From contig NZ_OZ075108.1 in assembly GCF_964186625.1 (NCBI RefSeq), forward strand, positions 2,418,001 to 2,482,000: a stretch of 64,000 bases of DNA. Reading direction: 5' to 3'. The first letter of the stretch is position 1. The number at the start of each line of letters is the position of its first letter. Below are positions 1-64,000 of the stretch, in pieces. A program made the translations under genes and the position numbers. Origin of the DNA: Asticcacaulis sp. MM231 (GTDB taxonomy: Bacteria; Pseudomonadota; Alphaproteobacteria; Caulobacterales; Caulobacteraceae). The notes below the pieces were generated by a model that worked only from the letters and a program-made list of their open reading frames with translations, was not told where the DNA came from and ran no database searches.

Positions 1-1
1 T

Positions 2-1018
2 GGTAACCTGCCGAACCGCGCCGATCAGATCAGCAAGCTGGCGGAGAAGCTCGGTAAAAATGGGCATCGCCTGAGTTTCTGCTACGAAGCTGGTCCTTGT
101 GGTTACGGCCTGCACCGGCAACTGACCGCCCTGGGCCATGAGTGCATTGTCGTTGCTCCCTCATTGATCCCGATGAAGGCCGGCGACCGCGTGAAGACCG
201 ACCGTCGTGATGCAGCGATGTTGGCCAAGCTGCACCGGGCCGGCGAGCTGACGGCGGTGTGGGTTCCGGACGCGGCCCATGAGGCGATGCGTGATCTGGT
301 AAGAGCTCGCGCTACGGCGGTTCGAGTGCTTGGTAAGGCGCGTCAGCACTTGCAAGGTTTCCTGCTGCGGCATGCACGTGTTTATGCCGGCAAGAGAGGC
401 TGGACCTTAGCCTACCGGCGTTGGCTGACCACGGTGCGCTTCGATCATCCCGCCCAGCAAGTGGTTCTGCAGGATTATATTCATGCCGTCACCGATGCTC
501 AGGTGCGTGTCGATCGGTTGACCAAGCAGATCGAGGATTTGGCGCCGCTATGGTCTATGGCGCCAGCGGTGGAGGCTGTGCAGGCGATGCGCGGCGTCGC
601 CTTCATCGTCGCCGTGACGGTCGTAGCCGAAGTCGGCGACTTCTCCCGTTTCAACAACCCGCGCCAATTGATGGCATATCTCGGCCTGGTGCCGTCGGAG
701 CATTCCAGCGGCACGACAGTCCGGCGGGGCAGCATCACCAAGGCCGGAAATGCTCTGGCTCGGCGAGCCCTGATAGAGGGCGCCTGGACTTATCGCATGC
801 AGGCTCGTGTTAGCCGCAAGCTACATGACCGTATCGAAAAACTGCCTCAGAGTATCCGCGATATTGCCTGGAAAGCCCAGGTCAGGCTTTGCGCACGCTA
901 TCGTCGGCTGACGGCATCTGGCAAACCCAAGGTCGTGGTCATCACCGCCATCGCCCGCGAAATGGTCGGCTTCCTATGGGCTATTGCTCGGCAAGTGGAG
1001 GCGAAACCGGCCGCCTGA
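2..1018 (+). CDS. IS110-family transposase, 5' end outside window
   Basis: Cut-and-paste type recombinase of the IS110 family, with an N-terminal DEDD RuvC-like domain and a C-terminal transposase_20 domain carrying the catalytic serine. The reading frame is open from base 2, so the start lies before the window. The first visible residues include the family motif YEAGPCGYGL, followed by KTDRRDA, the DEDD acidic region. The C-terminal part has MRGVAFIVA, the helix-hairpin-helix-like segment, then LMAYLGLVPSE and GNALARRALIEGAW, where the catalytic serine region (SEHSSG) lies. It ends normally with a TGA. Only the first few dozen residues should be missing, so the element could be functional. 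Family call is secure; the IS110 versus IS1111 subgroup is not settled. Confidence 0.9.
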   Translation, partial: GNLPNRADQISKLAEKLGKNGHRLSFCYEAGPCGYGLHRQLTALGHECIVVAPSLIPMKAGDRVKTDRRDAAMLAKLHRAGELTAVWVPDAAHEAMRDLVRARATAVRVLGKARQHLQGFLLRHARVYAGKRGWTLAYRRWLTTVRFDHPAQQVVLQDYIHAVTDAQVRVDRLTKQIEDLAPLWSMAPAVEAVQAMRGVAFIVAVTVVAEVGDFSRFNNPRQLMAYLGLVPSEHSSGTTVRRGSITKAGNALARRALIEGAWTYRMQARVSRKLHDRIEKLPQSIRDIAWKAQVRLCARYRRLTASGKPKVVVITAIAREMVGFLWAIARQVEAKPAA

Positions 1019-1293
1019 ACACACTGGCCAACTATATAGGTGCCCATGGCTGGAGGTGGGGCGCGGTGGGGAAACCTCGTGCCCTGCTATGAGCCGGCTT
1101 TGCCGACGCTCGCTCCTTAGACCGAGGCAGCCCCAAGACGAAACCACGGTCATGCGGTAACCAACCCGCGCATGAGAGCTTGCTCAACCGTCGTCTTCAG
1201 CCCCGCCTCCTGCCTTGGGCATCGCCAAAAATAAGCGTCTGGGCAGAACCAGAACCCTGACGCCTGCCCGAACCTATTGACAGCGAACATGAG
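1019..1293 (+). other. Non-coding 3' flank of the IS110-family element
   Basis: About 275 bases without a credible gene lie between the IS110 transposase stop and the left end of the IS1182-family element. The stretch is GC-rich and contains several short self-complementary blocks, for example GAGGT against ACCTC near 1051-1077. In IS110/IS1111 elements a structured guide (bridge or seeker) RNA is encoded in a non-coding flank, and in the IS1111 group this flank is 3' of the transposase. That such an RNA is here is an inference from position only. The outer end of the IS110 element could not be placed. Confidence 0.3.
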
Positions 1294-1309
1294 AGCAGTC
1301 TGTCGGATT
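1294..1309 (+). repeat. Left terminal inverted repeat of IS1182-family element
   Basis: Sixteen bases that match the reverse complement of 2603-2618 without mismatch. Confidence 0.85.
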
Positions 1310-1336
1310 TAGCCAAATCCGTGTATGTTTTTTGGC

Positions 1337-2562
1337 ATGGCAAATTTCAAGAATAGTGACCGTAGCCAAGCTTTTTTGCTTCCTCCCGATCTTCGGGATT
1401 GGTTGCCGGAAGACGATTTGGCGCATTTCGTGATCGCTGCCGCGGAGCGCGTCGACTTGTCGCTTTTCAAGATCAACGACCGCGGTTCGGGCAAAGCGCA
1501 ATACCATCCCCAGATGATGTTGGCGCTGTTGATCTATGGCTACGCCAATGGGATTTTTTCGTCTCGACGCCTTGAGCGAGCGACTTATCGGGACATCGGC
1601 GTTCGCTTTGTTGCGGCGAACACCCATCCGGATCACGATACGATCGCGGCGTTTCGGCGAGACAACCAGACAGCTTTCGAGCGGGCGTTTTTGCAGGTTT
1701 TGCTTATGGCGAAGGAGACGGGTCTGCTCAAGGTGGGCACCGTTTCGATCGATGGCACCAAGATCGACGCCCATGCCTCCAAAATCCGCTCTGTCCGGTA
1801 CGATCGCGCCCAGGTCTTGCGTGAAAAGCTTAAGGCCGACATTGCCGAACTGACGGCGAAGGCTGAAGCCGCCGACGCCTCCGATACGCCAGATCCGCAA
1901 GCCCTGCCTGCCGAAATTGTCCGTCGCGACGCGCTGAAGTCCAAGCTCGATGCCGCTTGCGAGAGGCTTGAGGCCCAAGCCAAAGAAGAGGCGGAGGCGG
2001 AGCGTGTGGCTTATGAAGCCAAGAAGGCCAAGTATGATGCCAAGCGCGGCCGGCGTGGCAATCCGCCTGTTCCCCCCGACGACGATGCGCCACCGCCTCC
2101 CGAACGGCAGACAAATCTGACGGATCCGGATTCGGCCCTCATGCGCAAATCCAAACATCACGAATACCGTCACGCCTATAATGCCCAGGCCGTTGTCTGC
2201 GCCGAAGGCACCCAGTTGATCCTCTCAACCGAAGTCTCGGTAACACCCTCAGACCAACCGACCTTCGTAGATACGATCCAGGCCATGCAGACCGGTATCG
2301 GCCTGCCGCCACAACTCCAAAGCCAGAGCGTCAAATCCTTGAACCGTGGAGGCTGAAAATGAAAGCAAAGCTGGAAACCGAAGACGCCAAAGCCAAATAC
2401 AAGCTCAGAAAGCAGACCCTAGAACCTGTCTTTGGAATCATCAAATCGGTCTTGAAGTTCAGGCAGTTCTCCCTGCGAGGACTGCAAAAGGTCAAAAGCG
2501 AGTGGAAGCTTATCGCCCTGGCATACAACTGCAAGCGAATGGATGCGCTCAAACCAGACTGA
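1337..2562 (+). pseudogene. IS1182-family transposase, deleted and frameshifted
   Basis: The N-terminal part (to about 2290) reads through the DUF772-type domain with motifs LPPDLRDWLPEDDLAHF and SIDGTKIDAHAS, then the charged spacer typical of this family and KHHEYRHAYNAQA. After IGLPPQ the frame becomes nonsense and stops at 2356. The C-terminal part resumes in another frame (about 2330-2562) with EPWRLKMKAKLETED and KQTLEPVFGIIKSV. About 90-100 residues expected between these blocks, including part of the DDE core, are missing. An out-of-frame internal deletion is the simplest explanation. The start at 1337 (MANFKN) is preferred over 1325 by family likeness. The protein cannot be active. 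Confidence 0.85.
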
Positions 2563-2602
2563 GACACCTAGTCACGGAAAAGGTCTGCCAAAGGCAAAGC
2601 CC

Positions 2603-2618
2603 AATCCGACAGACTGCT
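2603..2618 (-). repeat. Right terminal inverted repeat of IS1182-family element
   Basis: Perfect reverse complement of 1294-1309. Its last two bases are also the first two bases, on the plus strand, of the TAG stop codon of the adjacent minus-strand gene. Confidence 0.85.
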
Positions 2619-2943
2619 AGTCTCCGAAATCGAAGATATCGCCAAAGTCGAAGCCCTTTTTTTTCTTCTTGCGGCCATATTGATCATACTGACCTTGCGC
2701 TTCATGGCGCCGCCGGTCGTCGTCATCGTCACGGTCATCGCGGCGATAGCTGGGCTGCGGACGCGGCTGCGACGGCGGCGGCAGGGGAATATCGTTATCG
2801 GCCTGCGACAGGGTGATCAGCTTTTCCAGTTCGCCTCGATCGAGCCAGACGCCCTGGCACTGCGTACAGACATCGATCAGGATGCCCTCACGGATAACTT
2901 CACGGAAAGAGCCCTTACACACCGGGCAGATCAAGGCAGACAT
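2617..2943 (-). CDS. zf-TFIIB-type zinc ribbon protein
   Basis: Small protein of 108 residues with a zinc ribbon formed by C6-x2-C9 and C26-x2-C29, followed by GVWLDRGELEKL, the hallmark of the zf-TFIIB family. The middle is proline-rich and then strongly acidic/basic (RRDDRDDDDDRRR), and the tail is a lysine run plus FDFGDIFDFGD. The family is widespread in alphaproteobacteria and has no assigned function. The 3' end abuts an insertion sequence, but the tail still looks like the usual family C-terminus, so little or nothing seems lost. It stands alone, divergent from nothing and upstream of the carbonic anhydrase gene on the same strand. Confidence 0.8.
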   Translation of the reverse strand: MSALICPVCKGSFREVIREGILIDVCTQCQGVWLDRGELEKLITLSQADNDIPLPPPSQPRPQPSYRRDDRDDDDDRRRHEAQGQYDQYGRKKKKKGFDFGDIFDFGD

Positions 2944-3020
2944 GGATACTCCTCAGAAGGTTGCGTTACCTCTATGAGATTGGGTGCCAAACACCCTGAT
3001 CAAGTCCGATCACCGAAATG

Positions 3021-3554
3021 TCAGTTCTTTGTCAGATCGCGTTTGAAGCGTCGCCAGTTGTGCACATAGTGCGCCGCCGAGTGCGTCAGCTTACCGATCT
3101 GCTCCGGCGTCAGTTCGCGCACCACCCGCGCCGGCTGGCCGATCAGCAGCACGCCGTCCGGATACTCTTTCCCTTCCGGCACCAGCGCGCCCGCGCCGAC
3201 GATACTGTTCTTACCAATCCGGGCACGCGCCAGAATCACCGCGCCAATACCGATCAGGCTGTTATCGCCGATCTCGCAGCTATGGATCATCGCCTTGTGG
3301 CCCACCGTCACGTCCGCGCCGATGGTCAGGGGCAGGCCGTCATCGGAATGGAGCACGGCGCCATCCTGGATATTGGTGCGCGCGCCGATGGTGATAGGGT
3401 CGTTGTCGCCGCGGATCACCGCGCCGAACCATACGCTGACATCGTCGCCAAGCGTCACATCACCGATGATATCGGCACCTGGCGCGATCCAGTAACGGTC
3501 GTCTTCCGGCAATTTCGGGGTCTTCTGCCCCAGTCGGTACAGGCCCATCATCAA
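3021..3554 (-). CDS. Gamma-carbonic anhydrase family protein
   Basis: A 177-residue left-handed beta-helix protein built of hexapeptide repeats (for example VTLGDDVSVWFGAVIRGD and ITIGARTNIQDGAVLH). The three metal-binding histidines of the family are present as H69, H86 and H91 (motif VGHKAMIH). Family members are homotrimers that bind zinc or iron at subunit interfaces; some are carbonic anhydrases, others (YrdA/PaaY-like) are thioesterases or of unknown activity, so the substrate is not certain. Length is standard. It lies just upstream of the zinc-ribbon gene on the same strand, with a 77-base gap. Confidence 0.88.
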   Translation of the reverse strand: MMMGLYRLGQKTPKLPEDDRYWIAPGADIIGDVTLGDDVSVWFGAVIRGDNDPITIGARTNIQDGAVLHSDDGLPLTIGADVTVGHKAMIHSCEIGDNSLIGIGAVILARARIGKNSIVGAGALVPEGKEYPDGVLLIGQPARVVRELTPEQIGKLTHSAAHYVHNWRRFKRDLTKN

Positions 3555-3868
3555 ACTCCTCTACCCGCCCGCAGCCATGTCTGAAGCGTGTCGTCTTTAT
3601 TACGTTTTTGCGAAATTGTCACGGCGTCCGGTATTTTTAAGATATCGCTAACCATAGTAAACAAATCTGATACCGTCATCACAAGGGGTAGAATCAACAC
3701 CTCCCCTTGATGATCGGCATCAACAGGTCTTGGGTTTCACCCTCAGAGGTCAATGTGGCAATTCGGGTAGCGTTCTCGTCCCTTGCTTCACCTCCACCGC
3801 CCCTTTCGGGCGATGGCGCCTCTCCCCGCTGTTGCCGAAGCTTCCTCCCCAATCTGTATCCCCGCACC
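3555..3868 (+). other. Long leader or small-RNA region before phoH
   Basis: No credible gene in this 314-base stretch. It is AT-rich around 3600-3660 and could carry the phoH promoter there, then becomes C-rich and leads to a terminator-like hairpin. Whether a separate small RNA is made from here is unknown. Confidence 0.3.
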
Positions 3869-3900
3869 AAAGGCGAGCCATTTACGGCGTCGCCTTTTTT
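3869..3900 (+). terminator. Terminator-like hairpin just before the phoH ribosome site
   Basis: AAAGGCGA pairs with TCGCCTTT around a 13-base loop and is followed by a run of T, the form of an intrinsic terminator on the plus strand. There is no annotated plus-strand gene before it; only about 20 bases separate it from the phoH start. It could end a small RNA or act as an attenuator in the phoH leader. Confidence 0.55.
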
Positions 3901-3921
3901 CATGCTTTAAAGGAGCCCACC

Positions 3922-4713
3922 ATGACCAAGCGCGCCGCCAAACGTTTTGTACGCGAAGGCAATCTGGATGCCGAGCAATACGCCTCGGACAACAAGGTTC
4001 GCCGGCTGAATGTTCATGGTGCCGGTGTGAACAACGGCTGGTCTCCCATGGGGCCGGTCGCCAATTCGGCCGATGGTCCGCGTGACCAGTCCTATGTGAA
4101 GACCATCAAGCCGAAATCGGAGGGACAGGCCGCGCTGATGGCCGCCATCGACGATAAAAACCTCGTCCTGGCGCTTGGGCCAGCAGGCACCGGCAAGACC
4201 TATCTCGCCATCGCCAAGGCGGTCGAAGCGCTGGAAGCCGGCAAGGTCGGGCGCATCGTGCTGTCACGCCCCGCCGTCGAGGCCGGTGAATCGATCGGCT
4301 ATCTGCCAGGCGCCATGGAGGACAAGCTCGCCCCCTACCTGCGCCCGCTTTATGACGCATTGACAGATCGTCTCAGCATGAAGCGCGTCAAGGCGCTGAT
4401 GGCGGAAGGCCTGATCGAAATTGCCCCGGTCGGCTACATGCGCGGCCGCACGCTCAACAACGCCTTCGTGGTCATCGACGAGGCGCAGAACTGCACCTAT
4501 GTGCAGCTCAAGATGCTGCTGACACGTCTCGGCTGGAATTCGACCATGGTCGTCACCGGCGATCCGCACCAGTCCGACCTGCTGCCCGGTATTTCCGGCC
4601 TGGCCGATGTCGCCGATAAGTTCGAGGCAGTCGAAACCATCGAGGTCGTCCGCCTGAAGGACAAGGATATCGTGCGCCATCCGCTCGTGGCGCAGATGCT
4701 CGGCGTGCTGTAG
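3922..4713 (+). CDS. phoH: PhoH family ATPase
   Basis: A 263-residue P-loop ATPase of the PhoH family, related to the C-terminal half of superfamily 1 helicases and linked in other bacteria to RNA metabolism and phosphate stress. Walker A is GPAGTGKT at residues 86-93 and Walker B is VVIDEAQN at 183-190. The family block TGDPHQSDLLPG is present. The ATG at 3922 is chosen because AAAGGAG stands 7 bases before it; the frame is open further upstream but that part is non-coding in character. It is followed by a strong terminator at 4731, so it is a single-gene unit. A terminator-like hairpin lies directly ahead of its ribosome site. Confidence 0.9.
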   Translation: MTKRAAKRFVREGNLDAEQYASDNKVRRLNVHGAGVNNGWSPMGPVANSADGPRDQSYVKTIKPKSEGQAALMAAIDDKNLVLALGPAGTGKTYLAIAKAVEALEAGKVGRIVLSRPAVEAGESIGYLPGAMEDKLAPYLRPLYDALTDRLSMKRVKALMAEGLIEIAPVGYMRGRTLNNAFVVIDEAQNCTYVQLKMLLTRLGWNSTMVVTGDPHQSDLLPGISGLADVADKFEAVETIEVVRLKDKDIVRHPLVAQMLGVL

Positions 4714-4730
4714 GCGCAGCCGATCCGGGG

Positions 4731-4768
4731 AAAAAGGGCGGCAGCATCCCCTTCTGCCGCCCTTTTTT
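4731..4768. terminator. Strong intrinsic terminator after phoH
   Basis: GGGCGGCAG (4736-4744) pairs perfectly with CTGCCGCCC (4754-4762) and is flanked by five A and six T, so it can work in both directions. It ends phoH transcription. Confidence 0.88.
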
Positions 4769-4852
4769 ATGGCCTTATAAAGGCGCAAACCTGACATAGG
4801 CTATAAGGCCTGCAACGTGATCATTGGGCAGATATGTCACCTTTTGCGCAAA

Positions 4853-4886
4853 GAAAAGCCCCTTCCGCACAGGGCGGAAGGGGCGA
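4853..4886 (-). terminator. Terminator of the glycine-zipper gene
   Basis: GCCCCTTCCGC and its near complement GGCGGAAGGGGC form a GC-rich stem followed on the minus strand by CTTTTCTTT. It lies 25 bases after the stop of the minus-strand gene ending at 4911. Confidence 0.75.
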
Positions 4887-4910
4887 AAAGCACTTTGGCG
4901 ATGAGAGCCA

Positions 4911-5384
4911 TTAGCCCTTGTAGCGCAGGACCTTGCCCTTGGACGTGATGTAGTAATAGTTCATGCCCGCCGGACGATCTTCAAAGTAGACCACGCGGTG
5001 ATCAGGGCGTGCTGCGGGCTCATAAAAGCCCTTGTTATAAACATAATAGCTGGCATTGCGGCAGCGGACTTTTTCGTTGGAGTTCTTGCCAATCACATAA
5101 CCGGCCGCGCCACCAACCGCGCCGCCGATGACGGCCGACTTGGTCTTGTCGCCCTTTTTGCCGAGCAGGCCACCGGCCAGTGCACCGGCGGCAGCGCCGA
5201 TGGCGGCGTCCTTGCCGGCCAGGTCCGACTTCTTGACGTAGCAATAGCCGTCATAGCGGCCGTCAGCCACGTAGGGCTGAGGTTCGGCTGAGGCGGAAAC
5301 GGCCAGGCTGACGCCGGTGCAGAAGGTCATGGCGGCGGCTGCCAGCGCCAGGGCGGGCATTTTGAGGGTGGTGAAACGAGTCAT
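4911..5384 (-). CDS. Exported glycine-zipper protein
   Basis: A 157-residue protein with a signal peptide (about residues 1-30, ending ASA) and a glycine-zipper 2TM segment at about 60-95, GAAAGALAGGLLGKKGD followed by VIGGAVGGAAGYVIG. Two cysteines (CYVKK and VRCRN) flank the zipper and could form a disulfide. Such proteins sit in or at the outer membrane or periplasm; none has a well defined biochemical role. The start at 5384 is preferred because it begins the signal peptide and has GGAG ten bases upstream; the frame is open a little further. An AT-rich inverted repeat, AATTACGGTAATT at 5434-5446, lies in its promoter region. Confidence 0.8.
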   Translation of the reverse strand: MTRFTTLKMPALALAAAAMTFCTGVSLAVSASAEPQPYVADGRYDGYCYVKKSDLAGKDAAIGAAAGALAGGLLGKKGDKTKSAVIGGAVGGAAGYVIGKNSNEKVRCRNASYYVYNKGFYEPAARPDHRVVYFEDRPAGMNYYYITSKGKVLRYKG

Positions 5385-5613
5385 AATCTTAATCTCCGGA
5401 GCCGTATGGCTGTAAGGGCGCGATTTGGACAGCAATTACGGTAATTACATGACACAATTTCGCGTGCAAGACCACCATAGACAGCCTCACCTGAATGCAG
5501 GATGAAGGAAAAGCTTATACAACGCTTACATTTACAGGCGATTTGCTCACATGCCGCTTAGAAAAAATAAGTTAGCATCCCTCTGACCGCATCATGGCGG
5601 CAAGGGGAAACCT

Positions 5614-6599
5614 ATGTCGCTTGCCCAGACTGAACTTAAGGATCCCGCGCCTGAGCTTACAGCGCCAGATTCCCCTATCTTGCGTCCTGATGGCTGGCTC
5701 AGCGATTTTGAATGGCGCGACGGACGTATCCTGATCCGCAAGACCGGCATAAGGATCAGGCTCGATCCTCACGTCCTCCATGAGATTTTCAACTGGGCGC
5801 TCTATCTCGCGCTGCTCCACATCGTGGCGTTCGCCACGCACCTGACCGGACGGCCGCGACCGCGCCTGTGGTTTGCGCCGGATCGGCCGCGCCCGTGGTA
5901 TCTGGTGCGCGGGGCCGCCATGTGGAGCGGGATCGACCTGGCCAAACGCGCCCAGGATGCCGACGCCGCCATCTATTTCGACGACAGCACGACCGGAGAT
6001 GCGCCGCCCTCACTGGTCGCCAAACGTTTCAATCATGGCTGCACCGATATCTCCAAAAGCCACGTCGCGCGCGTATTTGAAGAAATCTTCGGCTATCCTC
6101 TGACAGTCGATCCTATGCTGATCGCAAGTGAAATAGTCGAGAAGCCGGAAAAGAATGGCGTGCATGGTGGCCGCATCGTCATGGCGCCCTGCCCGCCGCG
6201 TTGCGGCTTCGTGTATCAGCGCCTCATCGACACACGCGATCCTGACGGCTGCTGCCACTATCTGCGCACGCCTTGCGCCGGCGGTGAGGCGGTGCTGGTG
6301 TGGGTAAAGATCAAGACGCCGGAAGGCCGGTTCTCGATCCATAACCGCCGCGCTGCGCTGGCCGAGGTCGCCGATATCTACACGCCGCAGGAGCAGACGC
6401 TGATCCGGCAGTTCACGGCGCGCATGGGGCTCGATTGGGGCGGACTCGATATCCTTCGCGATCGCGGAGATGGCCGTATCACATCGTCGATGTCAACAAG
6501 ACCGACCTCGGCCCGCTGATCGCCCTGTCGTGGAGAGACAAAATCCGTTCGATGAACCGGCTGTCATCCGCATTGCGCCGTTTAGTGAGCCCGTCATAA
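5614..6599 (+). pseudogene. Conserved hypothetical, ATP-grasp-like tail, one-base frameshift
   Basis: The main frame runs 5614-6519 and then degenerates after LDILRDRGDGRI. Adding one T in the sequence ATC-ACATC near 6480 restores GRIYIVDVNKTDLGP and a natural end at 6599. The restored tail, with the acidic D-I-L-R-D and the D-V-N pair, resembles the metal-binding end of ATP-grasp enzymes, but the overall family is not one I can name. It has a cysteine-rich patch (APCPPRCG, GCCHYLRTPC). The protein would be about 328 residues. The break may be a sequencing error, since the restored tail reads cleanly to a stop. Confidence 0.6.
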
Positions 6600-6698
6600 A
6601 GACAATGCCTTACGACCTGTTTGCTTGTTGTCCCCGCCTTCCCGACATACCCCTTATCCGTGTTTCACTAGGTTGTGCATCCAATTCAGGGATGCACC

Positions 6699-7403
6699 AT
6701 GCTTGACACTATGAGCCGGCCAAAAACCCAAAACGAAAGCCAAAGCGCCAGTGATCGTTTTCAGGCCTTTATCCGCGATAAGGCCTTTATCCGCGATAAG
6801 GCCTTTCCCTGCGTCGGCGCGAAGTCAGCGCTGGCCCGTCATCAGATGAACATTATCGAGGCCGGTGATATCCGCTGCCCCCGCGATGACGCCACGGTCT
6901 ATGATAAGCTCAGCGAATTCGCCATCAATTTCAAGGCGCACCCCGATCTGTTCCAGACCTTCGTGGTCATCTTTGATACAAGGGACGCCCTGTCGGAAGA
7001 CAGCTTCGAGCGTGCGCTATGGTCACGCATCCAGGCGCTGCACGATATCGACGTCAAGCGTGGCTATCCTTACGATCCGCGCGTCAGCCCGGATGTGACC
7101 AGTCCGCAATTCTCGCTGAGCTTCGCCGGTGAGGCCTTCTATCTGGTGGGCCTGCACCCCGGTGCCAGCCGCCCGGCGCGGCGCTTCTTATCACCGGCGA
7201 TCGTGTTCAACGCCCATGACCAGTTTCAGCAACTGCGCGCCGACGGGCGCTATGAAACCTTGCGTGAGAACATCATCGGCCGCGATGTCGCCCTGGCCGG
7301 ATCACCCAACCCCATGCTGTCGCGTCATGGCGATAGTTCCGAAGCCGCGCAATACAGTGGCCGCCACGTCGAAGACGGCTGGCAATGCCCTTTCAAACCC
7401 TGA
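6699..7403 (+). CDS. YqcI/YcgG family protein
   Basis: A 234-residue member of the YqcI/YcgG family, recognised by FPCVGAKSAL near the start, the middle block SPDVTSPQFSLSFAGEAFYLVGLHPGAS with PARRF, and the end HVEDGWQCPF. The function of the family is unknown. The ATG at 6699 or 6711 is likely; a weak upstream ribosome site does not decide. The gene contains an in-frame 18-base tandem duplication that repeats AFIRDK close to the N-terminus. It ends 12 bases before a DUF1989 gene; these two families are often neighbours, so they probably form an operon and act in one pathway. Confidence 0.8.
   Translation: MLDTMSRPKTQNESQSASDRFQAFIRDKAFIRDKAFPCVGAKSALARHQMNIIEAGDIRCPRDDATVYDKLSEFAINFKAHPDLFQTFVVIFDTRDALSEDSFERALWSRIQALHDIDVKRGYPYDPRVSPDVTSPQFSLSFAGEAFYLVGLHPGASRPARRFLSPAIVFNAHDQFQQLRADGRYETLRENIIGRDVALAGSPNPMLSRHGDSSEAAQYSGRHVEDGWQCPFKP
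6763..6806 (+). repeat. In-frame 18-base tandem duplication
   Basis: AGGCCTTTATCCGCGATA occurs at 6763-6780 and again at 6781-6798 without change, followed by the first 8 bases of a third copy. It adds one extra AFIRDK unit to the YcgG-family protein. Confidence 0.9.
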
Positions 7404-7415
7404 TCAGGACAGCTT

Positions 7416-8000
7416 ATGACGAACATCATCTCCCCGCGCACCGGCGCCGCCTTCCGCCTCAACAAGGGCCAAAGACTGCGCGTGATTGATCCGCAGGGCG
7501 AACAGGTTTCCGACATGCTGGCCTTCAATGCCGCTGATACGGATGAGGTGATCTCGTCGGGGCGCACACTCGACTACGCGTCCAAGCTTTTCCTGACCAC
7601 CGGCGATCCGCTCTATTCCAATCGCAGCAACATCATGCTGCGGATTATAGAGGATAGGGTCGGTCGCCATGATTTCCTTTTGACGCCGTGCTCGAAGGAT
7701 ACCTTCCGCATCATCTATGGCGATAAGCACCCGCATCACGGCTGTTTTGGCAACCTGTCGCACGCTCTGGAGCCTTACGGCATCAAGCCAGACCAGATTC
7801 CGGTCGCCTTCAACATCTTCATGAACGTGCAGGTCAATGGCGAAAACGGTGCGCTTACGGTCGATCCGCCGCTCAGCAAGGCGGGCGATCATATTCTTTT
7901 TGAGGCCGATATGGACCTGATCGTGGCGCTGACCGCCTGCTCGGCCTTGCAGTCGAACAACTACGCCTTCAAGCCTATTCATTATGCCGTGGAGGGTTAA
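7416..8000 (+). CDS. DUF1989 (urea carboxylase-associated) family protein
   Basis: A 194-residue protein of the DUF1989 family, found as urea-carboxylase-associated proteins and in other settings. Signature segments are LNKGQRLRVIDPQGEQVSDM and YSNRSNIMLRI, then the block HGCFGNL and the CSALQSNNY end. Conserved histidine, cysteine and acidic residues suggest a metal-binding jelly-roll, but no reaction is established for this branch. Urea carboxylase genes are not nearby. It follows the YcgG-family gene by 12 bases in the same direction, so the two are likely co-expressed. Confidence 0.8.
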   Translation: MTNIISPRTGAAFRLNKGQRLRVIDPQGEQVSDMLAFNAADTDEVISSGRTLDYASKLFLTTGDPLYSNRSNIMLRIIEDRVGRHDFLLTPCSKDTFRIIYGDKHPHHGCFGNLSHALEPYGIKPDQIPVAFNIFMNVQVNGENGALTVDPPLSKAGDHILFEADMDLIVALTACSALQSNNYAFKPIHYAVEG

Positions 8001-8160
8001 GCGGCCGCAAAAGGGCGCTTTCCCCTACCGCAGGGGCAAAAAAATCCCTTAGAAAAAAGACAATTCATACGATTTTGAGGGTTTACCTGTAACAATTCGG
8101 CTATACCTTGCTGTAATATGGCAAGTCAGATTGCTGTGCCGTAACGGGAGCCCAAAACGT

Positions 8161-9966
8161 ATGCGCCTAGTCGCCAATATCAAGCGTGATTTCGTCTTCC
8201 TGAAGCGCCTGATACGTATCCTGCGCCGCATCAAGAGCGTCAATCCGGATTCACACAATCTGGTCTGCGACGATTTCGAAGCCGCGGCCACGAAGTTCCC
8301 CACCAATACCGCCATCACCTTTGAGGGCAAGTCGCTCACCTATCAGCAGCTTGATACCATGGCCAACCGCTACGCCCACTGGGGGCGTCAGCGTGGCCTC
8401 AAGCCCGGCGATACGGTGGCCCTGTTCTTGCCCAATCGGCTCGATTACCTGGCCATCTGGATCGGTCTCAACAAGATCGGCGTCGTCAGCGCGCTGATCA
8501 ACAATTCACTCACCGGCCCCGGTCTGGCGCATTGCATCAATATCTCCGTGGCCAGCCTGACCATTGTAGATCAGACGACCCGCACCTGTTTCCAGGAGAT
8601 CGAGAGCCAGGTTGAACGTCATCAGGCGCTATGGGTGCTTGATCTGGCGCGCGACGATGAAAGCGAAAACTGCCGCAGTCTTGATGCGGCGCTCAAGGGC
8701 GTGTCGAGCGTGCGTCCTGATCGTGAGTTCCGCAGCAGCCTGACCGCCCATTCGGTCGCGCTCTATATCTACACCTCAGGCACGACGGGCCTGCCAAAAG
8801 CGGCCAAGATTTCCAACGCCCGCGCCCAGCTCTATATGAAGGCCTTCGCCGGTCTGACCAGCATGAAGCCGGACGATAAGCTTTACTGCGTGCTCCCGCT
8901 TTATCATTCGACCGGCGGCCTTTGCGCCATCGGCGCGGCCCTGCTCAATGGCGCCGGTCTGGTTCTCAAGCGCAAGTTCTCGGCCAGCCAGTTCTGGAGT
9001 GATGTGCGTAGCCAGGGGATCACCCACATCGTCTATATCGGCGAACTGTGCCGTTACCTGACCAACTCTCCGCCGGCGCCAAATCCGGATGACGAAACCA
9101 AGCACAAGGTGCGTATGGTCTTCGGTAACGGCATGCGCCCGGAAGTCTGGGATCATTTCAAGGCGCGCTTCCGCATCAAGGACGTGCTCGAATTCTACGG
9201 CTCGACCGAAGGCAATGTGTCGCTGTTCAATCTCGACGGCCATTCTGGCGCCATCGCCCGCGTGCCCAAGTTCCTCAAGAAGAGCTTCAACGTGCGGCTG
9301 GTGCGCTTTGATGTCGAGAGCGAGATGCCGGATCGGCAGTCGAACGGTCTGTGCTACGAATGCAAGCCGGGTGAGATCGGCGAGGCCATCGGCCAGATCG
9401 CCGGCGATGCCCGCCATGCGTTCTCGGGCTATGCCGACAAGGCGGCGTCGCAGAAGAAGATACTGACCGACGTCTTCAAGAAGGGCGACCAGTGGTTCCG
9501 CACCGGCGACCTGATGAAGCAGGACAAGGCCGGCTATCTCTATTTCATCGACCGCATCGGCGACACCTTCCGCTGGAAGGGTGAAAACGTCTCGACCTCG
9601 GAAGTGGCCGAATACAGCGCCGCCGCGCCGGGTGTCGAGGAAGCCATCATCTATGGCGTCGTGGTGCCCAATCAGGACGGTAAGGCCGGCATGGCCTCGC
9701 TGATCACCCGCGAAGGCTTCGACCTGAAGACGTTCAAGGACTTCGTCGACAGCAAGCTCCCGACCTGGGCGCGTCCGAAGTTTATCCGGTTGCTGCACGA
9801 TGCCGAAACGACGGGTACATTCAAGTACAAGAAGATGGACCTGATCAAGGTGGGCTACGACATCACACTGACGACCGATCCGATCTACGTCTGTATCGGC
9901 GAGGATTTCGTGCCGCTGACGGCTGAGATTTTAGCCGATATCGCCGCCGACAAGATCCGGTTCTAA
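8161..9966 (+). CDS. Long-chain acyl-CoA synthetase (FATP/FadD6-like)
   Basis: A 601-residue adenylate-forming enzyme that would activate fatty acids (ATP + fatty acid + CoA to acyl-CoA). The phosphate-binding loop TSGTTGLPKA is at residues 205-214, the motif FYGSTEGN follows, and WFRTGDL and DRIGDTFRWKGENVST mark the C-terminal lid. The sequence matches the long-chain-acyl-CoA synthetase subgroup (FATP-like), which can couple uptake and activation at the inner membrane. The ATG at 8161 has GGGAG about 10 bases upstream; a TTG at 8131 is less likely. A terminator follows at 9993. It stands alone, with fadAB elsewhere in the window. Confidence 0.9.
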   Translation: MRLVANIKRDFVFLKRLIRILRRIKSVNPDSHNLVCDDFEAAATKFPTNTAITFEGKSLTYQQLDTMANRYAHWGRQRGLKPGDTVALFLPNRLDYLAIWIGLNKIGVVSALINNSLTGPGLAHCINISVASLTIVDQTTRTCFQEIESQVERHQALWVLDLARDDESENCRSLDAALKGVSSVRPDREFRSSLTAHSVALYIYTSGTTGLPKAAKISNARAQLYMKAFAGLTSMKPDDKLYCVLPLYHSTGGLCAIGAALLNGAGLVLKRKFSASQFWSDVRSQGITHIVYIGELCRYLTNSPPAPNPDDETKHKVRMVFGNGMRPEVWDHFKARFRIKDVLEFYGSTEGNVSLFNLDGHSGAIARVPKFLKKSFNVRLVRFDVESEMPDRQSNGLCYECKPGEIGEAIGQIAGDARHAFSGYADKAASQKKILTDVFKKGDQWFRTGDLMKQDKAGYLYFIDRIGDTFRWKGENVSTSEVAEYSAAAPGVEEAIIYGVVVPNQDGKAGMASLITREGFDLKTFKDFVDSKLPTWARPKFIRLLHDAETTGTFKYKKMDLIKVGYDITLTTDPIYVCIGEDFVPLTAEILADIAADKIRF

Positions 9967-9992
9967 GTCCCGCCTCGCCACCGACCAGACAC

Positions 9993-10030
9993 AAGAATAC
10001 CCGCAGAGCGATCTGCGGGTATTCTTGTTT
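9993..10030. terminator. Intrinsic terminator after acyl-CoA synthetase gene
   Basis: AAGAATACCCGCAG pairs perfectly with CTGCGGGTATTCTT around AGCGAT and is followed by GTTTT. The 20-base core CCCGCAGAGCGATCTGCGGG is also present in the fadAB terminator at 21750-21773 (read on the minus strand). Confidence 0.88.
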
Positions 10031-10084
10031 TACCAACGGCGGGGATAGTCCGCTGGGAGGCGGCGAAACGAAGTTCGGCTTAGC

Positions 10085-10166
10085 CAAAAGAGTTAGCTTG
10101 CGAGCACCGGAGCGGAGCGTACTTAAGTACGTGAGCACCGGAGCGAAGCAAGATGACGCTTTGCAG
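10085..10166 (-). repeat. Dispersed intergenic repeat, copy A
   Basis: Read on the minus strand it begins CTGCAAAGCGTCATCT, continues through CTCACGTACTTAAGTACG and ends near AGCTAACTCTTTT. The same blocks in the same order occur on the plus strand at 26669-26766. It also holds an internal direct repeat of GAGCACCGGAGCG. It lies between the acyl-CoA synthetase and TonB receptor genes, outside both. Confidence 0.75.
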
Positions 10167-10186
10167 CCCCTCCCGGTAGGACTTGC

Positions 10187-12802
10187 CTAGTACTTGACGC
10201 GGAGGGTAACACCATAGGTCTTCGGCGCACCCAAGAAGGCGTCATAGGTATTGGTATCGAGCGACTGGTTATAATAGGTGCCGTCCGCCTGAACCGTCGA
10301 CTGGAAGCCCGAGCCTTGCAGCGGCGCATTGATGACCACCTGCTTGTAGGACACATCCGTCAGGTTCTGGCCCCAAATTTCGACAGTCCAGGCCCGGTCG
10401 GCCGCACCCAACGCCAGACGGGCGTTGACGAGCGTATAGCTGTCCTGCGCCTTGAACGGCAGCAAATCGGAACCGGTATTGTAGTCCGAGGTGTACTTGG
10501 CTGTCAGATTGGCCGAGGTGCGGATCTTGCCGAAGGTATGGCCCCAGGTGATCGCCCCTGAGGAGGTCCACTTCGGTGCAAACGATACCTGAGCGCCTGG
10601 CAGCAGGGACAGGCCGGGGAAATGCGTCGGATTGTCGAGATCGGCCGCGGTGAAATCGCCATACTTGGTGTCGGCGTAGGAGATACCCCCCTGGAAGCTC
10701 AGGCCCGCGATCGGCGTGCGCCAGTAAACATCGGCGTCGAAGCCCTGCGATTTCAGATCGGGGATCGATTCGACCACAAAGGCCGTGCCGAGGAAGGTGT
10801 TGAGCTGGAAGTTCTGATACTGCTGGTCGAAGGCGGTGATATTGAGCGCCAGGGCGCCATCGAACAGGGCCGTTTTTAGACCCAGTTCATAGGAATCGAC
10901 CGTTTCAGGATCGAACCACAGATTGGTATCTGGCGTGATGCCGGTCTGGGCGCGATCGAGGTTAAAGCCGCCGGCCTTGTAGCCACGGGCATAGGAGCCA
11001 TAGAGCATGACATCATCGGTGACATGCCAGGCCGCCTTGAGCGTGCCGGACAGATCGCCGTCGGACTGGCTGTCGGCGACGTTGCGGTTGTTAAAGGCCG
11101 GGTTGGCCCAGAAGGGACAGAGCGCGCCGACTAAAGTGCTGGCCTTGCCGGTGGCGATGGCCCCGACCCAGTAAGGATTGGCACCGGCCAGAACCGCCGC
11201 CGTGGTGTTGCCGCCCTTGGCCGCCAGAAGGGCCGCCGCCTGACCGTATTTCTGCACGCCGGTGCCGCAACCGACGCCATTATCGCTGTTGGTATAGAGC
11301 GCGGTCATGCTCTTCTTTTCGTGGGTGTAGCGCAGGCCCATGGTCAGTTCGAGGGCGTTGTTCACCTTCCAAGAGTTGTTGGTGAAGAAAGCATAGCTTT
11401 CATCCGACTGGGTGTAGTGGTCGCGCGCCTGCTCACCCGCCTTGAAGTTGGTGCCGTAAGCACGACCGGTCAGCTTGGAGACGAAGGCCGGGTCCGTGCC
11501 GCTGGAAAGCAGCAGGCCGATATAGGGCTCATAGGACGAACCATAAACGTAGGAGTTAGCGCGGGTCAGGTCTTCCTTGACGTAGAAGCCGCCGACCAGC
11601 CAGTTCAGGTGCTCGGTGGAACCGGCCAGACGGACTTCCTGCGAGAAGGTCTTGAAGCGGGCGTTGAAGTCGCCGTTGTCCTTGCGGTAGAGAATGTCGG
11701 CGCCGGTATAGTCGAGATCCTGACCGTTGGTGGCCTTCCAGTCACGGATGCCGGTGACGGTGGTCAGGGTCGAATCCCACAGGCCATTGAGTTTGAAGTT
11801 GCCTTCGACCGAAACGCCGCCGTCGCGCACCACCTGATGGGTGTCGCGGTTGGAATAGGCCAAGCGCGCTGCCGGATCGGCCGTGGTGGCTAGGCCATGA
11901 TTCGCGCTCAGGGCCTGAATGATGGCGCCGGTCGGACCGGTGCGGGTCTGGGCGGCGACGCAGCAATATTCATCGCGGTGACTGAAATCACCAATGACGC
12001 GGATTTCAGCGTCGGCGCTCGGAGTAAACAGCAACTGGCCACGCGCCGTGGTGAAGTCCTGATCCTGATCGGATTTGAGCGTGCGCGGGCCAACGCCGGT
12101 ATCGACATCGGTGTAACCGTCATGCGAGCGCTTGGCGATATAGAGGCGACCTGCGACCAGATCCTGAACGATCGGGCCGGTCACAGAGGCGGAATAGCCC
12201 TGCGCGCCGTAATTGCCAAAGGTGGCCTCGCCTTCTGCGCCGAAGGTGAAGGACGGCTTCTTGGTGATGATGTTGATGACGCCGGCGGAGGTGTTCTTGC
12301 CGAATAGCGTGCCTTGCGGGCCTTTCAGGACTTCGATGCGTTCCATTTCGCCGAGATCGCCAAAGCCCACGCCGTTACGCGGACGGTAGACACCATCGAC
12401 CACCACCCCCACCGAGGATTCCAAGCCGGGGTTATCACCGACCGTGCCGACGCCGCGAATGCGGGCCGTGGTCAGGGTTTCGTTCTGGGTCGAGGTTACG
12501 GTCAGGCCAGGTGTCAGGATCTGCATATCCTTGATGTCGCGGACACCGGCGTCCTGCAGCAGCTTGGCCGACAGGGTGGTGACAACGATCGGCACATCCT
12601 GCAGGCGCTGCTCGCGCTTTTGCGCCGTCACGATAACGGTGGTTGAGTCTTCGGAGGCGACGGGAGCGGCGTCAGGTGTGGCGTCCTGAGCCAGGGCTGC
12701 AACCGGCGCGGTGGCAAGCAGGGCGACGCTTGTCAACAGGGCGGCCTTGGCGACACCCATCATGAGAGGGCGGCCTTTAAGTAAATGAATGGCGCTTTGC
12801 AT
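10187..12802 (-). CDS. TonB-dependent outer-membrane receptor
   Basis: An 871-residue outer-membrane receptor. The signal peptide ends near residue 39 (VAALAQ). A TonB box-like TTVIVTAQ is at 54-61, followed by the plug domain (DVPIVVTTLSAK, RIRGVGTVGDNPG, GVVVDGVYRPRNG, LKGPQGTLFGKNTSAGVINI). The rest is a 22-strand barrel ending in aromatic residues (GVTLRVKY). Family members import siderophores, sugars or other large solutes with TonB energy. Caulobacterales carry many such receptors and the substrate cannot be read from the sequence; no Fur box or catabolic partner is adjacent. A palindrome, TTCCCTTAGGTAA, overlaps its ribosome site. Confidence 0.93.
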   Translation of the reverse strand: MQSAIHLLKGRPLMMGVAKAALLTSVALLATAPVAALAQDATPDAAPVASEDSTTVIVTAQKREQRLQDVPIVVTTLSAKLLQDAGVRDIKDMQILTPGLTVTSTQNETLTTARIRGVGTVGDNPGLESSVGVVVDGVYRPRNGVGFGDLGEMERIEVLKGPQGTLFGKNTSAGVINIITKKPSFTFGAEGEATFGNYGAQGYSASVTGPIVQDLVAGRLYIAKRSHDGYTDVDTGVGPRTLKSDQDQDFTTARGQLLFTPSADAEIRVIGDFSHRDEYCCVAAQTRTGPTGAIIQALSANHGLATTADPAARLAYSNRDTHQVVRDGGVSVEGNFKLNGLWDSTLTTVTGIRDWKATNGQDLDYTGADILYRKDNGDFNARFKTFSQEVRLAGSTEHLNWLVGGFYVKEDLTRANSYVYGSSYEPYIGLLLSSGTDPAFVSKLTGRAYGTNFKAGEQARDHYTQSDESYAFFTNNSWKVNNALELTMGLRYTHEKKSMTALYTNSDNGVGCGTGVQKYGQAAALLAAKGGNTTAAVLAGANPYWVGAIATGKASTLVGALCPFWANPAFNNRNVADSQSDGDLSGTLKAAWHVTDDVMLYGSYARGYKAGGFNLDRAQTGITPDTNLWFDPETVDSYELGLKTALFDGALALNITAFDQQYQNFQLNTFLGTAFVVESIPDLKSQGFDADVYWRTPIAGLSFQGGISYADTKYGDFTAADLDNPTHFPGLSLLPGAQVSFAPKWTSSGAITWGHTFGKIRTSANLTAKYTSDYNTGSDLLPFKAQDSYTLVNARLALGAADRAWTVEIWGQNLTDVSYKQVVINAPLQGSGFQSTVQADGTYYNQSLDTNTYDAFLGAPKTYGVTLRVKY

Positions 12803-12806
12803 TTCT

Positions 12807-12819
12807 TTCCCTTAGGTAA
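12807..12819. promoter_or_regulatory. Palindrome over the receptor ribosome site
   Basis: TTCCCTTAGGTAA, one mismatch from the pattern TTACCTWAGGTAA that recurs at 12963. It covers the Shine-Dalgarno region of the TonB receptor, so a bound protein or RNA structure here could block expression. Operator function is inferred. Confidence 0.4.
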
Positions 12820-12962
12820 ATTTCATCTCTGCTTGGATATTTTATTATTTGTAGTTTCGGTAAACAGTGCCCGCTTTTTACGGGTCGTTGTTTACTTCCT
12901 CAATGTAACACATGACGTTAACGGAAACAAACGACGATTGATTTAACACCGCAGCGCACACA

Positions 12963-12975
12963 TTACCTAAGGTAA
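12963..12975. promoter_or_regulatory. Second palindrome upstream of the receptor
   Basis: TTACCTAAGGTAA, symmetrical except at its central base, about 160 bases upstream of the receptor start. With 12807-12819 it makes a pair that could hold one regulator at two sites. Confidence 0.4.
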
Positions 12976-13024
12976 ACACGCCTCTATATGCTTAAAAATA
13001 TACAAACAAAGACTTTCCCATTAT

Positions 13025-13039
13025 TTAAATCCCTTTTAA
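13025..13039. promoter_or_regulatory. Full CtrA-type box TTAA-N7-TTAA
   Basis: TTAA ATCCCTT TTAA fits the full CtrA consensus of Caulobacterales. It lies in the 549-base region between the divergent TonB receptor and the cystatin-like gene. The rest of that region holds no gene I can support. The local AT-richness means a chance match is possible. Confidence 0.4.
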
Positions 13040-13351
13040 ATCTTGGCTCACACGGCGAGACGCGTATCGTTACGCGATTGCTGCAACTGCACGCAATGAT
13101 CGTGTTGACCTTGGGACAGCCTGTGATTTTACCGCTACCAAGGCGCGTTTTTCGATCTTCCCTGGCTTTATAAAGGCCGAAAACAGCCTCATTACCAGGC
13201 GAATGCCGCATAAAAGACACACCCATCACAGCCAATACCCTAGCCCTTCCACGGAAAGACATGCTATTTTGCGCTGCAAAGGGCGGCAGGCGGGGCGAAA
13301 CACGATAAATCGCCCCTCAGAATCGCCGCACGCCTCACGGAAAGCATCCCC

Positions 13352-13721
13352 ATGAAACCTGTCTGCCTGGCCCTCCTGCTGCTCGCCATCAGCGCCGCAA
13401 GCCCCGCTTTTTCAGCTCAGGCGCCTGAGCCAGCCCCACCGCTGGTGGGTGGCTTTCAGAGAACCGATATCACCGACAAGGCTATCAGGGCGGCGGCGGA
13501 TTTCGCTATCAGCGCGGCCCCTACAAAAATGACTTCTGAAACAGATTGTCAGCGCCCGACAGCAGGTGGTGGCCGGCATGAACTATAGCCTGTGCCTGCG
13601 CGTCACAACGCCAAAGTTCGGCCTGTTCAAGCGCGGTCATCTTGTCGCCGCCAAGGTGTTTCAGAGTCTCGATGGGGGCTATCAACTGACGTCCTGGCAG
13701 GATGTGAAAACCTGTGACTAA
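13352..13721 (+). pseudogene. Exported cystatin-like protein, one-base frameshift
   Basis: Starts with a signal peptide (MKPVCLALLLLAISAASPAFS) and then VGGFQRTDITDKAIRAAADFA, the N-terminal helix of a cystatin fold. The frame then goes wrong near 13535. Removing one T from ACTT restores LKQIVSARQQVVAGMNYSLC, which holds the cystatin motif QxVxG, and reads on to a TAA at 13719-13721. Cystatins inhibit papain-like cysteine peptidases; bacterial exported forms are little studied. The stop overlaps the GTG start of selO by 8 bases, so the two genes were translationally coupled. The break may be a sequencing error in a short T run. Confidence 0.65.
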
Positions 13722-15141
13722 CCCCTACCGCCCTGCGCCCCTGCTCCAGCGCAGCACGCTGCCCCTTCACGATACCGTCAGTGCCGCCGATTTCCCGCAG
13801 ACGATCCTGCGCTATCGCAACGACCGTGCGGCGCAGTCGATTGGTCTGGACGATCTGAGTAACAGCGCTTGGATCGAGCATTTCGGCCGCTTTGCTCCCC
13901 TGCCCGATAATCAGCCAGCGCCCTTGGCGCTGCGTTACCACGGCCACCAGTTTCGCCACTACAATCCCGATCTCGGCGATGGCCGCGGCTTTCTGTTCGC
14001 GCAAATGTATGACGATCAGGACCGCCTGCTCGATCTCGGAACCAAGGGCACGGGCAAGACGCCGTGGTCACGCGGCGGCGACGGCAAGCTGACCCTGAAA
14101 GGTGGGGTGCGCGAGGTTCTGGCCACTGCCCTGCTGGAAGCACTCGGTGTACCGACCAGCAAGACCTTTTCGCTGATTGAAACCGGCGAGTATCTGGTGC
14201 GCGGTGACGAGCCCTCGCCGACACGCTCCTCGGTCATGGTACGCTTGAGCCACAGCCATATCCGCTTCGGCACCTTCGAGCGGCTGGCCTATCTCAATGA
14301 TGCCGAGACGATGCGAGATCTGATCGCCTTTATTGAAGACAACTACTACCCCGTGCCCACAAGCAGCGAAGCGGTAGCGCAAGACAAAATGTCCGATGCT
14401 GCGGCCGTGTTCGATGCCGTGGTTTCCGCCTCGGCGAAACTGGCGGCGCGCTGGATGGCCGCCGGCTTCGTCCACGGCGTGCTCAATACCGACAATATGA
14501 ACATCACCGGCGAGAGCTTCGATTATGGCCCTTACCGCTTTCTGCCGGCCTACGATCCGGCCTTCACCGCCGCCTATTTCGACCATACCGGCCTTTACGC
14601 CTATGGCCGCCAGCCCGATGCTGTGCTGTGGAACCTGGGCCAGCTTGGCCGCTGCCTGACCCTGATCACAGCGCCCGAGCCCTTGATAGAGAGTTTCAAC
14701 GCCTTCCACGAACGTTACGAGCACGAGTTGGGCCTGGCCATCTGCGACCGCCTAAACCTTATTGCGCAAGCCGATAATGCGCTGCTGGTGAAAGCCGTCT
14801 ATGCCCTGCTATCGGATCTACGTGCTGAGGGCAGTTTCGAGGGTTTGTTCTATGACTGGTTTGGCGGTGTGCTGAGCGAAAACCGCGCCATGACGGGCCC
14901 GCGCAGAGATCATTATGCTGGCCCGTCCTTCACGGCGTTCCACGAAGTTTTGCAAACCTACGAAACCGCCTCGCCCGAAAAGCTTGAGCATCCGCGTTTT
15001 ACGCAAAGCGATCCGGAAACCCTGCTGATCGATGAGATCGAGACCCTATGGGCGCAGATCGCGATGGAAAACGACTGGTCGTTGTTCGAGGCCAAGCTTG
15101 CGTTGATTGAGACCTATCGTCAGGCGTTAGGACTTCAATGA
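13714..15141 (+). CDS. selO: SelO/YdiU family protein AMPylase
   Basis: A 475-residue pseudokinase-fold enzyme of the SelO (YdiU) family, which transfers AMP from ATP to serine, threonine or tyrosine of target proteins under oxidative stress. Family landmarks are RYHGHQFRHYNPDLGDGR, DLGTKGTGKTPWSRGGDG (nucleotide loop) and FVHGVLNTDNMNITG at 252-266, where the catalytic aspartate and metal-binding residues lie, followed by DYGP. The selenocysteine found at the C-terminus of some eukaryotic members is absent, as usual in bacteria. The GTG at 13714 is the likely start and overlaps the end of the cystatin-like gene. The 3' end overlaps the convergent esterase gene by 7 bases. Confidence 0.92.
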   Translation: MTNPYRPAPLLQRSTLPLHDTVSAADFPQTILRYRNDRAAQSIGLDDLSNSAWIEHFGRFAPLPDNQPAPLALRYHGHQFRHYNPDLGDGRGFLFAQMYDDQDRLLDLGTKGTGKTPWSRGGDGKLTLKGGVREVLATALLEALGVPTSKTFSLIETGEYLVRGDEPSPTRSSVMVRLSHSHIRFGTFERLAYLNDAETMRDLIAFIEDNYYPVPTSSEAVAQDKMSDAAAVFDAVVSASAKLAARWMAAGFVHGVLNTDNMNITGESFDYGPYRFLPAYDPAFTAAYFDHTGLYAYGRQPDAVLWNLGQLGRCLTLITAPEPLIESFNAFHERYEHELGLAICDRLNLIAQADNALLVKAVYALLSDLRAEGSFEGLFYDWFGGVLSENRAMTGPRRDHYAGPSFTAFHEVLQTYETASPEKLEHPRFTQSDPETLLIDEIETLWAQIAMENDWSLFEAKLALIETYRQALGLQ

Positions 15142-16271
15142 CCTTGCCACAACTGCGGGTGAGCCTCGATATAATTTGTTAAAGCTGTCGCCAACGCGCG
15201 ATGACCTGCGAGGCTTGGATGATAATCGCAGCCTGCGTTTTCTAGTTCCGTCGCAATGGGCACAAATCCAACCGAGTTGATACCAATACGGCGCGCCTCA
15301 TCTGTTAACGAAGACTGCCAGGCGAGCACCGCATCAAGCGCCTTCTGATCCTTTATCCGGCTTATGTTAGTTCCCCACATGAGAAAAGCCGCCTGGGGAT
15401 AGCGCCGATGCAATTCCACGGCGAACGAACGGAAAGCCTTCGCATAATCAGCATTCAGAGCCTTTTGATTTTTCCATGCCTCTCCATCAGTCAGCGGTTT
15501 GGCATAATCTGCGTTAAGCTTGACCATGATAATCTGAGGATGCCAGCCGTCACCTTCATAAGGCGCGATCTTATCGAGCAGACTGAAAGGATAAACCTTT
15601 GACATCGCATAGTCCGGGGCGAAACCACCGTAGTTGCGGATCAGACCGCGCCCCGAAATAGCGTTGATCTGATAATCGGCGTTAAAATGCTTGGCCGTAA
15701 GCGCGGCAAAGCCCTGCTGTGTATCCGTCGTCAGGCGGACTTTCTCACTCGTACATATTTGGCTCGCAGAACGATTGCCGTAGCCGGTCATTGAGGAATC
15801 GCCAATGAATTCGATCTGCCGCGCCCGGGCTTTCACCGAAAGCGCCTTTTCATCGGCCGGAATATAGAAGCCACCGAAAGTAGCCGCATGATCGATACTT
15901 TCTGTGACTTTTTCCAACCGCACCTGATGAACACCCGGAGGCAAATCGCTGACTTCAAATTGACTGTCTCCCGGCTGCGCAATAGTCACTAGTGGCAGAT
16001 CGTCAATCAACAAACGATATTCATTCCATGTGTCTTTGAAGGACAGATAAACTCTTTGACCTTCAAAACGGCTTTCAAAATAGATTCCAGGCCATTGATG
16101 CTCATAGACCACGCGCCCGTCCGACGTGGCATGACGTACAACGCGTCCGCCGACATGGATATTCGCCACCGCGCTGTCCGCCGGCACTCCCTCAATCGGT
16201 TTGACAATTTGTGCCTGCGCCTTGCAGCTCAATATCATCAGACAACACGCAACAGCCGCCGGATACCGCAT
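15135..16271 (-). CDS. Exported SGNH esterase, carbohydrate esterase family 2-like
   Basis: A 378-residue secreted esterase. The N-terminus is a signal peptide with either a cleavage site at AQA or a lipobox-like ILSC. Residues 30-140 form a beta-sandwich (YFESRFEGQRVYLSFKD). The SGNH catalytic domain follows with the nucleophile in GDSSMTGYGN (S159), a glycine block at ISGRGLIRNYGG, an asparagine-type block MWGTN and the Asp-His pair in DYHPSLAGH. This two-domain order is that of CE2 acetyl-xylan or gluco-oligosaccharide deacetylases. The substrate is likely an acetylated plant polysaccharide, an inference. It converges on selO with a 7-base overlap. Confidence 0.82.
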   Translation of the reverse strand: MRYPAAVACCLMILSCKAQAQIVKPIEGVPADSAVANIHVGGRVVRHATSDGRVVYEHQWPGIYFESRFEGQRVYLSFKDTWNEYRLLIDDLPLVTIAQPGDSQFEVSDLPPGVHQVRLEKVTESIDHAATFGGFYIPADEKALSVKARARQIEFIGDSSMTGYGNRSASQICTSEKVRLTTDTQQGFAALTAKHFNADYQINAISGRGLIRNYGGFAPDYAMSKVYPFSLLDKIAPYEGDGWHPQIIMVKLNADYAKPLTDGEAWKNQKALNADYAKAFRSFAVELHRRYPQAAFLMWGTNISRIKDQKALDAVLAWQSSLTDEARRIGINSVGFVPIATELENAGCDYHPSLAGHRALATALTNYIEAHPQLWQGH

Positions 16272-16364
16272 AAACCCCTCCCGCTTTTGGCGAGATGTTA
16301 AATCACAGGTAGTATGATCGCAAGTGTTTTACAGTCAGCCCTATCTCACCCAGAAGGCCAGCGC

Positions 16365-17288
16365 TTACAGCACCGAGCAGTTGGTGAGTTGGCTGAAATG
16401 CTCCAGCGCCGAAGCGCCGACCACGCTGGTGCCGAAACGGTCGAGTTCGGGCGACCAGACGGCGACGGCGGCCTGTCCGGGCACTACCGCCACGATGCCA
16501 CCGCCGACGCCGCTTTTCGCCGGCAGCCCAACGCGATAGGCGAACGAGCCAACCGAATCGTAGATGCCGCAGGTCAGCAGAAGCGCATTGAGCCGGCGGT
16601 TGAGGCGTTCGTGGAAGACAGTTTCCTCGACGATCGGCGAGAAGCCTTTGGCAGCCAGAGGCAGGGCCGCGCGCGCCAGTTGGCGACAGGTGATGGTGAC
16701 GGCGCATTGCCGGCAATAGGCCTCCATCACCGCATCGACCGGATGGGTGATGGTGCCGAAACCACGCATCAGATTGGTGATAGCGCGGTTCTTGTGGCCC
16801 GTCTCTAATTCAGAGGCCGCCACGGCTTCATCTATGGTCAGCGGGGCGTTGGCCAGCATCCCCATGAAGTCGCGCACGAAGGCATCGGGCGATTTGACGA
16901 CATCGAGCAGGATATCGGTAACGGCCAGCGCGCCCGGATTGATAAAGGGATTGCGCGGAATGCCTTCCTCCTGCTCAAGCTGCGACAGGTAGTTGAAAGG
17001 CGTTCCCGAAGGCTCCTTGCCGACGCGGGTCCACACCTCGTCGCCGATGGCGTTAAGCGCCAGACCGAGCGAGAACAGCTTGGTGATGCTCTGGGCCGAA
17101 AACGGCTCGTCGGCATCGCCGATGACGCTTTCCTCGCCTTTGATCGTGCAGATCGCCATGCCGAACTTCGTCGGATCGACGCCGGCCAGTTGCGGGATAT
17201 AGCTCGCCGTCCGTCCCTTGCCGAAGTGCGGCCGAACCAGAACAGCGACCTCGGCCAGCACGTCATCAAGAGAGGCGGTATGTTTCAA
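16365..17288 (-). CDS. glsA: Glutaminase
   Basis: A 307-residue glutaminase that converts L-glutamine to L-glutamate and ammonia in the cytosol. It has the serine-beta-lactamase-like fold with the catalytic SxxK as S67-I-T-K70, then the family blocks NPFINPGALAV, SELETGHKNRAITNLMR and GVGGGIVAVVPG. Length is normal. Its start overlaps the end of the beta-lactamase gene by 4 bases (ATGA), so it is the last gene of a peptidase/beta-lactamase/glutaminase operon. Confidence 0.93.
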   Translation of the reverse strand: MKHTASLDDVLAEVAVLVRPHFGKGRTASYIPQLAGVDPTKFGMAICTIKGEESVIGDADEPFSAQSITKLFSLGLALNAIGDEVWTRVGKEPSGTPFNYLSQLEQEEGIPRNPFINPGALAVTDILLDVVKSPDAFVRDFMGMLANAPLTIDEAVAASELETGHKNRAITNLMRGFGTITHPVDAVMEAYCRQCAVTITCRQLARAALPLAAKGFSPIVEETVFHERLNRRLNALLLTCGIYDSVGSFAYRVGLPAKSGVGGGIVAVVPGQAAVAVWSPELDRFGTSVVGASALEHFSQLTNCSVL

Positions 17289-18268
17289 GACTTTGCACTG
17301 CCAGACGTTTTGTCATCGAGCGTGGTGACGAAGGCCAGCGTATCGAAAACCAGACGGGTGATGTCGGCAATGACCTGATCGCGGCCGGCATCATCGAGCG
17401 TGCCGCCCGTGGTGTAGATCGACAGGAACACCGGGTCCTTGCCGGGCAGCCATATGACGCCAACATCATTGGTGGCGTTGTTGGCGCCGCTGCCGGTCTT
17501 GTGGCCCAGCACCGCACCGGCGGGAAGACCAGCGGGAATGCGGCCCTTGCCGGTGGTGGTCGCCACCATCCAGTCCTTGAGCCGTTTAAGGCTTTCGGGC
17601 TTGAGAAGAGGACCGGTGAAGACCGTGCGCAACAGATTGCTCATGGCCTCCGGCGTGGTGGTGTCGCGTTCATCCCCGTCGATATTGGTATTGAGCGACG
17701 GCTCGTTACGATCGAAGCGCGTGATGCTGTCACCAAGGCCGCGCACGTAGGCGGTCAGACCGGCCGGTCCGCCGATCAGCGGCAACAGCAAGTTGGCCGC
17801 CGTGTTGTCGCTGAGCGCCACCGCCGCCGAACACAGGTCGCCGATGGTCATTGCGCCCTTGGCGACGTGCATTTTGGTTACCGGGGCATAATCGAGCAGG
17901 TCTTTCGCGCCATATTTGACCGCCTGCGCCACCTTGAGCTTGCCCTGATCGACCTGCTGGAGGATGGCGGCTGCCAGCACCCATTTGAAGGTCGAGCACA
18001 TGGCGAAGCGCTCGGTCGACTGGATGCTCAAAGACCCATTGGCTTCAGAATTGGCCGTAGAACTTCCGGTCAACGCGGAAACGCCAACGCGGCCACCATG
18101 GCGCTTCTGGATCTCGATCATGCGCTGGGCGAAACCAAGCGCCTGCGTCACCTTTTCCGAACAGGCGGCAAGCGGCAAGACGGCCGCCGCCGCACCGCCG
18201 ATCAGGATGCCACGACGCGACAGCACGCTATTTCGCACCTGGCGCGGTATACTTGTCCATCCAGTCAA
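17285..18268 (-). CDS. Class A beta-lactamase
   Basis: A serine beta-lactamase hydrolysing beta-lactam antibiotics in the periplasm. All class A motifs are present, numbered from the longest form: S92-T-F-K95 (Ambler 70-73), S153-D-N155 (130-132), E189-P-S-L-N193 (166-170) and K257-T-G (234-236). The residue before the nucleophile is cysteine (C91, Ambler 69), as in some carbapenemases, but its usual partner at 238 is missing. The export signal has twin arginines (LSRRGILIGGAAAA) and ends in LAAC, so it is probably a Tat-exported lipoprotein. The ATG at 18268 overlaps the peptidase gene by 41 bases; a GTG at 18226, two bases after that gene's stop, is an equally good start. Confidence 0.9.
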   Translation of the reverse strand: MTGWTSIPRQVRNSVLSRRGILIGGAAAAVLPLAACSEKVTQALGFAQRMIEIQKRHGGRVGVSALTGSSTANSEANGSLSIQSTERFAMCSTFKWVLAAAILQQVDQGKLKVAQAVKYGAKDLLDYAPVTKMHVAKGAMTIGDLCSAAVALSDNTAANLLLPLIGGPAGLTAYVRGLGDSITRFDRNEPSLNTNIDGDERDTTTPEAMSNLLRTVFTGPLLKPESLKRLKDWMVATTTGKGRIPAGLPAGAVLGHKTGSGANNATNDVGVIWLPGKDPVFLSIYTTGGTLDDAGRDQVIADITRLVFDTLAFVTTLDDKTSGSAKS

Positions 18269-20324
18269 AGACCGTCTTGTGCCACTTCATCGAATTCTGC
18301 GGCTTGAGGACCCAGTGGTTTTCATCGGGGAAGCGCAGGAAGGCCAATTCAATGCCCTGACGCTGGAGCGCGGTGAAGGTGGCGATGCCCTGCCCCGGCA
18401 CGACGCGGTAATCCTTGTCGGAGTGGATGACCAGTTGCGGCACCGACCAGTCCTTGGCGTGAAGCGCGGGATTGAAAGCGTCCATCTTGGCCATCTTGTC
18501 GTAAGGCGCGCCGCCGTTTTCCCACTCTGAGAACCACAGTTCCTCGGTTTCCTCGGCCATGGTGCGGGTGTCAAAGATGCCGTCATGCTCGACGAGACAC
18601 TTCCATCCTTTAGTTCCTTGGGGCTGCTTCCAGTTGCCGGCGATCCAGTTGATCATATAGCCGCCGTAAGACGCACCGAGCGCGCAGGCGCGATTGCCGT
18701 CGAGGAACTTGTACTTATCCAGCGCGAAGGCCCAGCCCTTTTGCAGGTCTTCGAGCGGACGATCACCCCAGTGTTCGGAAATGGCGTCAGTGAAGGCCTG
18801 ACCGTAGCCGGTGGAGCCGTGGAAATCGATCATCACCACCGCATAGCCGGCGCCGGCATAGGTTTCCGGGTTCCAGCGATAGGACCAGCCGTCGCCGAAT
18901 GAGCCCTGCGGCCCGCCATGGACCAGGAAAGCAACAGGATAGGTCTGGCCCTCGACATAGCCCGCCGGCTTCACGACATAGCCGTGGACCTCTTCGTTGT
19001 TCCAGCCCTTGAAGCTGAACTGCTCATAAGCTCCCGTAGTCAGGGTATCGAGCACGCTGTTGAAACGGGTCAGATTGGTGGCGCCATCATCGAGGACAGC
19101 GGCACCGGCCTTGGCCTGATAGAAGGTCGACGGGCGCTTCAGGCTGTCCTGCAGGAAGACGAAGCCGCGCGGCGTCTCGGCATAGGCGTTCGTGTGACCG
19201 CCCTTGGTCAGCGGCGTCACCTTGCCGGTTTTCACGTCGACGCGGAAAAGGATGTGCTTGCCGACGTCATCGGCATCGACCAGCAGGCTCTTGCCGTCCT
19301 GGCTCCACTGGATGCCGGCGACCGAGCGATCCCAGCCGGGCGCCAGAGCCGTGGTCTTGCCGTTCTCATCCTTCAGCATGATGCCGAAACGGTCAGCTTC
19401 GAAACCGGGGCGCTTCATGGCGACATAGGCCAAAGTCTTGCCATCGGGCGACAGACGCGGGCTACCGTCCCAGGCGGGATTATCCTTGGTGTGGTTGGCA
19501 ATCGCGCCGCCGGTCAGGGGCACGGAATAGATGTCGAAATTGGTGCTCCATGGCTCGGTCTTGCCGGCCTCGCGGGCGGAGAACCAGACGGTCTTCGAGT
19601 CGGGCGAGATGGTGTAGTCGGCCTCATCGCCGAACGGCATGGAGGGCACATCGCCATCATAGCCGTCGGTCAGGGCTATGGGGGAAGCGCCGTCGAGCGG
19701 AACATAGAACAGGTGGTTGCGCGTGCCATCGGCCCAGGTGTCCCAGTGGCGGACGAACAGCTTGGTGTAGACCTCCCCGCTCGACTTGTCGGCCTTGCGC
19801 GCGTCCTGCTTCTGGACGGTGCAGGAGATTTCATTGCCCTTGCATTCGGGGAAAACGGCCAGCGAGAGCACAAGCCCCTTGCCGTCAGGCGTCACCTGAT
19901 AGGCGCCGACATCGAGCGGCAGGCGGGTGACCTGAACGGCCTTGGCGCCGGTGATATCGGTCTTCCACACCTGAGTGGAACCGCCCTCACCGCGCGACGA
20001 CAGGAAGTAGATCGACTTGCCATCGGGGCTCCATTGCGCGTTAGACGCGCCGCCTTCGGAAATGGCCAGCTTGACCTCAGGCGTGGCCGGCTGGCTCAGA
20101 TCCTTGAGCCAGAGCGAACTGACGCCCTTGTTCTTGTCCATGTCGGTGGCGCGGATATTGAGCACGGCGTACCGGCCGCTGCTGTCGACCTTGAAGCCGT
20201 TTATACGATCGAGCTTGACCATATCGCTGTAGGTGAAGGGGGCTGCATTCGCCGCACCGCAGAGAGCGGCCAGCGAAACCGAGCCGGCCAGAAGGACGGC
20301 GGTGATTTTGGAAGAAAAGAACAT
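18228..20324 (-). CDS. Exported S9-family prolyl oligopeptidase-like peptidase
   Basis: A 698-residue exported serine peptidase. The signal peptide is MFFSSKITAVLLAGSVSLAA ending near ANA. A seven-bladed TolB/WD-like propeller fills about residues 30-420 (repeats of the form WSPDGKSIYF, SPDGKTLAYV). The C-terminal alpha/beta hydrolase domain has LVHGGPQGSFGDGW and the nucleophile in GASYGGY, with the catalytic histidine in DENHW. Members cleave short peptides (dipeptidyl- or acylaminoacyl-peptidase type). The start at 20324 is chosen because it begins the signal peptide; the frame is open to 20411. It is first in an operon with the beta-lactamase and glutaminase genes. Confidence 0.9.
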   Translation of the reverse strand: MFFSSKITAVLLAGSVSLAALCGAANAAPFTYSDMVKLDRINGFKVDSSGRYAVLNIRATDMDKNKGVSSLWLKDLSQPATPEVKLAISEGGASNAQWSPDGKSIYFLSSRGEGGSTQVWKTDITGAKAVQVTRLPLDVGAYQVTPDGKGLVLSLAVFPECKGNEISCTVQKQDARKADKSSGEVYTKLFVRHWDTWADGTRNHLFYVPLDGASPIALTDGYDGDVPSMPFGDEADYTISPDSKTVWFSAREAGKTEPWSTNFDIYSVPLTGGAIANHTKDNPAWDGSPRLSPDGKTLAYVAMKRPGFEADRFGIMLKDENGKTTALAPGWDRSVAGIQWSQDGKSLLVDADDVGKHILFRVDVKTGKVTPLTKGGHTNAYAETPRGFVFLQDSLKRPSTFYQAKAGAAVLDDGATNLTRFNSVLDTLTTGAYEQFSFKGWNNEEVHGYVVKPAGYVEGQTYPVAFLVHGGPQGSFGDGWSYRWNPETYAGAGYAVVMIDFHGSTGYGQAFTDAISEHWGDRPLEDLQKGWAFALDKYKFLDGNRACALGASYGGYMINWIAGNWKQPQGTKGWKCLVEHDGIFDTRTMAEETEELWFSEWENGGAPYDKMAKMDAFNPALHAKDWSVPQLVIHSDKDYRVVPGQGIATFTALQRQGIELAFLRFPDENHWVLKPQNSMKWHKTVFDWMDKYTAPGAK

Positions 20325-20459
20325 GGACCAACCTGTGTCAGGTGTTACGATTGGTACGTTTAAAGCCCCCTTTGCCGGGCTTGTCGAGCGCCGAGCGAAA
20401 AAGATGGCCAAATTTTCACGCCAATTATAGAGACAAAAGTGAGTTTTGCGGCGATCGTT

Positions 20460-21638
20460 TTACTGAAATACGCTCAAGGCCTGTTCGATATCCGCAATCA
20501 GGTCGTCCGGGTCTTCCAGACCGGCGTAAAAGCGCACGGCCGAGCCTTGCAGATAGGGATCGGGCTCATCGCTGAGACGCGCACGGCCACGGATCTGCGG
20601 CTCAGAATTGGTGGCCAGGCTCTCATAACCGCCCCAGCTAAAGCCAAGCCCAAACAGCTTGAGTTTGTTGAGGAACGCCTGTGACTGCCTGTCGCCATCG
20701 CCCTTGAAGAGTGCCATGAACAGGCCGTTGGCGGCGGTGAAGTCGCGCTTGAAGATATCATGGCCGGGATGGCTTTCCAGCGCCGGATGGACAACCTTCA
20801 GCACCTCCGGACGGCCTTCCAGCCATTTGGCGATCTTGAGCGCGCTATCGCCGCTTTGCTTGATGCGCAAATGCAGGGAGCGGATGCCACGCGACGCCAG
20901 ATAGCTTTCGTCGGCCGAGGTAAAGAAGCCCCAGGCCTTGATCGTGTCTTGCAACACCTGGCCGAGCTTCGGATCTGTGACCGACACCGAACCGATCAGC
21001 ACGTCGGAATGGCCGCCGACATACTTGGTCAGCGCCTGCATGGAAAGATCGACATCATGCGCCAGCGGCTTGAAGAGAATACCACCGCCATAGGTGTTGT
21101 CGCACAGGGTCAGGATGCCGCGCGCCTTGGCAAGCTTGGCGATGCCGGGAATGTCCTGAATATCGAAGGTCAGCGACCCAGGGCTTTCGACATAGATCAT
21201 CTTCGTGTGCGGCGTGACGAGCGCCAGCACCTCTTCCGGCGACAGGCGCGGCTCATAATAGCGCGTGATGACGCCAAAGCGCTTCATCTGGGTATCAAGG
21301 AAGCGGCGCACGGGGCGATAGCAGGAATTGACGACCAGAATCTCATCACCCGCCGCGAGGAAGGCAAACATCGGCAGGGTCAGCGCCGCCAGACCTGACG
21401 GCAGTATAAACGCCTCCTGCGCGCCTTCGAGTTCGGCGATCAGGCGGCAGAGTTCGTTCTGGGTGGAGAGACCATCGGTGCCATAGGTCGGCTTGACGTC
21501 GTCATTATAGAGCATCTCAGCGTTTTCAAACAGCACGGTCGAACCGCGCTCCACCGCCGTATTGACCGCGCGTCGCGAGTTCTGGCGGCCCAACGTGGCG
21601 CTGGTCAGGCGGGTGGTCTCTTTAGGGGCTTTCGTCAT
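20460..21638 (-). CDS. metC: Cystathionine beta-lyase
   Basis: A 392-residue PLP enzyme of the Cys/Met metabolism family. The cofactor lysine is K205 in QALTKYVGGHSD and the pyridine-binding aspartate is D180 in LCDNTYG. Other landmarks are YGTDGLSTQNELCRLIAELEG (shortened form of the family N-terminal block) and SWGGYESL near the end. The subgroup with TSATLGRQ and SWGGYESL is the MetC type, which splits cystathionine to homocysteine, pyruvate and ammonia. The start at 21638 (MTKAPKETTRL) matches the family; upstream codons look non-coding. It stands alone between the S9 operon and the fadAB terminator. Confidence 0.88.
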   Translation of the reverse strand: MTKAPKETTRLTSATLGRQNSRRAVNTAVERGSTVLFENAEMLYNDDVKPTYGTDGLSTQNELCRLIAELEGAQEAFILPSGLAALTLPMFAFLAAGDEILVVNSCYRPVRRFLDTQMKRFGVITRYYEPRLSPEEVLALVTPHTKMIYVESPGSLTFDIQDIPGIAKLAKARGILTLCDNTYGGGILFKPLAHDVDLSMQALTKYVGGHSDVLIGSVSVTDPKLGQVLQDTIKAWGFFTSADESYLASRGIRSLHLRIKQSGDSALKIAKWLEGRPEVLKVVHPALESHPGHDIFKRDFTAANGLFMALFKGDGDRQSQAFLNKLKLFGLGFSWGGYESLATNSEPQIRGRARLSDEPDPYLQGSAVRFYAGLEDPDDLIADIEQALSVFQ

Positions 21639-21747
21639 ATCAGGCACTCGAAAAGGCGGGAGAGTATACGATCCCTTCAACCCCGAAACGCTGCCCCGCG
21701 CAAGCCATAAGAACTGAGGATACCGGTCAGCGGGGCTGAACATCAAA

Positions 21748-21776
21748 AACCCCCGCAGATCGCTCTGCGGGGGGTA
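21748..21776 (-). terminator. Terminator of the fadAB operon
   Basis: Nine-base perfect stem (CCCCCGCAG with CTGCGGGGG, 21750-21773) followed on the minus strand by GTTTTTG. It lies just after the fadB stop and shares its 20-base core with the terminator at 9993-10026. Confidence 0.85.
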
Positions 21777-21782
21777 TGTCTT

Positions 21783-24005
21783 TTAAGCGGCTTTCTCGGA
21801 CTTGTCCTTGCCGAAGCGACCGTAGAAGGTTTCACCCTTCGCGGCCATTTCACGCAGCAGCTTCGGCGGAGCGAAACGCTCGCCGTAGAGCTTGGTCATG
21901 CGGTCCAGTTCCTCAACGAACTTCGCCGTGCCGATGGCGTCGATCAGTGACACGATCCCGCCCGACCACGGCGCGAAGCCCCAGCCGAGGATCGAACCGA
22001 CATCGGCCTCACGCGGATCGGTGATGACACCCTCCTCGAAGCAGCGCGCAGCCGTGACCGCCTGCGTATAGAGCAGGCGCTTCTTCAGTTCCTCGACCTG
22101 AGCCGGATCGGCCTCGGCCACGGTCACCGGGAACATGTCCTTGGCGCCCTGCCACAGGGTCTTGTTGCCGCCGGCCGCAGGGTAATCGTAGAAACCCTTG
22201 CCGTTCTTGCGACCCAGGCGTCCATCGGCGACCATCTGGGCCACTTCCTTTTCGCCGGGGATCGGCTGGTAGGCGTCGCCCATGGCCTTGGCGGTCTCAG
22301 AGGTGATCTTGGTCAGCAGATCGAGCGCCACATCGTCCATCATTTCCAGCGGACCGCGCGGCATACCGGTCATGCGGCCGACATTGTCGATCAGCGCCGG
22401 GGCGACGCCTTCCGACCACATGATCATGCCTTCGGCGGTGAACGGGATGAAGCAGCGGTTGGCGAAGAAGAAGCGCGAGTCGTTGACCACCACCGGCGTC
22501 TTCTTGATCTTGAGCGCGAAATCGATGGCCTTGGCCACCGTGGCGTCCGAGGTCTTTTCGCCGCGGATGATCTCGACCAGCATCATCTTGTCGACCGGTG
22601 AGAAGAAGTGGATGCCGATATAGTTGTCCGGCTTCGATGAGGCGGTGGCCAGCAGGGTGATGGGGATGGTCGAGGTGTTGGTGCCGAAGATCGCGCTGTC
22701 GGCCTTGGCTCTGGCATAGAGCGTGGCCTCGGCCTGCTTGGTGACCTGTTCCTTGAGGTCGGTGTTTTCAAACACGGCTTCCACCGCCAGATCGGAGCCG
22801 GTGATGGCGGCGTAATCCGGCGTAGCGGTGATGAGGTCGAGCAGGCCTTGCGCCTTCTCTTGTGTCATCTTGCCGCGCGAAACGGCCTTCTTCACCAGAT
22901 CCTCGCAGTGCGCCTTGCCCTTGTCGGCGGAGGCCTGATCGCGGTCAAGCAGGATGGTTTTGATGCCGGCCAGGGCGCTGACATAGGCGATGCCCGCCCC
23001 CATCATGCCGGCGCCGATAACGGCCACCTGACCGAACTCGGTCTTCGGCACGCCTGCGGGACGGCCGGAACCCTTGCCGATCTGCTGCATCGAGAAGAAG
23101 AAGGTGCGGATCATCGCCTTGGCCTGCGGCGTGGCCAGGGTCTTCGAGAAGAAGCGCGTCTCGATCCGGATGGCGGTATCGAACGGCACCTGCAGGCCTT
23201 CATAGACCGAGTGCATCAGGTTGATGACGGCGGGATAATTGCCATAGGATTGCTTGCGCAGCAGGGCATTGCCCATGATGAAGACCTGCGCGCCGGCCGG
23301 ATGGTAAGGGCCACCACCGGGAATCTTGTAGTCCTTCTTGTCCCAGCGCGCGACCGGATCGCCTTTTGTCTTGATCCAGGTCTTGGCGGTTTCGACCACC
23401 TTGTCGTCATCGACCACTTCATCGACGACACCGGCGGCCAGCGCCTCGGCCGGCTTGAAGCTCTTGCCTTCCGACATGGCCATGAGCGCAGCCTGTGCAC
23501 CGATCAGACGTGGCAGACGTTGCGAACCACCACCGCCGGGGAAGAGGCCGATCTTGATTTCGGGCAGGCCGACCTGTGTCTTCGGGCTATTGGACAGCAC
23601 GCGGTAATGACAGGCGAGCGCCACTTCGAGACCGCCGCCAAGCGCCAGGCCGTTGATGGCGATGGCCACGGGCTTGCCGCAGGTTTCCAGCAGGCGATAG
23701 ACGCGGTTCATTTCAAAGGCGCCGTCAAAGCCGGCCTTCAGTTTTGATTGCTCGTCCTGAGCGCCGCCTTCAGCTTCCCAGGCGCCGGAAAGCATTTCTT
23801 CGAGATCAGCGCCGGCGCAGAAGCCCGTGGTCTTGCCCGAGGTGATGACCACGCCCTTGATTTCGGCTTCATTCTTGGCGCGCAGGGCAATCTGCTCCAG
23901 ATCGGCCAGGGCGCCCTTGGTGAAGGTGTTCATCGTCTTGCCCGGCACGTCGAACGTGGCCAGCAGGATGCCATCGGCGTCGAGATCGGTTTTGAAATTT
24001 TCCAT
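21783..24005 (-). CDS. fadB: Bifunctional enoyl-CoA hydratase/3-hydroxyacyl-CoA dehydrogenase
   Basis: A 740-residue multifunctional subunit of fatty-acid beta-oxidation. The N-terminal crotonase domain (about 1-200) has SGKTTGFCAGADLEEM for the oxyanion hole and GLPEIKIGLFPGGGGSQRLPR with the catalytic glutamate. The C-terminal 3-hydroxyacyl-CoA dehydrogenase domain starts with the NAD-binding VAVIGAGMMGAGIAY near 330 and holds GIHFFSPVDKM with the catalytic histidine. It works as a complex with the thiolase encoded 23 bases upstream. The FadB and FadJ subtypes are not separable here. A terminator follows the gene. Confidence 0.92.
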   Translation of the reverse strand: MENFKTDLDADGILLATFDVPGKTMNTFTKGALADLEQIALRAKNEAEIKGVVITSGKTTGFCAGADLEEMLSGAWEAEGGAQDEQSKLKAGFDGAFEMNRVYRLLETCGKPVAIAINGLALGGGLEVALACHYRVLSNSPKTQVGLPEIKIGLFPGGGGSQRLPRLIGAQAALMAMSEGKSFKPAEALAAGVVDEVVDDDKVVETAKTWIKTKGDPVARWDKKDYKIPGGGPYHPAGAQVFIMGNALLRKQSYGNYPAVINLMHSVYEGLQVPFDTAIRIETRFFSKTLATPQAKAMIRTFFFSMQQIGKGSGRPAGVPKTEFGQVAVIGAGMMGAGIAYVSALAGIKTILLDRDQASADKGKAHCEDLVKKAVSRGKMTQEKAQGLLDLITATPDYAAITGSDLAVEAVFENTDLKEQVTKQAEATLYARAKADSAIFGTNTSTIPITLLATASSKPDNYIGIHFFSPVDKMMLVEIIRGEKTSDATVAKAIDFALKIKKTPVVVNDSRFFFANRCFIPFTAEGMIMWSEGVAPALIDNVGRMTGMPRGPLEMMDDVALDLLTKITSETAKAMGDAYQPIPGEKEVAQMVADGRLGRKNGKGFYDYPAAGGNKTLWQGAKDMFPVTVAEADPAQVEELKKRLLYTQAVTAARCFEEGVITDPREADVGSILGWGFAPWSGGIVSLIDAIGTAKFVEELDRMTKLYGERFAPPKLLREMAAKGETFYGRFGKDKSEKAA

Positions 24006-24028
24006 ATTTTATCTCCCTATCTCTGTTC

Positions 24029-25246
<1,218 letters not shown>

Positions 25247-25387
25247 AGGTTCGGGCTCCTCTGAGTTTTTTGGCGGCTTAAGACGCCTTTTTAGGTGCAG
25301 CATAGATGCGCTTTGTTTACGCGAACGTCAAGATCGTCGCAAAAAATATTATCGTCAGTTCGGCGGAAAAGTGCCGCCCGCGCATCT

Positions 25388-25402
25388 AATTATAATACAA
25401 TT
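25388..25402. promoter_or_regulatory. Candidate operator before the galactonate operon
   Basis: AATTATAATACAATT is an imperfect 15-base palindrome (three mismatched positions) about 60 bases before the dgoD start. It resembles the AT-rich, TACAA-containing sites of GntR-type sugar-acid regulators such as DgoR. No regulator gene is adjacent, so the binding protein would be encoded elsewhere. Confidence 0.35.
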
Positions 25403-25464
25403 TAATTGACCCTGACGGATCAAAAGGTTAGGTCATAACAACACAAGACATACGGAAACCGACC

Positions 25465-26649
25465 ATGGACACCACCGCCCCCCTCGCCTCACATGTCAAT
25501 GCCCGGACCACGATCCGCAAGATCGAAACCTTCGCCGTGCCGCCGCGCTGGCTGTTCGTGCGCGTCGAGAGCGATGATGGCGCGGTCGGCTGGGGCGAGG
25601 CCTCGCTGGAAGGTCATACCGAGGCCACGGAAGCCACCTTCGCCGAAATCCGCGAACGCTTTATCGGTCACGATGCCGACCGTATCGAGGATATGTGGCA
25701 GGTGTTCTATCGCCTGGGCTTCTATCGCGGCGGCCCGGTGCTAATGTCGGCTTTGTCAGGCTTTGATCAGGCGCTGTGGGATCTGAAGGCCCGCCGCCTG
25801 GGCGTGCCGGTTTGGCAATTGCTCGGCGGCCAGGTGCGCGATCGCGTGCAGGTTTACGCCTGGATCGGTGGCGACCGTCCGTCAGACGTCATCGACGCCG
25901 GCAAGTCGCGCCTGGCGCAGGGCTTCAAGGCCGTCAAGATGAATGCCTCGGAGGACATGGGCTGGCTCGATTCGCCGCGCGTGCTCAATGACGTGCTGGA
26001 GCGCTTCAGCTCGGTGCAGTCGCTTGGTCTCGATGTCGGCATGGACTTCCACGGCCGAGTCCACAAGCCGATGGCCAAGCAACTGGCGCACGCGCTGGAG
26101 CCCCTGCGTCCGCTGTTCATCGAGGAGCCGCTGCTGAGCGAGCATATCGAGGCCATCGAGCAGTTGTCGAAACTGACCACCACGCCGATCGCCCTGGGTG
26201 AGCGCCTGTACAGCCGCTGGGATTTCAAGCCGTTTTTGGAGCGCGCCTGCGTCGATATCATCCAGCCCGACCTCAGCCACGCCGGCGGGATTTCGGAATG
26301 CCGCCGCATCGCCGCCATGGCCGAAGCTTATGACGTCGCCATCGCCCCGCACTCGCCGCTCGGACCGCTGGCGCTTGGCGCCTGTATGCAACTGGCCATC
26401 GCCACACCGAACCACGTCATTCAGGAAATGTCGCTCGGTATCCACTACAATACCAACGGCCACGACCTGCTGTTCTATATGAAGAACCCCGAAGTGTTCG
26501 ATGTGAAGGACGGCTATCTCGAGGCGCTGCAAGGCCCCGGTCTTGGCGTCGAGATCGACGAGGACAAGGTGCGTGAAATGGCCAAGGACTGCCCGCCCTG
26601 GCGCAATCCGGCGTGGCGCGGGCCAGATGGCTACGTGAGAGAGTGGTAG
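25465..26649 (+). CDS. dgoD: D-galactonate dehydratase
   Basis: A 394-residue enolase-superfamily enzyme of the mandelate racemase subgroup that dehydrates D-galactonate to 2-dehydro-3-deoxy-D-galactonate. Metal ligands and acid/base residues are visible in the blocks GLDVGMDFHGRVHKP, FIEEPLLSEH, LGERLYSRW and IAPHSPLGP. The sequence VGWGEASLEGHTEA near the N-terminus and the NGHDLLFYMKNPEVFDVKDGY block near the end (about 330-352) fit DgoD. It opens a cluster with a lactonase, dgoK and dgoA, together the De Ley-Doudoroff route of galactose breakdown. A dispersed repeat separates it from the next gene. Confidence 0.92.
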   Translation: MDTTAPLASHVNARTTIRKIETFAVPPRWLFVRVESDDGAVGWGEASLEGHTEATEATFAEIRERFIGHDADRIEDMWQVFYRLGFYRGGPVLMSALSGFDQALWDLKARRLGVPVWQLLGGQVRDRVQVYAWIGGDRPSDVIDAGKSRLAQGFKAVKMNASEDMGWLDSPRVLNDVLERFSSVQSLGLDVGMDFHGRVHKPMAKQLAHALEPLRPLFIEEPLLSEHIEAIEQLSKLTTTPIALGERLYSRWDFKPFLERACVDIIQPDLSHAGGISECRRIAAMAEAYDVAIAPHSPLGPLALGACMQLAIATPNHVIQEMSLGIHYNTNGHDLLFYMKNPEVFDVKDGYLEALQGPGLGVEIDEDKVREMAKDCPPWRNPAWRGPDGYVREW

Positions 26650-26668
26650 GTCGGGACGGTCTAACGGC

Positions 26669-26766
26669 CTGCAAAGCGTCATCTGCCTGCGATACGTTCC
26701 TCACGTACAAAAGTACGTCTCAGGGCCGCTTAGGCCGGTACGTTTCTCGTCAGCTAACACTTTTCG
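26669..26766 (+). repeat. Dispersed intergenic repeat, copy B
   Basis: Begins CTGCAAAGCGTCATCT, continues with CTCACGTACAAAAGTACG and ends CAGCTAACACTTTTCGCC, the same order of blocks as the minus strand of 10085-10166. The middle has diverged. It fills much of the 290-base gap between dgoD and the lactonase gene; the rest of the gap is C/G-rich and shows no gene. Confidence 0.75.
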
Positions 26767-26939
26767 CCACGTTATCCCTCCCCGCCACCGAGCCTCTCAT
26801 CTTGTACCTCCCCGCTTGTCGGGGAGGGGGACCGCACGAACCGCGAAGCGATGAGATGTGGTGGTGGGGTTTCTTGCTTTTCTTTTTCAACCACTCATCC
26901 TAAAAAACCCAAACACAGACAAAACAGGATCAGGAAACT

Positions 26940-27800
26940 ATGTCCGATATTATCCGCCGCTCCGCTCCAGGCGCCATTCTCGGTGAAGGCCCGCTGTGGT
27001 CGAAGCGCGATCAATGCGTCTACTGGGTCGATATCCTGTCGCACAATCTCCACGCCTATTACCTCAATGGCGAAAGCAAGACGTGGCACTTCCCCGAGCC
27101 GATCGGCTGGGTGATCGAGCGCGAAGCCGGCGGTTTCATCGCCGGGCTCATGAGCGGTTTCGCCGAGGTCACACTTGAACCGCTGACCATCAGGCACATC
27201 GCTACCCCCTACCCGCACGAGCCGGAAAATCGTCTCAACGACGCCAAGGCCGATGACCGCGGCCGCATCTGGGCCGGTTCTATGCACAAGCCCATCACAA
27301 AGGTGTCCGGTGGTTTTTACCGCCTCAATACCGACCTGTCGTGGCAGGAGGTCGATGGACCGTACAAGATCGCCAATGGCCCGACCTTCTCGGCCGATCA
27401 CGCCACCGTCTATCACACCGACACTGGCAAGAATGAGATCTACGTCTTCGATATTATCGACGGTGAACTGGCCAACAAGACGCTGTGGCTGACCTTCCCC
27501 GAAGATTGGGGTGGCCCGGACGGCATGACGACCGACGCCCAAGGCGGCATCTGGATCGCCCATTGGGGCCCTGGCAAGGTGACGCGCTTCAACCCTGACG
27601 CTACAGTCGATTTCTCCATCGAACTGCCGGCCAAGCAAATCACCTCGCTGTGCTTCGCGGGTGATGCGCTTGATCGCGTTTTCGTCACCTCGGCGTCTGA
27701 AAACCTGCCGGAAGATCGTGAAGGCGGGACACTCTTCGAAATACCTTCTGATCTGCTGCGCGGCCATACCGGCCTTGAACCGCAGAAGTTTAAGGGCTAA
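26940..27800 (+). CDS. SMP-30/gluconolactonase-like sugar lactonase
   Basis: A 286-residue six-bladed propeller lactonase. The metal-binding residues lie in LGEGPLWSKRDQCVYWVDI (Glu), ENRLNDAKADDRGRIWAGSM (Asn) and GGPDGMTTDAQGGIWIAHWG (Asp). The family opens sugar lactones; by its place between dgoD and dgoK it most likely hydrolyses D-galactono-lactone to D-galactonate. AGGAAACT stands just before the ATG. It is followed by dgoK after 35 bases, a gap that holds a small palindrome AAGTCGGAACCGACTT at 27799-27814. Confidence 0.88.
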   Translation: MSDIIRRSAPGAILGEGPLWSKRDQCVYWVDILSHNLHAYYLNGESKTWHFPEPIGWVIEREAGGFIAGLMSGFAEVTLEPLTIRHIATPYPHEPENRLNDAKADDRGRIWAGSMHKPITKVSGGFYRLNTDLSWQEVDGPYKIANGPTFSADHATVYHTDTGKNEIYVFDIIDGELANKTLWLTFPEDWGGPDGMTTDAQGGIWIAHWGPGKVTRFNPDATVDFSIELPAKQITSLCFAGDALDRVFVTSASENLPEDREGGTLFEIPSDLLRGHTGLEPQKFKG

Positions 27801-27835
27801 GTCGGAACCGACTTGTAATCAAGAGAATCCGAAGC

Positions 27836-28738
27836 ATGACCTACGCCGCACCCGCCCTGATCGCCGCCGATTGGGGCACCACCAATTTCCGCCTGTTCCT
27901 CTTCGGCACCGATGGCAAGATCATCGCCAAGCACACGGCCAATATCGGCCTGAAAAACCTTGGCGTCCTGACCTTCGAGCAAGCGCTGCTCTCGGTCATG
28001 AAGGGTGATTTCGACCGTCCTGACCTGCCCATCCTGCTCTCCGGCATGGTCGGTTCGCGCACTGGCTGGGTTGAGGCGCCGTATCAGTCCTGCCCCTCCA
28101 GCCTGGCCGATATCGCCGCCCATCTGGTCACCGCCCCGTCCGACAAGCTGAAGGTCAGGATCGTGCCGGGCCTGAGCGCCTCCGCTGATCACGAAGGCCT
28201 GCTCAACGTCATGCGCGGCGAGGAAACCCAGCTCTTCGGCCTGGGGGACGGCGTGTTCGTCCTGCCCGGCACCCATTCCAAGTGGGCCAAGGTTGAAGGC
28301 GGCGTCATCGAAGGCTTCAGTTCCTACATGACGGGCGAAATGTTCCAGGTCCTGAAACGTAATTCCATCCTGGGCGACCTGATGGATAACGACAAGGACG
28401 ACGAAGATGCCTTCAAGCTGGGCGTCGATCGCGCCATGGCCGATAAGTCCTTCCTGTCGCTCGTCTTCTCGGTGCGCACAGAAGGCCTGTTCGGTCATAT
28501 CGCCCCGGAAAGTCTGTCCTCCTATCTTTCCGGCCTGCTCATCGGCTCGGAGATCCGCGCCGAAAGCATCCGCCATGGCATCCGCCCGGTTGGCATTGTC
28601 GGAGACGGCAGCCTGTCCAAACTCTACAAGCGCGCTCTGAACCACACCGGCTTTACCGACGTCACCATCTATGATGGCGATACGGCCGCCGCCGGCGGTC
28701 TGTGGGCCATCGCCCAGCAAGGAAAACTGGTACTATGA
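27836..28738 (+). CDS. dgoK: 2-dehydro-3-deoxygalactonokinase
   Basis: A 300-residue sugar kinase of the DgoK family that phosphorylates 2-dehydro-3-deoxy-D-galactonate with ATP. The N-terminal phosphate-binding block is ADWGTTNFRLFLF; other family blocks are ILLSGMVGSRTGWVEAPY, LPGTHSKWAKV with IEGFSSYMTGE, and the C-terminal GDGSLSKLYKRAL. Its stop codon overlaps the dgoA start by 4 bases (ATGA), so the two are translationally coupled. Confidence 0.93.
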   Translation: MTYAAPALIAADWGTTNFRLFLFGTDGKIIAKHTANIGLKNLGVLTFEQALLSVMKGDFDRPDLPILLSGMVGSRTGWVEAPYQSCPSSLADIAAHLVTAPSDKLKVRIVPGLSASADHEGLLNVMRGEETQLFGLGDGVFVLPGTHSKWAKVEGGVIEGFSSYMTGEMFQVLKRNSILGDLMDNDKDDEDAFKLGVDRAMADKSFLSLVFSVRTEGLFGHIAPESLSSYLSGLLIGSEIRAESIRHGIRPVGIVGDGSLSKLYKRALNHTGFTDVTIYDGDTAAAGGLWAIAQQGKLVL

Positions 28739-29376
28739 CATTAAATGAACAGTGGCAGGACGCCCTGAGAACCCTGCCCCTGGTGGCGATCCTGCGTGGG
28801 CTGCGCCCTGATGAAGCGCTTGGCGTCGGCGAAATGCTGGTCGAGGCCGGTTTCAAGATCGTCGAAGTGCCGCTCAACTCGCCTGAACCCTTCGATTCGA
28901 TCAAGCTGCTGGTGCAGGCCTTGGGCAAACGCGCCATTGTCGGCGCCGGCACGGTTTTGAACGTCGCCGCTGTCGAGACGCTGCACGCGGTCGGCGGCCA
29001 GATCTGCATCTCGCCCAACGCCAATCCGGAGGTCATCCGCCGCGCCAAACAACTCGGCATGATCTCCTTCCCGGCCTTCTTCACCCCGACCGAAGCCTTT
29101 TCGGCTATCGACGCCGGCGCCGATGCCATCAAGCTGTTCCCTGCCGAACTGGCCGGCACCACCGGGCTGAAAGCTATGAAAGCCGTCCTGCCGAAAAACG
29201 TCCCGGTCTTCCCGGTCGGCGGCGTTAATCCGGACAATATGAAGGATTTCATCGACGCCGGCGCTGCCGGTTTCGGCATCGGCTCGGCCGTCTTCAAGCC
29301 CGGTGATACGCCGGAGACCGTCTATAAGAAGGCCAAGGCCTTTGTCGACGGCTGGAACGCGCGGCAAAAGGCCTAG
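28735..29376 (+). CDS. dgoA: 2-dehydro-3-deoxy-6-phosphogalactonate aldolase
   Basis: A 213-residue class I aldolase of the KDPG/KDPGal family that splits 2-dehydro-3-deoxy-6-phosphogalactonate to pyruvate and glyceraldehyde 3-phosphate. The Schiff-base lysine is K133 in AIKLFPAE; E44 in IVEVPLNS and the phosphate site FPVGGVNPDNM are present. The ATG at 28735, inside the end of dgoK, is preferred to earlier codons because of the ATGA overlap. It is the last gene of the galactonate cluster. Confidence 0.93.
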   Translation: MTLNEQWQDALRTLPLVAILRGLRPDEALGVGEMLVEAGFKIVEVPLNSPEPFDSIKLLVQALGKRAIVGAGTVLNVAAVETLHAVGGQICISPNANPEVIRRAKQLGMISFPAFFTPTEAFSAIDAGADAIKLFPAELAGTTGLKAMKAVLPKNVPVFPVGGVNPDNMKDFIDAGAAGFGIGSAVFKPGDTPETVYKKAKAFVDGWNARQKA

Positions 29377-29420
29377 TCGGTCAACGACTGCGCAACAGTC
29401 TGCATACTCGGATATTGTGG

Positions 29421-29894
29421 TCAGGCTGCGGCCTGTTCGGCGAAGTCGAGACGCGCCTGTTTTATCTGTGCATGATGCGCGGCGGCCCACGCCATCAGCC
29501 CCATCAGAGGCGGCATCATCGATTCGCCCAGCGGGGTCAGGCGGTACTCGACGCTTGGCGGCAAGGTCGGGAAAACATGCCGGCTGATTAGCCCATCAGC
29601 CTGCAAATCACGCAGGGTCTGGGTCAGCATACGCTGCGATATATCGGGCACGGCGCGCTTCAGTTCGCCGAAACGATGCGGCTTTGAGCCGAGCGCCACC
29701 ATTAACAGGCTCGACCATTTGTCGCCGATATGATCCATGACATCGCGCACAGGGCATTTGCTGCTGTCCACCTTGCCGCCGATGCTTTGCATGACGCCCT
29801 GCATGGCCGCCAACAGGTCTGGCGTAATGTGAGGTGGTTCCTTCAAGGTAACTATCTCCCGAAAAACTGCCGTCTTTACAAGTGATCCATACAT
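29421..29894 (-). CDS. HxlR-family transcriptional regulator
   Basis: A 157-residue winged-helix regulator. The HxlR domain spans about 45-145 with C47[18 protein letters not shown], then [31 protein letters not shown] (recognition helix) and VEYRLTPLG (wing). The single cysteine before the helix is the redox-sensing residue in relatives such as YodB, QorR and HypR. It is divergent from the quinone reductase gene with only 52 bases between starts, which strongly suggests that it controls that gene and itself, perhaps in response to quinones or electrophiles. Confidence 0.88.
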
Positions 29895-29946
29895 ACTATT
29901 TTACACATGGTCTCAATTCGTAACTACATACCACAAAGGAACCACC
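29895..29946. promoter_or_regulatory. Shared promoter/operator of the HxlR-quinone reductase pair
   Basis: The 52 bases between the divergent starts hold two TACATAC repeats, at 29890-29896 (overlapping the regulator start) and 29925-29931, which are candidate half-sites for the HxlR protein. CAAAGGA serves as ribosome site for the plus-strand gene. Confidence 0.4.
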
Positions 29947-30807
29947 ATGTCCAATCTCCTCGTAACCGGCGCCAATGGCAAGCTTGGCCGTCATGTCGTG
30001 TCGCTTCTGCTTGAATCCGGCAAAGACCACATCATCGCCGCTTCGCGCGACACCGCCAAACTGGCCGATCTCGCCGCCAAGGGGGCCGAAACCCGCCACG
30101 TCGATTTCGATGACGCGGGCTCCTTGGCCGAAGCCTTCAAGGGCGTCGACCGCGTGCTGATCATCTCGACCGACGCGCTCGGTTCCGGTCAGCGCCTCAC
30201 CCAGCACAAGGCCGCCGTTAAGGCCGCTACTGAGGCCGGCGCAGAGATCGTCTATACCTCCATGACGAAGCCGGAAACCTCGGCGGTTGTCTTCGCACCC
30301 GATCATGCCGGCACGGAGCGGGCTATCCTGGACAGCGGCGTGCGTTACACAATCCTGCGCAACGCCTGGTATCAGGAAAACCTGTTCATGAACCTGCCGG
30401 CCGCCTTCGCTTCCGGCACGCTCTACACCTCCGCCGGCGATGGCAAGCTGTCGCACGTCTCCCACGCCGATGCCGCCCGTGCTGCCGCCGCCGCGCTCAG
30501 CAAGCCCGCCGTCAACGAAACCCTGACCATCACCGGCCCTGAACTGCTGAGCACACAGCAGATCGCTGATCTTGCTTCTGAGATCGTCGGCAAGCCGCTG
30601 GCCGTGGTCAATCTAAGCGACGAACAACTGGCCGGCGGCATGAAGGCGGCGGGTGTGCCCGAAGCCATCATCCCCACGCTGGTTTCCTTCGACACCAACA
30701 CCCGCGAAGGTGGTTTCGATATCCTGACCCATGATGTCGAGGCCCTGACCGGCCGTAAACCTGAAGCTCTGCGCGCCTTCCTAGAAGCTAATAAAGCGGC
30801 GTTCTGA
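29947..30807 (+). CDS. qorB: NAD(P)H:quinone oxidoreductase, QorB/YtfG-like
   Basis: A 286-residue atypical short-chain dehydrogenase (NmrA type). The NADP-binding motif is VTGANGKLGRHVV at the N-terminus; RDTAKLADLAAKGAETR follows and matches the cofactor-specificity loop. The block YTILRNAWYQENLF is typical of QorB (YtfG), which reduces quinones with NADPH. Divergence from an HxlR gene matches the ytfG/ytfH arrangement in enterobacteria, supporting a role in quinone detoxification. Confidence 0.85.
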   Translation: MSNLLVTGANGKLGRHVVSLLLESGKDHIIAASRDTAKLADLAAKGAETRHVDFDDAGSLAEAFKGVDRVLIISTDALGSGQRLTQHKAAVKAATEAGAEIVYTSMTKPETSAVVFAPDHAGTERAILDSGVRYTILRNAWYQENLFMNLPAAFASGTLYTSAGDGKLSHVSHADAARAAAAALSKPAVNETLTITGPELLSTQQIADLASEIVGKPLAVVNLSDEQLAGGMKAAGVPEAIIPTLVSFDTNTREGGFDILTHDVEALTGRKPEALRAFLEANKAAF

Positions 30808-30822
30808 TACTTGCCCGATCAT

Positions 30823-30849
30823 GCATGTCCGGTTATCACACGGACATGC
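30823..30849 (+). promoter_or_regulatory. Hairpin enclosing two possible GNAT start codons
   Basis: GCATGTCCG (30823-30831) pairs perfectly with CGGACATGC (30841-30849) around a 9-base loop. The two in-frame ATG codons at 30825 and 30846 lie one in each arm, so folding of the mRNA would hide both. Confidence 0.5.
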
Positions 30850-31361
30850 GCATCCTGCCCGTAGCCCCCCACCACATCCCTGCCCTGTCGTCGCTCGCCA
30901 TGGAAACCTTCAGCGAGACCTTCGGCCATCTCTATCCGCCGGAAGATCTGCAGGCCTTCCTGCAAAAATCTTACGCACCGGAGCAGGTGGCAAGCGAAGT
31001 GGCGGACACCACGCAGTTCTGGCGCATCGTCTATGATGGCGATATGGCCGTCGCTTATCTGCATTGTGGCCCCGTCGGCCTGCCGCACCCGGATGCCGAC
31101 CCGACGCAGGCGGGCGAAGTAAAACGCCTCTATGTTCATTCCACCCAGCAGGGCAAAGGTCTCGGCAAAACACTGCTGAAACTGGCCATGGACTGGCTGA
31201 GCGAAACCTATGGCGTTGCCCCCCAGTGGATCGGCGTTTGGAGCGAGAACCTCAAGGCCCAGGCGCTTTATAACAGCCAAGGCTTCGAGCACGTTGGTGC
31301 GTATCAGTTCCCCGTCGGCCGTGTGCTGGACGATGAATTTATCCTGCGTCGGCAGCCTTAG
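30846..31361 (+). CDS. GNAT-family N-acetyltransferase
   Basis: A 171-residue acetyltransferase. The acetyl-CoA site is visible as VKRLYVHSTQQGKGLGKTLLKLAMDWL (motif A, with Q-Q-G-K-G-L-G) and ENLKAQALYNSQGFEHVG (motif B). The N-terminus MRILPVAPHHIPAL is a usual GNAT start, so 30846 is preferred over 30825; no clear ribosome site decides, and both starts sit in a hairpin. The acceptor molecule is unknown. The 3' end overlaps the convergent NUDIX gene by 23 bases. Confidence 0.8.
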   Translation: MRILPVAPHHIPALSSLAMETFSETFGHLYPPEDLQAFLQKSYAPEQVASEVADTTQFWRIVYDGDMAVAYLHCGPVGLPHPDADPTQAGEVKRLYVHSTQQGKGLGKTLLKLAMDWLSETYGVAPQWIGVWSENLKAQALYNSQGFEHVGAYQFPVGRVLDDEFILRRQP

Positions 31362-31806
31362 ACCACCTGCGCAGCCATGCCACCAGCGCCCACGCATAGC
31401 CCTCATTCTTGAGATGCGTGATCACCTCTAACGGACCGAGCCAGACCAGTTCGTGGTCGGCCTCACATTTGGCTTCAGGCTTTTCACCCAACAGCGTGAT
31501 CTCGAAGAAATGGGCGTGGTTGTTGTAAGGTGTACCATCCTCATGGATGAAGTAGTGCTTCAGATCTGTGATCGGCTGCCCGACCTCGACCAGGAGGCCG
31601 GTTTCTTCGCCGAATTCGCGCACCACCGCCTGCCGCGGCGTTTCGCCAGGATCGACCGCGCCGCCGGGAAAATCATACTCATACGGCCCGTAACCGATGC
31701 GCACGCAGGCGAGTTTGCCATCGCGCGCCAGTAAGCCATAGGCACCTGTGCGGTCGCCATAAGTCAGGGCCGGATCGGGCGTGCCGAACTGCTTAATCGC
31801 TGCCAT
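31339..31806 (-). CDS. NUDIX hydrolase
   Basis: A 155-residue NUDIX hydrolase. The full NUDIX box is present, GGAVDPGETPRQAVVREF followed by GEETGL, which fits GX5EX7REUXEEXGU. Such enzymes split nucleoside diphosphates linked to another group; the substrate cannot be told from the sequence. The ATG at 31806 lies within the last 14 bases of the S1/P1 nuclease gene, so the two are likely translated together; longer reading upstream is nuclease sequence in another frame. Confidence 0.85.
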   Translation of the reverse strand: MAAIKQFGTPDPALTYGDRTGAYGLLARDGKLACVRIGYGPYEYDFPGGAVDPGETPRQAVVREFGEETGLLVEVGQPITDLKHYFIHEDGTPYNNHAHFFEITLLGEKPEAKCEADHELVWLGPLEVITHLKNEGYAWALVAWLRRWSKAADAG

Positions 31807-32803
31807 AGAGTACACCATAAGGATCGGCGACCTTGTTGCCGACGAAGTCATCGTAAAGCGCTGGCTTGTAGCCCACCGGCATGGTCTTGGAATCGCGCCA
31901 GGCATCGAGCAGGACATCGCGCAGATTGGCCGCGCCCTCGCCCAGCCGCGCCGCCATAAAGGCCTTGCCGCGCGGATCGCCTTCCTTGAAGCCGCCATCT
32001 TTTTCTAGCTGATAAAGCGGCACAACCTGCGCATAGCCCTGCTTCAGGCGCGCCTTGACGCAGATATCGACAGCCTCCGTGCATGGTGTATAGGCCGGCA
32101 TGTTAGCGCGAATATCGGTCGCGCTGATGTTCGCACGCACATAGTCACCTTCCAGCGGACCATGGATGCGCTGGGTTGTGAACCCGTTCGAGTTCTCGCT
32201 CTCAGTCCAGCCATTATAGTTGACGCTGAGATGCAAGGGCTGAGTGGCGTCACCGACATAATGCGCCAGCACACCGATATCGCTCAGCGTCAGATGCTCA
32301 CGACGCAGGCGATCAGCACGATACCAGGCCTTTTTCACCTTGTCGGTCTCGCGCGTCTCCATCAGGCTGAGCACGCGCCAGTAGGCCATGTCCTTCACGA
32401 CCTGCTGATAGGCGTCGATGGTGGCATAGGGCAGATAGCCCGACTTGGCGGGGTCGATTCCCTTGGCGCGCAGGCTGGCTTCAAACTCCGACTTGGTTTT
32501 GGGCAAATCGTCGAGCGTCTGGCCGGCCAGGGTCAGGCCGTCCTTGTCGAGATCGATGAAATGAGCCGGGGTGCGTTCGGCGTCATGCACATCGCCGGCA
32601 CCGCGCCAGCGATCAGGCTCGCGCGCATATTCGCCGATATCGGCGATGGCGGCCGGACTGCGCAGAAAAGCGGGCACATAGGTTGGCAGCGCGCGCACGG
32701 CCTCTTCGGCCAGCAGGCGGTGTCCGGCGGCGCCCCAGGCCCAGGCAGCACCGGCTATGGCAACGCCTGTCAGGAAAGTGGCAGCGAGTAGTTTGAAGCG
32801 CAT
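31793..32803 (-). CDS. Exported S1/P1-type nuclease
   Basis: A 336-residue zinc-dependent nuclease acting on single-stranded nucleic acids outside the cytoplasm. The signal peptide ends AWA, which would leave tryptophan (W23 of WGAAGH) at the mature N-terminus, where it binds zinc in this family. Other zinc ligands lie in GAAGHRLLAE, GDVHD with PAHFIDLD, and IGVLAHYVGDATQPLHLSVN. A role in scavenging nucleotides or phosphate is likely. It is followed by an overlapping NUDIX gene, which fits a nucleotide-related unit. Confidence 0.9.
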   Translation of the reverse strand: MRFKLLAATFLTGVAIAGAAWAWGAAGHRLLAEEAVRALPTYVPAFLRSPAAIADIGEYAREPDRWRGAGDVHDAERTPAHFIDLDKDGLTLAGQTLDDLPKTKSEFEASLRAKGIDPAKSGYLPYATIDAYQQVVKDMAYWRVLSLMETRETDKVKKAWYRADRLRREHLTLSDIGVLAHYVGDATQPLHLSVNYNGWTESENSNGFTTQRIHGPLEGDYVRANISATDIRANMPAYTPCTEAVDICVKARLKQGYAQVVPLYQLEKDGGFKEGDPRGKAFMAARLGEGAANLRDVLLDAWRDSKTMPVGYKPALYDDFVGNKVADPYGVLYGSD

Positions 32804-32855
32804 AGTGATAGCCCCATAAGATCCACCCCCGGATTTATGACATGCTTAGTCGTAC

Positions 32856-33185
32856 TCAGTCCGTTTCGGGTGCAAGCGTGACCTGCAAACCGTTCAGATC
32901 ATCCCGCATCAGAATTTGGCATGAGAGACGCGAATTGCGCTTCACATTGAAGGCTTCATCGAGCTTCTCGTCTTCCTCGTCCGACTTCGGAATCAGCTTA
33001 CCGGCCCAGTCACCATCGACATAAACGTGACATGTGGCACATTCGAGACAGCCACCGCATTCCGCCTTAATCGGTAAGCCGTTGTCGCGGATGATTTCCA
33101 TGATCCGCCAGCCTTCGAGCGCCGGCAGAGTATGAACTACGCCGTCGCGGTCGGTACAGATGATGTGCAGCTCTTCGTCGCTCAT
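32856..33185 (-). CDS. [2Fe-2S] ferredoxin, adrenodoxin type
   Basis: A 109-residue electron carrier. The cluster ligands are C43, C49, C52 and C89, in the pattern CGGCLECATC plus SCQI, which is the adrenodoxin (Isc-type) spacing. The acidic segment PKSDEEDEKLDEAF between the third and fourth ligand is also typical. Partners could be a cytochrome P450 or Fe-S assembly, but none is encoded nearby, so the role is open. The gene stands alone on the minus strand. Confidence 0.9.
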   Translation of the reverse strand: MSDEELHIICTDRDGVVHTLPALEGWRIMEIIRDNGLPIKAECGGCLECATCHVYVDGDWAGKLIPKSDEEDEKLDEAFNVKRNSRLSCQILMRDDLNGLQVTLAPETD

Positions 33186-33263
33186 GATGCCGGTATCTTT
33201 GTTCTGAGTGGCAGATAGGTGGTGCGCGCCTGCGTTTAAAGGCGCGATCCCTCCCTGCCAAGC

Positions 33264-33284
33264 AAAAAAGCCGTCTAGCGGCTT
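33264..33284 (-). terminator. Short terminator at the end of the Hpt gene
   Basis: On the minus strand AGCCG-CTAGA-CGGCT is followed by TTTTTTG. The TAG stop codon of the Hpt gene lies within the loop, so gene end and terminator overlap. Confidence 0.7.
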
Positions 33285-33628
33285 AAAGAGCGCAGTTGCA
33301 GGGCATGCAGATAGGCTGCGACGTCATGCAGAGCCGCGTTCATAGCCGATTGCACGTTCTCCAGCCGACGCTCGGCGCCATGAACATCGCCGCGCTCCGC
33401 TGCCTCGGCCGCCGCCGCCAAGAGCCCGGCGCCGATGCCGGCAGCCGCCCCCTTGATGGTGTGAGCGGCATCGCGCCACCCCTCGTGCGAGGTATTTAGA
33501 AGTGGCGCCCACAGTTCGCACTGGTGCTGGAAGATGTGCAGCACCTCCTCGATCACCACCGTATCACTCAGGGTATAAGCTTCCAGATGGCCGAAATCGA
33601 CAACGCCGGTAAGATCGCGCAGGGCCAT
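33275..33628 (-). CDS. Histidine phosphotransfer (Hpt) domain protein
   Basis: A 117-residue single-domain four-helix phosphotransfer protein. The phosphorylated histidine is H56 in DAAHTIKGAAAGIGA, the standard Hpt motif. It would pass phosphate between a hybrid kinase and a response regulator. No kinase or receiver gene is adjacent, so its partners are not known. The gene ends inside its own terminator. Confidence 0.85.
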   Translation of the reverse strand: MALRDLTGVVDFGHLEAYTLSDTVVIEEVLHIFQHQCELWAPLLNTSHEGWRDAAHTIKGAAAGIGAGLLAAAAEAAERGDVHGAERRLENVQSAMNAALHDVAAYLHALQLRSLSR

Positions 33629-33854
33629 GAAGGTCTCCGTCCGTGGCGGGAATCAGAAGAACACTATTATACGGGCGTGGGTCAGCGGCAAGGCCTCCCA
33701 ACCTCTTGTTTTTCGGGCCTTTTGAAAAAACTTGGATAAATCCTTTTTTGCACTTGCCACGGAAAAATAATTGGCTATGTTCCGCGCCTCACCAACGGGG
33801 TCACCAAGCCCGCTGGTTGCTCCTTAAAGAGCACTGCTTAAAGAGAAGTGGTTC

Positions 33855-33930
<76 letters not shown>

Positions 33931-34070
33931 CTTCTCCTTCCGCCAAATAAGGCGTTGATTTTTCTCAATAATTTCGCCGCAAATTTTCGCTCAGTGTAGC
34001 AAAAAATGCCGTTTGGTGTAACAAATCTTCCACACCGCTGTTACACGACGACGACGAGACCTTTGCCGCT

Positions 34071-34442
34071 CTAACGAGCTTTCCAGCGTGTCGCCCCAGC
34101 CGCAATAACTCGTTTGGTATGAGCGCTATATATCGCCAGCTTTGCTGCTCTGTGGGGTCGGTCTGAACTGTTCAAGGTTTGGCTCATCTGCCTGTAGAGG
34201 GCATTGGCTTCCTCGGCGCTTAGGCTCCCCATTTTATACATAAACATCAAATAGACATCTGGGCACTGGCCGATGTTTTGAAGCGTCAGCGCATCGGCCA
34301 GACTGATTATATCAACCTGCCCATTGTCGTAGAGATAAACTTCGTTGTGCGGCGTCACCCCATACCGCGCTATCGACGGCACGGCATTTTGTGGATCAAA
34401 GGCGTGCTGGTCTGAAACCATTATAAAATCACTCATCGCCAT
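34071..34442 (-). CDS. Hypothetical protein
   Basis: A 123-residue protein of unknown family. It has a basic C-terminus (RPHRAAKLA to RWKAR) and a central segment PDVYLMFMYKMGSLSAEEANALYRQMSQ that is predicted helical; there is no signal peptide or membrane segment. AAAGGA about 7 bases before the ATG at 34442 supports that start; ATG 34436 is also possible. It lies between tRNA-Lys and insertion-sequence remains, so it may belong to the mobile region. Confidence 0.5.
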   Translation of the reverse strand: MAMSDFIMVSDQHAFDPQNAVPSIARYGVTPHNEVYLYDNGQVDIISLADALTLQNIGQCPDVYLMFMYKMGSLSAEEANALYRQMSQTLNSSDRPHRAAKLAIYSAHTKRVIAAGATRWKAR

Positions 34443-34512
34443 CACGATCCTTTTCCAAGACCGACAACAAAACTTTCGCTGCTAATTCATGGTCTGGCTC
34501 AGAGTTCGTCGG

Positions 34513-35046
34513 TCAGCGCGTGCCAAAGAGGGATGGGGCACCATCACGATCCTGAATATCCGCCGCATGGATGACGACAAATAACAGCAGTCCCAAGGTG
34601 TCGGTGATGATATGCCGCTTGCGACCCTTGATCTTCTTACCAGCATCATAGCCACGAACACCGCCACTTTCGGTCGTTTTGACGCTCTGACTGTCGATGA
34701 CGCCGGCTGAGGGGCTGGCTTCACGGCCCTCCAGTTCGCGTGCCGCCATGACGAGCAGGTGATTGATCTTCTGCCATAGACCGCTGCTACGCCAATCATA
34801 GAAATAGCCCTGAACGGTCGTCATCGGGGGAAAGTCCTTCGGCAACATCCGCCACTGGCAACCCGAGGACGCAATATACAGGATCGCATTCACCACGGCC
34901 CGCATCGACGTTGTGCGCGGTCGACCGCCACGTTTGGCAGGCGGAAGTAATGGGGCCAATAAAGACCACTCTTGTTCCGTCATATCGCTTGGATAGCGCG
35001 ACGATTTGCGTCTATGCTCGACGCGGGCAATATCATCCCAAGGCAT
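34513..35046 (-). pseudogene. IS5-family transposase, 3' part lost
   Basis: The first 170 or so residues are a clear IS5-family transposase: RYPSDMTEQEWSLLAPLLPPA, GRPRTTSMRAVVNAILYI, QWRMLPKDFPP and the first catalytic aspartate in GVIDSQSVKTTESGG, followed by GRKRHIITDTLGLL. After DIQDRDGAP, where the second catalytic aspartate should follow, the sequence ends in SLFGTR. About 90 residues with the rest of the DDE triad are missing, and I found no terminal inverted repeats. It is a non-functional remnant. Confidence 0.85.
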
Positions 35047-35205
35047 CCGAATCTCCGTTTCTTCGCAACAAACAGAGAATCACAACCTATTGATATTGCC
35101 CACCTTCTTTTCGGTCAGATGGGGTGGTTGCCGCCCCTCCCAGACGGCATCGCAATGTGCCAAAATAGTGGTGTTATAGGCCACTTAGCGGAAAGGACGG
35201 CAACC

Positions 35206-36150
35206 GTGACGAAGAATACAATGATTGGAGTAGACTTGGCAAAGTCTGTTTTTCAACTGCATGGCGCGTCAATGACGGGTGAGGTGCGGTTTAAGAAGAA
35301 GCTTTCCAGGGAAGGTTTTTTGAAATTCATGTCGGACCAAGTCCCTGCGATTGTGGTGATGGAGGCTTGTGGCAGCGCGCATTACTGGGCCCGTGAGATG
35401 ACGCGGCTCGGCCACGAGGTGAAGCTGATCGCGCCGCAGTACGTGAAGCCGTTTGTAAAGCGTCAGAAAAATGATGCGGCAGACGCCGAGGCCATCGTAA
35501 TTGCGGCCCAGCGGCCCGAAATGCGCTTCGTTGAACCGAAGTCGCCTGAGCAGCAAAGCCGGGCAGTTTTGTTTCGGGCTCGCGAACGGCTTGTGCATCA
35601 GCGCACCGAACTGGTCAACGCGCTCAGGGCGTGCCTCTATGAATACGGCCACGCTGTCCCGCAGGGGATACGTCAGGTCAAGCGGATCGAAGAGATCCTG
35701 AATGAACCAAACAGTGACTTGCCAAATCTGATGCGCGAGGAATGTCAGGACCTGCTGAAACAGATCGCTGAAAAGACGGCGCGCATTGATGCACGGACCG
35801 AGAAGATCAAGGCAATGGCTGGGGAAACTGACACAGCGCGGCGCTTGCAGACGATCCCCGGTGTTGGCCCATTGACCGCCTTGGCGATCGAGGCCTTTGC
35901 ACCGGCCATGGAAAGCTTTAAGTGCGGTCGCGACTTCTCAGCATGGCTGGGTCTCGTCCCCCGCCAGTTCTCTTCCGGCGGTAAAGAAAGGCTTGGCGGG
36001 GTTTCCAAGGCTGGGCAGTCCGATATCCGCAGATTGCTGATTATCGGCGCGATGTCTCGCCTGAACTGGTTGGGACGTAAATCGGTTCCTGACGGGTCAT
36101 GGCTTGCGCGGATGATAGCACGAAAGCCTAGAATGCTTGTGGCGATATGA
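35206..36150 (+). pseudogene. IS110-family (IS1111-type) transposase, C-terminus truncated
   Basis: Starts at GTG 35206 with AAGGACGG upstream and reads VTKNTMIGVDLAKSVFQLHG, the DEDD N-terminal block, then EACGSAHYWAREM, KNDAADAEAI, LQTIPGVGPLTALA and WLGLVPRQFSSGGKERLGGVSK, which holds the catalytic serine. The 314-residue protein stops after ARKPRMLVAI, where intact relatives continue with ALANKxAR and about 20 more residues. The loss is small and the catalytic residues remain, so partial activity cannot be excluded. The 150 bases upstream show no gene. Confidence 0.8.
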
Positions 36151-36524
36151 GAAGCTCGAACACAAATATATCCGCACGCGGGGCAAGCTCGGCCATCCGG
36201 CCAAATCAAAGCTTCAAATATGCGACGGCAGCGTCAAAAAAAGTGGCGACCATGTCATCGACAGGCTCTACTTTTTGCGTGAAACTGGTCGGCCCAGTTT
36301 GACATCGTCGCATCCACGTTCGCAAATTAAGGGAATATGGAGTGATTTGCTTTACAAAACTGAACTTCACCGGATTTGCCGGAGGCCGGTTTATAAAAGT
36401 TAGCTGCTACCGCTAGAACGAGACCGTTCATGGTTTCGAAAAACTCTCTGGCCCGTTGAAGCTTCCCCATTTACGTTAAATTCCTTTTGATCAGTACAAC
36501 CAGGCGTGATAGCGGACGCGCAAT
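36151..36524. other. Gene-free stretch after the IS1111-type remnant
   Basis: The 374 bases contain short open frames without family likeness. The first 60 bases may be remains of the insertion sequence. No promoter or structure stands out. Confidence 0.3.
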
Positions 36525-37403
36525 TCATTTGAGGCCTGGCTTTTTCCAATGGCCTTTCGCGCACCCGAAACGGCTGCAGTCTGCGGCCTTGCCGATCTCT
36601 AGATCAGGCATGTCCCCGTCACGCAGCCGCCAATCGAAGAAGGCAATGATGTGGTCCAGGACCTGCTGGGTGGGCTGTCCGACCTCATCGACAAGGTGAT
36701 TTGTGATGACACTGTGGGGGGACGGATATTTCGTGTAGCTTGGGTTCGCCGAGTGTTTGTCCAGGCACCGACTTTCAAAGGCGCCAATAACGCCCGGAAC
36801 GGCCAATGCGGCCGTGACGTTGCCGACGCGCTCGCAGGGCGAAACCGGATCGTCCTGAAAACGAAAGAGGCGGATCGCCAGGTCACCGCCCCTTAGACGA
36901 TCGGGCAGGTCTTCGATTCCATCGACGCCACTATCGTGTTTATTCAAAAGGGGGAGAGACGGTTCGCAGGCGACCGCCGCTCTTACAACTGGCTCGGTCG
37001 CGGCGCCGAGCGCGAACCCGCCGCCAAAGCATAGGCCTATAATCCCGACCTTATCTGCGGATCCCGGGGCGACGGTACGGACGAGGTTACGAAGCCAGTC
37101 GGTGAGGTGCGCTTCGCCGTGGCCAAAGAGAGCTTTGAATTCGGAAGAGACGCAGAGATCGGCGAGGGTTTTGGCACTTTCGTACCAAAGGCTTTTTCCA
37201 AACGGCTCACCCAGAAGGGACGGCAGATATACGCGAAATCCGGCTGAGACAAATGCGTCCGCCACCTTCACCACAGCCGCGGAAATATGAGGCAACTCGT
37301 GGATAAAGATGATGGCTGCCCCTTCGCCTTTCGTATAGACCCTGTGCCCTCGTCCGTCAAAGCTATGAGGAAAGGATTTGAACCCTGGAATTGCCGCCGC
37401 CAT
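36525..37403 (-). CDS. Dienelactone hydrolase-family protein
   Basis: A 292-residue alpha/beta hydrolase with a cysteine nucleophile, C125 in IIGLCFGGGFALG, and the conserved glutamate E36 in FIHELPHI, both typical of the dienelactone hydrolase family. There is no signal peptide. A histidine for the triad is likely in PSPHSVITNHL. Real substrates outside chloroaromatic degradation are mostly unknown. It begins 18 bases after the alpha/beta hydrolase gene and is the last gene of a three-gene operon headed by a subtilase, in accessory DNA. Confidence 0.82.
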   Translation of the reverse strand: MAAAIPGFKSFPHSFDGRGHRVYTKGEGAAIIFIHELPHISAAVVKVADAFVSAGFRVYLPSLLGEPFGKSLWYESAKTLADLCVSSEFKALFGHGEAHLTDWLRNLVRTVAPGSADKVGIIGLCFGGGFALGAATEPVVRAAVACEPSLPLLNKHDSGVDGIEDLPDRLRGGDLAIRLFRFQDDPVSPCERVGNVTAALAVPGVIGAFESRCLDKHSANPSYTKYPSPHSVITNHLVDEVGQPTQQVLDHIIAFFDWRLRDGDMPDLEIGKAADCSRFGCAKGHWKKPGLK

Positions 37404-37421
37404 CTCGCTCCCCGTTCCTGA

Positions 37422-38732
37422 CTATGCCACTGCCGCTTTAAACAGTTGAGCCAATTCCTTGCGGCGGATATCCGTGTGTGATTCAATGAAATCGCATTTC
37501 ACATTGGTTACATGGTGAGGCGCGAAGGTGAGCGGGCTAGAGCCGCCGTAGACGATATTCGTGGCGTCTGTCCCCAAACCGAGCGCACCATTGGCGCCAA
37601 GCCCGCCGTAGATATCCTCGCCCCCACCAAAATGGTTGGAGACTTCCACCAGGCCGGCGGCAATGGTCTGAGAGACCCGCGAGGCCGAAGGATATGCCAG
37701 TCCAACCGCGTGATCATGCCACGTATACGTAATCACGATTGGACCGTCGACTTTCCGGGCCGTGATGACGTCTCGGAAATCGCCGTTGAATTTGGGGAAG
37801 GGTGGATAGTGCAGGTTTTCACCGAAAGCGTTGTGCGAAAACGCGGCCTGTACCAGGCTCAAGCTTTTCGGCGGCGTCTTCAACGCGGTGGTCGCCGCCG
37901 TCATCAAACGGGCGCCGAAGCTATGACCAATCAGGTGAACGCGAATCTTTTCAATCCCGGGCGCCTCATTTAGCACCTTGGCCAGCCCCAGCCCTACCTT
38001 TGCTGACCGCTTCTTCAGTTCAAAATAGGCGAACTGGTTCAACAGCTTGGCTACACCAGCGGACGCGCCCGAGAACAACCCGAGGGCCTCCCCGCCTTCC
38101 GTCTCGACAATGGCGGCGGCATTGCCTTCCAGGACTGCCGCCACCCCGAGTGTCGGAGCGGGTTGCATGGCCAGGTCGTCGACAATATCGCTGCCTTTTC
38201 GCGAGAACAGTTCATTGTGATCGCTCTGCGTCTGGGCATCGACCTGCTCCATTCCGCCCACTGCCGCCCGTAGCTCGACGACCAATGCGTCTGCATCGCC
38301 CCCGCCATTCGCGGCCAGCGCCACGCGGTCAGGGAAATCGGGCTCGTCAATACCCAGAAAATCGCCAACCTCCTTACCGAGGGATACCAAAACGTCTTCG
38401 TTGAGATTACCGCCGGCCGACGCGGCGGCGCCCCCCAGCACATTGAACGTCTCCTGCCCCAGATCATCCCGGAACTTGTCGGACGGCCAAAATACACCGG
38501 CGACGCCAAATACCCGGCCATTGGCATTCCAATCGGCCTTGGCCACATCTCTGAGATGGCCAACAATCGCCGCGTACATTTCCTTTGACGATTCCGGGTC
38601 CTGATGCCAGCCGTGAGAGATCACGATCAGATCCGTCACGCCCGGCGGCGCCACTGGATCGCCTGTATTTTTACGCGTGCCGTCCTTGAAGAACTCGAGG
38701 CGGGTGAAGTCAAAGTCTGCAAGCTTTTCCAT
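37422..38732 (-). CDS. Lipase-like alpha/beta hydrolase
   Basis: A 436-residue cytosolic protein with an alpha/beta hydrolase core. VTDLIVISHGWHQDP at 32-46 is the oxyanion region (HGW) and HLIGHSFGARL holds the nucleophile S271. A long insertion (about 90-245), rich in alanine and acidic residues, separates the two blocks. The architecture resembles DUF676-type or effector-like lipases. Aspartate and histidine partners may lie near DGPIVITYTWHDHAVG and ESHTDIRR. It follows the S8 peptidase gene by 11 bases and precedes the dienelactone hydrolase gene by 18 bases. Confidence 0.75.
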   Translation of the reverse strand: MEKLADFDFTRLEFFKDGTRKNTGDPVAPPGVTDLIVISHGWHQDPESSKEMYAAIVGHLRDVAKADWNANGRVFGVAGVFWPSDKFRDDLGQETFNVLGGAAASAGGNLNEDVLVSLGKEVGDFLGIDEPDFPDRVALAANGGGDADALVVELRAAVGGMEQVDAQTQSDHNELFSRKGSDIVDDLAMQPAPTLGVAAVLEGNAAAIVETEGGEALGLFSGASAGVAKLLNQFAYFELKKRSAKVGLGLAKVLNEAPGIEKIRVHLIGHSFGARLMTAATTALKTPPKSLSLVQAAFSHNAFGENLHYPPFPKFNGDFRDVITARKVDGPIVITYTWHDHAVGLAYPSASRVSQTIAAGLVEVSNHFGGGEDIYGGLGANGALGLGTDATNIVYGGSSPLTFAPHHVTNVKCDFIESHTDIRRKELAQLFKAAVA

Positions 38733-38743
38733 CTGCTATTCCC

Positions 38744-40333
38744 CTAGATTGATTGAACGGCGCGGAGCACATCGACCAAGCCCGCCCCTTGAAAGTCACG
38801 TCTGCGTTTCAAATCCGTCGCGGTGGACAACAGGATTTCTTTGACCCGCCGCGGATTGGGTTCACGCAGGAACTGCCGGTGGATCGACAAAAACGCTGCC
38901 GCGGCGCCCGACACGTGTGGCGCCGCCATACTGGTTCCGCTGTCCTCCCGGTAATAAGGAATGCCTTCTTCGTAAATGAATTTGTCCTGACCAAATCGAC
39001 GGTCCAGCTCGGCGGCTTCGACCTTCGAGCGCGAAGCACAGGAGACGATCCGTTCTCCCGGCGCGACAATATCTGGTTTCTCGCGCCCGTCGGCAGTGGG
39101 CCCCCTTGAGGAAAAGTGAGATATCCCGTAGGTTTCCGGCGCTTCGGAATGGGTCGAGCCTACAGTAATGGCCAGTTCGGCATTGCCGGGGTCGGCGATG
39201 GATTGAGACAGGCCTATCCGCTTGCTTGAAGTCGCGCCTTCCGGCGTCAGAATAACCGAGCCGTCATTGCCAGCAGCAACCACCACAATCGTCTTGAAGT
39301 CGATCAATCGATTGACCGCCACACAGATAGGGCTTTGGCCCGCAGCGAACCATTTGGCATCGAAGCCGTAGCCGATGCTGATGTTCACGCCGTGTATGCG
39401 AACCTTGCGTCCATCTTCATTTGTCTCAGCCACATAGTCGAGTGCTGCCAGGAGGGCGCTCTCCTCGCCTGTGCCGCCATCGTTCAGAACTTTCAGACTG
39501 ACAAGCTTGCACTCGGGTGCCACACCAACATAGGGCCGAAAGATGTCTTCGGCCTTCATTCGAACAGTGTTGCTTTCGTCCCGCCCCAAGACCAGACGTA
39601 CCGCGAGCCGTTCGCGGTCGGCCTTCTTCTTCACCTTCCCTTTAGGCGTAGCGCCCGCGATGATCCCTGCGACATGGGTGCCGTGGCCAAAGACATCGAC
39701 CAATGGGGCGCCGCTGCCCGTGAAATCTTTGTGCTCGACCGACCGCAGCAGATTTTCCCGTTCTTTTGTCAAGGCGTGCCTCGGGTCCAGATCGAGTGTG
39801 CCATGTGTGGCGAAATGCGCGTGCTGCCCGTCAATACCACTGTCGATCACGGCCCAGATAACGCCGTCGCCAATGCCCGCGTCTTCGGAGCCGAAGACGC
39901 GCCCGCACGCGTCTGCCTTGATCACCTTCACCGACTTGTCCATGAACGGTTCGAGCTTTCGATCCGGCCAGATCTTGTAGATAACGACTCCGTGCATCTC
40001 GGCATTTATGGAGGTTAGCATCGTCACCTGTGGCAGGGTTAGCCAAGCAAAGACGTGATGTCGCGTTTGATAGGGCTTCAGCCTGCCACCAATTTTCTGA
40101 ATCCATTCCACAATCAGATCGCGCGCGGCCGTCAGGCCATCGGCGTAGTCCAGATTAGGGTCGATAATCACCGATTGGACGGGGTCGACCGCGGTTTTGA
40201 GCAGGTTTTCGCGAGCCGCGGCCTCTTTGAACCCTTGGAGCAGTTCCGGCGAGATAACATAGCGCGCATAATGTTGCGACAGCTCGGAATCACCGCCTTC
40301 GACCACATCCGAACTATCTGACGAATTCGCCAC
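38744..40333 (-). CDS. Cytosolic S8 (subtilisin-like) serine peptidase
   Basis: A 529-residue subtilase with the full triad: D164 in AVIDSGID, H217 in FGHGTHVAG and S468 in DSGTSMAAPHVSG; the oxyanion asparagine lies in VVVAAGNDGS. Residues 1-150 form an N-terminal domain without a signal peptide, so the enzyme probably acts inside the cell. A lysine-rich insertion (GKVKKKADRERLAVRL) follows the histidine block. The GTG at 40333 has AAGGGGACC just upstream. It heads an operon with two hydrolases, and the KAP NTPase gene lies 327 bases upstream on the same strand. Confidence 0.9.
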   Translation of the reverse strand: MANSSDSSDVVEGGDSELSQHYARYVISPELLQGFKEAAARENLLKTAVDPVQSVIIDPNLDYADGLTAARDLIVEWIQKIGGRLKPYQTRHHVFAWLTLPQVTMLTSINAEMHGVVIYKIWPDRKLEPFMDKSVKVIKADACGRVFGSEDAGIGDGVIWAVIDSGIDGQHAHFATHGTLDLDPRHALTKERENLLRSVEHKDFTGSGAPLVDVFGHGTHVAGIIAGATPKGKVKKKADRERLAVRLVLGRDESNTVRMKAEDIFRPYVGVAPECKLVSLKVLNDGGTGEESALLAALDYVAETNEDGRKVRIHGVNISIGYGFDAKWFAAGQSPICVAVNRLIDFKTIVVVAAGNDGSVILTPEGATSSKRIGLSQSIADPGNAELAITVGSTHSEAPETYGISHFSSRGPTADGREKPDIVAPGERIVSCASRSKVEAAELDRRFGQDKFIYEEGIPYYREDSGTSMAAPHVSGAAAAFLSIHRQFLREPNPRRVKEILLSTATDLKRRRDFQGAGLVDVLRAVQSI

Positions 40334-40491
40334 CCCGGTCCCCTTACTTACGTAAAAACGCGACGCAACCACACAAACCAACGTTATGCGAATTTGCGCA
40401 GATAGCAACTCAAAAGGGAGACGTTTCAAGGCTTGGTAGCCGCTCAACTGAACATTGTGTGGAAGCTTTGAATTTTGTTATCCGCGACCGA

Positions 40492-40527
40492 CCGCTAATT
40501 GAAGCAAATGTCACTTCAGATTAGCGG
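40492..40527. other. Hairpin between the KAP NTPase and S8 peptidase genes
   Basis: CCGCTAATTGAAG and CTTCAGATTAGCGG can form a long, nearly perfect stem (one bulge). No T run follows, so it is not a standard terminator. It may be an operator or RNA element in the S8 operon leader. The rest of the 327-base gap shows nothing else. Confidence 0.45.
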
Positions 40528-40660
40528 CGACGAATAGCCGACAAGCCCTCAATGTCCTCCGTTAGCCAAGACGGTTGCACTGCGCTTTCAGTCTGAGGAC
40601 TGTGCTTTTGATAAGATGTGGTATGCCGAGTAGAGACATTTCACGTTTTGTCGCCAACAG

Positions 40661-43600
40661 CTACGGCGCCTTGCCAACCCTTACGCCGGCCAGAAGTGCC
40701 TTAAAGATATCAATTTGCTTCTGATCGGGTGGCCACGATGTGGAGAACCTGTGCGTTGCCTTGCGAACGCACGACGCGACCGTCTCGTTTTCAGGGTTAC
40801 GCAGGTGTTTCTCCCAGTCTAGACCAAAGACTTCATAATATGACCCAAGTGCTACGATAACATTGTCAGCAATAGCACTTGGCGCCTCGGCCTCTGATTT
40901 CCCGGTTGGGCGTCCAAAGTTTCGTAGGTCTAGCCAGAATCGGCTGATCGGATCTGTCGGCATCTTTGAAATCGCCTTCATCATCGATACATAGCGAATG
41001 CGATTGGCGAAACGCTTGATATATCTAGGGGTCTGATCATGCGCAATGATTGCCGGCAGCCAGATTGAGAAGGCATCTGAAAAGTCGGCACTATCCACTT
41101 CTATGGCGACATGTCGTCTGGCGCGATACAAGATGTAGAATATCGCAACCGCGCTAAAAGACAGCACTATTGAAAGGTAGATTATCCAAATAGGCCCAGT
41201 TTTTTGACCCGACCGATGGATGAGCACAACCGAGTCAGTTTGCGTCTGCTCCGGATAGCTTGTAGTAGATTTCACGTCGGAATTTACCTCCTGGGCGATT
41301 TGCGGTTTTTTTGTCGCCACAACCTCGTCTAGCGGTTCTGGCGGTGAGTAGTTGAGGACGGAAATTCCGCCGACAGCTCCAAAAATGATTGCCGACACTA
41401 AAATGGCTGCTTGCCACATCCGCGCCAGCGGCAATAGGACTCGCTCCGTCGTGCTAACTGAGTCCATGGGCGCGCCGAGCAAATTCGCCAAGTTCGGTTC
41501 GGCGACCGAAGGGACCGCTATTTCAATATTGACTAACTTTTCAAGGTATTTGCGTGCGTATCTACGACGCTGGTCGCGTTTAATCTGGGCCTGCGTTTCT
41601 GGGTTATCATCATTTGCGTTCTGTTCCCCGTATTCGCCAGAAATCTTCTCGAACGCCAATCCCAAGGCTGTTTCCACGCGTGCGGTATCCATACCGACAA
41701 GTACGAAGCAATTTCCGGACGATACTAGGAAATTTATCGTCTCCATACAGGCTGCCAGAACTTCGGGTGAATGCACGCGATCGAGATCATCAATAACAAT
41801 GACTGGGGCCGAAGGCAGCGCCTCGCAAAGGTCCTCGAATTGTTCAGCGAACCGCGCGCGAAAGCTTATTTTATCCTGCGCCGTGGTTAGCGAGAACCCG
41901 CTGCCTGCTCGCCGAACCATTGCTTCTGGGTTAACGCCCAGTGACTTCGTGCCGTTGTAGATAGCCGCTACGATGGTGACGAGCGAGGCTACAATACCGA
42001 CAGAGCGGCCGGTGTCCGCCAGACTAAACGGGATATTACATTTTGCGGTAAGATTGAGACTGCAAGCAAAAGATGCCAGTAGGCTGGCAAGTCCCCGTCC
42101 GTCCATGACGAAGGCGACCACCGCCATTGAGGCGAGCCCAACGACGAGGGCCAGCACAAGAAGGCCTAATGGCCAATTTCGGCGCAGACGACGCCAGAGC
42201 AATCGGCTTCGAAAGCCTAGTCCGTCCGGCAGTAATCGAGGCAGGCTGCGGCGTATCGCGACGGTGAGGCCGGCCAGAAAGCTATCTTCGCTCTGGTGAT
42301 GCCAGGCATTGAACCAGATACATGAGTGACCAAACGCCTGCATGTCGTCACAGATCAAGCGCATGAATGTGCTCTTGCCAGACCCCCACGGACCGCAAAT
42401 GGACAGAGTGATTGGCGGGCGGGTTTTGGCGTTGCGGAGGAAACGGGAAATACCTGCTGCTCTCGGCCTGAAGTCAAGACGATCGTCTTCGGGTCGGCTA
42501 ATTGGTGCATCGCTTAACGCAAGTTGTTCGATGCCTTCGCGCGGCGATTGCCCATATGGCAAGAAGGCCACAAACAGCATGGCCGCCGAAACAAGCGCGG
42601 AGACGACATACCAAGGCGCTGGAAACCGACGATATGGCGGGCTTGTCCAGGTTTTCCCACCATCGTTGCTGCGAAGGACGGTCGAATGATCGCCCACAGC
42701 CACAACATGATCTTTGTCCAATACAATCAGATCATTTATTGCCGATGTGGTTGGCGTGGCGAGCTGCCGCCAATTATGTCTTTCATTATCCCAGAAAAGG
42801 ATAATTCCGTTGTCTCCAATTACCCAGGTGCGCCTCCCTGCAGGGTCGCCTCGAAATTTGAACGTGGGCGTGTCAGGGATGACCGTATCCGCGAAATAGT
42901 CAGCAGTGGTCGGATTCCAAAACGTCCCGCCGTCCATCGTGTAAAAAATATCGCCCGCGGATGTCGACAGCCACCCTAAGTCTTTGCCAGGTAAAAAATA
43001 TATATCCTCGACGGACAGAGATTTTCCGAGTTCATGACGGTCTAACGTCTTCGCTAATTTTTTGCCATATTGTGCGAAGTAATTTTGTCTGGCTTCGGTT
43101 AAATCGTCGCGTGGGAGTGTCAGATCGCCTTTTTTGTACTCAGTCCAAGTCACCCCGAAATCGCGGGACACATGCCTGTGGTCACGACATCCGCTCCAGA
43201 TTGTTGAAGCGCTCGCCGTTATTCCGTCTCCGAAAGTGTTATCGTTCGCACAGCTTTCTGGTGCTTTTATCGGTTGCCAAGTCCTGCCGTAGTCGCGCGT
43301 CAACGCTAAATTGGTATGTCCGTCGTCCGGGAAACGCAACCGGGTACGGAGCGCAAAGCGCCGATTAACGTCGACGAGAGCGTAAGTGAAGGGGTTTGCA
43401 AAGGTGGTCGAGTTGGCCTGGACCAAACCTGTGCCGTCATCATGACCTGTCACACTGCGTACGCGCGAGTAGATATGGAGGGACTTGGTGTTCTCATCTG
43501 CGCCAACCTCCGTAAACTGTGGCAGGCTTGCACGATCCGTGTGCGACCATGTCCTTCCCTTGTCTGCCGTTAGCAAGGTACTTCCGTCATCGAGGACGGC

Positions 43601-44701
43601 GAAGCCTGCTTTACTTTCTTCAGTTACGAAAACGCCCGACACTCCCGAGGAAGTCGTGCCCGGACCGACGCGCCAAGTTCGGCCATCGGAACGGCTGAGA
43701 ATTGCACCATCCAGACCACCTATCCATCCGGTCCCATTTTTAGCCATCTGGACAAACAGTAAGTCGACGTCCACCGGACTGGCGACGCGCTCCCATATGC
43801 GCAATGTCCGGTCGGACGTGCGAAAGATCGCGCCTTTTTCACCCACAGCCCAAGCCTCTGTCCCGTCTTGACCTAGCCAAACCGAGGAAATGGGAGCGTG
43901 TGAATCCGGAGAGACGTCATGCCACGTCTTGCCCCCGTCGTCTGTCAGTAGAATGAGCGCCTGAGAGATAAACCCTTGGTTCGGTCCAGGTTCAGCTCCG
44001 TCTTGATATTTCCTGCCGACCGCAAGACCTATCTGATTGTTTGAAGTGAAGGCGATATCAGAAATCGATTCGTCAACCGTGATGCCCCGCAGTGGAGACC
44101 AGGTTTTTCCATTGTCGTCCGTCCGGAAAATGCTAGTTCCCACCTTCCATGCTGTCTCTTGATTGGCGGAAAGGAAACCTCTTGAATACATTGGAAGGTC
44201 AGGCGCGCCGACGCGTTTCCAGGTAGTACCACCATCATAGGTCTGATCTATCCTACCCATCCGCGTCATAGCGCGACCATGATTGGTGTCGGTAAATGAC
44301 ATTGAAATGATCATATCCGGGAGCGGCGATCCGACGCTCATGTACCGCTTGACCCAAGTCTGTCCGCTGTTGGACGTGCTCCACAATATGCCGCGTTCGG
44401 TTGCGCGCCAAAAATGTTTTCCGTCGCCAAGGTCTGCCACCGCAGAAGTTCTATCCTGCGTATTAAGTGCTAATCGTTCGGCTGCGTTTATTTCCAAAGG
44501 GTGCGCAAACCACCTCCAAAAGTCATGCTGTGCTTCCACCGGTACGACGTAGGGGGCGGGCGATTGAACGAGGGATATCCACGACGCTCCGATAAAGAGG
44601 CAGAGCGCCGCGAGAAACAGGCACAAGCGCACCGGTGTTTGAAACAGTCGAACCGCGATGCTGCCCGCCGGCCCGGACTTTCCCGATTGAGCTTTACTCA
44701 T
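40661..44701 (-). CDS. Membrane protein joining an Asp-box propeller to a KAP NTPase
   Basis: A 1346-residue protein. An N-terminal membrane anchor (about 22-44) is followed by some 650 residues with at least ten Asp-box motifs of the form S-x-D-x-G-x-T-W (near 110, 155, 195, 254, 338, 380, 470, 514, 589 and 679), as in BNR or YCF48/VPS10-type beta-propellers, probably outside the inner membrane. A second membrane segment (about 697-714) leads to a KAP-family P-loop NTPase: Walker A GPWGSGKST at 770-778, FNAWHHQ at 797-803, Walker B VIVIDDLDR at 967-975. Paired membrane segments are inserted in the NTPase (844-866, 899-917) and two more follow (about 1097-1115 and 1165-1190). KAP proteins are found in phage-exclusion and other conflict settings. 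The start at 44701 begins the anchor. Confidence 0.82.
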   Translation of the reverse strand: MSKAQSGKSGPAGSIAVRLFQTPVRLCLFLAALCLFIGASWISLVQSPAPYVVPVEAQHDFWRWFAHPLEINAAERLALNTQDRTSAVADLGDGKHFWRATERGILWSTSNSGQTWVKRYMSVGSPLPDMIISMSFTDTNHGRAMTRMGRIDQTYDGGTTWKRVGAPDLPMYSRGFLSANQETAWKVGTSIFRTDDNGKTWSPLRGITVDESISDIAFTSNNQIGLAVGRKYQDGAEPGPNQGFISQALILLTDDGGKTWHDVSPDSHAPISSVWLGQDGTEAWAVGEKGAIFRTSDRTLRIWERVASPVDVDLLFVQMAKNGTGWIGGLDGAILSRSDGRTWRVGPGTTSSGVSGVFVTEESKAGFAVLDDGSTLLTADKGRTWSHTDRASLPQFTEVGADENTKSLHIYSRVRSVTGHDDGTGLVQANSTTFANPFTYALVDVNRRFALRTRLRFPDDGHTNLALTRDYGRTWQPIKAPESCANDNTFGDGITASASTIWSGCRDHRHVSRDFGVTWTEYKKGDLTLPRDDLTEARQNYFAQYGKKLAKTLDRHELGKSLSVEDIYFLPGKDLGWLSTSAGDIFYTMDGGTFWNPTTADYFADTVIPDTPTFKFRGDPAGRRTWVIGDNGIILFWDNERHNWRQLATPTTSAINDLIVLDKDHVVAVGDHSTVLRSNDGGKTWTSPPYRRFPAPWYVVSALVSAAMLFVAFLPYGQSPREGIEQLALSDAPISRPEDDRLDFRPRAAGISRFLRNAKTRPPITLSICGPWGSGKSTFMRLICDDMQAFGHSCIWFNAWHHQSEDSFLAGLTVAIRRSLPRLLPDGLGFRSRLLWRRLRRNWPLGLLVLALVVGLASMAVVAFVMDGRGLASLLASFACSLNLTAKCNIPFSLADTGRSVGIVASLVTIVAAIYNGTKSLGVNPEAMVRRAGSGFSLTTAQDKISFRARFAEQFEDLCEALPSAPVIVIDDLDRVHSPEVLAACMETINFLVSSGNCFVLVGMDTARVETALGLAFEKISGEYGEQNANDDNPETQAQIKRDQRRRYARKYLEKLVNIEIAVPSVAEPNLANLLGAPMDSVSTTERVLLPLARMWQAAILVSAIIFGAVGGISVLNYSPPEPLDEVVATKKPQIAQEVNSDVKSTTSYPEQTQTDSVVLIHRSGQKTGPIWIIYLSIVLSFSAVAIFYILYRARRHVAIEVDSADFSDAFSIWLPAIIAHDQTPRYIKRFANRIRYVSMMKAISKMPTDPISRFWLDLRNFGRPTGKSEAEAPSAIADNVIVALGSYYEVFGLDWEKHLRNPENETVASCVRKATHRFSTSWPPDQKQIDIFKALLAGVRVGKAP

Positions 44702-45188
44702 GGCCGAATACACCCGAATACTTCGACATCCGACGTCCCCCGTAAACCAGCGAAGGGTTAACCTGAAATAGCAGAACGTCAATGCCCAGGCAGTCTAATA
44801 TCCATCATGGACGCCCCCACGGTCCGACCATGAGATCCTTGTGAACGATGCCCCGTAACAGCCAGCCTGGCCGCACGGGAAGCGTAGGCTAGACATCGAG
44901 CTGGCGGCTAACGATTTTTGTCCGGCCTGATTAGCGGTCTCCTGAACCGCCTGCCGCATCGCGCTACTTTTTCTTAATGTACTGAGGAAAAGATAAGAGA
45001 AGCCCCGGCGTCAACGCCCGTATATCCCCGACGTCGATCGCATCGCCGCGTTGCAGAACGAACAGCAAATCCTCTTTCCGTCATAACTCCGTCTGCGCAG
45101 GTTATGAATATCCGCGAGCTCGACTTCGCCGTGCAGGCCAATAACGCCCAACGAGCCCCCATCCTTGATCCAATACAGAACTGGCGGT
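44702..45188. other. 487-base stretch without a supported gene
   Basis: Short overlapping frames exist (for example 45011-45235 on the minus strand, with LYWIKDGGSLGVIGLHGEVE) but none has family likeness, a ribosome site or a sensible boundary. It may be the remnant of a gene. Confidence 0.3.
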
Positions 45189-45671
45189 CTAACGCGTCTG
45201 TTGCATGGTACAATTTTCCTGAGCAATGGGCACAATCAGGCCGTAATTGCCCTCAACTCCGCTGATCGCTTCACATAGGGCTGGACTCCTCCGGAACGCA
45301 TCAGCGAATGTAGTCTTCCACCCCAGAATGGCCTTATCCGGTGCTCTCCGTTGGGCAAAGAACGTAAGTATCGCATCCATTTTGTCGAGCCTAACAACCG
45401 CCACGCTCTCGATAAGTAATTTATCCTTGTTATTAGGCGTCACGGCCCTTCCTTCGAAGAAATATGGGCGCAGATTGGGATGTTCGATAAAGAGAGCAAG
45501 GTGGTCATTCCAGTTCGCCGCAATCATCTTATACGTATCTTGGTCTACTTTAGACACACTATCTCTATAGCTAAGATAAGCGAACCCTATCGATATCAAA
45601 GTGATGATCTGAAGAATGGTTTTGAAAATCTCAAGCCGCAACTTCCAATTTTCTCGTGATTCAGGTGACAT
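45189..45671 (-). CDS. Hypothetical protein with one membrane segment
   Basis: A 160-residue protein. A basic start (SPESRENWKLRLEIFK) leads to one hydrophobic segment, TILQIITLISIGFAYLSYR, at about 18-36; the remaining 120 residues would face the periplasm or cytosol and include HPNLRPYFFEG. That last motif recalls membrane proteins of the DUF4760 or similar type, but the match is weak. AAAGGA upstream of the ATG at 45671 supports the start. It lies between the KAP gene and the mobilisation genes. Confidence 0.6.
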   Translation of the reverse strand: MSPESRENWKLRLEIFKTILQIITLISIGFAYLSYRDSVSKVDQDTYKMIAANWNDHLALFIEHPNLRPYFFEGRAVTPNNKDKLLIESVAVVRLDKMDAILTFFAQRRAPDKAILGWKTTFADAFRRSPALCEAISGVEGNYGLIVPIAQENCTMQQTR

Positions 45672-45889
45672 AATTTTCCTTTTGCATTTCGGTGCCAAGT
45701 CATAAATTGCGAAACTAAACCACCGGCCCTCAACATACCTGTGAGAACCTATCGGTAGTCGAACGTACTTTCAAATACCATGATCCAGCTCGTTCCCTAT
45801 GCCGGTCGCGCGTTGATTCCATTAGTCATATATGAGTAAGGCACGTTATAGGCGCAATCGCCTGTGCTCGAACACAATTCCCCTTTTCT

Positions 45890-46609
45890 TCAATTGTGGA
45901 CTGGCGTTATTTTCACAGTACATTTTTGGGTTTGACCAGACTTTGAAGCAAGCTGCCGACAACGCATTAGCGTTTCCGCGTTATCTGCCCCCAGCTGTGC
46001 ATCCAAGCTGATGTTTTTCCAACTGCGCGGATCGCTCGCCTGCATCATGGCAGCCCCAGCCTCCCAACGCGACTTTCCCATGACTACCGCTGCGACGTGG
46101 CTGTCAGCCTCAAACGGCAGGAGCCGTGGGATAGACAGCAACAACAGTGCTCCCACGATTATCCCGGCGCCACCGGCGATAGTCGCATGCCGATGGTAGG
46201 TGTGGCGATCATTGATGTTCCTGGTAATGCGTTCAAGCGCTGACGCGGCATAGTCGAACCGCTGCGCCTTCTGGTCAAACGCCTGGGCCGATGTTTTCAC
46301 AAGCTCCGTACCGGCACGTTCAAACGCATTGACGCCCTGCTTCAAAGCTGGCAAGGCCTCCAGCGCCTCCAGCCGCTTGGCGACGACAACACCAATCTGC
46401 TTCAGTTGAGCCAGATCCGCTGCGAAGTCAGGCTTGGCCTGTAACGCCTCGATCTGGTCGAACAAGGCCTCGACGCCTTTACGGATTGTCTTCAGTTCAG
46501 CCGTCGTCGCCGTATTGCGCCGGTCAATGGATTTGCGCAGCGCCTCGAACGCCTTGGCTGCTTCGTCACCATCATCCTCGCCACCCGCCGGTGCCCTATC
46601 GTCCACCAT
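45890..46609 (-). CDS. Mobile-element protein with coiled coil and membrane segment (DUF6118-like)
   Basis: A 239-residue protein with an acidic start, a long helical stretch (about 20-130, EALRKSIDRRNTATTAELKTIRKGVEALFDQIEAL) likely to form a coiled coil, one membrane segment (ATIAGGAGIIVGALLLLSIP near 145-164) and a small C-terminal domain with two cysteines. It resembles proteins annotated DUF6118 that accompany traA on alphaproteobacterial mobile elements; I give that name from memory and with caution. It starts 9 bases after traA ends, so it is part of the traA transcription unit. Confidence 0.6.
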   Translation of the reverse strand: MVDDRAPAGGEDDGDEAAKAFEALRKSIDRRNTATTAELKTIRKGVEALFDQIEALQAKPDFAADLAQLKQIGVVVAKRLEALEALPALKQGVNAFERAGTELVKTSAQAFDQKAQRFDYAASALERITRNINDRHTYHRHATIAGGAGIIVGALLLLSIPRLLPFEADSHVAAVVMGKSRWEAGAAMMQASDPRSWKNISLDAQLGADNAETLMRCRQLASKSGQTQKCTVKITPVHN

Positions 46610-46618
46610 TTTTCCCTC

Positions 46619-49600
46619 CTACAGTCCTAATCCCCGATCACGGTCGCGGTCGCGCTGGATCGATCGTTCCAGCTCACGACTGATGCTGTCCTGACCGCCC
46701 GCCTTGCCCAATCCCAGTTCCTGACGCCGATTGCGCAGCAACGACTCCACCTGAGGATCGCGGGCTATCTCTTTGGCCGTGTCGCGCATGGCCCTCTCCA
46801 CGGGCGCACGGGCCTCGTCGTGCTGCCAGCCCTCAAGTCGCTTTTGCTGGGCGGTGAGTGACCTCCACCGATCCACCAAACGGTCGGCTCGCACGTGCGG
46901 ATCAGCCAAAGCCAGGCGCTCCTGCGACATGCCGGTGATCAGGGTCTGCGTTTGCGCCTCACCCGACAAATCCATCATGGCCTGACGCATGGCCGGGTTA
47001 TGCCTCAGGGCCGACGCCATAACGCTCGATGCACCGGGCCGGGCCTGGTCCAGTGACCGCGCAGCCTCATTCAGAGCCTGCTTCTGTCCTTCAAGGATCG
47101 GCAGGCCGTCCCGCTGCATTCTGGCGGCATCGCTATAGGCGCGGGCATATCGCTCCGTCGCCTTCTCCAGCGGAGACGTGCCGCGTCTGCCGGGTCGATC
47201 GGCAACGGTATCGCTACTGCGGTCGTTGTCACGCTCCGGGGCATTGGCCTTCAGCTTCAGGCCCGCAAACATGCTGCGCTTCTTCGTCGGCTGGGCCGGC
47301 TCATTCGATCTATCGGGCTCCACCTCCCTGTCGCGCACCTGGACCGATGGCTGGCGCTCCAGCGGATAGACAATATCGCTATCCATGCCGCGCCGTCTGG
47401 CGAAGGCCTCGGTGTCCCTCACCTGTTGCCCGGTGTCACGACGGCGGCCATCGCGATCGACATAGTCCAAAACCGTCTCCTTGGCGCCTGAGCGGCCAAG
47501 TCGGGACTTCAAGGCGTCCATGTCAGCAAACTGGTCCTCACCGGCATAGAGCTGAGCCATGTCCTTATGCCGAGTCATGGCGACGTAGGTCATGTGCCGG
47601 TCCATGGTCTCCGAGGCCAGCACATAGGATCGGTCTACGGTTGCCCCTTGCGTCTTATGGATGGTGGTGGCGTAGCCATGATCGAATGTCTTGTATTCCG
47701 TGGCATCGATGGCCACCGCCCGGTCACTGCCATCCAGCCGTGTCACAAGGCGGCCATGCTCCACGGCCTCGACCGTGCCAAGGGTGCCATTCTTCACATC
47801 CATGTCGCGGTTGTTTTGCAGAAAGACGATGCGGTCACCAACTGTGAAACTGCGCTCGCCGTTCTCGGTTTTGTAGGCAAGCTCATGGCCTTGCAGATGG
47901 CCCCTGCCCTTCAGTGCTTCGCGGATGTCTTCATTGATGGCGTGCACATCAACGCGGCGATGCGCCATAGCCGCTCTTGTGCCATCCGGCCGGGCCTCTA
48001 CGTCATCGACATAGTCGCGCACCAGACCGGCACGGGCCGCCTCCTGATCGACCTTTAGATGGACGTGGCCGCGTTTCTCATAGGCCGATAGCCCCTCCTC
48101 TGTCCGCTCGGTGGCGAAGGCGCGCGAGGCCGCTTTCTGCCAGTGTGTGCGCTGCCGGCGGATATCCTCAACAGAGGCATAGCCTACCTCTTCGGCAATT
48201 GCCCTGAAGGGCGCCCCGGCGCCGATCGCCTGAAGCTGCTCATGATCGCCAACCAGCACGAGCTTGGCGCCCGTCCGCTCGGCCTCTGACACAAACCTGG
48301 CGAGTTGGCGCGATCCCACCATGCCGGCCTCATCAATGACCATGACATCGCGCGGACCGAGCTGGGCGGTGCCCATCTTCCACCGCATCTCCCAAGACGC
48401 CAGTGTGCGGCCCTCGATGCCGGCGCTTTCCTCCAACCCGGCGACGGCCTTGCCCGCCAGTGCGGCGCCGTGGACAGTGTAGCCTTCCGCTTCCCATGCC
48501 TCCTTCGCGGCGGCCAACATGGTGCTCTTGCCGGCGCCGGCAAAGCCAACAACTACGGACACCTGTTCGTCGCCCGTTATATGCCTGACGGCATCACGCT
48601 GCTCTTCGCTCATACCAGCCGCTTGCATCAGGCGCGCGCGCTGAGCGGCGGCCAGATCATCCGGCAAGCTGGCAGCGATGCCGCGCCGTATCGCTTCATC
48701 TTGGCCGTTAATGGCACGATCGATATGGCTGTCCCTGACGCCATGCTTTGAGCGTCCTGACATGGCCGCCACATCGCGTGCCATGCCGGTTTCCAACTCG
48801 ACCATTTCCCGCGTCGAATAGCGCACGCCGTCAGGTCCGTCAGCAATACGCACCAGCTCGTCCGACGCCATGACTTTCGAGTACAGCGCCTGGTATTCTG
48901 CTGGGTCGTCATTGATATAGCGGTGCAGGGTGCGGGCAACGTCGCGACGATCGAACACGCTCTTCTCACCGGTGATCAGTGTCAGCACCTGGTCGGGGTT
49001 TTCTCGGATCAGTTCGGCGTTTCTAACCCTCGCCTCCTCGGCCAGCCGTTCGCGCTCGACCTCCTTGCCCTGCCGGTCCATCTGCGTGGCATGAACACCG
49101 ACGTGCTGGGTCGGTTCGATCTCCAGGCCCCGGTCCTGGTGCGAGCGGTGATCGATGCGGATGTCATGACCGGCGCGCGCCAGATGAAGATTAGCCGTTT
49201 CTTCCCACTCGACACGCAGCGCTTTCAACTGCTCGTCGGTCGTCGGCAGCTCCCGCGCCTTGAGCCATTTGTTTTCGCGTTCAAGGTCCGTCTTATCGCC
49301 AAGCCCCTCGTCCGTCACCTGACGGGTCGTGAACAGGATGTGCGCATGATGGTTGCGTATATCCATATCCTGATCAGGCGTATGCAGAGCGAAGTCCACC
49401 GCCACGCCATAGCGATCGGCTAGCGACTGAGAGAACTCCCGCACCAGTTCCAGTCTCTGTTCCCCCGTCAGCTCATGCGGTAAGGCGACTTCGATTTCGC
49501 GGGCGACGCGGGCATCCTTGCGCTTCTCGGCAAACTCGGCCGCATTCCACAGCGTCTCCCGGTCACGCGCCCATTCGGCCGTGCTGCCCTCTGACAGAAG

Positions 49601-49759
49601 AATCTCCGAATGCTCGATGCCGCCCTTCCGGGTGTAGTCGTGCGTCACACCATCGCGTTCATTGGTCAGACGGGTGCCGGAGCGATAGGCGGCCGCGCCC
49701 ACAGCCGAGCGGCCCGATGCACGGGAGACGGTTTTCATGCTCAGATGATAAATCGCCAT
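46619..49759 (-). CDS. traA: Ti-type conjugative relaxase/helicase TraA
   Basis: A 1046-residue relaxase that nicks oriT and unwinds the transferred strand. The N-terminal MobA/MobL domain has the catalytic tyrosine in GAAAYRSG (Y25) and the metal-binding histidines in RNHHAHILFTTRQ (H137, H138, H140). The helicase part has Walker A VVGFAGAGKST, Walker B VMVIDEAGMVGSRQ, GDHEQLQAIGAG and the late motif YATTIHKTQGATVDR with TYVAMTRHK, as in RecD-type enzymes. The C-terminus is charged. GAGGGGATA precedes the ATG at 49759; longer reading beyond it is non-coding. The gene points away from oriT, as in Ti plasmids. Confidence 0.95.
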   Translation of the reverse strand: MAIYHLSMKTVSRASGRSAVGAAAYRSGTRLTNERDGVTHDYTRKGGIEHSEILLSEGSTAEWARDRETLWNAAEFAEKRKDARVAREIEVALPHELTGEQRLELVREFSQSLADRYGVAVDFALHTPDQDMDIRNHHAHILFTTRQVTDEGLGDKTDLERENKWLKARELPTTDEQLKALRVEWEETANLHLARAGHDIRIDHRSHQDRGLEIEPTQHVGVHATQMDRQGKEVERERLAEEARVRNAELIRENPDQVLTLITGEKSVFDRRDVARTLHRYINDDPAEYQALYSKVMASDELVRIADGPDGVRYSTREMVELETGMARDVAAMSGRSKHGVRDSHIDRAINGQDEAIRRGIAASLPDDLAAAQRARLMQAAGMSEEQRDAVRHITGDEQVSVVVGFAGAGKSTMLAAAKEAWEAEGYTVHGAALAGKAVAGLEESAGIEGRTLASWEMRWKMGTAQLGPRDVMVIDEAGMVGSRQLARFVSEAERTGAKLVLVGDHEQLQAIGAGAPFRAIAEEVGYASVEDIRRQRTHWQKAASRAFATERTEEGLSAYEKRGHVHLKVDQEAARAGLVRDYVDDVEARPDGTRAAMAHRRVDVHAINEDIREALKGRGHLQGHELAYKTENGERSFTVGDRIVFLQNNRDMDVKNGTLGTVEAVEHGRLVTRLDGSDRAVAIDATEYKTFDHGYATTIHKTQGATVDRSYVLASETMDRHMTYVAMTRHKDMAQLYAGEDQFADMDALKSRLGRSGAKETVLDYVDRDGRRRDTGQQVRDTEAFARRRGMDSDIVYPLERQPSVQVRDREVEPDRSNEPAQPTKKRSMFAGLKLKANAPERDNDRSSDTVADRPGRRGTSPLEKATERYARAYSDAARMQRDGLPILEGQKQALNEAARSLDQARPGASSVMASALRHNPAMRQAMMDLSGEAQTQTLITGMSQERLALADPHVRADRLVDRWRSLTAQQKRLEGWQHDEARAPVERAMRDTAKEIARDPQVESLLRNRRQELGLGKAGGQDSISRELERSIQRDRDRDRGLGL

Positions 49760-49797
49760 TGACCTATCCCCTCGCCGGCCCCTGCCGGCGCGCATCT

Positions 49798-49828
49798 GAG
49801 TTGCGAAGCAACTCGTAAGTGCGCCCTT
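49798..49828 (+). other. oriT: Origin of transfer (oriT) with nic site, RSF1010/pTi type
   Basis: A hairpin, GAGTTGC-GAA-GCAACTC (49798-49814), is followed directly by GTAAGTGCGCCCTT (49815-49828). The second block matches the conserved nic region of the RSF1010/pTi group (TAARTGCGCCCT), where nicking falls between G and C of GCG-CCCT. The position between divergent traA and the traD/traG genes is that of the Ti plasmid oriT. This identification rests on both sequence and context. Confidence 0.88.
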
Positions 49829-49985
49829 CAAAATCTCCGCTACGCTACGATTGCTCAGGTGTGCTGCACGTTTGTCAGGCGCGATACACACAACACATAC
49901 GGTCTCAGAGTACCATAAAAACACTTGCAATCAAGAGTTGAGTTTGGCAAAATAAAGCATCGTGGAGTTGTTACGGGGTGGTATA

Positions 49986-50273
49986 ATGGCGCGTAAATCC
50001 ATCGAAGAACGGCTGGCCCAACTGGATGCCCAGCGCAAGACATTGCAGGCCAGGCTGACCAAGGACGAACGAGCAAGAGATACCCGCCGCAAAGTGCTCC
50101 TGGGCGCGCTCATTCTTCATCGTATTGAAGACGGTCGCGAAGCCACAGCCGAATATCTACGTGACTTCATCAAACGGGAACTGCCAGGGTTTCTCACACG
50201 CGAAACCGACAAGGGCCTGTTTGACGATATACTGACACTCGAATCGTCAAATTCTGAAACCTCCCGAAAGTAG
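49986..50273 (+). CDS. TraC/TraD-like mobilisation protein
   Basis: A 95-residue basic protein with a coiled N-terminal helix (EERLAQLDAQRKTLQARLTKDERARDTRRKVLLGALILHRI) and the tail LRDFIKRELPGFLTRETDKGLFDDIL. It matches small accessory proteins annotated TraD or TraC next to oriT on alphaproteobacterial elements, which are thought to help TraA form the relaxosome. The ATG at 49986 lies 158 bases to the right of the nic region. It is followed by a small membrane-protein gene and traG in the same direction. Confidence 0.8.
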   Translation: MARKSIEERLAQLDAQRKTLQARLTKDERARDTRRKVLLGALILHRIEDGREATAEYLRDFIKRELPGFLTRETDKGLFDDILTLESSNSETSRK

Positions 50274-50284
50274 AGAAAGAACGC

Positions 50285-50521
50285 ATGACCGAAACCATAG
50301 CCTCAGAACGTCGCGCGGATATACGCGACCGACTCATAATCGCCGCACCCCTTGCGCCTGCATTTGTGGCCCTACTCGTAGTCGCTATCTGCAAGCCAAG
50401 CTTCATCATTTCAACGCTCACATTAGCTGGGGTGGCGCTGATCTCAGCTATCTGGTCGTTGTTGCCTCTGGTCGGCAACGCCCGTATGCGACGGCTTAAA
50501 CGCAAATATCCGAAAGAGTAG
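50285..50521 (+). CDS. Small protein with two membrane segments
   Basis: A 78-residue protein with two hydrophobic segments (about 21-39 and 44-63), a basic loop start (RRADIRDR) and a basic tail (MRRLKRKYPKE). It lies 11 bases after the TraD-like gene and before traG, so a role at the membrane in DNA transfer is likely, but I do not recognise the family. Confidence 0.6.
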   Translation: MTETIASERRADIRDRLIIAAPLAPAFVALLVVAICKPSFIISTLTLAGVALISAIWSLLPLVGNARMRRLKRKYPKE

Positions 50522-50719
50522 GAACGGGCTTACGTCAGTTGGTAGCGGCATCAAGTTCCGATCTTTGCGTTTAAAAGAGTCGCAAAAATCGCCTTCGTGA
50601 AAGGACTTCCCCGCCCCACCAGATGTACGAGGGCAGCCATGCTACAAGGCAACGAAACGCCGCTTTGTGGTAAAATCGAAGACAGCGGGAGCGGGGCTTT
50701 ATCCGAAGATGGGGTGTGA

Positions 50720-52396
50720 ATGATCAATTGGTTCTTCCGCGTTTTTCGCGCCCTCGGCAACATGCTGGCCGCCGCCGCGCGTGACCCATTATGGGCATTC
50801 ATGTGTGTTGTGATGGCGCCGTTTCGGATGTGGAAACATGTCCTCGGCACGTTCGTTATTGTCCTTCTTTCGGCGATCGTCCTCGACCTGTTATTCCTCT
50901 GGATGGAGTCTTTTTTCGTCCCTCACGGAACCCGAAACAAGGTGCTCGATACTGTGCTGGGCATCGTCCTACTCGTCATCGTGGCGGCGGTCTTTCTGCG
51001 AGTGATTGCCGCACCATTGCTTCTCCATTTCGACTACGGTGACGGCGCGAACACGCATGGTTCGGCGCGGTTCGCCACCCGGAAAGACATGGACAGCATC
51101 ACGAGTTTACGGGATGGCCTGTTGATCGGTCGCGAAGGTCCGGGCGGCAAACTGATGCGTTATGATGGGCCGGCGCATTTGCTGACCATGGCTCCTACGC
51201 GCTCCGGCAAGGGTGTGGGTACGATCATTCCAAACCTCCTGCTGCAAGACCGCTCGATCGTCTGTATCGATCCCAAAGGTGAGAATGCTCGCATCACGGC
51301 ACGGGCAAGGTCGGCGTTTGGGCCGGTCCATATCCTCGATCCCTTCAGCGTCACAGGTCGACCTTCTGCCGCCTATAATCCCCTCGCCGCCCTCGATCCT
51401 GACAGTCCCGACATTGCCGAGGACGCCGCCCTTCTGGCTGACGCCCTGGTCGTCGATCCGCCTGGCGCCGTCGGTGAAGCCCACTGGAACGAAGAGGCCA
51501 AGGCGCTGATCACCGGCATAATCCTCTACATCGTTTCCGAGGAAATCGAGCTTCGCCGCAACCTGGCTGTACTCCGTGACTGTCTGACATTGGATACGCA
51601 CGAGTTTGCCGATCTGCTGACAACGATGCAGTCAACCTCTGCCTGTCATGGTCTGATCCGCAGAGCTGCCAATCGCCACAAATCAAAGTCGGATCGTGAG
51701 GCTGCCGGCGTGCTGTCGGCCGCGCAACGCCATACGCACTTTCTCGACAGCCCACGGATGGCGGACGTGCTGCGCCGGTCGGATTTTAGCTTCGGCGACC
51801 TGAAGCGCCAGCCAACGACCGTCTTCCTTGTGTTGCCGCCCGATCGGCTTGACACCTATGCGCGCTGGCTCCGCCTACTGGTGACACAAAGCCTGACGGA
51901 CATGGTACGGGCGCCGGGGCGTCTTCCCTCCCCTGTTCTCTATCTGCTGGATGAGTTTGCCAGCCTCGGCCACCTGGCTGCCGTGGAGCGCGCCATGAGC
52001 CTGCTAGCCGGTTACGGCGTGCAGCTCTGGCCGATCCTTCAGGACATACATCAACTGAAGGCCACCTATGGTCAACGGGCCGGCACCTTCCTGTCCAATG
52101 CCGGCGTCCTCCAGGTTTTCGGCGTCAATGATCATGAAAGCGCGCGCCTGATTTCTGATCTGTTGGGCCAGAGCACGGTCGTATTCCAGACCATGAGCCG
52201 CAACCTCGATTCCGAGGACTCCGGCATCACCTATGGCGAACAACATACCGGCCGGCCGCTGTTGACGCCCGATGAGGTGCGGCGCCTACCGCCGGAATCG
52301 GAACTGTTATTCCTGGCCGGGCAAGCGCCGCACATCGCATACAAGCTGCGTTATTATGACGATCCCGAATTCAGAGGCAGGTTCGACCAAAGCTGA
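50720..52396 (+). CDS. traG: Type IV coupling protein TraG/VirD4
   Basis: A 558-residue inner-membrane ATPase that brings the relaxosome to a type IV secretion channel. Two membrane segments occupy about 42-62 and 78-100. Walker A is APTRSGKGVG at 158-167, followed by NLLLQDRSIVCIDPKGEN; Walker B is VLYLLDEFASLGHL and RAGTFLSNAGVLQVFGVND follows, as in VirD4/TraG. The length is at the short end of the family, but the protein ends normally. No mating-pair (VirB or Trb) genes are in the window. The 3' end overlaps the convergent repeat-protein gene by 43 bases. Confidence 0.93.
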   Translation: MINWFFRVFRALGNMLAAAARDPLWAFMCVVMAPFRMWKHVLGTFVIVLLSAIVLDLLFLWMESFFVPHGTRNKVLDTVLGIVLLVIVAAVFLRVIAAPLLLHFDYGDGANTHGSARFATRKDMDSITSLRDGLLIGREGPGGKLMRYDGPAHLLTMAPTRSGKGVGTIIPNLLLQDRSIVCIDPKGENARITARARSAFGPVHILDPFSVTGRPSAAYNPLAALDPDSPDIAEDAALLADALVVDPPGAVGEAHWNEEAKALITGIILYIVSEEIELRRNLAVLRDCLTLDTHEFADLLTTMQSTSACHGLIRRAANRHKSKSDREAAGVLSAAQRHTHFLDSPRMADVLRRSDFSFGDLKRQPTTVFLVLPPDRLDTYARWLRLLVTQSLTDMVRAPGRLPSPVLYLLDEFASLGHLAAVERAMSLLAGYGVQLWPILQDIHQLKATYGQRAGTFLSNAGVLQVFGVNDHESARLISDLLGQSTVVFQTMSRNLDSEDSGITYGEQHTGRPLLTPDEVRRLPPESELLFLAGQAPHIAYKLRYYDDPEFRGRFDQS

Positions 52397-53238
52397 CCCC
52401 CGATAAACTTCGGCGGCGGCGTGTAGCACCTTTGCCAGTCGGGATCACCGTTCGGCTCAAACTTGTCAAAAAAGCGATTTCGTAGCTTAGATTCAAAATC
52501 TATAGCATGGCCAAGGAACGCCCGAACCCAGGTAAGGGCATCGCCGTAATCCCAGCTCCCTCCCTGGCTGGAGGGTTCCATATCCTTCCTTTTTCTGAAG
52601 TTCGCTTCCGCCTCCAGATCACAGGCAGCTATAACCGTCCGTCCGCACAAGATACGCGCTTTCATGTCGAGAGCGGTCTTGGTAGATAACCGCATTATCC
52701 CGCGCTCATGATAAAATACGGGTTCCCAAATATAGTTGTTGAGCGTTTTGATATCGGTCTGGAATTGCTTGGCCAGAAGATAATCTATCGCCCTGGCGAT
52801 GGAATACTCGGCACTGTAGCGGTGAGCCCCTCCTTCCTTGAGACGCCGATAAATGCGCGCCTTGCATATCTCCCAGACGACCAGCCATTTGTCATCGACG
52901 GGCGTGCCAAAGGCAAAGTCGTAAGACTGGTCGAGCAAGTCCATCAGACCTTCAGGCGTCAGGGATTCCGATAGTAGCGTGCCTCTGGCCTCTGCGTGTT
53001 TGCAGCGTTCGAGAACACCTACGCTGCTATCTCGCCTGTAGTTGGGACTGACCGGGGCGCCTTCCATCCGTTTGACAAGATGGGGCCGCGCCAACTCACC
53101 GACAAATTTGCGTTCCAGTTGAGTATTCTGATCCTTTCGTTTGACATAGTAATTCAGCATGTCCTCATCAGACATGGTCATAAAGTCTCTGCGCGCGGCC
53201 TCTTTTCTGGCCTTCTCGATGTTGGGTGCATTTCTCAT
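52354..53238 (-). CDS. Repeat protein, last gene of the XRE-sigma operon
   Basis: A 294-residue protein of no family known to me. Two segments fit a pattern also found four times in the protein encoded at 53972-55030: LL-x-L/Y-x3-A... then W-x2-V-x3-C-R-x2-I-x-R-R. In this protein they are MLNYYVKRKDQN to LVKRMEG and LMDLLDQSYDFAFG to WEICKARIYRRLKEG. There is no signal peptide or membrane segment. The ATG at 53238 overlaps the sigma factor stop (ATGA), so the genes are translationally coupled. Its 3' end overlaps the end of traG on the other strand. Confidence 0.65.
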   Translation of the reverse strand: MRNAPNIEKARKEAARRDFMTMSDEDMLNYYVKRKDQNTQLERKFVGELARPHLVKRMEGAPVSPNYRRDSSVGVLERCKHAEARGTLLSESLTPEGLMDLLDQSYDFAFGTPVDDKWLVVWEICKARIYRRLKEGGAHRYSAEYSIARAIDYLLAKQFQTDIKTLNNYIWEPVFYHERGIMRLSTKTALDMKARILCGRTVIAACDLEAEANFRKRKDMEPSSQGGSWDYGDALTWVRAFLGHAIDFESKLRNRFFDKFEPNGDPDWQRCYTPPPKFIGGQLWSNLPLNSGSS

Positions 53239-53975
53239 TTGAACCACACCCCAATCTCGGGCAGGTAATGCGCAACGACGAAAATTCCGGCGGCGCCACA
53301 GATACCTATGTTCAATCCCATCAGGAGCGACACGGCTTCACTTCGGGGGATGTACCACCAAGACCGGCGCCGCCCTGAAGCGGTCTTGATGACCTCTTGC
53401 CCTCCGAAAAACGCATCCGTCCTCCGACAAACCCGCGCCGGGTCACAAAATGCCGCCTGAAGCAGATAATGAAATTCCAGCAGGGCTTTGGCGGCGCGTC
53501 TACTGACGGCGTTAGGCTCGATCCTGAATTTGCGCGCCAGTTCACGCAAAGATCGCCCTTCCACGCGCCAGGCCCACAGGATGTCCCTATTGGAGCGCTG
53601 CATCCGTTGCATAGCGTTTAGCGCCATATCTGCGCCCACTGGAGGGCGCTCGTGAGCCGGGAGCGGACCGACATCCTGGCTCGCAATGTACTGCGACGCC
53701 GGTAGCAACGCGGTGTCCGTTCTGGCCACCGCTATGTCGAAAATCAGGCGCATCATATAGGCATGAGGATTGATAATCCTGCCCCAGTTTCCGCCTTCGA
53801 TGACCTTCCGCATCGCCGACTGGTAGATCTGGCGGGCATCCTCGACGCTGCCACTCAGACGCCGGGCCAGGGCGAAATAGTCCTGATCCCTAGTCAGGTG
53901 GAGACAGAACCAGTCTGCCTGCCGCGCTGGCTGGGCGTAGGGAGGTTCCGGTAAAAGCGATGACTTGCTGATCAT
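53235..53975 (-). CDS. Sigma-70-like factor with C-terminal membrane segment
   Basis: A 246-residue protein resembling an ECF sigma factor. A region-2-like part lies at about 29-82 (LTRDQDYFALARRLSGSVEDARQIYQSAM, then NPHAYMMRLIFDIAVA). Region 4 is at about 130-170 (DILWAWRVEGRSLRELARKF then RIEPNAVSRRAAKALLEFHYLL), a helix-turn-helix. After a basic linker (ASGRRRSWWYIPR) comes one membrane segment (about 221-240), unusual for a sigma factor. ATGA overlaps join it to the repeat-protein genes on both sides. Whether it directs transcription of this operon, the transfer genes or other targets is unknown. Confidence 0.75.
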   Translation of the reverse strand: MISKSSLLPEPPYAQPARQADWFCLHLTRDQDYFALARRLSGSVEDARQIYQSAMRKVIEGGNWGRIINPHAYMMRLIFDIAVARTDTALLPASQYIASQDVGPLPAHERPPVGADMALNAMQRMQRSNRDILWAWRVEGRSLRELARKFRIEPNAVSRRAAKALLEFHYLLQAAFCDPARVCRRTDAFFGGQEVIKTASGRRRSWWYIPRSEAVSLLMGLNIGICGAAGIFVVAHYLPEIGVWFK

Positions 53976-55030
53976 GGCCGACCTCCCGCAAGACTGGCTT
54001 CCGCTCCGCCAGCGTCTGCCTGATCATGCGCTGTTACCCGCCGCACCAGTTCCGTGCGCTTCCAATCCAACCAGTATCTGTCGTCTGGTCGCAGAGGTGG
54101 TGGCTTCATGCGGCGTAAAATCTGCGCCCGGCACATATCTGCAATAGCCATCCAAGGCGAGTCCGGCTCGCAATCCCAGGCCATGCGGTAGATCGTCAGC
54201 AGGTTCTTATTGGAAAGCTTACCCGTAAGGACTGCCGCAAGCGCTTGGGCGTGGTGGTCCGGATAGTCGAACCCTTCAACTGGCGAAATGAGCGCCAGGT
54301 CCGGGCTGCCCTGCTCTATCCGCTTTTGCAGCATCTCGGTTATGGGATCGAGGATGTCATCAAAGATCTCGTCGTCAGGGCCGGCACCACAATTGTCTAC
54401 AAGGATGTAAAGGTCGAGCAGTTTTGCGTCCGACAATTCATATTCGAAGGCGTCCTCGGCGACGCGCAAAACCTCGCGCAGAGACACATAGTCATCAGCA
54501 TCGGCGTCGGCATCCTCGGTTTCGTCATCCTCGTCACTGGCTTCCGGTGCCGCTTCCAAGGGCACTGATGGCTTAGCTGCTGCCACCCGACGCAGGACTT
54601 CTTCGCGGCATTGGGCTGCAACCCGGTCCCACCGCGCCTGCATCGGTTCGGCCTCGCGTAAATAGGCGTTTTCCGAAGCCTGGATAAACAGGGTCAGGAG
54701 TCCGGCATTATCCATTTTGGCTATGGAGTTGAGGGCGTGGCGGAACAACTTTGGTTGCCAGTCCGCGTCAGGGTCCCGCCAGCCCAGATGATCCGCTTCG
54801 TGATTGCCGCTCAGCAATTGCATGAGTTCGGCACCAGCCTCATCGCGGAGTTGGTCCCAATGACCGGGCCGTGGGGCGGCGTGGCCTTCTTTCTCGGCCT
54901 CGTGCTGGTCCGCCAGCAGCAACAGATCCAGTAGTCGCTCCGGCGGAGGGGATGACGCCAGTTCGTGGCCGGCAACGTCAAACTGGCCGGTAATGTAACC
55001 GGCTGGTAGGGGATGTGAAATGGCGTTCAT
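53972..55030 (-). CDS. Four-repeat protein of the XRE-sigma operon
   Basis: A 352-residue soluble, acidic protein I do not recognise. Four segments (about 31-73, 108-150, 202-243 and 275-310) share a pattern: LLDLLLLADQHEAE, LLTLFIQASENAYL, LLDLYILVDNCGAG and LLTIYRMAWDCEPD begin them, and three end in a W or I, then a C-R-x2-(I/V)-L-R-R type helix (CREEVLRRVAA, CRAQILRRMKP). An acidic linker (EASDEDDETEDADADADD) separates repeats 2 and 3. The same pattern occurs in the protein encoded at 52354-53238. Both ends overlap neighbouring genes by ATGA. A scaffold or anti-sigma role is possible but not shown. Confidence 0.65.
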   Translation of the reverse strand: MNAISHPLPAGYITGQFDVAGHELASSPPPERLLDLLLLADQHEAEKEGHAAPRPGHWDQLRDEAGAELMQLLSGNHEADHLGWRDPDADWQPKLFRHALNSIAKMDNAGLLTLFIQASENAYLREAEPMQARWDRVAAQCREEVLRRVAAAKPSVPLEAAPEASDEDDETEDADADADDYVSLREVLRVAEDAFEYELSDAKLLDLYILVDNCGAGPDDEIFDDILDPITEMLQKRIEQGSPDLALISPVEGFDYPDHHAQALAAVLTGKLSNKNLLTIYRMAWDCEPDSPWMAIADMCRAQILRRMKPPPLRPDDRYWLDWKRTELVRRVTAHDQADAGGAEASLAGGRP

Positions 55031-55332
55031 GGCCGCACCACCCCACCCTTCCGGACCATGCCGGAAATCGGGTCTATAAAGAACGGTACGCGTACCCTGA
55101 GCGCGATTGGAAGCACCGCCAGCATGTCCGCGCGGAACGGAATTTCGCCGCGCTCGTATTTACGGATGTCGTCCTTGGTCAGCGCCAACTGAGCGGCAAG
55201 CCCGCTCTTGGTGAGGCCCAAATGCTTACGGCGTTGCTTCATCAGCTCGCCAAGGCGAATGTCTACGGTACTACGGCCGTTTATTTCTACACAAGCGCCG
55301 GCAGTCGGGCGCACTACATTACGTATACGCAT
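55027..55332 (-). CDS. XRE-family (Cro/CI-type) regulator
   Basis: A 101-residue protein with one helix-turn-helix: ELMKQRRKHLGLTKSGLAAQLALTKDDIRKYERGEIPF at about 29-66. The last 30 residues (LPIALRVRVPFFIDP) form the usual end of small Cro/CI-type regulators. AAGGGG six bases before the ATG at 55332 supports that start. It is first in a four-gene operon and overlaps the next gene by ATGA; autoregulation of the operon is likely. Confidence 0.85.
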   Translation of the reverse strand: MRIRNVVRPTAGACVEINGRSTVDIRLGELMKQRRKHLGLTKSGLAAQLALTKDDIRKYERGEIPFRADMLAVLPIALRVRVPFFIDPISGMVRKGGVVRP

Positions 55333-55794
55333 GTCTAACCCCTTTCCAGTAGAAGAGGCCCAGCACTATGGCTTGGGCGACTTCGAGCCTTTGGTGATCG
55401 GGAAGTTAGAAAACCGCAACGAGACGGTCCCTATGGCCTTCGGACGGAGCCTATTGCATACGCCATAGGCTTCCCGACCGCAAAGAGGTCAAGGATATTC
55501 GTGCTGGGAATGGCCAGCATCAAACCACTCGTTGTCAGGCTTTCTACGACCTGGCAGTCACATGTGGCAACTGCAACTTCAGGGTGACATAGAACCGGAG
55601 AAAAATCAAACCCGGTCAAATTTTCTCCGAGCACCTCGATCGAACTATGCCCTCAAAACATATCCCGGTTGTCATTGAACAGCGCATTCGCGCCCTTCTA
55701 GGAAATGAAACTTAGTGGTTGTTGTAGCTTCTTGGAAATGGGAGGTTCCACTAACGTGCTACAGATACCCCACAATCATTCACACGGTGATGAG
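55333..55794. other. Promoter side of the XRE operon, with a 9-base inverted repeat
   Basis: No gene with family likeness is seen in these 462 bases. CGGAGAAAA (55596-55604) and TTTTCTCCG (55621-55629) form a perfect inverted repeat with a 16-base spacer, a candidate operator or end of an element. Short frames on both strands are not supported. Confidence 0.4.
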
Positions 55795-56598
55795 TTAAGA
55801 TTTCTTGCCCCCACGGGTTGCGGCAAATCCCCCTATAATTGCCGCTAGAAGAACGGCGATGCCGCCTATTAAAACTGGCCTGTTCTCAATCCAATCAAAT
55901 ATGCGGTCAGGGTTGCTGGCCGAACTCAACTCACCACTGTCTGTTGAGGAGGATTCGTCGGCGCTCGCTATTGATGGTTTGCTGCTCTGTAGAGCTTTAT
56001 CAACTTCTACACCTACACCATTGACGTCCTCTTTGATCAGATTGTAGAGGGCGTCATTGTCTTCCGTCCGAATATTGCTTGATGGCGTTCCGCTATCGGC
56101 CGGCCAGTATAAGAACTGAATGCCGTTGATCGCCTTCCCCGTGTCAGGGGAAAGATCTTTGGCTGCTGACTCCAATACCGTAAGACCATCCTGATTGGCA
56201 AATGAGGCACTGTAAACAATTACTCTTGTGAACGGACTTTCAAGTCGAAAATGACTGAGTTGACTAATTAGTTCTTTCTCAGACTGTGCCGAATTGCCGG
56301 CACCTCTATTTGCTTCGTCAGTAGCTAGCGCGTGCAAATGGACGATCAAAATTGCCGGGCACAAATCAACCAATGAAGGTTCATCAACCGCCTTACTTTT
56401 TACCTCAATTGCGTACTTTTTATCCACCTTGGCGTTTATGAAAATGGACATTCCCTCGCCAACGTTTGTCCGATGCTTGGACTCTACGATTACAATCCGG
56501 TTCTTGCTTACCTTGTCTGCAGGGCATGAAATAGGCACGATTGGTGAAACGCCCGAAACAAGGCTCAACGATAGCAAAAGAACACTTAAAGAGATCAT
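55795..56598 (-). CDS. Exported protein with C-terminal membrane anchor, unknown
   Basis: A 267-residue protein. The signal peptide is MISLSVLLLSLSLVSG; the start at 56598 has GAAGGG upstream and is preferred to 56634. The body has a repeating beta-alpha pattern (RIVIVESKHR, CPAILIVHLHALATDEA, TRVIVYSASFANQDG, INGIQFLYWPAD) suggesting a Rossmann-like or caspase/receiver-like fold. A serine-rich linker (SIASADESSSTDSGELSSAS) precedes a C-terminal membrane segment (VLIGGIAVLLAAIIGGFAA) and a basic tail, so it would be held in the inner membrane facing the periplasm. No family was recognised. It is divergent from the methyltransferase locus. Confidence 0.65.
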   Translation of the reverse strand: MISLSVLLLSLSLVSGVSPIVPISCPADKVSKNRIVIVESKHRTNVGEGMSIFINAKVDKKYAIEVKSKAVDEPSLVDLCPAILIVHLHALATDEANRGAGNSAQSEKELISQLSHFRLESPFTRVIVYSASFANQDGLTVLESAAKDLSPDTGKAINGIQFLYWPADSGTPSSNIRTEDNDALYNLIKEDVNGVGVEVDKALQSSKPSIASADESSSTDSGELSSASNPDRIFDWIENRPVLIGGIAVLLAAIIGGFAATRGGKKS

Positions 56599-56721
56599 CG
56601 GAATACCCTTCGTTAAAAAAACGTTGATGAACACTATCAGTCAAAGTTTGTATGCGTAGGAGAAAGAGGCGTCAGGCTATTTTTGATTGAAAATGTGTGA
56701 TCAAAGAAACACGTAAAGGGC

Positions 56722-56734
56722 GACCTGGCAGGTC
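56722..56734. promoter_or_regulatory. Palindrome upstream of the methyltransferase locus
   Basis: GACCTGGCAGGTC is symmetrical except at its centre. It lies in the region between the divergent exported-protein gene and the methyltransferase genes and could be an operator. No controller gene is adjacent. Confidence 0.35.
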
Positions 56735-56841
56735 AACTTAATGGGCGATTTATGCTAGGAGGAGATCGCTAATAACCAATGCCTCCGCCAGGCCAGAGGC
56801 TCGAGTTCAAAATGCGGCCGGACGCCAAAACGGATAAATGA

Positions 56842-57075
56842 ATGCTTTTCGCAAACAATTCAATTCAGAAGCTTCAGTTTGCCATCAATGATGTTACGTC
56901 GGAATTCCGCATTTCACATGAACTCTCTGCATTTTCACCACCCAAAGTTGCTGAGTTAACTTTCAAACATTGTCAAGGCGCCCCAAATCGGCATACGTTT
57001 CGTATTCTGCGTTGGGTTGAGCCATTCAAAATGGCAAGCCTTACAAGTCATAACGGCTGGGGAATAAATTTGTGA
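56842..57075 (+). CDS. Small hypothetical protein overlapping the methyltransferase start
   Basis: A 77-residue frame with no known family. Its TGA stop overlaps the GTG start of the methyltransferase gene (GTGA), the kind of junction seen in coupled genes. There is no clear ribosome site before its ATG, so it may not be translated. No membrane segment or helix-turn-helix is obvious. Confidence 0.35.
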   Translation: MLFANNSIQKLQFAINDVTSEFRISHELSAFSPPKVAELTFKHCQGAPNRHTFRILRWVEPFKMASLTSHNGWGINL

Positions 57076-58022
57076 TTCACAACAATGATGGTTTTGTCGC
57101 CAATGAGGTGACTCACGAGTTTATAGAAGGAGACGCATTTGCGAAATTAGACTTGATTGCGGACCAGTCTTGTCGGCTAGTGATAACTTCCCCACCTTAC
57201 AATATCGGCAAAGAATATGAGCGCGATAGGCGCCGAACTCTGGATGAATACATTCAATGGCTCACGCCCATTGTAGAAAAAGCATGCGACAAGGTTACAG
57301 ATGACGGCCATTTGTGCTGGCAGGTTGGTAACTATGTCAGTAACGGTGAAGTGTTTCCGCTCGATTATTTCTTTTACGAAATTATCACGAGAAAAGGATT
57401 TAAGCTTCGGAATCGAATAATTTGGCATTTTAACTTTGGTCTGCACGCAAAAAAGCGATTTTCTGGCCGCTATGAGACGTTACTATGGTTCTCAAAGTCG
57501 GATAGCTACTTCTTCCAGCTGGAGGAGGTACTAGTCCCACAGCTATATCCGGGCAAGCGACACGCACCGTCAAAGGGCGCCAAAGCGGGAATGCCTAGCG
57601 GCAACCCCAAGGGGAAAAATCCGACTGACTACTGGACCTTTGATCCAGATGAGGTAATGAAGTCAAATCCTATTTGGGACTTGCCGAATGTGAAGGCAAA
57701 TCATCCAGAAAAAACCGTTCACCCCTGCCAGTTCCCAAGCGAACTGGTAGAGCGCTGTGTTCTGGCACTCACTGAAATCGGCGATACGATACTCGATCCC
57801 TTTGTCGGAACAGGGACTAGCGTAATCGCCGCAGCAATTCACGGCAGGCGCGGCATTGGTATCGACCAAAGCCTGCCATACATAAAGCTAGCTGAGCAGC
57901 GGCTTGCCGCGTTTCAAGAAGGCCGATTGGTGACCAGGCCTATTGGAAAAGAAGTTCGAAGACCGAAGGTCGGCGAGCGCGTAGCAACCATTCCAGACGA
58001 ATGGGCCCCGGCAGCTGAATAA
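57072..58022 (+). CDS. DNA methyltransferase, beta class (N6-adenine or N4-cytosine)
   Basis: A 316-residue amino-methyltransferase using S-adenosylmethionine. The catalytic motif IV TSPPYN is at residues 39-44 and the cofactor motif I DPFVGTG at 242-248; this order defines the beta class. HPCQFP before motif I is motif X. TSPPYN is compatible with either N4-cytosine or N6-adenine methylation, so the base is undecided. The only in-frame start is the GTG at 57072. The DGQHR-domain gene follows after 19 bases, so the pair probably forms one modification-type system. Codon use is AT-richer than in the core genes. Confidence 0.88.
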   Translation: MIHNNDGFVANEVTHEFIEGDAFAKLDLIADQSCRLVITSPPYNIGKEYERDRRRTLDEYIQWLTPIVEKACDKVTDDGHLCWQVGNYVSNGEVFPLDYFFYEIITRKGFKLRNRIIWHFNFGLHAKKRFSGRYETLLWFSKSDSYFFQLEEVLVPQLYPGKRHAPSKGAKAGMPSGNPKGKNPTDYWTFDPDEVMKSNPIWDLPNVKANHPEKTVHPCQFPSELVERCVLALTEIGDTILDPFVGTGTSVIAAAIHGRRGIGIDQSLPYIKLAEQRLAAFQEGRLVTRPIGKEVRRPKVGERVATIPDEWAPAAE

Positions 58023-58041
58023 GGGCGCGAGGATAAATAAT

Positions 58042-59758
58042 ATGGCTGTTAGTCCCAAAAAGAAAAGCAAGGTCCTTAGCCCGGAAGATAAGGCGCGCGC
58101 GGCTTTACAGCGCCGTCATCGGAATGAGATTCGAGATATTTTCACTTCCGTCGGATTTAGTCGAGCTGACGGTGCCTCCGATAAAGAATTCACCTTCATG
58201 GGATTTACAAGTGATTTCGATGATATTTTCATTCTTGAAAATACGATCGTCTTGGTCGAATACACTGTAAGGAAAGAAAGCGATATATCTGAGCACATAA
58301 AACCGAAAGCACTTTTATACGAAAAAATACTAAATAATAAATCCGCTTTTTTAGATTTTGCTCGCTTAAGCCCGCTGAATATTAAAAGTGCGCTTGCAGA
58401 TAAATATCAAAACACCAATATAGAGCTGGTAATTGCGTATTGCTCATACAATACCGTAAAGGTCGAAACGAAAATACAAGTTCCTCAGGTTAAATATTTT
58501 GACTATAGTGTTGTCAGGTACTTTAAAATACTTACAAAGACAGTTCGACGGTCTGCGCGAAGTGAGGTTTTGGCGTTTCTAGGCATCGATTACAACCGGT
58601 TCGCCGAGCGAGCTTTGCAAAACAATCCATCACCTCGGGATGCTTTCAGAGGCTCAGTTTTGCCGGAAGCACATTCAAACTTTCCTAGCGGATACAAGGT
58701 CGTATCTTTTTATATTCACCCTGCTGCATTATTGTCGCGGGCGTACGTCTTACGGCGCGATGGTTGGCGTGATCGAGACGGACTTTACCAACGGATGATC
58801 GTCAGGAGTAAAATAGACTCGGTCAGAAAGTATCTGATCGAAACTCGCAGGGTATTTGTAAACAATATAATCGTAACACTACCCAGTGGGACCAAAGTTT
58901 TAGACGATCAAGACAATACAATCGACCCTAAGACAATTCAGCAGACTCGACCCGCAAGTATTGCAATTCCGTCTGATTTTAATTCTATCGGACTTATTGA
59001 CGGTCAACATCGTGTTTTCTCGTATTACGAAGGCGGCTCTAATGAAGCGGTAGTCAGCGCACTTAGAGCACAGCAAAACCTTTTGGTAACAGGGATTATC
59101 TATCCCGAATCGGCGTCGGCTGACGAGAAAACTAAATTTGAAGCGGGCCTATTCCTTGAAATCAATTCTAACCAGTCAAATGCTAAGTCAGAATTGAAAC
59201 AAGCGATCAACCAAATCATCCGTCCCTTTCTGGCAGATTCAATTGCACGAGACGTTCTGGACGCTCTTAACGACGGCACCGGTGCACTTTCAGACAAGTT
59301 TGCTCGCCAATACTTCGAGACTGAACCGTTGAAGACGACTTCAGTTGTAAGCTATGGGTTGCGTCCTCTAGTTCGCCCAACGAGCTCGAGTTCCGCTTTT
59401 CAGGTTATGGACCGACCCTGAAAAAGATACATTTGTTGCATCTGAAAACGACGCCGCCCGAAAGAGGTATATTGCGTTCTGCGCCAGTCAAATTGGAATA
59501 TTTTTTTCCGCTGCAAAGTCACGACTTCCGGCTCAAAAGTGGACCATAGATAAAAAAATTCCTGACAGGCTGGTAACCCCCACCGTCATCAACGGTTTGA
59601 TTGGCGCTCTCCGTCAAGCGTTAGAAGCTGGAACTCTTTTTGAATTCGAAACCCTTCGGAGCAAGTTTGACGGCTTGGAGAATTTTCCATTCTCCAACTA
59701 TAAATCGAGTCAGTACACGGTTATGGCTTCCGAGATCTCAAAACAATTTTTGTCTTGA
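58042..59758 (+). pseudogene. DGQHR-domain (DndB-like) protein, one-base frameshift
   Basis: The main frame runs 58042-59421 and has the DGQHR signature at residues 320-324 (GLIDGQHRVFSYYEGG), followed by FLEINSNQSNAKSELKQAI, both hallmarks of DndB-like and related DNA-modification proteins. An extra T in the run GCTTTTCAGG near 59398 breaks it. Removing it restores SSSAFRLWTDPEKDTFVASE and about 110 more residues to a TGA at 59756-59758. The N-terminal 100 residues (DDIFILENTIVLVEYTVRKES) recall a PD-(D/E)xK nuclease core, with the last motif degenerate; this is an inference. The break may be an assembly error. Confidence 0.7.
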
Positions 59759-59857
59759 ATTCAAAACTTTAAGACCAGGTCGTGAACTCATAAAGCGGCA
59801 TTATCTCCATTATCCGTCGTTTTTGCACAAGCCGATTTGTGGGTTAGAAACGTAAGC

Positions 59858-60122
59858 ATGAAAATAGAGGCCGCTATCGAGGCATTTGGCGATTTTCTGG
59901 CGACTAAACAGGATGAACTTGGCGAAGCGATTGCTGCTTCACGCGAGTCGCCCAAGCGCCTGTCGGTCGGATGGGCATTGTACTATCAGTCTCGTGCCTA
60001 CCTCGACCGGTGAGGTAGGTTCGATGCTTGTCGGGCATGGCCCCGTGGTAATCACAGATGACGGAGCGATCGTTGAAGGTGGTTCACTGGATGTTGACCC
60101 AGAGGCTTTGGTGACGCGCTGA
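59858..60122 (+). pseudogene. Imm35-like (YrhB) immunity protein, one-base frameshift
   Basis: The first frame encodes MKIEAAIEAFGDFLATKQDE and on to YYQSRAYLDR, then stops at 60010-60012. The next frame continues EVGSMLVGHGPVVITDDGAI and ends in EALVTR at 60122. Removing one G from CCGGTGAGG joins them into an 87-residue protein with the Imm35 pattern: a helical start, an aromatic WALYYQS strand, and LVGHGPVVITDDG. Imm35 proteins protect against polymorphic toxins. No toxin gene is visible nearby. The break may be a sequencing error. Confidence 0.55.
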
Positions 60123-60147
60123 TAGATTGGCATCTTATGGGTGTGTA

Positions 60148-60378
60148 ATGCGCATGGTCAAAGGTACGATCGACGCCATCTCGGCCGGGATAGAGACCGA
60201 TTCCTACCCGGTCAACTCGAACAATAAAACCGTCGGCCGGGCCAATTTGTTGAAGCCGAGACAAGAGATAGGGGCCCTGACTAAGACTACTGACGAATAT
60301 CCTCTGATCGCGGCGGCCGATCACGGTATTGTCGCCGAGCCTATTCGTAAGGCAGGCCACGTGACTTTAACTCTGTGA
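60148..60378 (+). CDS. Small hypothetical protein
   Basis: A 76-residue frame starting 25 bases after the Imm35-like gene, in the same direction. It has no signal peptide, membrane segment or recognised motif; KTTDEYPLIAAADHG is its most distinctive part. There is no strong ribosome site. It may be translated with the immunity gene. Confidence 0.35.
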   Translation: MRMVKGTIDAISAGIETDSYPVNSNNKTVGRANLLKPRQEIGALTKTTDEYPLIAAADHGIVAEPIRKAGHVTLTL

Positions 60379-60477
60379 CAATCCCAGCTCGCTCGGCCTT
60401 TATCGCCGCATCGATAAATGCCCGCGTATAGATACAATCTAAGCTGATTTTGACATAGCTACGACCACCTGATGTTC

Positions 60478-60930
60478 TCAATTCAAATTGTAATATCGTG
60501 TCATGAGCATGAAATTTAGGATTTTTCTGTAACCGCTTCCCACTTTAATTAAAGTATTTGGTAAAAACTGCATGCCATTTGGCGCATTATATTTTGCCTT
60601 ACAGTTTTTAGTCGTGCCGCTTCCCGCCGTACAGGATTTGTCCAGAACGCCTTTGAAAAGCGCGTCTGAATATTCACGGCCTCGTTTTTTTTCAAAGGCT
60701 TCGAACATTTTAGCAATGCGATCGCTTATGCAAAGCACACGCGTTTCGTAGCCTTCCGGTATTTCGTTTGCCGACATACAAAACACTTGGATATTGCGCG
60801 ACTCTACAAGGGCTTCGGATAGGTGTGTTTCAAAGGGGGCCGCGCTAGTCACCGCCGTATATTGCTCACCGGCCATACTCGATACCGGCATGGCGATCAG
60901 TGCAATAATAGCCATAATAATCTTCTTCAT
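60478..60930 (-). CDS. Small exported protein, unknown
   Basis: A 150-residue protein with a clear signal peptide, MKKIIMAIIALIAMPVSSMA, and GGGGAG eight bases upstream of the ATG at 60930, which fixes the start despite an open frame far beyond. Four cysteines (FCMSA, RVLCISD, KSCTAGS, NCKAK) could form two disulfides. The ending NFMLMTRYYNLN is unusual. No family recognised. Confidence 0.65.
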   Translation of the reverse strand: MKKIIMAIIALIAMPVSSMAGEQYTAVTSAAPFETHLSEALVESRNIQVFCMSANEIPEGYETRVLCISDRIAKMFEAFEKKRGREYSDALFKGVLDKSCTAGSGTTKNCKAKYNAPNGMQFLPNTLIKVGSGYRKILNFMLMTRYYNLN

Positions 60931-61285
60931 GACACTCCCCAGTTGCATCTCGCAACATAACGACGTTTTCCCATTAACCGTCAACAAAAAATTTATAGGT
61001 TCCACATTGACGAGTTCGGCTGGTTCTTGCAGGAAGTGACGATAAGCAAGTAATTGAAATGCCTCAGAAAACCGCTCGCACCAGAGCCAACACATTGAAA
61101 TCATTAGAATTAGCTTTTGCACGCTTTGGAGCGATGGTCCCGCTCGATTCCAGGCCGGCGCTAACGAAACGCGCATTTTTGCCGCTTGGTTCATAACGAG
61201 AAGGAATTTGGCTAATCGATCTCGTCTTTTATCGAAGGCTACATTTTTGCATGTCGCAAGACCCAAACAATGGCTTCAACCCTCG
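60931..61285. other. 355-base stretch with no supported gene
   Basis: An open frame on the minus strand continues through this region, but it has no ribosome site and no family likeness, and the signal peptide at 60930 shows the true start. It probably holds the promoter of the small exported protein. Confidence 0.35.
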
Positions 61286-63820
61286 TCATGATAGACCCGA
61301 CACCATTGCTTTCAGCGCACTATGGAACTTGCTTTTCTCTTCCGCGTCCGAAGTGGCGCAAAATCCCTTTTGAGAAAGTCGACCTTGAATACGCGTGATT
61401 GAACGGCGAACTGACAGTCTGGAATGAGGCTGAACTCTGTCCGCCAACCGCTTCATATTTATAGAGATAATTGGTAAAATGTCGCCGGGATCGTCGGCGA
61501 GCTGCAAAACATCCTCTATCGTCGAGAGTAGCTGGTCTGAGGTTCCATTCTTTATACTGGATATCGCGACCTTTTTGAACGTGTCCACAATCTGCTCGTA
61601 GTAATTTTCCAAATTTCGGTCGCTTGATTTCTTGGCAAAATTATAACCGTTTATGTTGTTTTTGAGCGATTCTCTTTTTAAGCGTTCGCTTTCTTCTGGC
61701 GAACTGTCCGAAATCTCAATTGCGCGCTTCATTTGCAAATATGCGAGATGGCGAAAGAAGTTTGCGGTGGTACGGCTCGTAAAACCACTGCCATTGACGA
61801 CACGTATGCACACTTCGATACCGTTCGTGGTTCCAGCACCTGCCGCTTTTTCCATACCCAGCCAATCGAGGTACATCTTGTGGTCGCGGTTACCCAGGCC
61901 ATATGCCTCTTCGAATGCTTGACGCGCTTCGCCGAGCCGAGGATTTTTAAGGCTGGCTGCTACTCGACCGAGTGTAGCTTTGAAAGCCTGGTGCTCGGTT
62001 ACGGCGGGAGGGAGGCTTGTATTGTTGAGAAAGGTCCATGCGGATTCCGCTTGTCCCTGATCGACCTGCCTATTGGCGCGTTCAAGCAATACAAGTAAAG
62101 AGGGTGGCGTCACACTACTTTTCGACAGGTAGTGTTTGACACGCGCCTCAATCGCCGGAAATTTGTCCAGTTTCTTTGAAATCATCTGGATGAACGAACT
62201 TGTAGCTGCGCCTAGCGAATACTGGTCGCCCCCGTCGGTGCCGTATTCAACCTTGAGAAACATATCGCGGGTTTCAGCGATCGCATCTTGTAATTGCTCG
62301 TCCTTAAAGCTCAGGACTTGCTGAAGAACACCAAGTCCTTGAGGTCGGGCGAATGCGCACAATGCGGCCAGCAAATATCTGCCGCGATTTTCTTTGGAAA
62401 GTTGGTCGTATTCGCGTTGGAAAAGGTATTCTCTCGCTTGCGACGCATCGCTTGTCCACCTCTGCATAGCTTGCGAATACGAACTGGTGATGCGTCTCAG
62501 ACCTATGATGGTCTCAACAGCAAGTGGACGGCACTCTGAAAGTTTTGATATTTGCAGCGCTTCCACCTCGTCTGGCGCGGGCACGCCAAATTGCTTTGAG
62601 CAAAGACTTATAAAAATTGGAAGTTCGTCCCCTTGGTCAAGTCCTGGTATTTCTATCGAATTTCGACGCGCGTATACTGGCAAATTACGCTGGGTGTATA
62701 GTACCTTTGTCTCTGATCGGCACCGAGCGGCAATTGTAAATAGCTGCTCCATCCCGTTATCCTCGTTAGCGGAGGATAGCGAGTCAATGTCATCAATTAT
62801 GATTAACTGCGTCTCAATTTCTAAAAGATCTTCAAGCTCTTTAAGTAAATATGCCTCATCGAAGGCATCTAAAGATTGATCCGTCCAATTTGATAAATAT
62901 AGTAGAGATTTAAATAAATCAACGGAAGACGAAAAATCTGTTGCTTTATACTTTTCTATTTTTGCAGTAAACGGGTCTAGAAAACTGTTTTTTGCTGATA
63001 CATATATAACTCGCTCATATTGCTTACCGCCAACTGTATATAAAAGCTTGCCGTTGCCCGCGACAATCTTGGCAAATTCGTATGCGATAGTACTCTTACC
63101 AGAGCCGCCGTGCCCCCAGAGAAACAGGCGTGGTTCTCGGGATGACGTAAGCCACTCCATTGCACGCTCCATGACTTGAAATCGGCCGACGAATTCATCG
63201 ATTGTGGCTGGTGAACCTGGAAGCGCGGCGTCGATCGACAATACCTCAGTTTTTTCTTCGATAAACGGATTTGGTCTTGGGCCATATAGGAACTCAAGGT
63301 CAATCCCGGCGGCGTCCAATACTTCGGCGCCCGCACGTTTGTAGATTTTAGAAGGTGAGTAGTTAGAAATTACCTTTGCAAGCCGTACAGGAGGCACACC
63401 GGTTTTTCGCTTTGGTATTAGGACTACGTCTACATCGCCCGACCGCGTGCGGTACTTTCTGCAACTAATGGTGACAATCTGACTCAGATTTTCTCTCAGC
63501 TTCCTGTTAACCTTTTCAGAATCAACAGTGACCTTGTTCTTCCCGGCCCTACGTGATTTGTCGTCCACTCCGAATATAATCAAGCCACCAAATGTATTGT
63601 TGAAGCCGCAAATTAGCCGAAGTATTCCGCCAAAGTATCCATCGGACGAGCTAAAAGGGAATTCGTCCTTGTAATCATGTAAAATGCCTTCGTCTTCAGT
63701 GAATAAGCCATTTTCATCTTGAAGAGACACGAGGAACTCACCGCTCTGGGGTAGCGTTTCACTGCTGATAATTTCCGATATAACCTCGTTCGAGGATTTC
63801 GAATTTTCGACCGAACTCAT
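61286..63820 (-). CDS. AlbA_2 (Schlafen)-STAND NTPase, defence-like
   Basis: An 844-residue soluble protein. Residues about 45-180 form an AlbA_2 (Schlafen-type) domain: EGILHDYKDEFPF, ILRLICGFNNTFGGLIIFGV and PPVRLAK. A STAND-type NTPase follows: EFVGRFQVMERAMEWL at 209-224, Walker A GHGGSGKST at 236-244, Walker B LIIIDDIDSLSS around 339-350 and a sensor-like VLYTQRNLPVYAR. The last 350 residues are helical, with TPR-like segments (LGEARQAFEEAYGLGNRDHKMYLDWLGMEKAAG). STAND proteins with effector domains sense phage proteins in known systems; here AlbA_2 may be the effector. GGGGGGA precedes the ATG at 63820. Confidence 0.82.
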   Translation of the reverse strand: MSSVENSKSSNEVISEIISSETLPQSGEFLVSLQDENGLFTEDEGILHDYKDEFPFSSSDGYFGGILRLICGFNNTFGGLIIFGVDDKSRRAGKNKVTVDSEKVNRKLRENLSQIVTISCRKYRTRSGDVDVVLIPKRKTGVPPVRLAKVISNYSPSKIYKRAGAEVLDAAGIDLEFLYGPRPNPFIEEKTEVLSIDAALPGSPATIDEFVGRFQVMERAMEWLTSSREPRLFLWGHGGSGKSTIAYEFAKIVAGNGKLLYTVGGKQYERVIYVSAKNSFLDPFTAKIEKYKATDFSSSVDLFKSLLYLSNWTDQSLDAFDEAYLLKELEDLLEIETQLIIIDDIDSLSSANEDNGMEQLFTIAARCRSETKVLYTQRNLPVYARRNSIEIPGLDQGDELPIFISLCSKQFGVPAPDEVEALQISKLSECRPLAVETIIGLRRITSSYSQAMQRWTSDASQAREYLFQREYDQLSKENRGRYLLAALCAFARPQGLGVLQQVLSFKDEQLQDAIAETRDMFLKVEYGTDGGDQYSLGAATSSFIQMISKKLDKFPAIEARVKHYLSKSSVTPPSLLVLLERANRQVDQGQAESAWTFLNNTSLPPAVTEHQAFKATLGRVAASLKNPRLGEARQAFEEAYGLGNRDHKMYLDWLGMEKAAGAGTTNGIEVCIRVVNGSGFTSRTTANFFRHLAYLQMKRAIEISDSSPEESERLKRESLKNNINGYNFAKKSSDRNLENYYEQIVDTFKKVAISSIKNGTSDQLLSTIEDVLQLADDPGDILPIISINMKRLADRVQPHSRLSVRRSITRIQGRLSQKGFCATSDAEEKSKFHSALKAMVSGLS

Positions 63821-64000
63821 TAGTCAATCCCCCCGTTTTTTAGAATCAAATTCAACCCTTAGCTTCTTGTAGCGCTAGGCTCTTGTAAAGGGCATTCGTT
63901 CTTGATGAGGAGGCGACAGTTCTAGGTGATCTGATAGATGTCAGAGCGTGTTAAACCCATTTGCGTCCGTCGGCGTGCGACGCGCAAATGCAGCCACGCG
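63821..64000. other. Window end, with a hairpin
   Basis: No gene is visible in the last 180 bases. CATTTGCG (63958-63965) and CGCAAATG (63983-63990) form an 8-base stem. The accessory region probably continues beyond the window. Confidence 0.35.

Follow-up and report, generated by a model that had tools for sequence, protein, structure and literature searches.

The window analysed here, a stretch of 64,000 nucleotides from Asticcacaulis sp. MM231 (assembly GCF_964186625.1, contig NZ_OZ075108.1, positions 2,418,001 to 2,482,000), contains four open reading frames that follow one another in a single row on the minus strand. In order, they encode a 101-aa XRE-family helix-turn-helix (HTH) protein (positions 55027..55332), which matches Pfam HTH_31 above the cut-off and belongs to a subfamily found in full length at 8 places; repeat protein 1 (352 aa; 53972..55030); a 246-aa FecI-type ECF sigma-like protein with a C-terminal membrane segment (53235..53975); and repeat protein 2 (294 aa; 52354..53238), in which the repeats are followed by a C-terminal part common to its relatives in genomes G389 and G858. 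A first-pass annotation had proposed a four-gene operon of this composition joined by 4-base ATGA overlaps, and the reading frame coordinates confirm both the gene order and the overlaps, which are present at all three junctions. The start of repeat protein 2 is taken as the ATG at 53238 that the overlap uses, rather than the GTG at 53247 given in the list of open reading frames.

The operon faces a convergent traG gene on the plus strand (50720..52396), also proposed earlier and identified as a VirD4-type coupling protein by a match to Pfam T4SS-DNA_transf; the 3′ ends of traG and the operon overlap by 43 bases. The same element encodes a MobA/MobL relaxase (46619..49930, minus strand), traC/traD-like genes recognised by eye and, just outside the window at approximately 64065-65531, an integrase-like gene assigned by likeness to a gene at another locus (L022). 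The window sits on a 3.46 Mb contig of a genome totalling 4.65 Mb. Directly upstream of the XRE gene, at approximately 55574-55333, lies a structured RNA that the first-pass annotation had missed.

Protein components of the operon

The two repeat proteins have no match in Pfam, NCBIfam, PADLOC or PHROGs. The repeat that they were said to share is real, as a profile of repeat protein 2 recovers repeat protein 1 (E 1.4e-4) along with further repeat proteins, the best of them at E 3.2e-10. Predicted models of the repeat proteins are helical, at pLDDT 61.7 and 70.7 (low to moderate confidence), and the low-confidence model of repeat protein 1 contains about four three-helix units; in a first internal-repeat score, for which some slices overlapped, the third unit of this protein did not rise above shuffles. 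Searches of the repeat profiles against PDB sequences gave nothing convincing (best E 0.6 and 0.67), and a fold name was dropped after comparison of two models with the PDB returned nothing better than E 0.41. The repeats thus form a helical family with no match in Pfam or the PDB. PADLOC returned generic HTH matches for the XRE protein (best E 6.7e-6) and none for the other three operon proteins. The operon, which was claimed to be undescribed and has no match to a known system in these profile searches, is real and new in its parts.

The sigma-70-like character ascribed to the third protein was upheld by homology at the profile level. On its own, the window protein matches Pfam region 4 below the cut-off. 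Searched against the PDB, a profile built solely from the three copies on elements ranks the ECF factors SigE, SigJ and SigW at the top (best E 4.2e-4), with an alignment over profile positions 24-170 that spans regions 2 to 4, so that regions 2 and 4 of an ECF protein are present together. The N-terminus can be aligned with the DRWF-like beginning of FecI relatives. The three element copies form their own clade with support 0.977 (FastTree, 14 sequences) and have in common the tail C-x-P-x(3)-C-x(2)-T-D. The basic stretch RR(S/A)(K/R)VV of four FecI relatives, which we take to be the promoter-contacting segment of region 2.4, is absent from all three, leaving region 2 without the basic segment of an ECF factor. 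Judged by its sequence, then, the protein is a diverged FecI-type ECF protein that lacks the basic segment of region 2, and because this segment is lost the three element copies may not act as sigma factors. The membrane segment noted earlier is present in the window protein and missing from the other two element copies. A Pfam match to Bcl-2 (E 6e-4, below the cut-off) was discarded, as ECF region 2 aligns over that stretch. Among the neighbours read, no FecR or receptor gene lies beside the sigma genes of the window, G389 or locus L008; the sigma relatives of G196 and G332, and two of the three that G389 carries, were rejected as element copies on account of FecR-like and receptor-like neighbours seen by eye.

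A second copy of the operon in the same genome encodes a 335-aa protein in which repeats, an XRE-like stretch and sigma-70 region 4 are joined. The XRE-like stretch resembles the XRE protein of the operon (phmmer E 5e-5), and sigma region 4 scores above the Pfam cut-off. This fusion is the strongest indication that the three parts function together. With the XRE protein, the sigma-like and repeat proteins probably make up a single regulatory unit, and binding of the sigma-like protein by the repeat proteins is a plausible candidate interaction.

An operon family in Asticcacaulis

Nine operons, all in Asticcacaulis genomes, make up the family; they comprise the eight places of the XRE subfamily (two each in G439 and the window genome, and one each in G454, G474, G260 and G858) together with the G389 operon. 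The subfamily is found in 6 of 25 genus genomes at E 2.5e-40 or better, with the next match at 1.8e-16. The common core is the XRE protein with repeat proteins, and the sigma part is optional. In addition to the window operon (XRE-rep1-sigma-rep2), a separate sigma gene occurs in G389, whose operon reads rep-sigma-rep2 with no XRE gene found before the repeat gene. The second copy in the window genome and the G474 operon have the order XRE-rep1-(repeat+HTH+sigma region 4)-(sigma region 4), region 4 being all that is left of the sigma protein in these operons (L016 and L038). The other five of the nine have no sigma part: G439 carries two operons of XRE-rep, G454 XRE-short rep, G260 XRE-rep-rep-rep and G858 XRE-rep2. 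The sigma factor that the first-pass annotation treated as an operon component is tied to the repeats and the XRE protein by the fusion, and is absent from more than half of the family.

Relatives of repeat protein 1 occur in 7 of 149 sampled genomes of the taxonomic family (E 1e-3), namely six Asticcacaulis genomes, the window genome included, and G191, where the match is weak and full of stops. Across 385 sampled genomes of the class, repeat protein 1 matched its own genome only, both as a single protein and as a 12-row profile. No relatives were found on plasmids by searches with the sigma protein or repeat protein 1, on viral contigs with the XRE protein or either repeat profile, or on genome contigs with the sigma protein alone; the plasmid search with the XRE protein yielded 16 remote HTH hits, each of which covers less than 80% of the query.

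Seven of the nine operons are located beside traG, a relaxase or type IV secretion system (T4SS) genes. traG adjoins four of them, one of which, the second copy in the window genome, has just a 3′ fragment of it. A DUF3363 relaxase is found near the operon in L040 of G439 and in G260, VirB4-type and ParB-like genes lie near the G858 operon, and no transfer gene was seen in the stretches read around L039 and L041. The association with traG that the first-pass annotation anticipated, in conserved order, holds in part. The order repeat-sigma-repeat-traG recurs in G389, without the XRE gene, but among six closely related traG loci from Asticcacaulis (E < 1e-200) three have the operon and three have an unrelated gene in that slot, nucleotidyltransferase-like by likeness to one in L008. 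Covariance model R1 of the leader RNA, described below, has no match in these three operon-less loci.

Structure of the putative leader RNA

The leader is about 240 nt long (approximately 55333..55574, minus strand), as estimated from an alignment of 8 leaders, pair counts and model matches. It is composed, from its 5′ end, of a hairpin, a second hairpin, a pseudoknot strand, a third hairpin, a core of helices P1, P2 and P3, and the Shine-Dalgarno region of the XRE gene. The core is placed at 55393..55543 (minus strand) by the covariance models R1 (180.1 bits), built from 8 sequences including the window, and R2 (150.6 bits), built from 30 sequences. In helix P1 the 5′ strand (55470..55479) pairs with 55396-55405, and in the pseudoknot helix the 5′ strand (55528..55534) pairs with the P3 loop at 55417-55423. 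The mean column identity of the DNA upstream of XRE is 88% in the core across 8 leaders, compared with 66% for the XRE proteins, a value for protein letters at 7 of the 8 loci and so only roughly comparable. The RNA is the most conserved part of the operon. The transfer-control system suggested by the first-pass annotation retains its tie to the transfer genes of mobile elements, but lacked this component.

A seven-helix structure including the pseudoknot leaves 98.7% of cells paired in the 8 leaders, in an alignment that was not fitted to the structure. Thirteen pairs show changes in both partners, where shuffles give 7.0 and sliding of the structure gives 0-4, with the structure drawn from the same alignment on which the pairs were counted; compensatory changes thus go beyond both controls. 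In the pseudoknot helix, 6 of 7 pairs change on both sides among these 8 sequences. Since R1 and R2 do not include the pseudoknot, a larger set of model matches provides an independent test of it. After two duplicate pairs were merged and one row without the 5′ part (L184) was removed, 63 of 66 sequences were retained, of which 47 have a Watson-Crick run of at least 6 between the P3 loop and their own 5′ segment and 53 a run of at least 5. The corresponding values are 3% and 13% when loops are dealt to other sequences, and 4% and 18% for shuffled loops. The RNA upstream of the lone sigma gene in L008 fails this test, with a run of 3. In the same 63 sequences, the nested pairs are 97.5% paired and 24 of 28 are changed on both sides, in an alignment fitted to the model and biased in its favour. 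A nested RNAalifold consensus was set aside in favour of the hand-drawn pseudoknotted structure, as its pairs conflict with P1, and a leader-peptide reading was rejected by eye, since reading frames vary in length among the copies. That the RNA is a conserved structure is nearly certain.

Distribution of the RNA and the genes behind it

The RNA is found upstream of all nine family operons, eight of which are inside the R1 model while that of G389 was found by it. R1 also matches upstream of the lone sigma homologue in L008 and, in total, at 40 places in 25 of 149 genomes and 7 of 22 genera of the taxonomic family, of which the weakest (E > 1e-3) may be chance. With R2, the RNA was detected at E 1e-4 in 42 of 318 sampled alphaproteobacterial genomes, representing 35 of 242 genera, with up to 9 copies per genome. 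Plain blastn identified it in 55 plasmid records, 43 of them typed as conjugative (30 of the 55 are listed), and in one phage record.

In Asticcacaulis, an HTH protein alone often follows the RNA (L131 and L136 by Pfam, L129 and L130 by eye). At seven further loci in the genus (L003, L132-L135, L140 and L150) it precedes a fusion of an XRE/HTH protein with a FecI sigma protein, in which sigma region 4 is above the cut-off in all seven and the HTH in four, the rest being recognised by eye. Behind the fusion stands a FecR-type gene in L140 (DUF4880 and FecR both above the cut-off), in L133 (DUF4880 above and FecR below) and, by eye, in L134 and L135; none was seen behind the L132 and L003 fusions. 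We found no description of an XRE-FecI fusion in the one open-access library searched, where, among the matches listed, Asticcacaulis is not mentioned. In other genera the genes downstream are quite different, so that the RNA is independent of XRE. There, too, the RNA is followed closely by a start codon (by eye), and in some distant genomes a terminator-like hairpin is seen by eye 3′ of the RNA. In seven plasmid regions, for which the gene table is incomplete, no annotated feature covers the RNA, and in six a listed gene of about 100 codons lies directly 3′ of it. One of the six is RovC/DUF2285-like, one matches TraM below the cut-off, and four have no Pfam match at 0.1.

Potential sequestration of the Shine-Dalgarno sequence

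The 3′ strand of P1, which reads CUAACUCC and on, has an alternative partner. Its segment 55402..55409 (minus strand) can pair with 55335-55342 (GGGGUUAG), the Shine-Dalgarno region of XRE, whose start codon lies 64-70 nt behind the RNA in the 8 XRE leaders. All 8 alternative pairs are kept in all of these leaders, with one-sided changes only and no compensatory change, and the Shine-Dalgarno strand itself is nearly identical across them. Seventeen loci were entered into a wider comparison, in which the L132 stretch includes its ATG, and one (L136) was left out because a wrong start coordinate had been used and the motif was not found. Among the remaining 16, the alternative pairing forms a run of at least 7 pairs in 14, with L134 and L131 limited to 6 or fewer, and in 12 no more than 3 of 200 shuffles are as good. 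The pairing registers differ by group (CUAACUCC/GGGGUUAG, ACGAACUCC/GGGGUUUGU and ACUCCCCGA/UCGGGGAGU). As G-rich Shine-Dalgarno sequences pair with CUCC anyway, this pairing is support and not proof, and from the leader sequences we consider it somewhat likelier that the RNA gates translation than that it does not.

Comparison with known systems

Several known systems resemble parts of this arrangement. Like FecI/FecR/TonB-receptor operons, the operon encodes a sigma-like protein of the FecI-type ECF kind, and its RNA also stands ahead of XRE-FecI fusions, of which some are followed by a FecR-type gene. Unlike FecI/FecR/TonB-receptor operons, the element operons have no FecR-type gene, encode repeat proteins and a separate XRE protein instead, and have lost the basic segment. 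XRE-controlled transfer regulators of alphaproteobacterial elements are exemplified by QseC/QseM of ICEMlSymR7A, which resemble the operon in having a small XRE-type protein beside transfer genes; in addition, on one plasmid the RNA is followed by a gene with the annotation DUF2285 (RovC_DNA-bd by Pfam). The four operon proteins nevertheless have no match to QseC/QseM-type families beyond generic HTH, and we know of no counterpart of the sigma-like or repeat proteins among such regulators. Translational riboswitches likewise have a structured leader with two exclusive pairings, one of which hides the Shine-Dalgarno sequence, but the operon RNA has no known ligand or Rfam match above the cut-off, and its switching is a prediction.

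Rfam 15 contains no family matching the RNA above the cut-off in the window, six operon loci or 20 wider loci. Below the cut-off of 53 bits, RF02221 (sRNA-Xcc1) matches the window at 55388..55479 (minus strand; 33.2 bits), and matches of 31.2-40.5 bits fall at the core in seven loci (the window, 3 of 20 and a further 3 of 20). The likeness consists of the core outline, in which P1 encloses P2 and P3 and the alignment takes in all 87 model positions, and of carriage by mobile elements (integron cassettes, PMC12444791; a genomic island, PMC12189769). The 87-position model has neither the 5′ hairpins nor the pseudoknot strand of the operon RNA, and sRNA-Xcc1 is described as a free RNA of 88 nt in Xanthomonas (PMC2996969). 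The wider RNA class is undescribed in Rfam 15 and the open-access literature searched, and a description elsewhere is possible.

Possible function and alternative explanations

With RNA, XRE and repeat proteins in one row, in some copies together with a sigma-like protein, and mostly beside transfer genes, the locus may be a regulatory module of mobile elements, with XRE and sigma proteins gated by the RNA, a reading for which we put the chances as evenly balanced on the basis of gene content and conservation. The RNA would act as an operon leader that gates translation of the first gene and, through coupling, that of the genes behind it. When P1 and the pseudoknot are formed, the Shine-Dalgarno sequence would be free; when they are not, the 3′ strand of P1 would pair with it. 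The XRE protein would be a DNA-binding regulator, and the repeat proteins would be partners that take the place of FecR, the anti-sigma factor in FecI systems, and link XRE to the sigma-like protein or to its region 4 remnants. The likely output would be control of element genes, whether for transfer, for excision or of the operon itself.

The operon might instead be defence or toxin-antitoxin cargo in a variable slot by the transfer genes, with the XRE protein as its autorepressor. We consider this improbable, as the repeat and sigma proteins have no PADLOC match, sigma-like and HTH parts in one operon point to regulation, and the operons lie on the transfer side of the cargo. Independent action of the RNA is on the unlikely side as well: it would be a free, trans-acting small RNA of the kind proposed for sRNA-Xcc1, found upstream of the operon only because the two travel as one. 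The below-cut-off likeness to sRNA-Xcc1, which is reported as an 88-nt RNA (PMC2996969), would fit, as would the terminator-like hairpins in distant genomes and the presence of up to nine copies in one genome; the close spacing of the start codon, both in the XRE leaders and in other genera, and the retained Shine-Dalgarno pairing speak for a cis-acting leader.

A separate question concerns the sigma-like protein, which could be a captured ECF fold that has ceased to drive transcription, serving as an adaptor or RNA-polymerase decoy. The missing RR(S/A)(K/R)VV stretch and the reduction of the L016 and L038 operons to region 4 would agree with this, but regions 2 and 4 are still recognisable, and we hold such a role to be a tentative possibility that is rather doubtful.

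Returning to the RNA-gated module, the operon offers a concrete target for the RNA, namely a DNA-binding protein, a captured sigma-like protein and new partners beside transfer genes. With its occurrence in about one eighth of the sampled alphaproteobacterial genomes and on plasmids mostly typed as conjugative, its covariation-supported pseudoknot and no Rfam match above the cut-off, the RNA is a strong candidate for a new class of regulatory RNA. That the leader represents a widespread, unrecognised class of pseudoknotted cis-regulatory RNAs, borne mostly by alphaproteobacterial mobile elements, which hide the Shine-Dalgarno sequence, with sRNA-Xcc1 as a distant relative, has in our estimate slightly less than an even chance of being correct. 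Such a class would switch small regulatory or accessory genes, here XRE/sigma/repeat modules, and would provide a new way to ask about the role of sRNA-Xcc1, which in Xanthomonas and Xylella has until now been interpreted as a free small RNA. A Xylella genome is reported to have seven copies of sRNA-Xcc1, with a cluster of five on a genomic island (PMC12189769), and sRNA-Xcc1 lies upstream of symE in integron cassettes (PMC12444791).

Operon copies and RNA loci in the Asticcacaulis sp. MM231 genome

The window's own genome encodes a second copy of the four-gene operon (locus L016, G000:C1:2822000-2841000; positions 7966-10664 of the locus), in which the sigma factor and second repeat-protein genes are replaced by fusion genes, and which adjoins a 3′ fragment of traG along with a piece of an integrase-like gene. 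Elsewhere in this genome, the structured RNA precedes a gene that fuses an XRE-like part to a FecI sigma (L003, 947-2031; contig C1, about 1336921-1338005), and no FecR-type gene occurs behind the fusion gene among the ORFs listed at that locus. At L008 (6053-7849), adjacent to a second relaxase of this genome, the RNA is followed by a sigma homologue that stands alone and then by a nucleotidyltransferase-like gene.

Gene content around the operon and at its place beside traG

In three close traG loci of the genus (L120, L121, and L122), a nucleotidyltransferase-like gene is encoded just 3′ of traG, where the window carries the operon; a gene named HEPN occupies the corresponding place in one further locus recovered by search (H17). 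Within the cargo of the window element, an adenine-type DNA methylase adjoins a DGQHR/DndB-like gene (window 57072-59421), a pair that is possibly a modification-based defence module. Divergent to the operon of another Asticcacaulis genome (G260), a 1116-aa protein is encoded (L042, 9945-13295) that has neither a Pfam match above the cut-off nor a PADLOC match.

Wider distribution of the RNA

In scans with the R2 covariance model, three alphaproteobacterial genomes (G478, G491, and G764) each yielded between seven and nine RNA copies; one of these genomes is only 1.6 Mb in size. A copy from a different genus of the family (L139) immediately follows the gene for a phage-type integrase. Conjugative plasmids of Afipia and Bradyrhizobium (L153 and L154) also carry the RNA; the first gene behind it in L154 has a TraM-like match below the cut-off, and both plasmids encode an acyl-homoserine-lactone synthase approximately 2 kb downstream of the RNA.
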